From: Membranipora membranacea | Taxonomy: Eukaryota > Bryozoa > Gymnolaemata > Cheilostomatida > Membraniporidae | Direction of reading: 5' to 3' | Assembly (NCBI GenBank): GCA_914767715.1 | Contig: OU612069.1 | Coordinates: 2,294,001 to 2,358,000 of the forward strand | Length of the DNA: 64,000 nt | Part shown: piece after piece, positions 1-64,000 of the stretch | Layout of the letters: each line of letters opens with the position of its first letter | Numbering within the stretch: the stretch's first letter is position 1 | The notes under the pieces: model-generated | What the model was told of the DNA's origin: nothing | The model's database searches: none | Seen by the model: only the letters and a program-made list of their open reading frames with translations | Made by a program: the position numbers and the translations under genes

Positions 1-196
1 AGGAGTGGACGATTGAAACTTGTTCTAGATATCTATTGTTGAAAATAAAACAACAAACATGAAAGGAGCGACTTTTTTTTTACAGTATATGCATGAAAAA
101 TGTTTGATCGACTTGATATTCATGTTCAACAAATGGCAAAATAAAAAATATCACAATGATATCTTTGTTTCATGTATAAATATTGTATGTTTACAG

Positions 197-3100
197 GTGT
201 GCTATTTTGTGTTGGCGGACGAGGAGCATCAGGAGATCCTTTCAGATCTATAGAATGTTATAACTTCAGGAATGATAAATGGTTTACTATAGCTGAGATG
301 TCAACAAGGCGGAGACATGTGGGTGTGGTCTGCTCTGATGGTAAGTTATCTTCTCACCCTGGTCATGTGATACACAATTACATTTCTCTTTGAGGACTAA
401 ATATTAGCTACAGTTAAGTTTAGCTAGGTTGGGTGCTAATACTAATTAGCTAATACTCATCTGGTACGTTAACATCTCCCACTGATCATGTGATACACTA
501 TTTAGCTACGCTTGCTGGACATACAGATCTTAGCTAACTAAGGATTGAGCTGATATAAAAAATGGAAGGTTAGTTAATTTGAACTAGCTTACAATTGCTA
601 CCTGACTCAACTTTCTCCATCCAGGTATGCTGATGGCGTCACTATAATCATATTGTGGCTTGGCGTCATGAGGAAGATCAAATTAGACCCTGTGTCATCA
701 TTGGTCTGCTCATATTGGTTATTAAATGAATAGTTTTATTTTATACAGCCCACATGGTCTGGCATCAGCATAGCCTATTTTGACAAGCTTTGATTGGTGG
801 TGGAGAGAGGAACCTGACCGAACAAAGCTTGTCAATACAGGCTAGTAATAATAATAATCCTAACCACTACGCCACCCTGCCTGCTAGCATCAGCATCAGT
901 TATTCATTCTGATATATATTATTTCCTTCTTGTTTTTTTCAGGTAAGCTGTACTCTATTGGCGGACATGATGGTGATGAACACCTGAATACTGGTGAGGT
1001 GTTTGATCCGGTGACTAACAGATGGAAATCTATCGCTCCTATGAAAACTCTCAGGTGAGCCATCACCTTTCAATTGTGTGCTGCACATTAAAAAGTGTAT
1101 ATGGTATGTGTATGGTATGTGTATGTTTGGTTTGAAATTGGATATGCATCGCCTTAACTTACATATAATATTATGTACGTAGCCTCATGGTCATGTGACA
1201 TAATTAAGCCATGCAGACGTGTGACAAAATCAACGAATAGACTAAAAACCATCACCTCCTGATCAGGTGGTAGTCACCCTGCCTGAAAGACATGTCTGCG
1301 CAGAGACCTCAATCTGAGGAATGATGGCAGTTGTGCTGCCTTCCATGGAAAAAGGCAACTCCCAGAGTTCAAGGCTGTAGGATATCTAAAGCGATGTTCT
1401 TTATGTCCTCAATAGTATCAAAAAATGAGGGTCCCCACACATCAGTGTTTCCAATAATTTTTCTCGGACTGGTGATCAAATTAAAGGCCTTTGCTGCAGA
1501 TACAAACAAAGCTGGCTGTAACGCATACCATTCAAACACCTTGTATGGTAATCTCCATAAAACACCCAGATTCTATACTTGAAAATAGGTATAATGACAA
1601 GCCAACCTGTCTATTGTCAATCAACCTTCTTCTACTCTAATGTTAGTCTGGACATAGTGTCACTTAACCATGTTCAATTATCAATATTTTAATCATTGAC
1701 AGGCGTGGTTTGGCAGTAGCATCTTTAGGTAATGCCCTCTACGCTATCGGTGGATTAGACGACTCGACTTGTTTTGACACAGTAGAGAGATATGACCCAT
1801 CTATAGACAGCTGGTCAGCTGTCGCTCCTATGAATATACCTCGAGGTGGAGTGGGTATTGGGGTACTCAAGGTGTGTACCATCATCGATTACTCTAACTG
1901 TTTGGTATCATGCATCAGTGCTTGAGATTAATTTGTGAGTAAACTATGGAATGCATACCTCATGTATGAGGAGCAGTCTTCGCTCAGGGTGTGCGTCTGC
2001 CCTGTGGGGGTCTTATGTTCCAAAGTAAGAGTGACTGGCCTGGCTGAGCAGGCGGGCGGGCAGTAGTTCCAAACTAGACTAATTGGATGGTCGCGACACT
2101 TATCCCCGACTACATGATCATATCGCTGCACTTGAACACTTTGAATTTAAGTTTTTACTGGAATTCCCCCCCCCCCCCCCATTCAGGAACCAAAAAAAGG
2201 TCGCTTGTAGCGGCATTCTGTTATTAACAAGCCTTCTGGGTTGTAGTGGACAATGGAATGCCACTAGCTGGATACCAAGGTCAGAGGTCAAGCACTGAGA
2301 CTGGGCCCATACTGTTCTTGATTTATGAATATTGGGTTTGGAGTTGCTTCCTGTTGTCTTTTTGCTGTACGATCTCGTGGTGAAATGGGCGATATTCTTA
2401 TTTACTTGATATTGTTTACATCAATCTGTTGTATTATTCATTCTACTTTGTATATCTTGTCGAAAGATTGACACAAAATCATCTAGAATGGTACAATGCA
2501 AATTACGATTGTAGCAACGGCATCAAGTTATTGCTTTAATACCAAATCACTCCTGTGGGCTGATTGTAGAACTGTATATACTCTATCGGAGGTAATGATG
2601 GAGCTAGTAGCCTCAGCGCCTGTGAGAGATATGAGCCAATACTCAACAAGTGGGTGATGATCGCCCCGATGAACAAGAGAAGAGCTGGGGCTGGTGTGGC
2701 TGTATTACACGGCCGGCTCTACGCGGCAGGTATGTCTCGACTCATGTAGATTGTTTTTGATTCAGTATGCCTGTATTTGGAGTTGCCCCCTTCTAGCAGG
2801 TAATGACTTACCTGTATAAAAGGGAGCTCCCCGAAAAGCAAGCCAATACTCCATCTAGTCAATATGTTGTATCAAGGTATAGAATCTCATGCTCAGAGAC
2901 CGGTTTCTCCTGGGTTGGAGGGATAAAAAATGATCGATTGGATCCTGTTATAATTCATGAATTCAGAAATATATATACTATGATCTATATGGATTACTTT
3001 GGGTACCCCGAATATGATTCTTAATGAGAAATGTATGCATAATGTGAAATTCATATTTTATATATAAACAATAGTATATAATCTTAGCTGTTTTCTGCAT

Positions 3101-6100
3101 TTACAGGAGGGTTTGATGATAACGCCCCGTTAGAAAGTACAGAAGTGTATGATACTGAGACTAATCAGTGGAGTTATGTCACCCCGATGAATTCACCAAG
3201 AGGGGGTAAGTTAACACATAGTTTGGTTAATTATGATGATCATCGAGATTACACATGTGTATATCTGATGGTAAGAATCAATTTAGTAGCAGTACCTAAT
3301 TAATAGTATTGAATACGGGTCGTCACACCAAATTCCTTGCGATGGTACTCTTACTAAATGAATTAATTCACTCTCCATCCATCAGAGATATACATGCGAT
3401 AGTGTATCACGTGATCAGTGTGGATAGCGTGTATAGTATTGTATGATATAAAACCCACTGGATTATACTCTATTTAGTGACCAGAAGAAAAGATAAAAGT
3501 TGTTCTCTACTGGCCAACTTACTGTTAAAAAGATGCATAGTTTAGAAATAACGTTGTTTGTTTACTGCATACATCATGTTTATGTTAATACGGCGTACAC
3601 ATAACTTGCATCACTCAGAGAGATGATTATGTACAATGTATGATCAACTTCATGTATGCTAAATGGTATATCTATCTAATAATTACAATGTATATATATG
3701 TTTTTATGTATTTGTATCTCAGGCGTAGGGGTGGCACAGCTGGGCGGTTATTTATTCGCTGTCGGAGGGCATGATGGATCCAACTATCTCAACTCTGTCG
3801 AGGCTTATAACCCAATTACAGACAGGTGTGTAATAGATAAATATATCCCACAATGCAACTTTCTTATAGAATATCCACGTTAATCAATGTTAGAATTCGC
3901 GTGGCTCCATGAGAAACTTGCATTGTGGAAATGCTGTCCTATAAGTTTGGGGTCACCCTAGAGGAGTAGATTTTGGCTAGAGTTTGGTTCGCTAGCTTAG
4001 GCGGGTGTTTATATGATGTAATGAGGTAGCAATTATTTTCACTATTTCAAGCCTTTATAAAATGGCTATCTCTCTCTCCTGCAACTTCTTTACTCCTCTA
4101 GGGTATATGTATCCCCCATGGTAATCCGGATACTTTCATAGGCTTCCAAGTTGGAGAAGGCCCCCAAGTGTTACCAGTGAAGGATAAATTTGTTTTTTGA
4201 AAATATTAGCAAAACCTAGCGATAGTGAATCACAGTACCAACTTGGCACTGAACCTTGGAGGTTATATTAAGAAAAGATAATGAGGCGGCCATGAATGTT
4301 AAAATTGCATGCCTTTGACAATCTAACAGAAGAACCGAGTACCGAGTGATATTAATAGGGGTCTCTTTAACCCGAATACTAATTTTGGGGTTAGTCTCTT
4401 ATCTGCTGCTACCTGACTTATAAAATTCTCTATCATTGCATATGACATTTCTGTCTACAGCGAGTGTAGTGCTCTTTTAAACATGGCATGAGCTTAATAT
4501 TTTCACATCTGTTAAAAGCTCAGCATCACCGCTTCTACTATGCAACAGCGTCAAAGCACAAAAACAGGAGATTGAAATACACTCACTGTATTGTTGCATC
4601 CAGTACCGTTATGTTTCTTTCTGCGCATGTTGTACTGATATTAACATTGTGTTGTGATTGTATTTAGCTGGGAGGATCGCTCACCGCTGCTTGTCTGTCG
4701 AGCCGGCAGCGGCATCACTTCTGGTCTCTTCCAGGTGGCTGCTCAGACTAAACTCGAGCGACTCAAATCTCACTACATGTCAGGTGCGATCTCATCTCTG
4801 TAACAAAATTCTACTAATAAATCTTATCTGGCATGCTGGTGTGTGGAGCTATCTTCTCTTCCTGGTTTTGATCGGCCAATAAGTTGATAATGTTGATCAC
4901 TGTTTCAACAAGAATAACTTCAACAATGACAAACCATGTTCGCTTGCTGCTGTGGATCGATATGCTGTAAAGTTGTGGCATCTCCTTCAACAAGTTTGTT
5001 ATTGTGGAATTCATTCCCTCTAAAAATGTCATACAGCCGTATGACCTTTCTATTCCACAGCAGTCTGGCATGTTGATTTGTGAAGCTAGCTTCTCTTCCT
5101 GGTTATCATTTTGGCTCATCAATTGATTATGTTGATGTTGAAGGTCAGCACGATGTTGATTTTCCAAAACACAAGAGAGAATAACTTAAACAATGATGAG
5201 CCTAGTCTGAGCCCCCCAGACTTTTACCCACCGCCCGACGGCCCCCCGGCGTGGGAAATGATGAGCCATGATCATGTTGATTCGTTTTGCCGCTCTCGCT
5301 AACTGCACTAGTCATAATTGTAGCATAATTAATCTCATAACTCGATATGCTCACAATGGTGGTGGTTGCTATATACGATGTCTCCTTCAAAATTCGCGAC
5401 ATTTGATTTTTTCTGGTTTACAATTGATCATCAATAATCCTGTATTGCCTGTAGTATCATTTTCTGTTCATTGGTACTACGCTAGGAAAATTCTTATAAG
5501 CCAATCTTATGGTATGTTGAGCTTCCCAGGCCACTTCGCATTGATACCACAATGAAGGGTATCATTCGGAAGTAGATATTGACTTAACTTTCCTGTGAAG
5601 CCGTGATGTGCTGCAATGCCATATGCGCCACTCCTGATCTCGTTTGGTCTAAACCTAATAATTTCACGTTCCTCTTTATTTGTTTCCAATCGACCCTGGA
5701 GATCTGAGCACTATTAGTATGATGGGTTTTGATGAGAACTTTACTGATCTCTTATGTTGGCTTCCACATTTCGCTTCTTATTAGCTAATGATGTAGTTAG
5801 CAGTATTGGTTGTGGACGGTAATATACGGTGAACGGGCCTTCTTCAAATGTTAAAAATAACTTCAGCGCTCGAGCTTTTCCTGCTACTACGAACAAATAA
5901 TCATTAGGTGGTGGGCATAATTCCCATGATGTGGTTAACTGCTGTAACCCAGTGGTCATCAATCATCTAATCACTTGATTCTATGCACATGACATGTTGT
6001 CGGGATATTTCTCAAATTATGAAGAATATAAACTGTTGATTGTGTTCCTAGCTCCTATCATTGCGGCTCTCCCTGTGGATTGGAGCCGACTGTCTCCCAT

Positions 6101-6361
6101 GTATTGTCTTGTCTCTGAGATGGGGCTGGTCGAGGTAACTCAAATCACCCCGAACCCAGGTTGATTCGAGTTACCTCGACCAATCCAATCCCAAAGACAA
6201 GGCAGCACTCCCATGTTATTGAGCACCTTAAGCACAGTTTAATGTATGTGTGTATTTTCTGTTGTAGTTGGAGCTTTGTAGCACCTGTAAATCAATGTCG
6301 GGCTGGTGCCGGTATGACATCAGGAGAAATGAGAGCCAATCAGATCACTCGGGTCACATGA
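197..6361 (+). CDS. KLHL8: KLHL8-like kelch protein, last seven exons (5' end outside the window)
   Basis: Seven exons join in frame: 197-340, 943-1054, 1703-1871, 2570-2729, 3107-3205, 3723-3825 and 6268-6361, with a TGA stop at 6359-6361. Every junction has AG/GT borders and matching phase (1, 1, 2, 0, 1, 1, 2). They encode about 292 residues forming six kelch blades, each with a Gly-Gly pair, a Tyr/Phe and a Trp (for example [28 protein letters not shown]). The order and wording, including a first blade starting [19 protein letters not shown], match vertebrate KLHL8 as I remember it. KLHL8 family members are substrate adaptors of cullin-3 ubiquitin ligases; the kelch propeller binds substrate, and the BTB and BACK domains that bind CUL3 would lie upstream of base 1. 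The tail after blade six is short (ends ITRVT) and unlike the vertebrate tail. The last intron is about 2.4 kb. Orthology is inferred from recalled sequence, not from a search. Confidence 0.88.
836..880 (-). other. tRNA-like element head (Pol III A box) in a KLHL8 intron
   Basis: On the minus strand a perfect A-box match (TGGCGTAGTGG, then TTAGGATT) sits in the first intron seen. A closely similar stretch lies on the plus strand at 28674-28696. No convincing B box follows. The neighbouring arms at 778-835 (TTGACAAGCTTTG and its complement) form an inverted repeat. It looks like the 5' end of an old tRNA-derived SINE. Confidence 0.35.
3231..3422 (+). repeat. MITE family M1, copy 1 (KLHL8 intron)
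   Basis: About 190 bp shared with 27061-27264 and, inverted, with 36863-37076. Common landmarks are CATCGAGATTAC near the left end, GGTCGTCACACC in the middle, GAATTAATTCA, and ATCAGTGTG at the right end. The best-preserved copy (27061-27264) begins CACACTGA and ends TCAGTGTG, so the family has short terminal inverted repeats and no coding capacity. A fragment matching its right end inverted (CACTGATCATGTGATACACT) is at about 481-500. Confidence 0.7.
4829..5190 (+). repeat. degenerate tandem repeat, about 240-bp spacing
   Basis: The stretch from 4829 (TCTGGCATGCTGGTGTG, then CTTCTCTTCCTGGTT) recurs in altered form from 5066 (TCTGGCATGTTGATTTG, then CTTCTCTTCCTGGTT). The following AGAATAACTT and GATGTTGAT words recur too, with further weak matches to about 5400. 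It lies in the last KLHL8 intron. Open frames over it on both strands look incidental. Confidence 0.45.
6127..6182. repeat. inverted repeat just upstream of the last KLHL8 exon
   Basis: Bases 6127-6147 (TGGTCGAGGTAACTC then AAATCA) pair with 6162-6182 with one mismatch across 21 bp and a 14-base loop. Weaker pairing continues outward (TGTCTTGTCTC against the complement of AAGACAAGGCA). The stem ends 85 bases before the acceptor at 6266-6267. It may be a foldback element remnant. Confidence 0.6.
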
Positions 6362-9300
6362 CATTTCGTTAGCCAACTGCAAAAAAAAACACTACTCAAA
6401 TTTGTCATATCCTCGAATAACTGAGGTCATCACATTATCTGACCACGCATAGACATGGAGTTAGTCCGGCAATTGCCTAACCCCACCCTACCTGTTAAAA
6501 CATAGCGGATGAGCTTAGGTTATTGCGTGGGAAGACAAACCTTAGCAAACGCTATGCATTTACTTAAAACACTTCCGTTTGTACATTCAATATTTTGATA
6601 TTTATACCTGGTATTAACAGGCATCATGAAGGATACAATTTTTAGTGACTTTACGCTTTACAGCTATTTGTCACCCGCGCCAGTTGGAAGGCTTCAAATG
6701 CAAAGGCATGTTATATTAGTCAACAAACAGATCATCTTTTTTTTGACGGTTCGTGATATCGGAAGGAACAAAGCAACACCATACATCAAATCGAAGGGAA
6801 TTTTCTCCTGAGTAAGAATATCAAGGTAGTAAAGAAAAAAATTTTGGGGGCGGCCATTTTTTTAAGCAAAACAAATTTTTTTGGGACTTTTTTGGGCCTG
6901 TTTCTCCCCGGGATGATAAATGTATACTTCCAATGCCTCAAAAATATGCATTTAGATAATATTTATCCATGTTTAAAAAATAAACTTTGTATCTCTAAAA
7001 AAATCGCCAAAAAGACCCTAAAACAAATTTAATTTTTGCGAAGTGGTAGTTGTCTCCCCTGTTTCGGATTTTTTCCACTTTTTTGTAGTTTAACAAGGTT
7101 TTACTTCAACCAAATATTACACAGACGGGTCATGAGCAATCTGCCATATCCCAGAAGAGGTACAGCAGTCATAGTCATCCCAATCTGAATATACAGCCTT
7201 GTTTTAAGCTGGAAAGTCGAAGCAGACGTCGCACCCACAGCGACAAGATTGCGTCAAAAGTTCCCCCTCATATATGGCAGCTGCAAGCTTACAATCTGCA
7301 TTGTGATGACTGGTAGTTGGTCGCTGTCAATTCCTCTAGATCTTTAAGAGCTGGGGGTAGTGCGGTGAATACAATCTTGCAGGCAGCCCCGGTAATCTCC
7401 CGCCGATGATCGTTGATTACAGATGGTACATATTTTTTTATTCTGGCTTGGCAATCTCCCATTCGCTTGCCTAATAGTCAGAGAGACAGACAGAGGATGA
7501 AAGTATCCTCTGTGTTCATCCTTCCCTGAGAATAGTTGGTGTCTGACAGACAATATGACAGGGTATTATAATTTTTAGGTGCATGAGACTTGCACCACTG
7601 TTTCATGCAGTGCAGCTCCCAACAGGATGAAAATTTACGTTGGATCTTGAATTTGGTTTTTTTCTTTTATAGAAGCCTGGTACATTAATTTGATTATTAT
7701 AAGATTTCGGTGAGGTTGCCAAAGAAAGCTTACATCAAGGAATTTTATATAGATTATCACCTATATCTTGACCCCAAAATTCAGCAATAATTGGTCAGAA
7801 CGCTAAATTAACTCTCGAAGCACTACAGCTTTAGCACAAACTGGGTAGCTGCTGAGTTGTTTAATTGTCCGTCTCCAATGATGCCAAGGCACCATTGAGC
7901 AGTTCTTAGCCTGGCTTTGACTTGCAGTCGCCCCTGTGTATTTGTCTCAATGACAAGTCATGATTAGCCAATTTGTTCAGCCGATGTGTGATGAAGAAAC
8001 TTGTGTGAAATGTAACAAACCACCTGGCACAAGTTTTATCCCTCCTTGCTATCCCTCCCCCACCCAAGCATTCACATAAAGAGCAGCTCAAGCACCGAAG
8101 CAACAGCATTGCATAGTATCTCGTCTGCCATGTTATTAGATGATTGAAGACTTCTTTGCTTTGCTATTGTTCGCTGCTTCTGCCAGAAAAGCTTGTCTTG
8201 CCATACTTTTAGCAATTTACATGAGCTCCATCAAGACCGTCCGTTCTTGGGAGATCGAGCAGATTTTCACGCGGGCAGAGCGTCTTTTTTGGCATCGCCA
8301 ATGAGTGCAGCTATGACATGGTTAGCTTGTTCGGGACCTATTTCAAAGCTGCATCAGCAGATAAGTCCCCACTCTTTGCGACTCAACTTTTGAATTCAAT
8401 GATGGCGCAGTTAAGGGAATATATCAACCAATAAGGCACTTTCATTGCTAGCTCACAAAGTTTTGACAGCCATGAGTGAAGGAAACTCAGAGTTTTGATA
8501 CCCTCCACCGACATGTCCTGCTCTCAGAGTTATCCCATATGTGTTTAAACCATGTTCAATTGAGCACTTCAGGTCCTGCCTTGCATATTACAGAAAGATT
8601 TAGGTGATCAATAAGAATATGTTCTGAGGCAGGTACTATAAACGATTGGGTTCCTCAGTTATTTAAAAGTTCTGGGTCCGACTTTATCTCCATTTATCTT
8701 AAATTTGAATTAATGCCCCTTTTATCTGTAACAGAATGATGGGATAAACTCTGAATAACAATTACACTGTTTTCAAAAATTGCCAAAAACCATGTGTGTT
8801 AATGCTAAACTGTATCATGATTTTTTATCAGCCTTTGGAATGTGTGAAACTGTGATGATTTTTGGATTATATGGAACTTATTGAGATGTCAGGCAACGCA
8901 GTTATTATAACTATTTAAAAATCAGAAAGATTAACTTCATCCCAAACCTTTTTAAGAAATCAAACATCATAAATTGAAACTTTAATCTGCTCACAGAGCA
9001 CATTTAACTCATTTAATCTAACTTCATTAGCAAACCGACACCCGTGTGCCTCCTATCAAATGTCGGCCCTGTGGAACAACCTGTCCCTGGAATACAAAAA
9101 GACTCAGGCCACCTTTGGCACTCAGGTGCTACTTCCTGTCTTGAGGTGCTGACTTTTTTCATCACGTATTTTTGCCACATCTCGTATGGTGTATGGACTG
9201 GTACCTCAAAAAACAAAAAACCTTAACACGCTGATTGCGCATATTGGCCTTATCTCTGCCGCACCCAAATACATTCTAACTTCAAAACTCTTAATTCGTT

Positions 9301-11571
9301 GATGAAGTTGAAAAAAAACATACCAAATCTTTGAGGCATGTATTAGAATATGTTCACCTACAGGATAGGGGTGTTGTTGGTTTGCTGGAGAAACCTGATT
9401 ATAAATCGCTTGCTTTTTTAATGCCTGGCTCTAGTGAGATCTTACTGCCATATAAAAACTGGTTTAGGAATAGGTTACTTGACTTATAAAATACTATCTG
9501 ATCTAGGCAGTCTGGTGTGAGACTCTTTTCATAATGTATTGCTGGCAGCTGTTGTTGTATTGTGCCTCGATAGCTAGATGATCCTGATCAGACTGTGCTT
9601 GTAAATGACGATCGCACGGCTATCTGATTTCTCTGTTGAACCTCAGTCATACTAATGGACGCTTGAAAAATTTGTCGACTCACTTTCATTTTGTTGACAA
9701 CAAAGAATATACACTTGGCATCTCAAAAAGTTAAGGCTGACACAACCAAAGACGCATCTCCTGCAGTTCATTCGTTTCATACCCTATGTAAGAGATTGCC
9801 GTGTCAGCAAACCTGGAGATGGTTTGCTTGCTTGTGTAATATTTGTAGCATTTCTTAATGTAGCTCAGTGGCCTTTTGGGACAGTGCTCTATCAAGTTGT
9901 TATACTAAACTGCTGGCCTGGGGGATCCTTGTGCATTTTAACTTTCAAGACAATTCAATAAACATCAACACAAGAATAATTTGGTCATATCTCAGCGGTG
10001 CTACGCCAAAGACTATTCTTATGGGATTTTGAATTTTGATGTAGGACTGCCTTGTCCGATCACAAATGTTGTTTTACCTTTTGAAGCTCTTATAATGACA
10101 GTAGGTTACTATACTTTCTTATACACAATTTTTTTAAATAAGAAACAAGGTGACATCAGACAATAATCTTAATCTTCAACAAATCGTTCCAATAATCATC
10201 ATTCATTGAATAGTGAAGGAAATTAATAATAACATATTTAAAGTTAAGCAGAGACAAAATTATACTCAACCGTGTTAAGAAGGGTGGCAGCAAATAATTT
10301 ATTCTAAATTTACATTTGGAAAATTAATTATAACCAAAGATAGGCAAGTGAAAATGCATTTGTAATTCGCTGTCGGGACAACTCCGAATAAATTCTTCAT
10401 ATTTGAAATGACCATAGCTTAAAAAATATTTAAGTTTTAGTTTTGAGACTTGCAGGAAGTGAAGCAAGCATGTGAATCTAGCCTCTGTACACTTTTTGGG
10501 TGAATCTGAAAAACGAAAAAAAAGTCCTCGTCTACAGTATAACCGAATCACACTAATTTTTTGGTGCCCTTGAAATATCCGGCAGCATAAAAATCCAACT
10601 CAGTTCATTAAAAGTATTTTGGCTTCAAGTTGCTGTAGAGTTATCTTCTCATTTTCATACAATGTCGTACTTAATATGAATTAGAAGTTATCCCACTTTG
10701 CCTAATTTATCATATCCCGTCCTTGTATCCAGGTAAACATACAAACTTAAATGAGAGAATTCTTTACAGAGGAAGAATCTAGGATCAAAATTGAATGTCT
10801 CCAATTATCAGAAATTATACCAGCATACAAGTTCTCCCTGTATACAGGATTTATTTCAAACTCCAAGCACCAAGCAGATTGTGTCAATCTGGTTAAATAA
10901 CTCTCCGTAAACCCTTATACTTGCAAGATAGCAAGAGAATAGGTAGCGATAGATATTTGATTTACTATTTTCAATCCAATCCAAATTCAATACTACTGGT
11001 TCTAATTTTTGCAGGATGGGGTCAAAGTTTTTGAGTGGGGGGATTAAATGAGGACGCATAATTCATCTACTGGTACTTGTGTCAACCGACCTTGCCCAGT
11101 GATATGAATTAAATTTAAGCCAGGGATACCCATCAAACAATTGTGAAATATTTCAATCCTAAGAAATACACAAGAAGGCCTGACACTATCACATTTTAAA
11201 CAAGGATTGATTGAGGAAACAATGTCAATTAAAAATTATTGAAGATTATTAGGGTTGTTTCAAACATAAATTACTGTCTTTCAAGTAAAATTTTTAAGAA
11301 TAGATTGGGCAGTGCTTCTGATTTGTGCGAAAATAAATGTCACGTTAAAATCGCAAATCCTTCCCTCAAAGAAGCCTTAATAGTAGTAGTATTGTTATTA
11401 TGAAGGCATATGATATCAGATATAAAATACTTCTGGTTTCTAGTTACTATTTGATTATGTAATATCAGGGCTCTCAACCTGGGAGGATTCGAAACCTGAG
11501 TTTTGATATTAGCATGTCCCATAGTGGTACTTTAAAGGTGTAAAACGCCCTGAGCATAAACAGCTGAGGGT
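6362..11571. other. intergenic, no gene recognised
   Basis: No open frame here resembles a known protein or keeps splice-compatible structure. The KLHL8 3' UTR presumably begins it; the first AATAAA noticed is at 6979-6984. The stretch at 6746-6855 is a dispersed repeat whose inverted partner is at 15175-15290. T-rich and A-rich tracts around 6800-7050 look like degraded transposon sequence. I see nothing else that can be named. Confidence 0.6.
6746..6855 (+). repeat. dispersed repeat, partner of 15175-15290
   Basis: CGTGATATCGGAAGGAACAA, then ATCAAATCGAAG, AAGAATAT, GGTAGTAAA and TTGGGGGCG also occur in reverse complement in 15175-15290. There are substitutions and small gaps but the order is the same. 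Its identity is unknown; probably a non-autonomous element. Confidence 0.6.
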
Positions 11572-11877
11572 ATGTCTGAGATGGTACCGAAATATTGTCG
11601 GGTGAAATACCTGGGATTTGAAGATTATGTGCAAAGAATAGCTGGCAAAGCAAGTCAAAGAATGTATGTTGTCAAAAAAATGTTGCATCTAAGTACAAAG
11701 CCATTAGCTTCCATGATGTTCAAAAGTTTTGTAGTTTCCATCTTGATGTATTGTCTGCCTGTTTTGCACACGAGCATATGTACCATAGACAAGAAATTAC
11801 TAAGAAAAGTTTTTGATGCTGCCAAGAATTTGAGGCTTGGCGTAGGCGACCTCGATATTATTGTGCTGTTTTGCTGA
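11572..11877 (+). mobile_element. LINE fragment: C-terminal part of a non-LTR reverse transcriptase
   Basis: An open frame of about 100 residues contains VKYLGF, QRIAGKASQRMYVVKKM, then FVVSILMYCLPVL. This order is typical of the segment after the catalytic core in Jockey/CR1-type reverse transcriptases (KYLGV, then KA..RLY.L.., then a Y/F-rich region with L.Y..P). The catalytic YADD part is absent and the frame stops early, so this is a dead 5'-truncated copy. Clade assignment is not possible by eye. Confidence 0.6.
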
Positions 11878-13991
11878 TGAGCATCACATCATACAAAATT
11901 TCCTAGAGCGATGCCCTCAAATGCAAGTTCCATACATTAGTAGCAAGCTCCTTTAATGACAAAGTATATGCATCCTTTTCTCGCAACATTTCATGTTTGT
12001 GATAGCTAGTAAATCAATAAAAACCTAGAGCATTGCTTGTAAACATAAAATCGTGAATAATTTTAGATTTGATCCAGATGAACCAATTCATATGGACTAA
12101 CCAAGGCCATCGCCACAGGTGAAAATGAATCCCCATGATGTAAAAATATGTTTGTAAAAATATTGTTTTAAAGGCTGACGAATCGAGCCGCCAGGGTAGA
12201 AAGGCATATAATTGATGTAATGTGATGCTATTGAAATCATTGCCTGGATTTATCCGGTTCACCTGCAAAATGACTTTTTTAACATTCCTAAAATTCAAAT
12301 TTCTATTTAGCCATAATAATCTATTTGCAAATCACTGGGAGAGCAATAAGAGCATAGCTTATCACAAATGAAATCAAATACCCACAACAAATACCACACA
12401 TTATTCACATGCAAAAGTTTGATGTCATCTCAGTCTGAACCGAGATGCTTTGACAGAAAGGCAAGTTGGGTGTAATGTGTTGATATTCAAATTAAAGATT
12501 AGGTTCATTCAATCATGTCAAGTTCATTACAAGCTAAATTTTAAAAGCGTTCTCAAATACAAATTGGAATCTCACATAAATGACTTGAATAGGCAGCGCA
12601 GTGAGAGCATAGCTTATCACAACTAGAATCTTATACCTGATCATTCATTAATAATATGACATAAATTATTGTAAGGCAACATTTAGCATTGTTTGTATAT
12701 TATTCATCTCTGCCAACGAGCAAAATCTGAGTTTTAGCTCACATTTTAAAATCCCCTGAGAAGCCTGAGTTGAACGCAAAAATCTGAGTAACTCGGGCTA
12801 AATCTGAGTGGTTGAGAGCGCTGGTAATATTGTCTGTGATATGTAATAAATCAATCAGGTGAAGACCAGAGAAGGCAGGGGAGGGATTTTGTTTTGCAGC
12901 TTAAATTGAGTTAGAAGTTTTCCAAATGCAGTCACCAATAGCTCCTCGGCCATATGCCATCAACAGCTTGAAGTCAATATAGTTAGTTGGGTATCCAGAT
13001 AAATCACAGTATGAAAGGTTTTTACTATTGTATCTACTGTCATGAGGATATTGCTCACTGTGTTAATGGCTGTGATGCCATACAGAGAGCAAGGAGTTAC
13101 AGGGGCCTTAGCCCATGATAATATTCAAAATTGTATCGTGCTAACCTAAATCATTAGCCATCCTTTTGTAAGCCTCTTTAAGTAAATAAATAAGCAATCA
13201 CTACTAGTATGCCTACCTGTAAATATGAGAGCACTACATAGTAAATCTTTTGATTGTATGACTAAACAGAGAGACATTGCGACAACACAAACCATCACAA
13301 TCCAACACTATTATGAGATTATGTTGACTTAATCTTGTCACCAAACAATAGCGTGTGCTCCTGTTTTTAAAAACAATTTTAATTAGCCACACAATTAGAT
13401 ATTTTATTGTGAATAGCAACACATGATAACACTCTATTAGAAGAATGCTGTGTGTACAGCCTCTGCTTACAATTGATATTGCTAGCATAATGAATTACTC
13501 TGTGTTAAACACTTTAACTTTAACTTTAACTTATGAATCCCTATGCTCAGTGCCAAGATATGCACATATTTTGGTAACCTTCCATTTATCATAATAGTTA
13601 GATTGCAATTCAGTATTCATAGATCAGCTTCTTGCTATAATCTGTAATCAAAGAGAAACCCATGCATCCCAATTGACAAGCCCTCGGGGCTAACAAAACC
13701 CATGACCTCCAACGCATGCGCGCTGTGCGACTGACACTCTAACGTATGTCACCAACTCTTAAATCCATCTCATTCTTGATAGCACGCTTTCTGCATCAAA
13801 CAATCGAAGCTAATAAAATATAATCTATTTTAACCACAATTTCTAAATTGAAAGATTCATACCCGTTTGTGTCGACTAAATAAGCCATCACAAAATTACA
13901 AAGAAGATCTTTCCGAACCCACAGAGTCAGTATATTTTTGAGGCATGTGTCATGTGAGATTATAATAATAATAATAATAGCCATTCGCATC
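11878..13991. other. no gene or clear repeat seen
   Basis: AT-rich sequence without coding signal on either strand. The words AGAGCAATAAGAGCATAGCTTATCACAA near 12340 and AGTGAGAGCATAGCTTATCACAA near 12600 recur about 260 bp apart, hinting at a degraded repeat. TTTAACTTTAACTTTAACTT at 13511 is a short 6-bp microsatellite. Confidence 0.45.
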
Positions 13992-14116
13992 ATGGTTGCA
14001 CTAGTCTAAGTGCTCATACTCCAAGGCGCAGGGAGTTGCTTGCGCAAACTATAATAGTTTGCGCAAGCAACTCCCTGCGCCTTGGAGTCTGAGCACTTAG
14101 ACTATGGTTGCACTAG
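13992..14116. repeat. near-perfect palindrome, 48-bp arms, flanked by 13-bp direct repeats
   Basis: Arms 14004-14051 and 14055-14102 are complementary at 47 of 48 positions around a 3-base centre (TAA). ATGGTTGCACTAG stands directly on both sides (13992-14004 and 14104-14116). The arms include CCAAGGCGCAGGGAGTTGC, GC-richer than the surroundings. It could be a foldback transposon with a long target duplication or the product of a template switch during replication. The near identity of the arms indicates recent origin. Confidence 0.85.
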
Positions 14117-15174
14117 CTTGCCATGCACTTCTAGTAGCTTGACTCAGGAGGCTCTACTGGTCGTGGAGCAAGTCGATTGAATAATATAAAACTCAAGCAC
14201 TTTCTAGACGATCAAATGTTTGACAAAGGTGAAAAAACCTATATATACATGAAATTACAACTAAACTACACATGAATAAAAATTTTGTTGAGATATTAAT
14301 CATTGAAATAAGATGGGAAACCAATCAAGACCATTTGTGCCTAAGACTTATTTCCACATTTGAAGTTGAATGATGAGATTTCCTGCTAAATTACTGAATT
14401 CGAATCATTTAATTCATGATCAGAATATTTTGTAAAATGTAGTATTAACAATTTATGATCTTTGGTAATCACAGTATTAGGCTACCAGTAGCAGATTATA
14501 ATTGTACTTGTTGCATTTGGAACATAGGATTATTGTGCCTCATACATCGATTGAATTGAAAGCTTGTTATAGAAGAGGCTTTGTTTAGACAAAGAGAGTA
14601 TATCAAAGGCTAAGGTCTCTGGTGTATTGCGCAATCGTAAGCACACATCAGGCATACTTTCAAAAAACAGATATACATGTTACATTTTGCTTGCATGCAA
14701 CTTACAATGATGCAAAAATCGGCATATCTGGACAGCCCTATTCTGAATAACCAAAAGAAATTTGGAAGTAATCGGACTATTGGAAGTAGGTGTGCGATAC
14801 ATTACTTTGATAGTAACGGCTGTTTTTTGTAGATTTCTTTGAGAAATAATTTTTTTTTTAATATTATTGTGGCTCATTGGGTTTATATTGGTATAATACA
14901 TAATTATATGTGGGTTTAGTTCACCCATGTTAAATACACTTCCCTAGAGTGAAGTTCAAAGTTTGGTCAGGAGGAGATAATCACCAAAATCAGCCAATAC
15001 TTTTAATGAACTGAGAAGAAAGTTTTTTCAACTATTTTTATGTCACTCACTATGTTTTAATCTAAAATAACTGTGTAAACCAAATTTATTGTGATAGGAA
15101 CACTCTCTGTGATGTGTAATGCAAATAGGTATATTTTTGACAAATTTGAAGTTTTCCTCTCTTTAACCCTCCGA
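14117..15174. other. no gene seen
   Basis: AT-rich, with stop codons in all frames at short spacing. Nothing recognisable. Confidence 0.5.
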
Positions 15175-15290
15175 TTCAGGCGCGCCCCCCAATTTAAATT
15201 TTTTACTACCAAAATATTCTTATTCCCTAGAGTCTTAGCTTCGATTTGATATATAGTGGTGCTTTGTTCCTTCCGATATCACGAAACGCC
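15175..15290 (-). repeat. dispersed repeat, inverted partner of 6746-6855
   Basis: Read on the minus strand it gives CGTGATATCGGAAGGAACAA, ATCAAATCGAAG, AAGAATAT and GGTAGTAAA in the same order as 6746-6855. The pair lies about 8.4 kb apart in opposite orientation. Confidence 0.6.
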
Positions 15291-16050
15291 TTAACGGAGC
15301 CACTTTTTAGGGACCTGTCCGTTGACTATATAGTGCTCACAGGCTTTTATTTCGTATCTGTTGGTGTTCCTTAGTCTTATGCCTATGAGGGTATTTGACA
15401 TTTAATTGTCAAAAAATCCACACTACTCAATCATGAATGTGACATGTGACACGCTGCCTCCCTAATTATTAGACAGGATAATTTATACCAGTTTATCATC
15501 TATTTCTATTCATAGCCTTTTCAACACAAATTTGTCTCAATTTTATATTAGAAACAGTTTTTACTCGCCAAAAATGACACACAAGCAGTCTGTCTTATTC
15601 ATCCAATTGTGTAGCCAATTTGTTGGCTCTGATTGGCTGGGTGGAGTGAAATCCTACCTATACACTCATTTTTGCTATTAATTAGAATGCTGTATTGACT
15701 CATCATTTTATGATTCCTTACAACAAATACACTCAACTTATAAATATGATTTAACCTAGCTGAATGCTTGTTCCTATTATAGCAGATTGGGAAATCTTTT
15801 AAGAGGAACTAGATTTGGGTGAAAACACATGAGTGCTTGCAACTTTTGGATAGAGAGAGTTGATGATTCATTGTACTTGATTAAAACATAAGGGCAAGGT
15901 TTGATGTGATGTTAAATCAATTTCATCATGACATGCTCAGTTGTTAGCGAAACGCCAATGTCCTATTGAATCCTCTGGGGGGGGGGGGGGGATAAAGTGC
16001 ACCTGGAACCTTGATATGTGTGATGTTAGATCACAATTAGAATGTTACAA

Positions 16051-16340
16051 TCACCATGTTTCCATGTGGATTTGAGTTCGGCCTAGGTCGAGCTGAGTTG
16101 TCGCCCCTCAATATATACATCCATTCCGAGCGGAGCTGAGCTGAACCTTCAAAAAACCTTCGTAATCGGGACTTGATCCCAGGCCTCTCAAGTCAGAGTC
16201 TATGACTGTTATCCACTCGGCCAGTTTAACTTGATGAGACTAGAGAAGCTCAGCGCAAACTAGAGTGCGTACTGGTCGCTATTCCCATGGTACGAACGGC
16301 CCTGAAAATAGACTCAGTTTGATCCATGGAAACATGGTGA
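16051..16340 (-). mobile_element. tRNA-derived element between inverted repeats, unit 1
   Basis: On the minus strand 16213-16223 reads TGGCCGAGTGG, an exact A box, and 16169-16179 reads GGATCAAGTCC, a near-exact B box. The spacing suits a tRNA, so this is an internal Pol III promoter of Leu/Ser-tRNA type. The acceptor stem does not pair, so it is not a working tRNA gene. The whole is framed by TCACCATGTTTCCATG (16051-16066) and its perfect 16-bp complement at 16325-16340. It resembles a SINE head, but terminal inverted repeats are not usual for SINEs. Confidence 0.6.
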
Positions 16341-16955
16341 ATGTGGGAAAAATTGAATTGAATAAGATATCTAGAGTTGGAACTTGATGAAGCACATGTG
16401 TCAATCAGGAAACACAGTCCAAATTCTAATCTAGTTGTTTTCCACACCATTATTTTGAGGATATGAACAATTAAGAGAACTCCATGATAATTCATCCAAC
16501 ATTATTCCCATTATAATATGAATGTATGCTATTTTTAGAGCCGTGCCAAGATAAAGGATAGGAATCATTTGTTTGTGCCAAGTTTGACATGATAGATTAA
16601 ATAATAGTTTTTGTTCTAACAAACTTAATCCATAAAATTATTGTTTTAGGGTGGTGAATAATTGATGAATGGTAAAAATGTTGATCACTAATACACAAAA
16701 GAGCTTTACAATTTCATACCATGACAAGATTTTTACAGCTATTCAAATTGCTGGGAATGTCAATATATTATTCACATTGCCAAAGTTGTTAAACAAACTG
16801 ACTAAAATGCGCCAAGCTGTTTTGTTGCCAAAAGTAATACCAAGGAATCCAATATCATGAGACATAATATTTCATTGGGGCTGAGAACGATTAGAGATAA
16901 AGTGCACCTGGAACCTTGATAGGTGTGATGTTATATCACAATTAGAATGTTACAA

Positions 16956-17245
16956 TCACCATGTTTCCATGTGGATTTGAGGCCTGCCTATATCGAGCTG
17001 AGTTGTCACCCCTCAATATATACATCCATTCCGAGCGGAGCTGAGCTGAACCTTCAAAAAACCTTCGTAATCAGGACTTGATCCCAGGCCTCTCAAGTCA
17101 CAGTCTATGACTGTTAACCACTCGGCCAGTTTAACTTGATGAGACTAGAGGAGCTCAGCGCAAACTAGAGTGCGAACTGGTCGCTATTCCCATGGTTCGA
17201 ACGACCCTGAAAATAGACTCAGTTTGATCCATGGAAACATGGTGA
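16956..17245 (-). mobile_element. tRNA-derived element between inverted repeats, unit 2
   Basis: This is the duplicate of 16051-16340. The A box is at 17118-17128 and the B box at 17074-17084 on the minus strand. The 16-bp inverted repeats are at 16956-16971 and 17230-17245. It arose with the surrounding tandem duplication, not by a separate insertion. Confidence 0.6.
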
Positions 17246-17850
17246 ATGTGGGAAAAATTGAATTGATTAAGATCTCTATAGTTTGAGTTGGAACTTGATG
17301 AAGCACATGTGTCAGCCAGGAATCACAGTCCAAATTCTAATCTAGTTGTTTTCGACACCATTATTTTGAGGATATGAACAATTAAGAGAACTCCATGATA
17401 ATTCACCCAATATTATTCCCATTATGATATGAATGCATGCTATTTTTAGAGCCATGCCAAGATAAAGGATAGGTATCATTTGTTTGTGCCAAGTTCAACA
17501 TTATAGATTAAATAATAGTTTTTGTTCTAACAAACTCAATCCATAAAATTATTGTTTTAGGGTGGTGAATAATTGATGAATGGTAAAAATGTTAATCAAT
17601 AATACACAAAAGAGCTTTACAATTTCATACCATGACAAGATTTTTACAGCTATTCCACTGAATTAGATTCAATGCGCTAGATTCAATGAGCTATTCAAAT
17701 TGCTGGGAATGTCAATATATTATTCACATTGCCAAAGTTGTTAAACAAACTGACTAATAAGCTCCGAGCTGTTTTGTCGCCAAAAGTAATACCAAGGAAT
17801 CCAATATCATGAGACATAAAATTTCATTGGGGACTGAGAACGATTAGGGA

Positions 17851-18750
17851 CAATGTTTTCCACATTTTACAACTCCGTCGATTTCTCTGTATATTAAAAA
17901 TTATATTATACATTCAATCTGTTCCGCGCTTTATTTTATGAAAATTAACCCATGTGATATCACAAGTATTTTTTACCGAAAAATGAATTAATAATTGTTC
18001 ATGCTGAACATTCTGTCTGTGTTTTCATCACCCCCTGGCCCCCTGCCAAAATTATGAGACATGAGCCAGTGTAGTCAAGATGAAGGGGAATTTGCTTGGT
18101 GGATTTTCAGATTAGATTGAAAGAGGAAGATGGAAGGAAGGTAAGATGGAAGGGAGTTCCATTCCATACCTCAGGTGAGGTTATATATGGATCGCCCACC
18201 CATTGTCACTAATCTTCATTTAAAGCTACTCATCCGACCGTTGGCTTGATTATAACAATGAACAATGGTCCAATATATAGTTCAACCAGAATTGATTTGT
18301 ACCTTCAGCCTCTCCTTTTAGTCTAGAGCTCAGCGGCTCTCTGCACATGTGAGAACAGTTGTGACATACTTTCGTCTCTGCAGCACAAGGCCTGGATTGA
18401 TTCACATAGACTGAGTACCTAAATTGGAAACCCATTATTTGGAATTATTTGGGCCAAAATTGAACACTGAATTTTTGGAGTTGCCTTTCTTGATGGAAGG
18501 CAGCGCCACCATTGCTATGTTGCGGGGATAGACTATGTCACAACACAAGGCTATCCTGCAGGCAGAATGGGAAATAAGGATCAAGGCAAAATGAAATGTA
18601 GGTCGTTATTTAAGGTTGACCAAGGCTACTTAATTATGAGACTATAAATTTCAATGGTAATTAGATAGAACACCAAAACGTCATTGAAGTTTGAAATTTT
18701 ATTTCATAATGTTTTGCAAGGAAGGAATTCACCTGTCAATTGCAAAGAGA
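17851..18750. other. no gene seen
   Basis: No coding signal. TTTTTGGAGTTGCC at about 18474 is one instance of the dispersed GGAGTTGYCC word. Nothing else recognised. Confidence 0.45.
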
Positions 18751-19569
18751 AGTGATTCCAAAAAATACAACCACTTTTAACGTTACCCCACCAGTATGCT
18801 GAACCAAAACAATGATAACTTGCAGATCTACCCAGCGCTGTTATCACTGCCATGCACTTGGCTGAAACAAATATGCTAACGAATTCCCACAAGTGTGTAT
18901 AAATGACAGGAACTATATAGCTCTAAGGTTATACGAATTATAACAAAGATTTATAGGATGTACCAAAGGAGGGGGTCTGTTTGATGCCAATGATCTGGTT
19001 GTTCACCAGTTATCCATGTTTTTCGCATACTACGTGAAACATTTCATCACTAGAACATTTGATTTTGGAGCCGGACACGAAAGCTCAAAGAAACTGCTGT
19101 TTGCTGCAAAGTTTCATATTACTGATTAATTATGATTATTCATTTTGGATAGATTCATGTTTGCTGTTTACTCAAAAAATAAGAGCTTGAAAGCTGCTCT
19201 TATTTCTCAGTGCTAACTGTGCATTGTAAATAATGGTCTATTAAACAAATATTTAAGTTGAATATTGAGTTACTGAATATGTTTCAGGTAACGTAAATGC
19301 TGATTTGCCGCCAACTCACATTGTATGCCGTTGTTCAGCGACGAATTCTATAAAAAACAAAATCAATGAACACAAAAAGGCTTTACAATTTCATGAGACA
19401 GAAATTGGACGGGACGGTAATACATTTATATTCCCTAAGCTTTAAAACCAATTTATAAAAAAGGCTAGCTTCACTGACGTATGTATGTCAATAGCAACAT
19501 TAGGAATCCAATAGCAATGAGGCATTACATTTTTGTTGGGGCGAGGAGCAGTAAAGACGTGAATTATGG
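18751..19569 (+). repeat. segment A: upstream flank of the 19566-23069 gene, duplicated at 24258-25073
   Basis: It is almost identical to 24258-25073 apart from a few substitutions, an 8-base insertion in the copy (GACTTTGT near 24532) and a 12-base loss (TTTATATTCCCT near 19427 is missing from the copy). The likeness ends at ATGG, exactly at the presumed start codon (19566-19568). It includes a stem-loop with 10-bp AAATAAGAGC arms at about 19179-19207. It presumably holds the gene's promoter and 5' leader, inferred from position only. Confidence 0.85.
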
Positions 19570-22500
19570 ATAGTGGCTCAAGTGAAACATGCTTGATGAC
19601 TCCCTTGCAGCCAAATATCAGAATTCCAAGTGTCACCTCTGCTGAGTCTGCAAAAAGAAGAAAAATTGCTGACTGCTCAACTGATGAACACAACAAGGAA
19701 AGCTTCAACGAAGATCTATTCAGTGATGTGGTAGGTCTTAGCAGCTAATAATGTTCTCACAAATGAAATTCATGTCGCTATACTGTCTATTGCTCCACTT
19801 CCCTTGTTCAGAAGGGCAAGCAAGCTGTGCATTCGGAGTTGTAATCCCACTTTAATAAAATGGACGACCTTTTTGACTTGTCTAAGCGTTACATATTTCA
19901 ACATCATGTACTATAGAAAGTGTATTGTAAATAGTATGTCAAATAAAAAGTATATGTAATAATGCAACTCATTGAAATAAAGGAATCTTTCAGATACCAT
20001 GTTGATTAAAAACTACCAGTACCAAAGGTAAATCAAGATTCAAATTTTTGAAAGAATTTGCATTGACATTCTATTAAATTAATTGGGGCCACCTGAACAA
20101 ATAACGTAACTCCTTACTTTTTTCCTCAAGGTTGAAGCTGAGACTAGGAAGGCATCTAAGCAGCTATGCAAGGAATATGATGTTGGTGATGAAGAAATCT
20201 TTTCTGAGCGTATCACTTGCTTGACAATAGGATCCTTCGAGATGTACACCTCTGAAAAAGTACACATTGCCCACATTTTATGTGCTGGACCGTTCCGAAA
20301 AACTCGTAACTTTAGTCTGAGAGAGGGCAATATATTCGTACAATGCATGAAAAAAACTATTTACAACAAGGAACTTAGAGCGAGGATTGAGACCGAAGAT
20401 AATCCAACTAAATGTTCCAACAATCTTCTTCACATCGTATCCACAGCTGCTGATCTCAGCACTACTCTCAACCGCTCGACAAATGAGATCGTTTCTGAAT
20501 CCGGCAAAGTGAAGATCTCACATAAGATGAATGAACAACGCTGTGAGATCTCTGTGAAAAACAATAAAAAATGGGTAGTAGTGTCCCAGTTCAGCTATAG
20601 CGTCAACGACAGTGAGGTACAGAAACTTTCCTTTTAGATTTTGTGAAATTTCATAGACCATTTCTTGACACTCTATTGTTGAACCTGAAGCAAATGTTTA
20701 AAACTGGCCTGTTTGATATTCGACCATTTGATATGATTTGATATTTGAATTAATAAGCCACATCAAAGAATCAAGCTGAGGCTAGTACGATACATTCCTA
20801 CATACTACATTCCTACATACATACTACATTCCTACATAGGATACATTCTATACATTCTCAGATAATTGTCCTGATAAGACATTCTATTCAATTTTTAAAT
20901 CATAAGTGAGTTGTTCTTACTGTCAGAATTGATTGGTAAATGAATACAATAATTTCACTGGTTGTGGTTCAGTTTTCTAGAGAAAACATCAAATTGCGTA
21001 CATTGCAAATAAAAATAGAAAATCAAGGCATAAGTGGTTGCATCACACTTCAGCATTCTGAGGAATAGAACCAATCCGGGTTATCTTTGTACTACTGAAT
21101 CTACCCCCCCCCCCCATCTTTTTCCGTAGTTTGATGTAACAGAGTGCAATATGCAAAATTATGGAGTGGCTTTATCTTGTACCCCACATTCACTTATCCC
21201 CTGTTACTATCAATGACATAAAGTCATTGAAGTTCTCTAATGTGGCAAGGCACAATGTGTCACAGTCTAAGTTCTATCATTGACAACAGGTACATTGTAA
21301 CAAGTTTACCTGTTTTGTTTATCTGTTTTGTTAGCTCTTTTGGCAATTATAAACAACTGCAGGATACATGAAAACCAATGGTATCATTTGTCAGAAACTT
21401 GAGATCTGATTGTTTTCAACCCACATTTGATTTCATTCGAATCACAGCTTTATACGCCCTTTTGAATTATTTATTGTTGAAGATAAACTTTGATTAAAGT
21501 TCTAATCACTCGCCACCTGATTTGGCTCGACTCCGGTACAATCTGACTCATTGATCAATGAAGATGGTTCAAAGGATACTTCAAACCTAGTAATCATTGT
21601 TTCATTTGTCATCTGTCAGTGCGGCTACTAAAAATGGTTGGGAGGAAAAGCAGGATGGAAGGGGAGTTTGAGGTTAATCTGTTATTTTCTATACTGTGCA
21701 GCAATGAGTATTTTTACAGGGACTTATATGCGGAACAGGTAACAATTCATGTTTTGCAGATCAGGCGGTATTTCAAAACTTTTACTTTTGAAATTGAACT
21801 TTAAATGAATGCTGTCAATAAATTGTATTTTAGTCTGGATTAACTAGTTTGAATTTAGTCCTTATTTAAAAGCAAAACCATCAGGTAGGTGATGGATCCT
21901 ATACCTCTCAATAACATTATGTAGTTATGAGCATGTATTATGACAAACACATTATTTTACAGAGAACTAGGCCAGACTTGAGCAATGAGGAACTGAAAGA
22001 ATGTATGCGCTTGATTGACAGGTTCACAAAGGCCTCAGCCTACCCTTCCTTCCCCAGGCCAGAAGATCAAGGGGCTTCAACTTCTGATGACAGGCCTAGC
22101 CGAAAGGACCAGAAAAAAGGGAAAAAAGGGAAAAAGAAGAAAAATACCCAAAAGTCACTGCCTACTAAACCCATTTTTGTAACATTCTCATTCACTAAGG
22201 ATGTCAGTGAGATTGCCATTGGTGGTGAAATTAAGGTTTCAATATTGCTCTCTATCGGTCAGGAGAGCAAGTTTTTTTTAAAACAGAGCAACGGAACACC
22301 ATACAATATAAAAAAGTGCAGTAAAGAGTATAGGGAAGATCTCCCTGATAGAGCGTGGTATATGTACTGTAGGGAGGTCCAAGATGAAGTTGAGAAAGCA
22401 ATATTCAGGTCAATGATTGAATACCGGTGGTCAGAAATCCAGAATCATGCATATGTAGGAGACATAGCTTGCCACATGTTGTTTGTGTCTAGTCAGCAGG

Positions 22501-23069
22501 ATAATTATATGTCATTGATCCATGTTAAATCTTCAGTAGAGAACCATGATAGTTCCCATTTCGATAACAATGCACGCACTGTCTCCTTTCCTGATTTGGG
22601 AAATTTATGGGACAACAATCAAATATCTATTCTTGTTCACAGCCACTATCCTAGATTCAAAGCCCTTCATGATTATTGCAATTCTAATTACGACCGATAC
22701 ATACAGGCTTGGATTAACATTCTAAGGCATTCCCAACCAAGTAGATTACTAAATGAGATTTATGATGTTGACCTTCTTCTATTTCTCAATTCAGTCACAC
22801 AAGAAAATTGCCCGTCATTTTTCTTTCCAACCATTCAGTATGGTTTTCAAATAGATCAAACATCAACAGCTAGATATCGCAATTGTATCGAGGGCTGTCA
22901 AACTGGCCAAGGTCAGGAAAATCATAGTCTTCGTGATGCTCATCATATATTCTTGAACATGGCACCTGGTCATGTGCGTTGTAGCTACGCTAAACATTTC
23001 AATGAGGCTCTATTCAAACGTTTTCTACATACACTACTACATAATACCTCACCTATGAGGCGCATATAG
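19566..23069 (+). CDS. unrecognised protein gene, at least four coding exons
   Basis: Four coding blocks lie in line. 19566-19730 holds 55 codons from ATG and has donor GTAGGT. 20131-20616 holds 162 codons after acceptor TTTCCTCAAG, in frame with the first. A block from about 21620 to 21738 has donor GTAACA. 21963-23069 holds 368 codons after acceptor TTTTACAG, ending TAG. Blocks one to two and three to four match in phase 0. Block two ends in phase 0 but block three needs phase 1, so a small exon or another splice site is missing, or block two ends its own transcript at 20637. AATAAA at 23338-23343 follows the last stop. The product has no membrane segment or signal peptide, carries a basic KKGKKGKKKK run early in block four, and is otherwise mixed in composition. 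I do not recognise the family; an RNA-helicase-associated module was considered but is not supported. The flanks were duplicated but the coding body was not kept (see 24258-25816). Confidence 0.65.
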
Positions 23070-23136
23070 GCGCGGCTATCATTTGAAGCATTTTTATATT
23101 TTATTTGGACCGACCAAAAACACACCCTGTAGGCAA

Positions 23137-23210
23137 AGCTGAGTAGCTCAGTGGTAGAGGTTCTGCCTTGAGAACACGTAGTTGCAATCCCACTCCCACT
23201 CTAATTAATC
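23137..23210 (+). other. tRNA-like sequence in the 3' UTR of the unrecognised gene
   Basis: TAGCTCAGTGGTAGAG is an A box and D arm of standard tRNA form. Then come a GTTCT/AGAAC stem with a 6-base loop and a weak B box (AGTTGCAATCCC). The anticodon loop is one base short and the T arm is damaged. It is a tRNA-derived insertion or tRNA pseudogene, not a functional tRNA. Confidence 0.5.
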
Positions 23211-23518
23211 TTGGTCATTAAAGCTTTTATTAGAACTATTCTTCTTTTTTCATCATCAATTATTTTTATGACACATTGTAACGGAACCCTCTGTATGTGT
23301 ATTGCTCTTGTTATAGCCTTCTGTTTTTTTTTGTGAGAATAAAATCAACTCTAACAGTCATATCAGATGTGAGATCAGTGTATTTGTTATCTCAGCCACC
23401 ACCTAAGCTCTTTTCTTAACATGTCAAGACAATTCCAAATCAACTGGCTCCGAAATAAGTATGCGTTGAACTGTTATATTCATGGCTTTCTAGCAGCTCT
23501 AGAAGATTAAAGGTTTTC

Positions 23519-24257
23519 TGAAGTTTCCTTTTAGGGTACAGTGCCAGTTTTTCAATAAAATTTCCTATTATTCTAAATATTGGTATTCTTACAAAAAATA
23601 AATTGTGACAATGCAGAATGAGTTAAAGTGTTAAAATCTCCTTTGCGCTCTCACCACATGATTTTTTCTGCAGTGTTCTCCTGGATATAGGGCTCAGCAA
23701 CAATTTGCCACTAAGGCCTGACCAAAATTCTACATTCTCTCACAATCTTGACTGATTCAAGTAGATCAATCAGTAGACCATAGTATTAACCATATGATGA
23801 TGTTGTACGAGTGAATTTTCTTCCTGCTAGTCTGTTTTTTGGGCTTGTACAGGTATACCAAGGAGTAAGGGTAAACTGAGCGTAATTTATGCTCAAGTAT
23901 CAATGCCAGTCAGAAAAAAAAATCATCAAGGAACAGGCTAAGAATATGATTTGATTAGCAAGGACGGTTAAGTCTTTCTTGTTCCCATCAATATATGCTT
24001 ACTTTGAAAGTGGAGCTTCCATAAGGATGAATGGTAGCGATTATTGCATCATAAAGCAGTTTTTCATTCCGACTCTGGTGCTTTGCAGTCTGTATTTAAA
24101 TAGGATTACTGACAACTTGTCAGTTATCCTATTTAAATACAGTGACAAGTGTAACCTAGGAGATTAAATCAGTTTTCCGAAGTTTACTTCTTGCTAGTTT
24201 GATCCAACCAAACCCTGCCCAATGCTATAGTTAGAACTACAATCATGCTCGTTATAA
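23519..24257 (+). repeat. segment B: downstream flank of the 19566-23069 gene, duplicated at 25076-25816
   Basis: It is almost identical to 25076-25816, beginning TGAAGTTTCCTTTTAGGG and ending GTTATAAAG. It contains a hairpin (24090-24142). Segment A' follows at once. No coding content is recognised. Confidence 0.85.
24090..24142. repeat. hairpin with 26-bp arms (copy in segment B)
   Basis: 24090-24115 (CTGTATTTAAATAGGATTAC then TGACAA) is complementary to 24117-24142 with one mismatch around a single C. Its duplicate is at 25647-25699 with one further change. It is part of the duplicated flank; no flanking target duplication was seen. Confidence 0.75.
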
Positions 24258-25073
24258 AGTGATTCAAAAAAGTACAACCACTTTTAACGTTACCCCACCA
24301 GTATGCTGAACCAAAACAATGATAACTTGCAGATCTATCCAGCGCTGTTTTCACTGCCATGCACTTGGCTGAAACAAATATGCTAACGAATTCCCACAAG
24401 TGTTTATAAATAACAGGAACTATATAGCTCTAAGGTTGTTGGAATTATAACAAAGATTTATAGGATGTACCAAAGGAGGGGGTCTGTTTGATGCCAATGA
24501 TCTGGTTGTTCACCAGTTATCCATGTGACTTTGTTTTTCGCATACTACGTGAAACATCTCATCACTAGAACATTTGATTTTGGAGCCGGACACGAAAGCT
24601 CAAAGAAACTGCTGTTTGCTGCAAAGTTTCATATTACTGATTAATTATGATTATTCATTTTGGATAGATTCATGTTTGCTGTTTACTCAAAAAATAAGAG
24701 CTTGAAAGCTGCTCTTATTTCTCAGTGCTAACTGTGCATTGTAAATAATGGTCTATTAAACAAATATTTAAGTTGAATATTGAGTTACTGAATATGTTTC
24801 AGGTAACGTAAATGCTGATTTGCCGCCAACTCACATTGTATGCCGTTGTTCAGCGACGAATTCTATAAAAAAACAAAATAAATGAACACAAAAAGGCTTT
24901 ACAATTTCATGAGACAGAAATTGGACGGGACAGTAATACATAGCTTTAAAACCAATTTATAAAAAAGGCTAGCTTCACTGACGTATGTATGTCGATAGCA
25001 ACATTGGGAATCCAATAGCAATGAGGCATTACATTTTTGTTTGGGCGAGGAGCAGTAAAGACGTGAATTATGG
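24258..25073 (+). pseudogene. segment A': second copy of the gene's upstream flank, ending at the retained ATG
   Basis: A copy of 18751-19569 that keeps the ATGG at 25070-25073 and then jumps to sequence matching the downstream flank (TGAAGTTTCC, 25076). The roughly 3.95 kb between 19570 and 23518 has no counterpart. This is what remains if a 5.5-kb segment (18751-24257) was duplicated in tandem and the second gene body was then deleted. Confidence 0.75.
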
Positions 25074-25075
25074 CT

Positions 25076-25816
25076 TGAAGTTTCCTTTTAGGGTACAGTG
25101 CCAGTTTTTCAATAAAATTTCCTATTATTCTAAATATCGGTATTCTTACAAAAAATAAATTGTGACAATGCAGAATGAGTTAAAGTGTTAAAATCTCCTT
25201 TGCGCTCTCACCACATGATTTTTTCTGCAGTGTTCTCCTGGATATAGGGCTCAGCAACAATTTGCCACTAAGGCCTGACCAAAATTCTACATTCTCTCAC
25301 AATCTTGACTGATTTAAGTAGATCAATCAGTAGACCATAGTATTAACCATATGATGATGTTGTACGAGTGAATTTTCTTCCTGCTAGTCTGTTTTTTGGG
25401 CTTGTACAGGTACACCAAGGAGTAAGGGTAAACTGAGCGTAATTTATGCTCAAGTATTAATGCCAGTCAGAAAAAAAAATCATCAAGGAACAGGCTAAGA
25501 ATATGATTTGATTAGCAAGGACGGTTAAGTCTTTCTTGTTCCCACCCATATATGCTTACTTTGAAAGTGGAGCTTCCATAAGGATGAATGGTAGCGATTA
25601 TTGCATCATAAAGCAGTTTTTCATTCCGACTCTGGTGCTTTGCAGTCTGTATTTAAATAGGATTACTGACAACTTGTCAGTTATCCTATTTAATTACAGT
25701 GACAAGTGTAACCTAGGAGATTAAATCAGTTTTCCGAAGTTTACTTCTTGCTAGTTTGATCCAACCAAACCCTGCCCAATGCTATAGTTAGAACTACAAT
25801 CATGCTCGTTATAAAG
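25076..25816 (+). repeat. segment B': second copy of the gene's downstream flank
   Basis: Aligned with 23519-24257 throughout with few substitutions. It ends at ATAAAGT, after which a C-rich unique sequence begins. The hairpin copy is at 25647-25699. Confidence 0.85.
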
Positions 25817-26855
25817 TTCACCCCCCCTCCCCCACTAGGTTGGACAAGTGTATATAGAAATTGAGTTAATGATAAAAAATGAGCAAAGTATGAGCTAACT
25901 GTCTGAAATATAAATCTACTTATTGCTGTGCCTGAGTTGTCTCCACACAACCAAAGAGAAGACAACCACCGACAGACTACCAGCGAGACTCAAATTTTAT
26001 AAAGATATAAAACTCACATATTATTATCTTTCCGTGTTTTATTTGTTAAATAAATCTTGCTAAACTAAAATGAGTTCCGATCACTGGGCGGAAAAAGTGT
26101 AAGAATAAGTATTTACTCGAGCAAAGAATAGAAAACCACTGTTCAACCTGCACAGCGACGAGGCAATACTTTGGTGCAATTTGTATACCACAGGTGTAGG
26201 TAAATAAATAAATAAGTAACATTGGCGACAATAACTCTAAGTCACTTATGAAACAAATTGATATGTTGTATGATGCCGGTATTAGTTAGATTAATAAAAT
26301 AGTCAAACTATGAGGTATATTGGAAGTTTTGATTTGCTGACAGACTTAGGATACAAACATGAATCTGTTCTGTCTACGGCTGAAATCTTAGGCCAATAAA
26401 ATATCTGGTAATAAAATTATTTCGAGTAAATAACAGTAAATATAACACGGTGAAAAAAACTCTCCTAAGCTACATAAATATATATGCTCAACACCTCAAA
26501 AAGTTTGAAACATGTTAAAATTTGGCCAGTTACGGGAAAAATTATTAAAGTTAGATGCCTATGGATGTGATATATTATATCGAGATTTAAGAATCGCATA
26601 TTTCACACTGTGTGGTTTAATACCTTGTCAATCCGAAGCTAAGATAAAATTATAAAAGATTAGGAACTTTGATTCAGCCAATTTAATTAGAGTGTTAACA
26701 ATGTGGATCCATAAACACCTTCTTCCAAAGATTAATTCAAAACACTATTTTTGTTCGAAGTTTTATGTCTTTGGCAAGACGAGGGTTCCTACTTGTATAC
26801 ATACTCGTACTAAGTATATATCTGGTAGTGCTGTGTCATTGAAGCTCATTGCTTG
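25817..26855. other. intergenic, no gene seen
   Basis: No coding signal. The right part should contain the 3' UTR of the minus-strand CD225 gene. A minus-strand ATTAAA (plus-strand TTTAAT at 26682-26687) lies 169 bases past its stop and may be the polyadenylation signal. Confidence 0.5.
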
Positions 26856-29800
26856 TTAGCCTATTGATGCTGCGACAACTGCCGAGATAAATCCAGTATA
26901 TACTAGCGAAACGAGAACAACTGTCAGGCTTAAGCCGATGCATCCTGCAAGGGAAAAAAACAAAGATATAATATAATAATAATAATATTGATTATGTATA
27001 GAATTGAAGTCTTTGGGACAGCAGAGATGACCCATAGGGTACCTGTGCCAAACGTGCACCCACACTGACATCGAGATTACATTATTATCACATGTATTTT
27101 TGATCATTAGAGGTAGTTTTGTATGAGTACCTAACATGTACCTGGCCCTTATTGATAAAATTGAACTCAGGTCGTCACACCTAATTCTTTGTGATGGTAC
27201 GTGAATTAATTCATTCTCTATCTATCAGAGATAAACATGCAATAGTATACCACTGATCAGTGTGACATGTACCCCTCATCTTGACAGGTACTGATAAGTG
27301 ATCTGTCTCTAGACACAAAGCTCTCAGTATGACATGTGGTAATAGAGCACCTGTCTTTAAACGTGAAGTTCTCAGTGGTAACCCTACCCAGAGGGCACCT
27401 CACTCTAGACATATACACCTAAGAGTGACAAGTGCCCATCGTCTCCTTTGTCTAGACATGAACCCCTCTGTGTGTCAGGTGGTTATAGAGCAACTGTCTT
27501 TAAACGTGAAGTTCCCAGTGGTAACCCTACCCAGAGGGCACCTCACTCTAGACATATACACCTAAGAGTGACAAGTGCCCATCGTCTCCTTTGTCTAGAC
27601 ATGGACCCCTCTGTGTGTCAGGTGGTCATAGAGCGCCTGTCTTTAGACATGGACCCCCAGTGTGTCAGGTGGTCATAGAGCACCTGTCTTTAGACATGGA
27701 CCCCCAGTGTGTCAGGTGGTCATAGAGCACCTGTCTTTAGACATGGACCCTCAGTGTGTCAGGTGGTCATAGAGCACCTGTCTGTAGACATGGACCCCCC
27801 AGTGTGTCAGGTGGTCATAGAGCACCTGTCTTTATACATGGACCCCTCAGTGTGTCAGGTGGTCATAGAGCGCCTGTCTTTAGACATGGACCCCCCGGTG
27901 TGTCAGGTGGTCATAGAGCACCTGTCTTTAGACATGGACCCCCCAGTGGGTCAGGTGGTCATAGTGCGCCTGTCTTTAGACATGGACCCCTCAGTGTGTC
28001 AGGTGGTCATAGAGCGCCTGTCTTTAGACATGAACTCCTTAGTGTGACACATGGTTACTATCCTGCAATGTCTGAGCGAACATCGGGTTTCGGATTGAGG
28101 TTGAATTTAGTATTAAGAACTATGTATCAAAGTATCGTTGTCTAATGTTTAAAGCCAGAGATAGATAACATGTTGTAGCAGGGAGGGTGGGAGTTTATCC
28201 CACCCTCCCTGATTGTAGGTGATTGTCAGAATGAGTTCCTATTCTAGCCATAATGTCTACTTACCACAAACAATAGATGTCACGGACCACCCAAGACTGC
28301 AACTCTTCCATGCTTTATATCTAAAATAAACATGATGTTCGGTCACAAATAGATACATGTGGTTGACTGCGAATTATGAGACAGCATGTTTCAATATAAA
28401 AGTCAGATCACAGAGTTCACAATGTCCCATCCAGTACTAGTATGTGTTTTTTTATATTTACACATTAATGCACATACCCACCAATGTATCACAACAAATA
28501 AGGCTGTGTGAAAAAGAAGGAATGGAATCAAATAAATTTGGTAGAATGTCTTTCTTGCATAAACAAAACCATTACATGATATACAAGATTTATTGGAGGT
28601 AGCTTAGAGACTTAAGCCTAGTGAGTCATGCAAGGCACTCCATCAATGCCATTCTTATCCAGAACAAATGCAGGGTGGTGTAGTAGTTAGGATTGAGTTT
28701 CTCAATGTGAGAGGTGCTTAATTAATTAATTAATGTAAGCATATTCACATTGGCCCTGAAAGGGGCAATGAATAGCAATAAAGCCTATACATATATAACA
28801 AGACCTTTTTAGATGTGACTCTCACCACTAACCTTGCGACATTACCCTTGCTCATCTCCACGTAGCTGAGTAGAGCGTACACCAGACCAATCAGTCCAAA
28901 GAAGGGACAACAGCAAACGCTGACAACAGCAGCTCTCAACATGTGCCAGCTGTAAGTCTCACTCCGCGCTCCTCTCTCTACTGCTGATGGATACATCTGT
29001 AATGTAAGAAAAGATAACGTTGTTAGGATATCCTACTGGTTGTCCTCTCATGTACAGAGAGAAGACAACCTGATGTGGGTAACAAAATTCTAAAATATTT
29101 AGATGGATTATTGGCTAGGAATATCTTTATGTACCAACCTTACCAAAGTAAATTGTTTGCTGCTGTTCACCTACGACTCAACATGTGAAATCTATGGCTA
29201 GCTAACATTTACGCACTTCCTTTACTTTATATATGACCCTAATTTATCTAACAGGATTTGTAGCTAGCTAACCTTAAGTCACTCCCAGACAGGCAAGCTA
29301 AATAATTACTCATCAAGGGTAGCATTAGACCAAGTTTGGTCCATTTACCTGCATTCCGAGTTGCTCCCGATCCACTGGTCACGCCGCAGGCGTGACCAGT
29401 AGAGGGGACAACTCCAAAGCGTAGGCAAATGCATCAAACTTGATCTAGGGTAGCATACACCATAGATACAAGTTGGCATGAATCATAAAATATGTCAGCT
29501 TCAGAGCTTCACTTTAAGGAGCTAGCATTCTCTCTAACAAACAAAAATTTATATTAATTTTTCCATATCACAATAAATATTAACATTGTGGTTTATCACA
29601 ATGCATGACTCTTACTGGCAGCACTAACTCTTGTGTAACCAGGAAGAGTGGGACACCGCCCTCCCCTGGTGTAATAGTGATTGTATTTACCTGTACAGGC
29701 TGGAAGTTACTTCCTCCTTTTGTTGACGCTGGTCTTGACCTAAAAAAACAAAAAAAACATATGGGTCAGATAGGCAGACAAGAGTGTGGCACTAAATCAT

Positions 29801-32057
29801 ATATAAGTCTACAGTAGCACGTAATAAGCATGAGGGATACATAAAGGCCCCTAGCTATAAATAGAAGAGAAAGATTGTATGTAGAATTGACTCTTTTATT
29901 CTATTACTCTATAAATCTGATACCAAAACTTAATATTTTGATAGACCTGATAAACTTCTTTTAATTTGGGAATCTTATCCATGCAGGGTTATGTAAGATG
30001 AAACCTCCCAGAGAACATCTTCATCAACACTTGGAGCATAGCATTTCATCTATGTTTGATCACTCAGTGTGTCGAGTTACAGACTGAATATTGTAATGCA
30101 GGGAGTCATTTGATCGTAAACTCAAATGTTTTAGAAACAAATATGGATACAAATATGAAAGGACATTGGCATCAACTATTCACATATTGAATCTGCAGCA
30201 ATTCATTTTGACAGGCAAACGTTGATTCACAGTAGAGAGAGCATGTGATGGGAAAGGGGAAGACACGACTAGAAGGGTTTTACAAAAATTTTGCTCATGT
30301 AATACTCTGAGAGCCCTTATATGGAATTATGTCCTTTTTCAAGAATAATGACATAATGACATGTGACCTAATATGACCTCACTAACATGATGCGTTAATG
30401 GTGTTGATCCATCCACGGATGGGCGGCAACTCCCTGGAAAGTTAGTTCAGTTCACCTACAACTTTATGAAGGCTACGACAGGATGTTCTCTGTAGGCCCT
30501 ATGCTTGCTTGAGTTCAGATGCTGAGACAAAATCGGCACAGTCAAACCACATATTTTTAATCTGCTTTCAAAATTTGCTCTAGCTTGTATATAGACTTGA
30601 GAAGTTATAAATACAGAAGGACAAATTCAATTTAAAAATTCACAAGCTTTCTCATGATTGTTGGTATAGAATACTGGGAAGACAGTGGGGCGTGTATAAG
30701 TTTCACACTGGTGCTTCATCTGCCATGCAATTGGACATTAGTCTTACAATATGGGCTTATAATATTGGAAAAATCATTATTCCATTGGGTTTGAGAAATC
30801 TAACAAGTCTCCCGAAGGATCTTGCGTTCTTACAAAGCCTTGATAATGTGCGAAATACCAGCCCGTACACAAAATACATCACTTCCAAGGCCAAAGACAC
30901 TGGGGCTTGGAGCTGTTAGTTTCAGCGTCACAGAATAGACAGAAAATTCACACCAGGAACAAAGGGATCAAACTGATGCTACAACTTACTGCACAGATGG
31001 AGGATAACCTAGAACACTGCAACAACCAATACATCAGATTACATGTGAAGTTAATTAATTTGTGTACGCTGTGGCATGCGGCTGTGTCCCACAATGCAAT
31101 TTAATTATTGACAGATTAATGATATTTATGAAATCTGTTTACCATGCTTTATTACTGGTAAAAGCTAGTCAAGTTGTCAAGTTGTCAGTGAGTAATGCTA
31201 TTGCTACAATACCCTTGACTTGTTTCAAGTGATGGAATGGGCAGTTGCACTTCATAACAATGATAGCAACGATTTTAACTGGATATGGATGTGCCAGGGG
31301 CTTTGAAGCCCTGGTCTAAATGTTGTTGTAAATTACCTGCGCAAAAATTGGCTGCTATTTTAAAACGCAAATAGAAAACTTCCTTGTTTTACAGGCGCTT
31401 TCCATGTAGTTATAACACCTAAGATAAACAGCCGGATTATACCTAAAGAGTTTCGCTCCAATACACTTTTAAATGTGAGGCCCGCAAAGGCAAGGTAAAA
31501 TTTTGTTACTGATCGCAAGTGTGCGAGTATGTAGCAAAATGTCAAGCCTTCCTTTCAAGAATTAAAAGTAGTACCACAAATTCCCACATGCAGCGGTTTG
31601 GGCTGATAAAATAGTTACCAGTGGGGCAAAAGGAAATACAAAACTTAGGTCCTCCCAGTTTGTACAACAGAAAACGGATATTAATTTTCAATAATCAGGT
31701 ATTGAATCCGGATGTTGAGGAGCAAATTGGTACTGGGAGACTGTTTTGAAATGTCTCACAGCAAGCAATACAACGGAAATCACCAAATGATATCCCTCCA
31801 AACAATAAATGTCAACAACATTCCAACCACTAAACTTTAAAACAGAACAGGCCAATTTCTCTCATCGAAATTTACATATTTACAGTGCATTGTGGGATTG
31901 TAATTGAGGTTCACTATTCATCTTCATTGTTTAGTAAGAGTCAGACTCACTGTTGTTGAAGGTTGTGGTTACTACCTCCGTAGTATCCGGAGTTATCGTG
32001 ATATGATGTCTGTGTGGGGTATGGGGAGCCATACTCTGTGTATCGATACGAAGACAT
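26856..32057 (-). CDS. CD225/dispanin-family two-pass membrane protein, complete, five exons
   Basis: Exons in transcript order are 32057-31951, 29739-29691, 28996-28833, 28320-28265 and 26944-26856. They total 465 nt, 154 residues plus TAA. All junctions are GT-AG with matching phases (2, 0, 2, 1). The N-terminal half is Tyr/Ser/Gln-rich (starts MSSYRYTEYGSPYPTQ) and should face the cytosol. A first hydrophobic segment follows with a Cys cluster, VSVCCCPFFGLIGLVYALLS, then a short loop (GNVARYKAWKSCS) and a second hydrophobic stretch in exons 4-5. The cysteine-flanked first segment and the loop are hallmarks of CD225/dispanin proteins, which include vertebrate IFITM, PRRT and related membrane proteins. 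The proline-poor, Tyr-rich tail fits invertebrate dispanins of unknown function. The start is the only ATG preceding the exon in frame that I considered. Exact subfamily not determined. Confidence 0.85.
27061..27264 (+). repeat. MITE family M1, copy 2 (best terminal repeats)
   Basis: Starts CACACTGACATCGAGATTAC and ends CCACTGATCAGTGTG, giving terminal inverted repeats CACACTGA/TCAGTGTG. It is related to 3231-3422 and, inverted, to 36863-37076. It lies in the last intron of the CD225 gene. No target duplication was resolved. Confidence 0.7.
27290..28045 (+). repeat. 47/48-bp minisatellite with a 143-bp higher-order left part
   Basis: From about 27590 to 28045, units of 47 or 48 bp repeat around nine times (TTTAGACATGGACCCC, then GTGTGTCAGGTGGTCATAGA, then GCACCTGTC). 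To the left, two longer units start at 27361 and 27504 (ACGTGAAGTT), 143 bp apart, which is three basic units, and contain degenerate monomers. It lies wholly inside the last intron of the CD225 gene. The long open frames over it arise from the repeat itself and are not genes. Confidence 0.9.
28179..28211. repeat. perfect 14-bp G/C-rich hairpin near a splice donor
   Basis: CAGGGAGGGTGGGA (28179-28192) pairs perfectly with 28198-28211 around GTTTA. In the CD225 transcript it lies about 54 bases into the last intron, after the donor of the 28320-28265 exon. The transcribed strand also reads as a G-rich arm. Function, if any, unknown. Confidence 0.75.
28674..28700 (+). other. tRNA-like A-box head, partner of 836-880
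   Basis: GCAGGGTGGTGTAGTAGTTA then GGATT matches the minus-strand sequence at 850-880 almost base for base. No B box was seen. Both are probably 5' remnants of one tRNA-derived SINE family. Confidence 0.4.
29317..29456. mobile_element. 122-bp foldback MITE with perfect 9-bp target duplication
   Basis: GGGTAGCAT stands directly at 29317-29325 and 29448-29456. The 122 bp between (29326-29447) begin TAGACCAAGTTTG and end with the complement of TAGATCAAGTTTG. The inverted repeats run inward across almost the whole element to a perfect 12-bp stem (29374-29385 with 29389-29400) around GCA. Both arms include the dispersed GAGTTG/CAACTC word. A 9-bp duplication is typical of Mutator-like elements. 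It sits in an intron of the CD225 gene. Confidence 0.8.
29740..31950 (-). other. first intron of the CD225 gene, no further gene seen
   Basis: The intron runs from donor GTGAGT (complement at 31945-31950) to an acceptor after a T-rich tract at about 29741. Open frames inside, for example near 30692-31104, resemble nothing I know. CGGCAACTCCC at about 30424 is a dispersed GGAGTTGYCC word. Confidence 0.5.
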
Positions 32058-32335
32058 GCTTACCTAGTAGCTATAATACAATAAAATACATTACAATAAA
32101 ATAAGACAATACAATAATATAAAACAATAGCTTTTCGAAACCTGATCAGCTTCAATGTAAATGGTCATTATTTTAGAGGGAAAGAGAGGGAGGGAGGATC
32201 GGCGATGGGGGCATGTTTAGCCATACAACAACTTTGTATGCCCCTGTGATGGACATTATAGTACTAGTCAGTGACCAGTCGTTTAGATGGGGATGGTTAG
32301 TTTTGTTGTCAGTTAGTTTAACTCATCTGATGTCC

Positions 32336-32410
32336 AGGCTAGCATAGTGGCCTCAACGTGGGGATGCGTTCGAGCTTCTTAATCTGAGAGTTGAAGGTTT
32401 TGAAATCCTG
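32336..32410 (+). other. tRNA-like sequence (A and B boxes)
   Basis: TAGCATAGTGG fits the A box and GGTTTTGAAATCC resembles a B box, about 50 bases apart, as in a tRNA. Stem pairing is poor. It is probably a degraded SINE head. Confidence 0.4.
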
Positions 32411-33772
32411 GTCATTACCGATGCTCTTAACTGAGGTTAGCTCTCCATACAGAACCTTAGCTTACCCTACCTTGCACTTAACAGATGTGATGTCTCAGCC
32501 AACTGTTACTCCTTGGTCTTATGTTACAGGCATATTCCCATTTGCCCCAAAAGCAGTGTACAGCAATGAAGGTCATATGATATTATAATTTTGTCACTAA
32601 TATCAGACAAATATATCATGGCAGCATTGCTGCACTCTCTAATACCAGATTAGTGCATGTATTCCACCGCTGAGTAAAGTACTTACTGTTTAAGTCTCTA
32701 AGACAGAGGCAGCAGACTATCCCTCAAGTTTTTTTTCTTTGAATGTATGTAGGTAAGAAGAATTGGGTCACTCTCACAACCGACGATGCCTCAAATATCA
32801 GAAGCTAGCGGTATCTTAAAGTCGTCCGTCCTGGCAATCACACGCTGACACAAGGGACAAGGAAGCTTTCAGGTACAACTACAACTATGTCATATAGTTA
32901 CTTTACTACAGCTTGGGGAAAATATTGAAGCACCTCCAGCACAGCTAGTTGAATTGCTATGACCACACCTTATCAACTATTGTATGGTATGCATTAATAT
33001 GAGTAATCCAACTGAAGCATAAAAGCACAAATTCTATAGCAAGCGTGTTGTATTTCTATTGCCTTTATAAATATAAATCAAGCTCCTGTGCATCATGAGT
33101 GAAATGAGGGTGGGTTACTGCACCCCCTTAAATGTCACAAGTGCTATAGAATTGTCCATCGTGATTGTGATTGTATGAATATACATTTTTATTGATCTTG
33201 AGGAATTTCTCTTTTGAGAGTAGACTGGGTTCCTATACCATTGTTTACTGTACAGTTGAGGCTGGTAAATAGGGCAGACTATGCGAAGTTTGTGTCCTAC
33301 AGCTTTGCAGCATATTATATTTAGAATTACGGCAGCAAAACAAGACTGACCTGAAAGAAAAGCATAACTATTCGGAGTTGTCTCTCCATTTCTTGCAGAT
33401 AGGAGGCAAAACAAAGTGCATCAAAACAAGGATTAGAATGGTTTTGATCTGGACTTTAGGTTTCGGCACATATCTCAGCATATTTACCTAGTGTCTGTGA
33501 CCAACATATCATAATTGAAGATGTTTTTTATCCACCTGCACTCAAATTCACGTTTCCTTGCCTTGGGAAATCCTTTTGTCGGCCAACACCTTTTTCAGGT
33601 TTAAACATTCAGCTAAATCCCTTCGAGAAGGTGATATATATACTGAGCTAGTTCACTGCCCACTACTGGCAGGTTATCCCTATATCTTCATTGTACTCAC
33701 TCAATAGCTGCCCAGGTTGCTGGCAAGGCCAGTAGTAAATTCTCAACCACATCCCAATCGCCTGTGTGATGT

Positions 33773-33960
33773 AGTTTATGCGCTTAAACGGTGTTGGGAT
33801 AGCTGGTAGATGCATTTCATTATCAACCACTTGCCCAAACCAACCTTAGTTACACTAAGAATGTGGGAGTAATGGTCTCACGTATATATTGGTGGTTGGG
33901 AAAGCGGTTGATAATGAAATGTCTCTACCAGCATCCCGCCACCGTTTGAGCGCTTAAACT
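33773..33960. mobile_element. MITE with about 70-bp terminal inverted repeats
   Basis: 33773-33842 and 33894-33960 are complementary at most positions. Shared words are AGTTTA, GCGCTTAAACGGTG, GGGAT, GCTGGTAGA and CATTTCATTATCAACC. About 50 bp lie between the arms. It has no coding capacity, and no target duplication could be settled. Confidence 0.75.
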
Positions 33961-35963
33961 ATGTGGGATACATGTGGTGTAGGATGGATATCCACTGCTA
34001 GGAACCCTGGGTAGGGTTAAAGTACATTATCTACATATACAGAAGAGTAAATGATTTGCAGCAGGAAAAGTTTACTTTGAAATAGCTAAATTTCAGTCTA
34101 ATGAAGCTTACTGCGCCTCTTCAATTAATATAGACATCACCTCAGCTAGCTAAATTAAGTGCTAGCTAACATAAAGTCATACCCTAACTAGCTTAACTAG
34201 ACTTTAGCTAGCAGATACAGCAGGTTGTAGGATCAAATATTCAATCTAAGACTAATTATGGAGTTGCCCTCGCTTGACTTATAGTACTAGCGGCGAAGAA
34301 AATATCATCGTTGGCTCAGTGAAACTGTTTTGGCATACATCAATACAAGAATTGACACAATATCAATTGCCTAGAGAGGTCTTGCGATAATTTCAAAATT
34401 TAGATCGAGTAAAACAACATTTTCATAGTTTGGCAAACATTATATTAATATATAAATATGAAGGACGACACATGACTCGATTTTGATGCAAATTATGACC
34501 ATCTTGATGATAATGGCACAAAGCTAACTAAAAATTAATGTCATAAATAATACAAAACGATTGCAAAACACAAGGTGAAAAGGTAGAGAATTGCCTTTAC
34601 CTTAAACACCAAACGTGTTGATTGTCACAAAAGATTGTGGTATGAAATTCCTTATTAATTATTGGCTAACATGTTAATGACATTGTCGACTGCAAAATGA
34701 TCAAAAAACATGACTGAATTCTAGTTTTTCCAGTTTTTTGCAGTCTCGACCAAAATGACACAATTTTTCTGTAGTTGCTGCGATTAAAACTTAATAATCT
34801 CATGGAAGTATATAACAAGGGATCTGATTGCAATAGACATGAAGAAGGCACAATATTGAGCAGTAAAATGAGTAAAACAGGTCTATGACACTACTGACTT
34901 TTGACACTTAATAATACAGTTATACATAAAAACAGACCTGATCTTGACCTATGACAAGACTTGATTTAAAAAACCACCATCATCCTGACTCACTAAAACT
35001 TCACTATATAAACAATTTGTCCAGTTATAGCAAAATTATCAGGTTTTAACACAAAATATTGTTTTTATATGAGGTGACATCAGCATTAAAGTATGTGGTA
35101 AAGGCCTAATGTTGTGACAGAAAGCTGTGGAACAATAAGCTATAAGTTTTCAGGCGTGAATAGGAGCATGAATCCGTTATCTTAAAGTGTGGCAGTATGT
35201 AGGAGGAAGAGAAATACCAGAAAAAAGGCACAAAACATCAAAAGCGTGATTGTTATATTACGGGACTAATCCTAATGGGCTATACAAAGCACACTATGGA
35301 TTAACATGAGTAAAATTGATTATGCATGGCAAATTTACAACATAGACATCTCACTCAAAGAGATGTCTATGCTAAAATCATTTCTATTCTGACTAGATGA
35401 GTTGGGCATCGTTAACGGCAAAACACAAAAACAAATCAGATGGACAATTTAGTATACTCTATATATATATATTAAAGATCAAACTTTAATCCTCCTCGAC
35501 GCCATGAACTGAAGTTATCCCCCAGTTGACATAGAAGGGACAACTCCGGCTAACACCGAGGCAGATAAATGTTGATCTGTTCTCAATCGGGGGCTTCATT
35601 ATAAGCCTGAGTTCATGATTACAGCAATATGATTTATATATATGGCATAACGCTAGTAGGATTTTATCCACAAATATAAGAATTCAACAAATATTTGATG
35701 AGTCTTGATTGCAATTTTGTGACTGTCCTATGAAAATTATTGTAAACAAAACTGCAGTGACACCGCTTGATAGTGGCCGCACAGTATTCAACCTTATCAA
35801 ACAGCAATTTCAGCAATTCAATGGGGTGTGTTCATGGAATATCCCACATAACAGTTGTCTGGAATTTCCAGTAAGGATAGGTTGATATAAGGAATTGGGG
35901 CATCAATAGGATTATTAGAGGAAAGGTGAATTGTGGGAACAATATATCTGTTCCATGTGACTT

Positions 35964-36595
35964 CTATCTGACTTGGCAAAGTTTGCATGTGGAGCAGACG
36001 TCGGGGTCGCATATAACACATTTTTTAGAGAGTACATCGTACATTTGATTACACATACAGTTAGATGGCACACCTTTTGAGTTATTAGAACACCATATAT
36101 ACAGTGTACAGTCATTAGGATCAGCTACCAACTCATCGTCCTTATCAACACATACATCAGGCGGTAACTCTGCAGCTTCTGTTGTTGTAGGAGTGGTCTC
36201 TGTTGTTATGGGCGTAGTTTGAGCTGTTTTGGGCGTGGTCATTGTTGTTCTGGGTGTGGTTTGAGTTGTCATGGGTGTGGTTTGAATTGTTCTGGGTGAG
36301 GTTTGAGTTGTTCTGGGTGTGCTGGTTGTTGTTGTTGTTGTTGTTGTGGACATAGGTTCTGTAGCAATATGTGCTGTTGATCCAGAGGATGGTGTAGCGT
36401 TCACAGTGGTGGGAGTGTTTAAGTGGGAAGTAGGTGAAGTCGATTGTGATGAGGTGGTGGAAATCTGAGCAGTTTTTGACACGTCTAACACTGTATGAGG
36501 GGTAGATGTATTGTTTCCAGCCACCGTCCCACTGCTCGTAGTTGCATAAAGCCTATCAGTGATCGATGTAGAGGGTGTGGTAACTTTCTCCAAAG
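35964..36595 (-). CDS. mucin gene: isoform-3 last exon, Thr stalk and second chitin-binding type 2-like module
   Basis: 632 nt, phase 1 start, 209 full residues then TAG. Imperfect TTPRTTQ/TTPMTTQ-type repeats lead to PPDVCVDKDDELVADPNDC, LYIWCSNNSKGV, CMCNQMYD and KKCVICDPDVCSTCKLC. The six-cysteine pattern with D.C..Y..C is a good fit to CBM14 domains. The CICDPDVC..C tail repeats the motif of the mini-exon. Confidence 0.78.
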
Positions 36596-39500
36596 CTGTT
36601 TTAAATAAACCAAACAATGTACTGTTATTTTGTAGTATTGAAATAAAACACCCGATCTAAGATTATTTGTATACCTTCTAGAATGACAAAAACAAAGCAT
36701 AATCCATATACCTATATGATCTGATAAACTATTACCATCATAGGTATTGGACTACATGGATCGTTAGGTTGTCTTCTTGTTTTCTAGGAGTTGACAACTC
36801 CAAGATATTTCAGAAATCTCATGGTTACAACTAACTATATTCTATGCGTTTGAAACTGGTTTACACGCGTATCACATGATATACTATTGCATGTGTATCT
36901 CTGATCGATGGAGAGTGAATTAATTCACTTAGTATGAGTACCATCACAAGGAATTCGGTGTGACGACCGTGTTTAATTTTATTAATTACTGCTGGGTACA
37001 AATTAGGTACCGCTACTAAATTGACCCTAACGATCAGAGATCCACATTTTGATGGTGTAATCTCGATGTTAGTGTGATGGTTAATCTGAAAAATGTCTCT
37101 CACTTGAAACAAGACCATCTAGAGTTATTATTATTGGTATTCACTCACTGGATAAACTTGATAGAGTTTGGAAGATTGTGGTGTCTTGTCCTTTGTCACC
37201 ATTCGGTAGAGAAGTACCCACACTAGCTATTCTTTCTGTCACAGCTGTCACTGATTGGGTTACTGCAGTGCTACTAGGCGACTCACTGCTAGTCGCACCG
37301 ATAGTAGTCGATGAGTGGGGGTTAGGAGTGGGCCCACTGGGTGAGGACGCAGATATGGCGCTGTCCTTTTTGGTCGGGATCGCAGTGTTTGGGTTAGGAG
37401 TAGTTGTGGGGTAATTGGAGGCAGTTGTGGTAGTTATGGCAGCAGGATTAATCTGTCTCTCTGTTATTTGATTCGTAGTTCCCTCTGGAGGATAAGTAAA
37501 AAATGGCGTCTCTTCCATAAGCATAGTAGTAGTAAGCATACCCTCTGCACCCTGCAATGGAGAAATAGACAATGTGTCATTCATGAGTGCAGGAATCATA
37601 AGTTCTCAACCAACTAAAGTAAGACCGACAGACATCAAGCGGGGAAAGATGAAACAAAGGTACAAGAATTATTTATACTGTGTTTCATTTATCTTCGTAA
37701 GACCAACCACTTTATACGATATCTACAGGCCAATGATGATGACTTGTCACAGGGGCGTGTATATGGCGTTTTTGGGGGACAAATTGGCATCTAACAAGCC
37801 AGACTCCTGTCGCTAAGCAAATGACAAGCTAAGAAGGAAACAGGAGAGTGTCATCCACAGCAGAAATCAAGCAGCCAGATATCAATCTGCAGGAAATAGC
37901 CAATCGAAGCAGCGCAACCCCAGAATACACAAGTTTTGACAAAATTTACTCTTCGTTGATTTTTTAGAAAGCGTGGATATTTTTGCAATGAAACCCGAGC
38001 TATGAGCAAGTTTGAAAAGAAGCTACCAGCCAATATTTAAAAAAAAAAGATGGCCGACTGAAAGTGGTCTATTCAAAATTCTTAACTCATGTAGACCATA
38101 GACAGCTGGCAAAGCTTTTTTTGAAAAAAATCTTGCTGACATATTGCTACCAACACAAAATGAGGTTAGAAAAGTGAAAGGTGTGTGCGCTAAAACTAAA
38201 ACGTGACAGGATTAATCCAACCGTCATATGGAATAACAGCCTCAAACCTCATGCTCGTGAAAGTAGACATTGTTGTAGAGTTTGTATAGAACTACAGAAT
38301 TATCGCCATAAACCATGAATCAATAAGCTTAGGATTGGGCCTGAGATCACACACCGCAGGTAATGTGCTGTTCCGATTTTTTGTTATTGTCAATCATGTT
38401 GTGAATTATTAGTTTGGAATCGTTATTGAAAAGAGCCCAATGAAGAAACAAAGTGATCGGTTAGAAAAGAAAGTCACATATAGATTGAGAACAAAACGGG
38501 GACTCGGTGCTTTACCTTTAGTGGTGATGATAGTCATTATAGTTCTGGAGATATGGAATCAAAACAAGGTCAAATCAAGATCAAGGTCAAATCAAATAGA
38601 CATGGTGTCATATAAGATATTAAAATTGACATTTTTAAGATGTATTTGAGCCTGTGGCGCAATTTCCTACATCTTATATTTGACATACGACAAAACCTGT
38701 TCTTACAGCTGTGAACAAATTCGGCAGCTGTGGTCTGAGGTGGCTGTGTTTTGACTACTTTATTTACAAGCACATTATTGACATACAAGTTCTTATTTAC
38801 ATACAAGCATATATTCACAGGTTCATACTTATTGGCATACACTATTCGCACATCTGCAGACTGCAATTAGGTCAACTCAATTGCTTAGCTGCTCGATTTT
38901 TACTGTGTGATAAAAATGTCTGGTTTTGACTTGTAATGTGTAATGGTAACCTAAGTGCTGTATCGACAATTCCAATATAGGGTGGGGACAACACAGAGTA
39001 AGGAAATATCCCTACTCTGTGAGGATAAGCTTTAGGATCCACATGCACAACTTAGATTAGAGCTTTAACAATTCTTCTGTGTAGTCGGACCTTTGGCTTT
39101 CCAGCAATAAGAGTTGACAAAGAGGAAAACAACAGTCGCTGTGAGAATGCCACATACACACACACATTGAGAGTCAAAACCACATCTAAACAATACATAC
39201 AATAATCCGATCATGTAAATGACATACACAAGTTTTTGTGTCAGCTCAAAAGTTTTATAATTATTTTACGGGGCCTACATATTCTAATTCCTTAGAGTAT
39301 CATGTAAATCTAAATTTTCGAGGTTACGCATAAAATTAAGGTACTGGATAATTCCTCAAAGTCATATCAATTTGAATTTAGCTGGGTTTGTAATTTGGAA
39401 CTCTTTGCAAAGAAAATAGCTGACACAAAACCCTGTTGGTTGAGTTAAACAGTGATATAGCATTGATAGAAAAAACGATGACGAACACACAGTGAGAAAA

Positions 39501-42500
39501 AGTGGAATCGTTGAATAAAATCTTACCGTCAATGGGGTGGTTACTGAAATCATTTACCAGATCATTGCAAAAACAAAAGAATTATTTGCACTGAGCACTT
39601 GCATATATTCAAATAGATTTTCAGACTTGATTTGATAAATTTTTAAGTGTTTAGAAAAGCAAAAAACAACCAATGTTCATATCAAAGCATACTCATAGCA
39701 ATAAACAGAAAACTTAAATTTACTCGCATAAGGACATTATTTAGTGATAAAACTGATTTCAAAGTGCGAAAACCCACGGTCTAGAAGGGTCTAGAGCATG
39801 TTATCCCCCCCCCCCCTGTTACAGACTAAAACTAAAGTGATGATACACTAACAGTATAACAGTAAGCCTAGCCCTGGTTTGCATCGGACAGTTACCAGGC
39901 TGCCATACTTACACCAGTAATGATCACACTCGGTATTAGTCAAAGGTTACCTAGGCAAAGATAATCTGTAACAGGGGAGATAACAGACTCTAGACCTGGA
40001 GTTTTGGCAGTTTGAAATCGATTATATCATTCAATAATGTCTTTGTGCAAGTAAATTTAATTTTTTTGTCCATTGCTATGAGAAAACTGTGATATGTAAT
40101 GGATATATGACTGAGGAGGTGCAACTGTAAAACAGCATATGGCATAATATCTAAACAACATAAATGGAATGGCTATATCTACTCACATCGTCATCAAAAT
40201 CATCATGTTCCTCTCTGCATTGAGTACACACATCATTATCACACCTGGAAGGTAAAAAAACAGTTCACCGTATAATGTGTAATCGTACCCCAATTGACTG
40301 CATTCAATAGTTTTGGAATTCATCAATTTTAGGAAAATGGAAGACCAAATATTGTGCTAAGGGTGGTTGTCACAAAAATTCAAATATAAAAAAGATATTT
40401 AAATTTCTAAATTTTTTTGTCTCTTCAGAAGTTCCCATGCACGGATCATGTTGATATTCTATTGAATTTGTATATCTGATCAATAAATCAATGATTGGTA
40501 TGTGTATCTTCAGTTTCTTCATAAGAAATGTGTTGTGGCGACGTTTCTAAAAATATTGGGGTCAAAGACACATAATGCTAAAAGTGTAATAAAGTGCATG
40601 TTCAAGTACAAGTGCAAGTACAAGTACAAGTACAATAGTGCATACACAAGTGCAAGTACACAAGTGAAAGTACACAAGTACATACACATATGCAAGTACA
40701 AGTAGTGACTAGTGAGTACTCACGGGACACATTTGCCATCATGCTCCTCAGTCTGTTTCCACATCGAGTTATTTGCAGCCCTACAAGGGGCAGTGATGTC
40801 CTCCGCCTTATCATCATCACACACCACAAATAGACTACAGTTATCACTGTGCGCGTATTTCCCACCATGTTCTCGTCCGTACCTGGCACAACCTGTAAAT
40901 GTCATACAAAATTACGTCGATAATCAAATAGGTCACAATTGGTATTGTTAGGCTCTGTTAAGATGAGGTGCTTTTCCTGCACAAGTTCTTTTTTACAAAG
41001 ATGATGGTTGTTTCCAAGATCTGTGAGACTTATCTGTAACAAACACATACAAGAAAGCTAAAAAAAAGTAATTTTGCCACATCAGAAGAAAAAGCACCCA
41101 TGGAATACAGGCAAAATAGAAAGAAACATGAGCCAATGTCAGGTTGAGTGATCAAGCGGGTTTGAAGCGGTGATAGAATAAAACTTTGTGTTGAGCAGCC
41201 AATTGCAATATATGCAGGTACGATATGAACACTCCTCGATCACTACTCGTGTAAAACCTGAGATCTCAACGTGGTATATAAGGAATGAATAAATCTCTGA
41301 CAATTAGTAATGTTTATATGGTGTCCGTATGTGATTGTTCCTGTTTGGCAGCAATTGATTCTAGACTACAGGTTCGCATATAATACCCTGCCGCTATGGG
41401 CACCTTATAATGTAGCTTTTGTGGGCTGAGGCTGAATATGGGGAGTAACCAGTATATCAGGTCTGAAGTCGTGCGTTCATACCATACAAGAGGACAACTC
41501 CCAATATACACTCATTATTCGGTTTCCTATTTGACATGATAACTTTTTGTTCGATAGTGAGCCTTGCATGTAGGTCAAAAATGAATTAATGAACTTGTTC
41601 AATAGCTTAATTTCCCATCTCATGCTCCATTTACAAACATTAATTTTCGGCCCAAAGGTGACCATCTTATGGCTAATCCTATTGACATAGTTCGCCCTTG
41701 GCATACAGTTACATTGTGTAAAAGCTTTTTTAATATAAAGTCGATTGGAATATAGTATAAACAAGCAGAGTCTAAACTAAAAAGATGCAATCACCGCCAC
41801 CGATAGAAAGGAGAGTGTGAGATTTAGTAGAACACGGGGTAGCCATATCCTGACCTGTCGGAGGTAAAGTTGTTGTGGTTGTTGTTGTGGTTGTTGTTGT
41901 GGTTGTTGTTGTTGTGGTTGGTGTTGTTGTGGTTGGTGTTGTTGTGGTTGGTGTTGTTGTTGGAGTTGTTGTTGTAGTAGTGGTAGTAGGTGTGGGTGTG
42001 CTTATTTGAGTGGTAGTAGGCCTATTACTAGTAGTCGGCCTAGTAGTCACACTCACGCTACTACTAGTACTACTGACATTATCATACTGTACAGTGGTCA
42101 CTGTGCGAGAAATAATTGCAATGTCTGTTATAATCAGTCAGACACGATGAGGCTAAGATTGTCTTGAAACCGATTTGGCAACCAACAGAAATTTCACATC
42201 AGAACTCCTCAATCAAAAATACTAGGATTTTAAGCCCTGCAAATGTCTTCATAAGAAATATTACAGGATTTGAATCCCCAACTTCCTATGGTTATGAGCA
42301 GTAAAACTGTATAAGAATGAATCAGCAGAGGTCTTTCAAATGAAATCTGTTATGATTGTTCTCTGGCCATTCTTCACGGAGTTTAATGGTTTCTGTTAGA
42401 GATTTGGTACCACGATCGACCAATGCTTATTGATCTATCTATGTTAAGAGTGACCAATTTGGATGAAAACTTGTCCAATATTGAAAATCTGAACAAAGTG

Positions 42501-45500
42501 ATTTTGCCCAAATACCTCCCAATTTAAAGACCATCCAGTATATCGTTTTTTTCAGTATAAATTTAGCAGTCAAGCTTATGAAGAAAGCAGAAATAGGTTA
42601 GATGTAATTAAAATAAAGTAGTTCTAAGTGCATCCTATATATAAAGATCTTCTCTTTCCCTGACATTTTCAATTTAACACTTCAACAAGATTATTTTCTA
42701 TTTTATGAAAGGTTGAATATCAATGGCAGTTTGATAAAAATCTTCTTCGTGCGATGATATATTACCTGTGAGTGGTGGTGTAGTCGTAGTGGTACTTATG
42801 GCAGGCGCTGCTGTTGTCGGTGTGTTGGTACTGGGGGTATGAGCGGTGTGTGAATTACTGTCTTTTTCCTTTTCAATTTTAGTGCTATTGCGATCTACTT
42901 TCATATCCGAGTGATCGCCTGCCAATAAATCATGAATACAATTGTTTTTGATATACTAACCATAATAACGAACACATAAACTTGCTGAAGAAATTTAAAA
43001 AATGGAAGAGATTTCTTTATTCCATTAAGTGCCAGACATGACCATGTTGATAACGGGCTTGATGATATTGAAAGCTTTATTACACTATTAAACAGCACAA
43101 AACATTTGCCAGGTAGACATCGTTTTAACGACCGACTGCAGAAACTTTTTCTCTTCACCCCTAAACATGCTGGGCTCAGCAGTAATTACAATTCGCACAA
43201 TGCTCACATATACATGGGGTTGAGTGCGGTACCTAGACAAAAGCAAGCAGTATGCCTATCTGAATAGTGTAATGTGTGCAAATGAAATATGGTTATTTTG
43301 ATTACTTACCGAATCTGGAGAGAAATGATACCATCATGCTGAGAGAAGGACGAGGACGGGAAGGTCTGTCTGGATTTCCTTCAGTACCATCATCACAATT
43401 AGCCATACAATCTTTATACATAAACCGTACCTCAAAACCTATCACAACACTTCCATTACTAGAAAACAGAAATCAAAACATATTGTCAGCGATAATTTTA
43501 GAGCAAATTTAGAGAGAAGTTGTCTCAAAGCTGCCTAACCTGCTAACTTTTACTACTATTAAACTTTTTTTAATTATTTATAAAAGCTCATTAATAAGAT
43601 TTTATCAATTTTTCAATGAGCACATGCGAATGGGAGAAAACTGGCTAGAATGGCGGTCCCATTAGGATTAAATCAATTAAGCCATTTTTTCTCAATTGCT
43701 TGTGGTTATTGAAAAATAACCATTATAATTCAATCAGTAGGTATCCATATTCCTGACCTTTTGATCTCAACAAAATCTCATATTGAGTACTGTATGTTAT
43801 TGAAGGTGGTATCGTTGTGAGATAATATGGGGAAGACGGACAGAGGCTTAGGTTTTATCAAAATATAAAATGGAATGTTTCTGTATCAATAAATATCATC
43901 CAATCTGCAAGTATGTCACATAACAGGTGTTTAACGGAGAATAAATGATAAACAAGTTTAAATTGATTGGAAGTATTTTCTCAGACTAACCAACATCTTT
44001 AAGAATTTGGTAATAAAAATAATGAACATTTTGATGAGACTTCTGCTACAATCATGGCTGCAAGAGTGAGTATTCTTCTCATTAAACGCCCCACTCCCTC
44101 CCTCAATATAGGGGTCTTTGGTTCAGATATCATCATATGTAAGGATGATGTAAAGACTTATAAGATAACATCATTTACAGCTGCTTACAACATACGGAAA
44201 GCCCAACAACTACAATTAATTCATCGAGCGCCTAGTTGAAGTGACCGCGTAATAAATCTGGCTTTGGATTCAGATGATGGACTGCGGAACTGTTGCCTCG
44301 CTTATCCTCGTTTAAAGCTTTCCATAACCTTGTCATTATTAATTTATCCGTCTGCTGAGTCAGTGAACTTCCCAACCTCTTTTGTGAGAAAAAAACTCAA
44401 CTAATAAGAAAAGGGGGGGGGGGGGGTGGCAGTATCTAAATACCCATTTGGAGAAGGTATGATTGTAATACTATATTTGATACACAGCATGGCAAGAATA
44501 AAAAAGAATTTAATTCCCATACAGGAAAAGTTAAAAAAACATCTTAATTTTGAAGTTGGTATTATAGGTTGTTTGCTACTATATGTGTAGTCTAATACTG
44601 ATCAAGAGGGATAACAAAAGTGTGAGGCGCATAAAAAATATTGAGTAAAGAAGTCTTCTACTTAATATCTAAATAGGTAATAATATTGCAGAACAAATAC
44701 AAAAATAACAGTAGATACAACTGCACACTTTACATGCTGCAGCAGTGCTGGTGAAGATGATGACCAAATTTCATGAATCATAATGATGTAATATAATAAT
44801 AGATATTATATAATAAATGAGTATATACACAAACATCTAACCTCTAGAGCACTATTGAGGAGAGACAACACAACCAATCCGTTGAATCCAAACCCGTATG
44901 TGTACAGTCACATAGTGGGGAGCACTATGTGTAATCTGAATATAGTAATAAATAAATGACTGCCTATTCATCAAAGTCTGAGTTTCTGGATTTAAAAAAA
45001 AAACCCGGATATAACAAGCTGCTAATTAATTGACAGTTAACAATTTATTTTCAAGTGCAGCTTAATCCACAGAGTCACTCATTACAAAGGAACTTTAATG
45101 CCTAGGGTGAATTATCATCACTTTTTACAGCTCATGATGTCTTCTGAAAATAGCGGCTTCTGAAAATGTGAATAACTAGGAAGCAGACTTTAAATTTCAG
45201 TCAAATGAACTATGGCTTATGCATCTTCATCGGAATCACAGTCAGATTCACACGATTTACATTCTCCAGCATCACTATCATAGAATTCGTCGATGTCGCA
45301 ACAACCATTTGTATACTTATTTTTCAAAAAAAAACTAGTTATGGTGCTTGCATCATGACAGGTATATAATTGAAAGCGCCTCTTGCTTGGTTTACAATCT
45401 GGATAATCTTCATCTTCTGGGAATGGAATTGTTCGATTCATCGTACAAAGGGCAGTGGTATCAAATTGAGTTAGATCGGTATTACCACTGAAAGCTGTAT

Positions 45501-48500
45501 TGTCTGGACAACCTACAAAAGTTTGTTGTGGGCAGTCTTCACCAATGAGTGATAATTTTGTGCAGTTTTGCAGTACAGATTGTATAGAACAGTCAATAGT
45601 TGATTTCGTGGTTATTTCTTCTGAACCACTTGTTGTTGTCAACGGGCTTGTCTCCAGCACTGCTGTGGTTGGAACTGCTGTTGTTGGTACTGCTGAGGTG
45701 GATATTGGTTTTGTGGTTGTTGGTGTTGGAGTTGGTGCTGTTGTTGTTGGTGCAGCAGTTGAAGTTGGTGCAGCAGTTGAAGTTGGTGCTGTTGTTGTTG
45801 ATGGTGCAGCAGTTGTAGTTGGTGCTGTCGTTGTAGTTGGTGCTAGTGTTGATGGCGTTGTTGGTTGTTTCGTTGGTATTGGCGTCGTTGTTGGAATAAT
45901 AGCTGCTGGTGCTGTGGTGGTCAATTGTATGCTTGTAGTTGGCTGTACAATCGCTGTCGTTAGTGTGGTTGCTGGCGTTGTTGTTGATGTAGTGGTAGTT
46001 ATCAACTTTGTGGTTGAAGGCAAAGATGTTGTGGTCTGTGTGGTTGTCAGTGGTTTAGAAGTTGTAGTGGTGGACATCTCCTCACTGGAACTTTTGTTCA
46101 AATTATTGTCATGTCCTTCTAGCCGAAGATCAAGAGTGATATTGAGGTCAATCTTCCATCCTTCGTCCCCGATTGTAGCGTTTTTAGTTACCTCCGTAGT
46201 GAGTCGGTGTTTGATGAGCTGCGCCTTCTCCCCCTGGTCCTTTTTGTCTACCTTATGTTTTGGTTCGGTTGCATTAGTTGGTACTTCAACAACTTTGATC
46301 TCCACTTTGAATGAAAGGTTGAACTCAACAACAATACTTCCGTTTCTGCAAAAAGAGAACAGAAAATGCTAAAATGAAAGCAATTTACTGCAGTGATTAA
46401 AATTTAGCACCTTGGATATCAGGAATTAACCCAAGCGTTTCATATCTGGTTTAAAAGGAAAGACCATTGCCACTACCATACCTTTGAGCAATATACCCGG
46501 TTAGAATTACCCACATTAAGCAGTAACATTGACCACAAATATTTATATTATTGGTATGAATAAGCAGAGCTGTAATACAGAAAAAGCCAATGAGCAACCA
46601 TTTACCAATTCATTACACAAGGTTAGTCAATGGGACGTGTTATAAGGTTCCATTGCAAACCCTGGTTTATCTTAGTATGCTGCTGTCGCTCACCTGTGTA
46701 GCAGGAATAATAATTACTGCAGCGTTCGCCCATCCTTGCAGTGCTCTGGAGATCAGCTAGTGGATATTTGGATAGAGCACATACCGTTATCCCTCTAAAA
46801 TAAAGCTCTACACCATTTTGAAGCCCTGGGTGTAGATTGTTTGTGAGGAAGCTTGCACCGTAACCGGTGATGGTTATGGGAAATACTTATAGCTGACCCT
46901 CAATAACTGCACCCACCACAACGATATGCACATTCAGGGTATGACATCAAGCAGACATCAATTGTCAAAGCGGCGATGTTCACCACAATACAAATGTGCA
47001 GAACAATTATTAGCGAAAGGTATCACACATGTTTCGATTTTATTGTAACTTTAACTAAGCACACAACAACAAGGATATAATTGAAATAATATAGGCTTAA
47101 TGCACAACACTATATATGATGAGATGATGATAGTAATAATATTAATCATGATAAAATAATAATAATTATAATAGTCATGTAAGGACTGGATACACAGCCA
47201 GGACAAAAAACATCAGCAGATGTTTCTTGAGCCCGATATAAGAGAATCAACTGTTTGGGTACACAAGTAACGCAATCAAAACTAAATATGAAAGGATGTT
47301 TAAAAGACTTGTTATAAAATATTATTTTATTTTATAATGGTAAAAACATAAGTTTCACACTCAAGTAATTTTGAAGGCCCATAATGAAATAGGAAGTACA
47401 GGCTTATACCCCAAATACTCAAAATGATTTTCATTGACACCGATCGATCTTGAACATGAGTAGTAGTCAGTACAATAAGTAGAACCAAGTTTTGGCAGTA
47501 GCTACTCTGTAGGCCTAAGTCATGTTCTCAATATTGAAAAAAAAACATATTGTGGCATGCATGATGAATCGAGCTCAGAGGAATTGATTGTTTTTCAGTT
47601 GATTTAGCGCCCTCTGCCTTTCCCTTTCCCTTCTTTACTTTTTTTTTTCCCGCTATGTTTCTCAGAGCTGTTTGATGAGTTACACTTATTCTTACTTTTA
47701 TCACATTCCACCACATTTTTCTTTGTAGGCTTTACAGACTTAAAAATTGACTTAACATTTTGTTTCTGCTTTGATGGAATGGCACTTGATGCGTCCAGAG
47801 TTGCGTCTGGGGAGAAGGTGCCAATTGGCCAGTGAAAGGCTTTGGAGGTGCTAGTAGTACTGAGTAGCTTTCGTCCATTTCCTGCTGTTGCAGGCGGGAC
47901 AACATCACTTTTGGAGGTCTTGGTGTTCTGGATCACAGATTTAGTAGTTGGAGAACTTGTAGTGGTAACTGTTGTCAAGGAGGGTTGTGTCGTGTTGATG
48001 ATGTCGCAAGTAGTTGGGGCCTTTGTTTCAGGGTCCTTTGTTTCAGGGTCCTTTGTTTCAGGGTCCTTTGTTGTTGGCTTTGTTTCAGAGTTGGTTGATT
48101 TTCCAGAGGTTGGTTCCTGTTTGGTTTGTGTTGGAGATGTTGCTGGGATTGGGCTCGTGACTGTACTTTCTGTATCCTCATCAGGGGTGTCTGTAGTTAC
48201 GGAAGAACTGATAGAGCTCACAGTTCCACAAGTTGCGTTTGTTGCACTTGTATTAGACTTCTCACTTGTGGTATTTGGGGACATAGTTGTTGTCAAGTTG
48301 GGTGTGATTGTTGTATTACTATGGGTGGAATTGTCTGACAAAGTCAGGTTGAGATAATTGTAGTCAAAGGTACAGTTCAAGTTCAAACTCTCGTTACAGT
48401 AGGCAGACGAATTGGAGATCTGTGACTTAATGATATCAGGGTGTGGTTGGGTCTCTGTTTCATTGGAGAGGACGAGAAGTTTCAGTGTGAAGTCTATGAT

Positions 48501-51500
48501 AATACTTCCGTTCCTAAATGAAAAAGGAAATTATGTAATGTAAAGTTGCTTACACATGAGCGGGGGGGGGGGGGGCAATTTCTAACACTATAGCACTCTG
48601 TAACAATATTGCATAACTACTGCAGAACTAGCTGCCTGACTGCATTGGTCTTTCAAAAGTCTTTATGAAATGCCCTTCAGTTAAGTGCTACAAATATCAA
48701 ATACCATGAGAGAAGTTGTTAAAAAAACGGAACTCTGAGCAAATTCAAATGTTGCTCAAGGGAAACAGATAATCGATTAAGCACAGAACAGGCTGCATAG
48801 ACAAAATTATCGCAAACTTACCGGTTTTCAAGGGAGACAATTTCTGCAGCGGAAGAGAATTATTGCTTAAATCACTGCATGCCAATTGCGATATCAGTCA
48901 CTCAGCAGATAGCAGAGTATTGCAGGAATTTGTGTGCATAAGTGGAAGAGAACTTTTATAAAATGTGACACTCTTTCGGCTAGTCTTGCTTTGTTTTGTG
49001 ATGGTTTAGCGTGAGCTTTTTGCCCTACACCAAAAAAGTGAACCAGCAGCACCCACATTAAGGCATCTTGAACCATTAAGTTCAAAGCTGCGCAGCCCCG
49101 TAACATAATGCAGAGGTTCTTGGGCAGGGTTCCTTGGGCTGTCTTCGGCCACATAGTTCTTGGTCATACAGTTAATCGGGCGGTCGCCATTCTAGTCTTT
49201 GACTACCTGATCGCTCCGCTGTCATCATTTTTTTTTAGAAGAACCTTTTATTACAAATAAACACAAACAGAAACCGGAAAAAAAAAAAGAAAAAAAAATC
49301 CATAGCACCCCGAGTCCAAAGGCTACCAGCAATCCCAAGAACCATCCTCAGACTGAGTGTATACAGCTTGTTTGTTAGGGGGACTGGGGAGATAATAATA
49401 GGGGGAACATAAATCATTATGAGCTGACACACATAAGCAGCTTAGCGAATCAGAATTGCTGACCTAAACAAAGTTACATATCAATTGTGAGAAAAACTAA
49501 ACCTGTGCTTTACTCTGTCCGACTTTATTTGTTTGGGTTGGTGATCTACACTCCCAATCAGAACAAAGTCGTGAGAGTAGAGCCTGGCAATGTTGTCTAG
49601 TTCAAGATTTATATGGAAACAGACAGGGCATGCGAAAAATTTCTTTACTTGAACGAGTAAACATAAATTCAAAGAGATGGCAAGTCTTGAATCACTTTGC
49701 TTATATCAAATTTGGACATTGATGGTGATTATGTGTTAAGTTTGGCATGCCCTGTCTTATCTAAAGTTAAATTAAATTTTGAAACATTAAGTTAAATGCG
49801 GACTTACGAAAAACCAGTGACATTACATCCTTGATAATCCCCATCGTACTCTGCCGTCGAGTTTGTGTTTGTAAAAAGAGTGTCCATCTAAAACATAAAA
49901 AAAAAGAGGCATGTTTATGATACAGCTTGTGAAAAGTTACATAAGTTGTTGCCAAATACGCATGGATTGATATTACTCGGCGGTTATATTTTATTGTGTT
50001 CAACTCAATCCAGCTCAATTGTTAGGCTAGATAAAAAGATAGATTAGATAATAATTTGAAGTTGCCATCCCCTTGACATTGATGGCATAACTCCAAATAA
50101 ATGGTACCTTCGAACATCATTTATGATTGCAGCAGGGCGTTTGGGATAAAACCCAAACTCCCTGATTGCAGCAAGTAGTTTTGGACAACTTCCCTGATAA
50201 AAATATGAAAAGTCAGTATCAAGATTTATTTGAAGTGAAATAGAATCAATCAGGAAATCATATTTTCTGATTATCTTCTTCGTCATCTCGATTGAAAGTT
50301 TTTGGTTTTTTTTTCCTTTTTTTTGTTTTCTTGGAAGGCTGATTTTGTAAAACATTCTCATCGAATGAAAATTATTCCAATAAAGTTAAAAAATTAAATA
50401 AAAATATCACAGAAACAGGAATGACATCGTTACCAAATGTTTGACACCTTGGCATTATGATGCAAGTGTCAATGAAATACAAGAGGGTTTTTCAATGAAG
50501 CTAACTCATGACCAAATCTGTTTGATTATGAAGTGAGCAACTTTTGATCAGGGCTGACAGGACTGGCTCACACAGCAAGGAGTGATTATGCAATGAAGGA
50601 TGCAGTTTATATTTGAAATACCCCCCCCCCCCCCGGCCTATATCTTTATATTCCTCGACGACGGCAATGAGGGAAAATTTGCACTAAATTCAATACTAAA
50701 TCATATTCTTGGGGATGGGGGAGGGAAAGTGCTATGAGACTATTCAACGCAGAGAAAAATCATTGATGTTAGAAGGATGAGTATGTGCCATCAGTATAGC
50801 TGGCAGTGTTGATGTGATTCTGGAAGTTGTCCGAGTTTGAGGTGTGAATGTTTTGTGAAAGTTGTAAGTTGATATTGATCTGATTGTTGTGGAGTGTGGG
50901 TAGGGAGAAGCCATGGTGAGTCCCTCAAGACGAGAGCAGGAATCAGACTTGGGATGCTAGATAGCTATGGGTGTTAGAATTTGCGCTGTCTAAGCTCCAC
51001 ATACAATTTTACAGATTTATATATTATAAAATTAAAATTAATAAATATATGTATAAAACTTACAGAGCCACAGAATCGTCTACTCAGATTCTGAGATTTA
51101 GGTGTCTGCAGGTCATCAAGATCGTCCTCATATATCTCACTAGTAATTCTCATCGCTCCGTCAAAAGTCAGCGCTGTCAAGGGGGTAAACAGAAGAATAA
51201 AATTAAATAATAAATGCATTATTATATGATAAAAATAATAAAATAACATTCATTACCATATAAAGCGAAATAATGTATCATATAGGATTATATTTTAATT
51301 TGAAAGGAATTTCTGTGTTTCACAGATGCCTGACAGTTAATTAATGATAATATTCATATTCTAGGTATAAAAGTGTTAGCAGGATTCAGCAGAGTCAACA
51401 AGGTAGAGCATATGATTCTATAATTTTATTTACAATAATAATGAGTGATAACTAAATAATTAAATAAATGTTAACATATAATTGATAAGACAGAATTTAA

Positions 51501-54500
51501 GCATCATTAGCAAATTTGTGATGCTTCCCAAAGGACAAATAGATTTTACACACCTCCCCATCTAAGACAAAAAATCTTTCCTCCTTTTTGAGACCCTCAT
51601 CTCCTGTTAGAGTGTAAGACAGATTTTGCTGCCTAAATGGCAAAGTTATTAATACATAAAATATACAGCTTTACCAAAAGTTCTATAAAACCATCTTGTC
51701 TCCCTTGTGACATCATATATCAAAGAGTTTTATTTTGTGCCGAGGGAGCAGACCAGTAGAGGTGTGGCTTAGAACTACTCTACTGACTTCCAGCAAAATA
51801 TGGGGGACCAACTAGAAAACAAATTTCTGACAAAAGAAGATGTGGGCTAGGAAGACAGTAGATTTATTTAGACCCCTGAGAGTGAATTCAAAAGAACTAC
51901 GATCGTTAAAAACACAGGGAGATGATGCTTGCTGTTTTAATTCCCTACAAACAAGCTGCGAGGGTCGGGGGGGGGGGGGGCTATAACAGATCTTGGACAA
52001 ACAGCTTCGCTTCAATCACAGGTATTTTTCTCACAAAAAATGAACTACGCGCATCACCTTAAAATGTCAAAAAGTTGACGCAACAAAACACAGCGTACAG
52101 TGTAACAGTATCATCTAATTAAGAGGATATTTGTTGAACGGTTTCGATACATTGGTCAGTTACGTATGATCAAACATGTGTAATCAAAGTGATTAAAACA
52201 GGCGGCACAAAGTTTACACACATTAGTCTTATCCGAACAAGATTACCACTCTATTTTGTTTGCTAGATGATAATTTCTCGAACATCAATGTCTTAATGGT
52301 TTTCGGTAGATCTGACAGATGATCAGAAAATGAGGGTGAGTATAGTACGCCCCTTACTCACACACTGATAGTGTGTGCACTAAGGCTAGGCGACAGGTTT
52401 AGATAGAATGATGAAAGGTTTTTTGGGTGTAACTCTATTTCAGATAACAATTTGATTGCATTTTGATGAATTTACAAACAAAATATCAATATCACTCTCA
52501 GTGCAACATCCTAGTAGTTACAGATCAGAGTTAGCAAGTGATTTACAAACTCAACATGCCACCAAAAGATTTAGAGATCAATATGCAGCAATTGTGTCAC
52601 AAATTGACGATCTTTCTAATTTGTAAAAGCAAATACTACCGTAAGAATATTCTGCAAAAAAGGATTGCCCTAACAACATTCAACCAGAGACCACAGATAT
52701 ATCTATCTATAGAGTCTTTGATTCCAAGTTATCCTATGTTGGACCAAAATCAGGCCTGTATAAAGTTATTTTAAACTCATCCCGAATTGATTTTTTTTGC
52801 ATCTTTCGCCTATTCAATAATAAAGTTTTATGCTTTCTCGGCTCGTGATCCACAAGAGAGTTTATATTTATAAATAACTCGGCTGGGAGGGAGCGTACAA
52901 GTTACACATTAACCAGGGTGTAACGAGAACCGCCCATAACATAACAGTTACACCGAATAATTAGTTATGTAGTAAGAGCATTAGAGCTGTACCAACAACA
53001 CCATATTGGCACGAGTTCAACTTTCGATATCATAAAAAATTGCTACTATTTTTTATTAATTTCAATAAGTTTGTTCATCTGGCAAGGTATGGGCCATCAA
53101 CTCAATAACCAGCAATCTCCAAAGGGATGCGTGCTGATTTTCGGTGATATTGGCGCAGCCCTACATTCCGTTTTGCTCTCGTGCGTTTGTCGACTAATCA
53201 AGATTACAAAACATTATAACTTTTTACTGCAGGGAGCAGACAAATATCAAACAATATCATCACATGTTTACATTGTGTTTAATACTAATATAACAAGGTT
53301 TAAGTGATGGGGAGCAAGTAAAACAACATGACTAATATTTAATCAAATTTTATGACGATTTTGGAGAACAGCTCATCCAAAGGAAACCTGTCTTCAGTTT
53401 AAACTGACTGGTGATTTTGCAAAGTCTGAACCTAATAAGACTCAAACTACATGATGTAGCATAGTGTTGGCCTGACATAAAGCAATTAAAATTCATTTAA
53501 TTAAGGATGTCTATGGACGCAAACGAACAAAAAATTTAAACTGACCCGTGACATCTCTAAAGATCGAGGCTTCTGACATATCAGGACGGAATCTGGAAGG
53601 AATCCAGTACTTTCTTAGACAAGGATAAAAGTTGTTCTGCGGATGAGTGAGGGGTCAGTATATTAATTAAGATTCAGATGAATTTTAGCCTGTTGTAGTG
53701 TCACTGCCACTTTTTTATGTAATCTCTATGCTAAATGGTTTGAAACAATGTAAAAGGTGCAGGTCCTTACTTTTGGTAAAGGTACTGGGATTTAGGGCAA
53801 GGATGACAGTCATGATCATCCCTATTGGGAGCACTTAGCAGTACTGTCAACTACTCGCATCCCAACTCTCTATCAGCATGAATTCAACCCCCCCTCTACC
53901 CACCCCACTATTACTAGGATTTATGATTTTAACCCCTTTAGGGTAGGTCTGATCTACTGCCCGTTTTAATTTGTAAGCGGAATTTAATTGGATTGTATCA
54001 TCGAATGGCTTAAAGGATACTTATTACTTACTTATATTTTGTGTTGTTGGAGGGGCGATCGATGTGGTAGTTGTCCCTCCAGCAATTCCGGTAGAGACTG
54101 TAACAGAATGTAGATAACATAGAAATTAGACAAGGTCACTGTCAAACATCAACACAACACTAAACCGCCAAAAAAGGCAATCTGATGCCTCATTGCCGGG
54201 TGAGTGATACCGTTGAGAGACCATTAATCCAAAATTCGAAATCCTTTCTTAAAAAACGATTTGGGAATCTTGATTTATTCTAATTGAAAAGGGTTCCCAG
54301 AATCTAGTTTTCAAGTATCTGTGCTATGAACAACACTATAACTATCAAGATCATATCAATTTCCAATCAACCATCAAAATTTGATATCCCCAAATTTATG
54401 GAAAAGGGTGTCCATCTCCTAAAAAATTTGCATGAATATTTCGATATTTTGCATTTAAGAAAAAGTGGAAGTGCAGAAATCCATCCAAGACCCGTCGGTC

Positions 54501-57500
54501 AGAAATAGTGCTGGTCCAAAGAAGAATTCACAGAAACTGACAGCCACCAGATTTATATAGAAACACCATTGTCACCTCTGAACAGTCACCAAACTCAATT
54601 ACCATATTAGTCGTCCATATGACACTGCAAACCTCACAGTGCATCACATTAGCATTAATATAGCGATCCCACCCATTGTGTCACACAGCTGAAATACTGT
54701 AATATGTGGATATTCCGGTTTTACTACCATGCGTGCACGCTCAGTTTTGTTTATATTTTGATTTCACTCTCTGTTGAGCTGAGTTTTCCGAATGATGAGA
54801 AGAAAGTAAAGGGTACGGTGGTCAAATTTTGAATCTTGCATGGAAACGTCTCTGTATATTCACATTGTAGGTGTAAGGTTAAAGCATTAAATTCCAATAT
54901 TTAATTTAATCTTTGAAAGTCTTGAATTATTCTACCCTACAGAATTGGGCTCCGGGTTGACAAAAGAAACACCCAAACAAGTGGATTTCATTCAGCTGCA
55001 GGTTGGTTGAGAGTAAAAAAACGCTTAGAATTTTTTGTATATTTTGACATTTAACCGACATTTTTATATACTATTATGCAGGGATAAAATAAGTAATCCA
55101 CAACGGATATTGGATTCACCTTAACTAAATTCAATTAACGTAATCCTTTAATACTTTAATCACAGACTCTAACATGTCAAATATACCTCTGTAATAAATC
55201 TCAAGATTCTCACAAAACTCAAATTGTATGGCCTGTTAACTTGAATCAAATTATTAAATTTTGTTTCTCTGTTTTAAAGCTCCAATACAGAGGGAAAGAG
55301 GAAGTTTGTTACTGAACAAGCATTTCTCTTTTAGTATTTTACGAGTGGCAAAATTAGGGGTGATTCGGCGGGATGTTGACTCACATTAGTTGTCAAAGAG
55401 TGATAAAGGCCAAAAACTTCCAAATAAACTCATTCCTGATGTAATTTTAAAAAAAAGATCATAATTGCACAAGTTCACGACTACTGTTGTAATCTAACCA
55501 AAATATTCATGTATTTAGCCATAATTATTGATCAAAACATAACTTCACTTACCTATAGTCGGAGTAGGAGTAGGAGTCGGAGTCGGAGTCGAAGTTGTTA
55601 CTTTATCCCCTAGAAACAACACGCCCAATGCGGTACCACCTCCAATCAGCACTACCGTCACAAATATAGACACGATTATACAGATCTTTTTGCGACGGTT
55701 CTGACGCTGTCGTCTTAGCTCCGCCTTGACCCAAGGCGGATCCTCGACTTCTAGCTGTTCGAGAGGTTGTCCATCGGCTGTCACTCGACCTTCACCTTCA
55801 ACATATATAACACAACATATAGAATATCCATAAAATTCTAAACTTCCCAAAGCCCAATACATGTTATAGTCAGGCAATTACTTATGATAAAGTTTTGTCA
55901 GATTTTCACGGTAAAAAAATTCAACTCTACTCTCTTTAAGCTCTACTTGGCATGAATTATTGATTGTGGAAAAAGTGCCTCCCATAATGGAAAGTAACAT
56001 TGGCACAATGTCTTAGGGTAGCTTTTAAGAAAATAGTTGAGCTGTCCGTCTGGTCTGCAATGAAAACAGTTGACTATGTGAAGAGAACCTCTAGTTTAAA
56101 TGTGATGACTATGATTGCCCATTTTATTTGTGACTTTAGGTAGTGTTATGTTATGAACATAAAATTCTGCGAAGTATTGCGTTAACTTATTAGCAGAGGT
56201 CAATGCGACCTTGCAATACTTTACGATGTTATGTTTGCAGTTGAAAAATGTTGCTCTATCAATCTAGTCAGAGGTGGGAGGAGTGAACCTGAACTTTACT
56301 TCCAAACAAATAATATAATGAATATATAATAAGTATATAATATCTGTCTATGAAGGTAGCTAAATAATAGCACAAGTAGTAGATTTGTAGACATGACATA
56401 GACATGTACACTAGTAGAACAATGAATAGTTACCGGGAGGTAAGTTTCTATGTCTGTGAGAATCTGTAGAGATCACTGGGCTAGCGTGAGTTATTATATC
56501 AAAATCTGAAAGACATCAATATATATGGATATAAATTGAACGAATCAACAGGAATTTTCATTGGAATAATATGTGCATTTTCTACAGGTAAAGTATGGAT
56601 GAACTTCTCTTCGATTGACCAATACCTAGACAAACTTTTAAATTATTACATGGCCTTAGATAGTTTGTTTTGAGCACTTTTTCTGGTCACCTAAATGGCC
56701 AATACAATTAGACAGTGCAGGGAACAGGTTGACTGATTTGATACCAAAGATGGGATTAACGGATGAGCCGATAATTGCAATATTTTTAAAGTTATCTCCC
56801 CTGTCAATTTCTTTACAGCACACGGATACCGAAAGCAGACAACAACCTAAATAAATAAATAAATTAATTAAATTTTAAATCCCTAGAAGCCTGTGATGTT
56901 CCTCTGGTGGCAGGTTGGGATAAGGCTGACAAATTACCTGCGGATTAGGGCGTATCAGAAAGAGGATAATCCCTTCTCAGCCTTATTCTATCCATGCTCA
57001 ATCGCTTTGTTTGGGGCGTAAGAGTGTTATGGAATTTTACAACCGAGTTAAAATAAGTGGAATCAGTCATGAAACTTGTGATATGTTTCGGCCTTGCCGG
57101 GTTGGGTGTGTCCCCATCCAGTGCCAGTGTTCACACGCCGCACCCAGATGCTATTCCATATGAATTATTAGCAATAAAATAAAAAACAACCCCAACCTCA
57201 GGCGCGTTGACAGGTTACATCTCACTGTCATAAAAATCTCAAGTTGAATTAAATTAATTCTGGGAAAACAAAGATAACACCTGTCTATATGACCACCTCA
57301 TCCTCTTAATTTTTACTCCGAGCAATCCATGATCTGTGTTAAGGTTATGACACCAACATTCACTGAAATTGACATTTATATATTGTTGGAAGGCTTATCG
57401 AATTCTGATTCTGGAAATATAGGCTTCAGCACAATGCCATGACATGACATCATGCTAAAACCAATTTTCAGACTCAGAGTTCAGTTAGCTTTTCAACAAT

Positions 57501-60500
57501 ATATAAAATGTCCAATTCAGTCAAAGTTTGTATAATAACATAAGCGAAGCCTGTGAGCAAAAATCATGGGAGTAGCAGCAATAAGTACAACCTCAGGACG
57601 TAATACATACCATCAAAGGCGGTATCCTCGACTCGACTGTTTCTCCTTGAGACCGTTGGACTGTAGCCCCGTGACGACCGCCTCTTCTTAGGCAGGTATC
57701 TGTTGTGACTAATAATAGGGCTATGACTACCCTCCCTACTACCGTCTCTGTTATGTTTGTTATGGCGGTTGGACCCTGAGTTTGTGGTAGCTGGGTACTG
57801 AGTCCGAGGCAGCTTGCCCAGTGTGGATGAGTCTCGACCGCTCGAGCCCGACGGGCCAGCGGGTTCGAGTCTATGAATGAGTGAGTTATTATCTCTGTGT
57901 AAGTTAGAGTCACCGGCTATCGTATGCACCGAGCCTCGATGTCTGTTTGTCTCACAGACTTCTTTGTGATGGCGCTCTGAGGTTCGGTGTACATTATTAC
58001 GTGGATAGTCTCTGTTGAACATAGGTTTGAAGAATCCTCCGAGCGTCGAGCGACTGCCCGCCTGGTGGTCGTCTATGTCAAGTAATTGTGGTAAGGGGTG
58101 CAGGTGGAAGTCCTCTTCAGCTGTTTGACAAATTTAAAACAATAGGGGTGAATCACATCAATGGGTGAACACTATTGAAATTTTTAAAACCTCAATAACA
58201 CAGGTAAATGGTCATTCTTATTAATCATTCAGTTTTTGACCAACTCCTTAAACCAGATTTTGATGGTGCGTTATCTTGACCAGTCTACTGGGTGATAATG
58301 GTTGCCTTATAGTAGGGAGTAAACTAACAACCATTGTCACAAAGTAAATTAATCACTCCACACACCTAATGCGCCGACAGACAACCCCGAAAAATTAATG
58401 ACTATAAGAAACATTCATACTGTAAAGCCTCTCCTATCAGGGCATCTGTTTATATCTAGGCCAAAAATGTTTCATTATGAAAATTGAAACTAGTGTATGA
58501 CCAAAATGAAGATACAAGCGCTGTGTGCCTATAAGAAGTAGGTTTTTACTATCTCCAAAAACAAGAGTAACTTACTGTTGTTGTCGTCAGCACCTTCACT
58601 GGTAGATTTAAATAACTCATCAGATATTGTACTACTAGCATCATCAATATAAGCACCATTATAAACTCCCGTCCCACTTCTGACACCATTGGTATGAATA
58701 CCATGAGGTCCCTCAGATTCAGACTCACTACTACTGTCTACAAAGTAGTCGTTACTCCTACTGTTCTGACTAGCGCCTGTTGAAATAGAAAATTGTTGCT
58801 CTCGTCAAACAAGTTAATCACAAAAATATTATGAACAACCACATGTAATAAGATGGCAACGATCATTATGACAAAAGCCATAGCATTGAAGCTTACATTT
58901 CTACATAAATCACAGGCATATATTTATCATTAACATGTACAATGTTTTCAATGTAAATTCTAACAAATGTAAGAGGCCTTTTAATGGAGCTTGGCGATAT
59001 AATGGTGGCCCTGTGTAGTTATACGATTGTCGATACAACTCACCAATATGGACATAGTTGTCCCCACCTATGACAGCGGCTGTAGGGCCGTTCCTGTATT
59101 TGTGTTTCTGCTGACGAGGAAGACTAGAAGTGATAAAGCTTGGGTTCCTAATAATACCATTCTCTTCATCTGAAATTCAGCATAATAATATTATATTCTT
59201 AGCAAAATATTGCACTACCATCGAGTAAAATTACGAAAAAAAGGGAAAGACGAAAATTTCTACAACTCTCAGGTAGCTTTCAGCTACTTAGCTACCAACA
59301 TAATTATGCTTGTTTGTAATAATGATGGTTTCCCTCTTGAGTTGGAGACATTATTAAACAATGAAAAGGTTCACTAATCTAAAATCTAATTTCCAATAAA
59401 TAGTGCTGTGGTTGATACATAGAGAACTTTAATGTTTATGAATAGGACAAATGCCAAATTTGCATGAACTTGAAAATGAAGGTCAATTTTTCGCAGTTTT
59501 GTAACTTATTTTTTAGCAGTTTTGAAAACAAACATTGACACCTCTTAAACGCATTGCTCTGTGAATTATCAGATAAGGTGAGATTAGCCTACTATAGACA
59601 GTTTTCTGAGCTATGATTTAGGCCTCAATTCGGAGTTGTCCTCTCTCCAGTTTGGTACTTTTAACCCACGCCGCATAGGAAAAACGTGCTGAAAAGAGGG
59701 TTATCTTGATAACCGCTTATAATAGGATAAAAATTATTTTTGATTCAGAATCTGCAGCATTGAAAACTCATATGGACATAGTTTGGGAAATAATTTTAGT
59801 ACTTGGATAGTCAATTATAGCATTTTCTGCCAGTTTTGCGGACAATTTGGCAGAATTTTTCATGAGTTCCGTCACTAAAATTAAGATTTATCAACATTCG
59901 AAGCCTCCAATGATTTGGGCACTCTGTCTCACAGGGTTTTCAATGGTGCAGACTCTGAATCACAAACTCATTTTTATCCTAACATAACCGGTTTCAAGAT
60001 AACCCTCTTTTAGCAGGTTTTTCCTATGCGGCGTGGGCTAAAAGTACCAAACTGGCGAGAGGACAACTCCGAATTGAGGCATAAATAAGAGCTCAGAAAA
60101 CTGTCTATTGACAGCAAGCTGTAGGGATGGATTGGTACTAAGTACACAATGAGTAGGCCTAAATTACGTTTTGGAGGAGAGACAACTTTATTAATTACCT
60201 GGAGACTGAATGGCCACGTCTCCCCGTAGAATGGCCTTCTCAAATACATCCCTGAGACTCTTACTGTGTGCACCTTTGTGATAGGACGGCTCAGAGAGCT
60301 GCTCTGAATGTGGCCTCACAAATCTACAAACAGACGAGCATTCTATAGGCTATATTACCCGCTCTTACCTCAAGGTTCCTGTAACTGCAGAAATGCACCC
60401 TGCAGAGGCTTTATGACCATCTATTAATTTGTTGGCTACAAAGTTACGCACATTATAATATTTTCTATTGTGTCAGTAAAATCAAAACTTCATTTTAGGT

Positions 60501-62022
60501 GCTAAATAGGCCTATTACAAAAATGCCCTAACAATCTTTTACAATCTATCTGATAAGGCCATATTTGTAATGTTTTGCTCCTAAAAAGTAACAAAGTTTG
60601 ACCAATTGGAAATAACTTTGATGTTGTGGTTTCATGTATGTGTTTTGAGCTTGATTTTCTCACTGAGTAGGCCTATTTAAAAGCAATTACAATTGGCAAA
60701 TTGTTAAACTTTTCCAAAGAATTCCTTAGTCAGGTAAAACAATACATGCTATTGTAACTTCCTCCTCGGCCAATTAACTTCACAACATTGACTGCATATT
60801 TATATCAACGAGTGCTTTGGTTGGCATGCACTAATACACAATAGTTTGGGGCGTAATAGGCAATCCCCATAAACATTCAAGGTTCAACAAGCAAATACAA
60901 AAAAAATCTAAGGCGTTCCACTAAATAGCAGCAATAATTCCCCAAAGGCGAGAAAGCATGTTACGCCCAGAGAAATTATATAAAATTTTTGTACGCCCAC
61001 CATTCAATAACTTGCGTCATGAAAGTCTAGTCTACAAGACGCGCATCAGGGATGTGACATAGTTCTCAAAAAATACACAGAGAAATAAGAAGTTGTCTCG
61101 CCATCATCCCAAATGACAAAAGGGAGCAATTTACATTTGGATGAAGATGGGAAAATTAAACAGCCTGAGGAACAATCCACATTTCACAAGTATGAGCTTG
61201 TCAACAGTATAGAAAATTTAAATTTGTCGTTTCCTGAATTGAATGTTTATTTTTTAAATGTCATGTGAGTTTTTTGAAGATCGTAATTTTTGCTTGCAAT
61301 TAATTGGCTTACAATATCATCACTTAACATGTATCCCAATTTTTCCTCCTAAATTCCGATAAATCATAGCCCAAGATTTAACAAGATATGTAATCTGAGA
61401 TTAAATTTTGTTGTTAGTCTAACAAATAAAATGACCACCTTGGGAATAAGGAAAACACAAAGTAATCACTGCTCACTGGAAGGTGATATATGCTGATAAT
61501 CCACTAACATTCTAAGTTATTACTGATATATCCAAGCGTCAGCAAAGGAGGGCAATCTAAGGTTGATTTGACATCCTATGGATAGTATACTTTATAATAT
61601 ATCACACCGACATATTGAAAGACAATTAGGCTTTTTCTGCGCGCTGTCATTCGTCAAAAACATTTATATTTTGTATGCATACATTTATAGCTAGTGGATT
61701 ATCCAGGAAACTCACTTTCCTCCGCGACAACCTATGAATTTGATAAGTCAAAGTTAACAAAAACTAGCACCAACAGATACAATCGATCGATTCAAGACAA
61801 TTAAATACGATCAAATGTATACAATAATTTAACTTATAATATCAGATTATAGACCTACCGTGAGTGAGATAGATCGACACTATAAGCGGAGGGTTTGCCT
61901 CCTCCGTGATTCTCATACACTCCACCACCACCTCCGTGGTGATACCCATCGGAGTATAAGTGTGGATGTGACGATGTATCTATCACTAGGGGGCGCTTTA
62001 CATAAAACTCAACGTGTTGTGC
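35964..62022 (-). CDS. type II membrane mucin with SEA domain and three alternative C-terminal ectodomains (5' end not found)
   Basis: Shared exons in transcript order are 62022-61859, 60323-60199, 59169-59044, 58776-58576, 58120-57611, 56505-56434, 55795-55553, 54097-54032, 51173-51064 and 49887-49808 (1697 nt, last phase 2). They feed three phase-matched continuations: 48513-47604; 46345-45217; or 43458-43310, 42918-42766, 42100-41855, 40892-40724, 40244-40187, 37551-37149 and 36595-35964. Visible products are about 868, 941 and 1168 residues. Order of parts: a Ser/His/Arg-rich cytoplasmic tail, a basic RRQRQNRRKK flank, one hydrophobic segment, a short TPTPTP stalk, a SEA domain, and a Thr-rich mucin region with or without Cys modules. 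The basic flank before the only membrane segment puts the N terminus inside. SEA domains in mucins cut themselves at a Gly-Ser bond; here that motif opens each alternative part. Tethering to a chitinous matrix is inferred. I do not recognise a named orthologue. Confidence 0.8.
36863..37076 (-). repeat. MITE family M1, copy 3 (mucin intron)
   Basis: In reverse complement it follows 3231-3422 closely (CATCGAGATTAC, AATTTAGTAGC, GGTCGTCACACC, GAATTAATTCACTCTCCAT, ATCAGAGAT). It lies in the last intron of mucin isoform 3. Confidence 0.7.
37149..37551 (-). CDS. mucin gene: isoform-3 exon, second Thr/Ser stalk
   Basis: 403 nt, phase 0 to phase 1, acceptor CATTGCAG, donor GTGAGT. It is rich in Thr, Ser and Pro (TTTTASNYPTTTPNPN) with no cysteine. 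Its phases match the mini-exon before and the last exon after, although other small exons in the 2.6-kb intron before it cannot be excluded. Confidence 0.7.
40187..40244 (-). CDS. mucin gene: isoform-3 mini-exon, CxxC tail of the first Cys module
   Basis: 58 nt, phase 2 to phase 0. It encodes CDNDVCTQCREEHDDFDDD. The CD.DVC..C motif recurs at the end of the last exon (CDPDVCSTC), and a related CESDC ends alternative last exon 2. Acceptor CTTCCAG, donor GTGAGT. An acidic run closes it. Confidence 0.72.
40605..40723 (+). repeat. TACAAG-type microsatellite against a splice donor
   Basis: Imperfect 6-bp units (CAAGTA, CAAGTG, with CATA variants) run from about 40612 to 40708. The array ends within about 15 bases of the donor of the 40892-40724 exon. 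Expansion or contraction could affect splicing of that exon; this is inference. Confidence 0.8.
40724..40892 (-). CDS. mucin gene: isoform-3 exon, first Cys module (chitin-binding type 2-like)
   Basis: 169 nt, phase 1 to phase 2, 55 full codons, donor GTGAGT. It encodes CARYGREHGGKYAHSDNC, then LFVVCDDDK, then PCRAANNSMW, then GKCVP. The spacing C-x16-C-x5-C-x11-C-x15-C is close to chitin-binding type 2 (CBM14) domains, which bind chitin in peritrophic and cuticular matrices. With the next exon it continues CVPCDNDVCTQC. The donor abuts a TACAAG-type microsatellite. Confidence 0.75.
41855..42100 (-). CDS. mucin gene: isoform-3 exon, poly-threonine mucin stalk
   Basis: 246 nt, phase 1 to phase 1, donor GTCAGG. 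It is almost pure Thr/Pro/Ser, with threonine runs coded by ACA/ACC/ACT triplets (GTT/GGT repeats on the plus strand). A dense array of this kind is a typical O-glycosylated stalk. The triplet repeat is probably length-variable. Confidence 0.72.
42766..42918 (-). CDS. mucin gene: isoform-3 exon, end of SEA region and first Thr/Pro stalk
   Basis: Phase 1 to phase 1, 153 nt. It starts DHSDMKVDRNSTKIEKEK and runs into a Thr/Pro/Ala stretch (STNTPTTAAPAISTTTTTPP). AG/GT borders (acceptor TTGGCAG, donor GTAATA) agree with both neighbours. Confidence 0.72.
43310..43458 (-). CDS. mucin gene: alternative SEA second-half exon 3 (internal)
   Basis: Acceptor TTCTAG, then phase 2; 49 full codons; donor GTAAGT after phase 1. 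It encodes NGSVVIGFEVRFMYKDCMAN and on to PSLSMMVSFLSRFG. It has the same start motif as the two alternative last exons but a real donor, leading into six further exons. It should be used only when both nearer last exons are skipped. Confidence 0.75.
45217..46345 (-). CDS. mucin gene: alternative last exon 2, SEA second half, long Thr stalk and Cys-rich module
   Basis: Acceptor TTTTTGCAG, then phase 2, 375 residues and TAA. It begins NGSIVVEFNLSFKVEIKVVE. A charged helix-like part (GEKAQLIKHRLTTEVTKN, then DLNITLDLRL) finishes the SEA domain. About 130 residues of Thr/Pro/Ala repeats follow (TTTAPTTTAAPSTT and the like). The end is Cys-rich with YPDC, FQLYTC, NGCC and FYDSDAGECKSC, in the spacing of a chitin-binding type 2 (peritrophin/CBM14) domain, and closes acidic. 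Plus-strand TTTATT at 45044-45049 gives an AATAAA 168 bases past the stop. Confidence 0.78.
47604..48513 (-). CDS. mucin gene: alternative last exon 1, SEA second half plus Thr/Ser mucin and basic tail
   Basis: Acceptor TTTAG, then phase 2, 302 residues and TAA. It begins NGSIIIDFTLKLLVLSNETE, completing the SEA domain with the cleavage motif GS[IV][IV]. A Ser/Thr-rich stretch with many N-glycosylation sequons follows, then five-residue repeats KDPET (15-nt repeat at about 48023-48075), ending in a lysine-rich tail (KKSKEGKGKGRGR). There is no chitin-binding-like module. AATAAA (plus-strand TTTATT at 47326-47331) lies about 270 bases past the stop, supporting a true 3' end. The long open frame on the other strand is a shadow. 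Confidence 0.75.
49808..51173 (-). CDS. mucin gene: two exons encoding the first half of the SEA domain
   Basis: Exon 51173-51064 encodes LTFDGAMRITSEIYEDDL and on to SRRFCGS, ending in phase 0. Exon 49887-49808 encodes MDTLFTN, then AEYDGDYQGCNVTGF, ending in phase 2 (TC). The layout (an F.G...IT..Y...L strand and helix, then a helix ending before a ..V..F.NGS motif) fits the SEA fold. The final strands are missing here and are supplied by whichever downstream exon is chosen, since TC plus A, G or T always gives Ser. A preceding exon (54097-54032) adds a short Thr-rich linker. Confidence 0.78.
51174..54031 (-). other. mucin gene intron of 2.9 kb, no exon seen
   Basis: Between the linker exon (54097-54032) and the first SEA exon. 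It is AT-rich with a poly(G) run at about 51967. The open frames at 52538 and 53071 on the plus strand resemble nothing known. Confidence 0.5.
55553..62022 (-). CDS. mucin gene: shared exons for the cytoplasmic tail and membrane segment
   Basis: Seven exons (61859-62022, 60199-60323, 59044-59169, 58576-58776, 57611-58120, 56434-56505, 55553-55795) read through without a stop, with phases 2, 1, 1, 1, 1, 1 and 1 at their ends. The first begins in phase 0 after acceptor TTTGACAG, so at least one exon lies upstream, perhaps beyond 64000. The tail of about 400 residues has Gly/His-rich, acidic (SSSESESEG) and Arg/Ser-rich (LPKKRRSSRGYSPT) patches and no catalytic motif. Such composition suggests a disordered, possibly phosphorylated region. 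The 55553-55795 exon carries PPWVKAELRRQRQNRRKK, then about 25 hydrophobic residues starting ICIIVSIFVTVVLIGGG, then TSTPTPTPTPTPTI. Confidence 0.8.
59597..60105. mobile_element. 509-bp MITE with about 170-bp terminal inverted repeats
   Basis: Ends GACAGTTTTCTGAGCT and its complement, with TA on both sides (a possible TA target duplication, though such a short match is weak). The outer 117-119 bp of each arm match closely, including AATTCGGAGTTGTCCTCTC and CCGCATAGGAAAAAC; weaker matching continues to about 59770 and from 59935. The centre has no open frame. It lies in the mucin intron between exons 60199-60323 and 59044-59169. Confidence 0.85.
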
Positions 62023-62906
62023 CTGTCAAATAGAGAAGAAAGAAATTATTTTAAATCAACCACAATCAAAGTGATTACATTTTTTTCATATATTCCGGCA
62101 AACATAAGGGGCTTTTTTGTGGTCAAGGTCCTTTTTTTAATGTGCATGTTTGCTTTGGAGTGGTTCCACACTGCGATATTTGTTTGAAATACAATGAGTC
62201 TAGTAGCAATCAAGGAAATACAGGAGCGCTTACTGCTTGGGAAAATAACATATGGGTAGATAATTATCTACAAACTGTGTAAGATAAATATTAGGCAAGT
62301 CCACTGGCTTGTGCTTTGGGACAGCAGCATTTAGATTTTTTGGCAATTGTTTTAAGGCAAATATTAGGACAATGTTTGTTTATATATTCCCTTTTCAAGT
62401 TAGGAAAATATATTTCATGTTGGATCTTTTTAATGAAACATGAGAATAGTGTACAAACATAATAAATAGTGCCCCATCATACATTGCTCTAAACGATTTG
62501 CCTCTCCCTGTTCAAATACTCGTTTTAAAGCCCTCAGGCTTATAAGTTTGTCCAAGGGATAGAAGGGTGGCGCATTGCGACCCCACTTATAATATATGTT
62601 AGCCTAACACCCATGATATTGTACATTAGTTATTTCCTCATAGCACAGGATGCCTGAACGTGAACATTGCACTATAACAACTGTAGAACACAACCCAGGT
62701 ATTTACCACAGCTAGAAAAGGGAGGATAAAATAATGGTGATGGATTAATATCCATTTTTTATTATGCAGTCAACCGTAAATCCTAAATGGACCTGCGTTA
62801 AACTACACCCAGTTCTGGAGATTTAAGAGAAGAAAGTTCTGTACAATGAAGCAACAAATTTACGGTCTCTCCCAGATGCAAAGGCAAATACCAAGTCGCA
62901 CCAACT
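62023..62906. other. upstream of the first mucin exon seen, no exon identified
   Basis: A phase-0 donor leading to the acceptor at about 62023-62025 was looked for on the minus strand and not found with any confidence. The sequence is AT-rich without coding signal. Confidence 0.45.
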
Positions 62907-63237
62907 ATCACTATGGTTCCATGGATCGATCATGTAAGGATTTCGGTAGTAATCGCCCCATGGAAATGGCATTAAAGTCAAATTCCGATTGTGACGAATG
63001 ACTTTTTGGACGCGAATATCCAAACCGTGTTTATTCGACCCGTTTCCTAATTGGCTGGTTAGCGGCGTTGGACACAATGCCTTCAAAGGGAATTAACGCG
63101 GGAGGCCGGGGTTCAAATCTCGGCCGCGGCAGATTCTTTTCATGTTTTTCCCATCATGGGAATGGTTAGAATCCACTGGATTCTAACCATTCGAAATTGG
63201 AGTGAACCACAAAATCGACCCATGGAACCATAGTGAT
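62907..63237 (+). mobile_element. tRNA-derived element between 23-bp inverted repeats
   Basis: 62907-62929 (ATCACTATGGTTCCATGG then ATCGA) pairs with 63215-63237, one mismatch in 23. Inside, TTGGCTGGTTAGCGGCG resembles a Ser/Leu-type D arm, and CCGGGGTTCAAATCTCGG is a good T arm with a B box (GGTTCAAATCT) at about 63109-63119. A perfect 16-bp hairpin follows (63160-63175 with 63177-63192). The terminal words resemble those of the 16051-16340 element (ATCACCATGTTTCCATG), so the two may be relatives. An open frame on the minus strand here is incidental. Confidence 0.6.
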
Positions 63238-64000
63238 TGATATGTAGCCTACGATGAAGTATACTAGGATCTAATGGTTTCGACTTTACTATGGTAACAT
63301 AGTTATCCTTAGTTACATTTTGGTCGGTTTTGATTGAGAAGGGATCTCCTCTTGTGGATGGTGATGGTTTTTATTCAAGTTTAGTAATAGAGGTTAGTCA
63401 CTCATTAGCTGTGGGCCTTAATAGCCTTTTTTTTAGTAGGCTCTTTTGAGGCCTAATTGTAATTCATGTGCATAGTCGATTAGAAGGATGATTCAGAGTT
63501 TTGACAAGCCATTTCCACTTTTTTATGTCCTAAGAAACAAAACCTCCCGAGTCTGGAGTGTGGGGTTTGCTATGAAACTTTCGGCAACAACCTTTCCGCT
63601 GTAAATTTAAATAAGGGCAGTGAGGGTCTCCGAACTAGGATTACATATAGGGAGGTGCAGTTTGTTGATCCGATAATACTCTTAACCATGGCACAAAGTG
63701 TTTTTTCCTGATGCTGATTTATCCACGTCTCGGGTATTAGAAACTCTTATAGGTGTGTCTCTTATAACGTGGTCTAAAATCAACTGGATAAATAGCCGCC
63801 ATCAGATTAAAGAAGGGATTAAAAAGGGATTTGCCAAATCTCATTCCCAATCTACCATGTATGTAAACAGCAGGGGCCTCACCACGGTGTGAGATTAACC
63901 ACCTGTCAGGTCATGCTATCTGAGAAGAAAACAAGTCAACTATTGCAAAACATTCTCACTCCCAAAGATAGTTTTATCAAATTCGAATAATTAATTGGAA
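63238..64000. other. no gene seen at the right edge
   Basis: No coding signal that connects to the mucin gene. The plus-strand open frame at 63698-63892 resembles nothing known. Confidence 0.4.

Follow-up and report, generated by a model that had tools for sequence, protein, structure and literature searches.

Gene layout at the locus

The DNA analysed here (hereafter the window) is a stretch of 64,000 nucleotides from the genome of the sea mat Membranipora membranacea, a cheilostome bryozoan (chr5:2,294,001-2,358,000), and all coordinates below are window positions. It contains a minus-strand gene whose exons, flanked by AG and GT, form one unbroken frame. The part of this gene upstream of the variable region consists of the following exons:

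61859..62021, minus strand: furthest-upstream coding exon recognised, predicted cytoplasmic; AG/GT flanks and in-phase join to exon 60323-60199, start codon not located
57611..60323, minus strand: predicted cytoplasmic exons 60323-60199, 59169-59044, 58776-58576 and 58120-57611; continuous frame, AG/GT flanks
56434..56505, minus strand: predicted cytoplasmic exon; continuous frame, AG/GT flanks
55553..55795, minus strand: transmembrane exon with the sole transmembrane helix found (hydropathy), RRQRQNRRKK before the helix
54032..54097, minus strand: PTS linker exon; continuous frame, AG/GT flanks
51064..51173, minus strand: SEA exon 1, first part of the SEA N-half, ending in phase 0; N-half profile 10.7 bits, E 0.049, second-best in the window
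49808..49887, minus strand: SEA exon 2, second part of the N-half, ending GCNVTGF, phase 0 to 2, with the shared donor; N-half profile 11.5 bits, E 0.016, best in the window

Hydropathy gave one transmembrane window in each of the three predicted isoforms described below (products read from exon 60323 on, with exon 62021-61859 excluded). Because the charged stretch RRQRQNRRKK precedes the helix, the protein is probably type II, with its N-terminus inside and everything past the helix outside. The constant anchor and cytoplasmic part proposed in an earlier reading of this DNA (the initial annotation) were recovered, with one transmembrane segment, but on the charge pattern they would sit at the N-terminal end of a type II protein.

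An 86-nt stretch between the two SEA exons (50193-50108, minus strand) has a good-looking acceptor and a GT donor; it was ruled out as a coding exon, as its inclusion shifts the frame, and might serve as a decoy or a poison exon. On the plus strand of the window we noted an ORF resembling a Kelch repeat by eye (1668-1925), a 384-aa open frame (21915-23069) and a minisatellite-like region with repeated ORFs (SVCQVVIEHLSLDMDP) in several frames (27302-28145). Elsewhere in the genome, a contig of 14,741 bases (G000:C18; L023, L024) is mitochondrial, with genes on both strands.

One SEA N-half and three possible C-halves

Past the shared donor, three exons on the same strand each offer the second half of a SEA domain:

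47604..48513, minus strand: alternative exon A, SEA C-half NGSIII, Thr/Ser-rich region, basic tail, stop; Pfam SEA when spliced, 40.3 bits
45217..46345, minus strand: alternative exon B, SEA C-half NGSIVV, Thr-rich region, acidic Cys-rich tail, stop; Pfam SEA when spliced, 40.3 bits
43310..43458, minus strand: alternative exon C1, SEA C-half NGSVVI, phase 2 to 1; Pfam SEA when spliced, 36.8 bits

The initial annotation had exon 49887-49808 ending in phase 2 in the middle of a SEA domain, facing three phase-2 acceptors that all open with Ser-Asn-Gly-Ser-[Ile/Val], and our analysis agrees on both counts. The exon has AG/GT flanks and starts in phase 0 after exon 51173-51064; the shared N-half closes at donor 49808 with GCNVTGF and the first two bases of a Ser codon, and acceptors 48513 (A), 46345 (B) and 43458 (C1), all in phase 2, each add the one base that completes it. 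The split codon becomes TCG, TCA or TCT, each of which codes for Ser, and the frame continues as NGSIII in A, NGSIVV in B and NGSVVI in C1. Once spliced, all three domains lie above the Pfam SEA (PF01390) cut-off of 26.4 bits (A 40.3, B 40.3 and C 36.8 bits), with the alignment ending at profile position 88 (A), 76 (B) and 74 (C) of 106; unspliced, none of the three C-halves has a Pfam match. Over the spliced domain B shares 65% and C 63% identity with A, mostly from the shared half (the A, B and C rows of the alignment were used; its L001 row mixes halves of two different SEA domains).

To locate SEA halves in the window we used two profiles, one of three other SEA N-halves of the genome (one partial), built without window sequences, and one of four other C-halves of the genome, both run on window six-frame ORFs of at least 15 aa. 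The N-half profile placed both N-half exons on top (11.5 and 10.7 bits; next in the window 6.4), and the C-half profile ranked C1 (7.3 bits), A (6.8) and B (5.8) as the top three (next in the window 4.9). The C-half profile is weak, because with the flanks included (20 kb upstream and 10 kb downstream) two chance matches at 7.6 bits outscore all three. A Pfam scan of three 8-kb frames with stops written as X returned zero matches and also missed the known N-half exons, so was uninformative, and a whole-genome Pfam scan for SEA found three places and missed this intron-split gene.

Separate upstream SEA exons for each C-half, an arrangement the initial annotation had named as speaking against its own reading, did not appear: short-ORF profile scans found no second N-half in the window, nor in 20 kb upstream or 10 kb downstream. 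The same result weighs on a reading in which A, B and C each belong to a gene of their own, with its own promoter and 5′ exons, and are unconnected to the upstream SEA N-half. There is room for unrecognised short 5′ exons (1.3 kb before A, 1.3 kb between A and B, 1.8 kb between B and C1), but a SEA C-half should not fold without an N-half and these scans offer no other, which leaves separate genes very improbable.

SEA genes elsewhere in the genome

As controls we took three further SEA gene regions from this genome. Counting pieces above 10 bits, their N:C numbers were 3:1, 3:2 and 2:1 (the two N pieces of the last region being exons of a single half), and C-halves outnumbered N-half pieces in none of the three. 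These counts are rough and lenient, because the control C-halves sit in their own profile and some control N-halves have no detected C partner: as profile members the control C-halves score 61-80 bits, against 5.8-7.3 for the window's three non-members, and the 10-bit line applied to the window would give no C-halves. The comparison of window and controls rests on the Pfam SEA scores of spliced A, B and C, and not on the C-half profile alone.

A pattern-targeted search found a GS-hydrophobic start directly after AG at four other SEA C-halves (L001, L002, L003 and L009), so the position of the intron just before the GS site is ordinary. This bears on the origin of the triplet. The initial annotation had proposed a membrane mucin whose single shared SEA N-half can be completed in three ways, and an origin of these by exon duplication; the first part is supported, all three domains passing the Pfam cut-off, and the second is not. 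We found no DNA similarity beyond what SEA constraint would account for: A and B match over ~28 nt at the acceptors (79%, E 0.22), the best match of A and C is low-complexity (24 nt, E 0.007), and B and C share mucin repeats only, apart from the overlap of the segments compared. Duplication is not supported, because this similarity is small and because of the GS-hydrophobic starts at the four other C-halves.

Among the other SEA loci, the region at G000:C2:11840001-11860000 (L009/L019) has tandem SEA halves, with three N-half and two C-half matches in alternation. The region at G000:C2:10300001-10320000 (L005-L006) is type II-like and, by eye, corin-like, a SEA domain being followed by Cys-rich Frizzled-like and LDL-receptor-class-A-like exons. 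At about 680-995 of L001, beside a SEA/mucin gene, lies a tandem array with a 20-base unit (tgtcagtactcagcacatag; by eye).

Given tandem halves such as those in the L009 region, C-halves could outlast the loss of their N-halves, and A and B could be leftovers of a former tandem-SEA gene that are not or only rarely spliced, with a single expressed form, C being the likeliest. Against this, A and B are still open for 302 and 375 codons, have kept phase, motif and AG acceptors, and are accompanied by no trace of extra N-halves in the window, 20 kb upstream or 10 kb downstream; we regard leftover halves as improbable.

The three outer parts

Exon C1 is followed by six further exons that make up the rest of the C form:

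41855..42918, minus strand: C2 (42918-42766) and C3 (42100-41855), mucin; frame
40187..40892, minus strand: C4 (40892-40724) and C5 (40244-40187), chitin-binding-like module; CBM_14 13.5-18.5 bits, under the 22.1 cut-off
37149..37551, minus strand: C6, mucin; frame
35964..36595, minus strand: C7, mucin and chitin-binding module, stop; CBM_14 above the cut-off

The outer parts differ in length, charge and cysteine content. A runs 302 residues to its stop, with 41% S/T/P, 15 N-glycosylation sequons and a net charge of +13 over the last 70 residues, and B runs 375 residues, also with 41% S/T/P, with 12 Cys and a net charge of -11 over the last 70. Stop-free runs in 200 Markov-1 simulated strands of 64 kb reached at most 220 codons, against 302 for A and 375 for B. 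The C form passes, as originally described, from C1 through six phase-matched exons to a stop with no internal stop, giving 602 residues past the shared part, with 45% S/T/P and 20 Cys; the CBM_14 module in C7 scores 22.7 bits in the whole ORF and 30.3 bits as the module alone (cut-off 22.1). With PTS-rich outer parts and one transmembrane segment, the protein belongs with the transmembrane mucins.

Searches for relatives of these parts returned little. Exon A has no second genome match at E ≤ 1, and the SEA domain with the B C-half as query matches nothing else in the genome at better than E 7.45. The B tail has no Pfam match; an AlphaFold model of this Cys-rich tail alone (pLDDT 38) was not used, and neither the tail as a diverged CBM_14 nor ORF 46886-46623 as a chitin-binding remnant has Pfam support. 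No trypsin-like domain was matched by Pfam in the exons run, which were A, B, C4/C5 and C7. Against a protein set in which animals may be few, region 1-260 of isoform B has no homologue at E ≤ 1 (most of the 7996 candidates scored probably had low-complexity words in common), and regions 447-530 of isoform B and 340-412 of isoform C have none at E ≤ 10. A search of PDB sequences turned up nothing but glucokinase chains, the best at E 0.12, which we take as chance.

Splice sites and 3′ ends

Four features within and after A and B bear on how these exons are used:

48266, minus strand: candidate internal donor in A, phase 1, CAA/GTGAGAA; rank 68 of 3509 GT
46086, minus strand: candidate internal donor in B, phase 1, CCA/GTGAGGA; rank 29 of 3509 GT
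47326..47331, minus strand: AATAAA after A, +272 nt from the stop (sequence)
45044..45049, minus strand: AATAAA after B, +167 nt from the stop (sequence)

We ranked splice sites with a matrix trained on this gene alone (16 donors and 16 acceptors, not counting those of A, B and C1). Among 3599 AG, the acceptor of B ranked 20, that of C1 58 and that of A, the weakest of the three, 317. These ranks are rough, because of the single-gene training and because the same matrix places some accepted exons poorly (N0 3228, N1 2563 and C3 1428 of 3599 AG). A junction from A into B through an internal donor, which the initial annotation had listed as evidence against three separate completions, would have to use a poor phase-2 candidate at 47740 (rank 253 of 3509 GT), the only one seen.

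The phase-1 donors would fit a different arrangement, with A, B and C1 as internal exons, mutually exclusive or composite, that each complete the SEA domain and then splice to a common C2. The swap would then be limited to the SEA half and a short stretch after it, and the longer A and B ORFs would be intronic-polyadenylation forms or extra. Donors 48266 and 46086 both lie past the SEA half and open in frame into C2-C7, C1 too ends in phase 1, and A has a weaker third phase-1 donor at 47696. Two such donors are unremarkable, however: in the 2.04 kb of A and B about 0.7 phase-1 donors at least as good as the weaker of 48266 and 46086 are expected by chance. The ORFs past the donors also stay mucin-like, in B with the Cys-rich tail, and are longer than chance. 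Although there are two of these in-frame donors against ~0.7 expected, we think composite exons unlikely.

As the initial annotation had it, A and B run to their own stops, each with an AATAAA within 300 bases. The signals after A and B are weak evidence for 3′ ends, because that strand of the window has 41 AATAAA (one per 1.6 kb). After the C stop no AATAAA occurs in 1.46 kb, the only related signal there being an ATTAAA at +473.

Predicted self-cleavage and a model for the gene

All three C-halves carry a predicted self-cleavage site close to the splice junction:

48504..48509, minus strand: predicted Gly-Ser self-cleavage site in A (GGA/AGT); Ile at the last place of GSxxV (sequence)
46336..46341, minus strand: predicted Gly-Ser self-cleavage site in B; fits GSxxV
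43449..43454, minus strand: predicted Gly-Ser self-cleavage site in C1; Ile at the last place of GSxxV

In SEA domains that cleave themselves the motif is GSxxV, where x is V or I (PMC9478142). GSIVV of B fits this motif exactly, and GSIII of A and GSVVI of C1 end in Ile, a conservative change for Val. As the splice junction lies two codons ahead of the predicted Gly-Ser bond, the shared exons plus Asn-Gly would form the membrane chain, and the rest the outer chain. A precedent is matriptase, a type II protein whose SEA domain is cleaved at Gly149-Ser150 and whose outer chain is held non-covalently by the SEA halves (PMC5567652).

We favour neither separate genes, nor leftover halves, nor composite exons, and consider it likely, from the reading frames and domain scores, that the locus holds one type II membrane mucin gene in which donor 49808 is joined to one of three SEA-completing acceptors. 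In this gene the shared exons would supply everything from the cytoplasmic domain through the membrane helix and a short PTS stalk to the SEA N-half, and each acceptor would bring in its own SEA C-half and its own outer region. In A this region is a short mucin that ends in a basic tail, in B a mucin whose tail is acidic and Cys-rich, and in C a long mucin with two chitin-binding modules, one confident and the other sub-threshold. A and B would each serve as an alternative last exon that carries its own stop and 3′ end, and C would be the read-through form. Folding and self-cleavage would leave a constant membrane chain non-covalently holding one of three interchangeable outer chains, which could be pulled off or shed. 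The frames, the phases, the SEA scores and the single N-half facing three C-halves are what the sequence shows; from there we infer the use of all three junctions, the cleavage, the orientation and the release.

More tentatively, and with slightly less than even confidence, we suggest that a self-cleaving SEA domain may act here as a universal socket, where splicing beside the scissile bond selects a detachable outer subunit for a constant signalling anchor. A bryozoan epithelium could in this way switch its glycocalyx between basic, acidic Cys-rich and chitin-gripping forms, leaving the membrane receptor part unchanged. The body wall of this animal is chitinous, and such a gene, if real, would suggest how a single locus could tie the epithelium to the cuticle at some sites but not at others. 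It would also join isoform choice at the RNA level with self-cleavage at the protein level, two processes usually treated apart, and its one SEA N-half would have to pair with three diverged C-halves in folding, which would naturally probe which features the second half of the domain cannot lose.

Comparison with known systems

In the IIIb and IIIc forms of FGFR, Ig domain III is split in halves. The shared exon 7 (IIIa) encodes part of the domain, which is completed by exon 8 or exon 9 (PMC3825415, Fig. 2 legend). The bryozoan gene would resemble FGFR in that a shared exon and alternative exons complete one extracellular domain, but in FGFR the choice lies between internal exons and leaves the rest of the receptor the same, whereas in the bryozoan gene two of the three completions would run to the end of the protein. 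The domain also differs, being SEA, with the junction at a predicted self-cleavage site.

Matriptase has one fixed outer part that ends in a protease. The bryozoan protein shares with matriptase and other type II SEA proteins its predicted type II topology, a SEA domain outside of the helix, and a predicted Gly-Ser cleavage into a membrane chain and a non-covalently held outer chain (compare PMC5567652). It differs in having three outer parts, and no protease domain was found by Pfam in A, B, C4/C5 or C7.

Classical transmembrane SEA mucins such as MUC1 are type I, in the order mucin, SEA, transmembrane segment and tail. The SEA domain, the PTS-rich region and the GSxxV-type site (motif as given in PMC9478142) are common to this class and the bryozoan gene. 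In the latter, however, the order is reversed to tail, transmembrane segment, SEA and mucin, and the outer chain is, in our proposal, chosen by splicing.

Variable 3′ ends and half-domain swapping each have further parallels. The genes lola and mod(mdg4) join a shared N-terminus to many alternative 3′ exon sets, like the constant N-terminal part and variable 3′ exons described here, but encode nuclear BTB factors; Dscam1 swaps half-Ig exons, and thus half-domains as proposed here, but from internal arrays. Among the titles and abstract openings of the literature matches listed, none described a case of this kind, whether a SEA domain whose last or terminal exons are alternative, one with mutually exclusive exons, or a mucin that is type II or binds chitin. 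Splicing that exchanges half-domains is already known; doing so at a domain that cleaves itself, by way of alternative last exons, looks like a new form of it.
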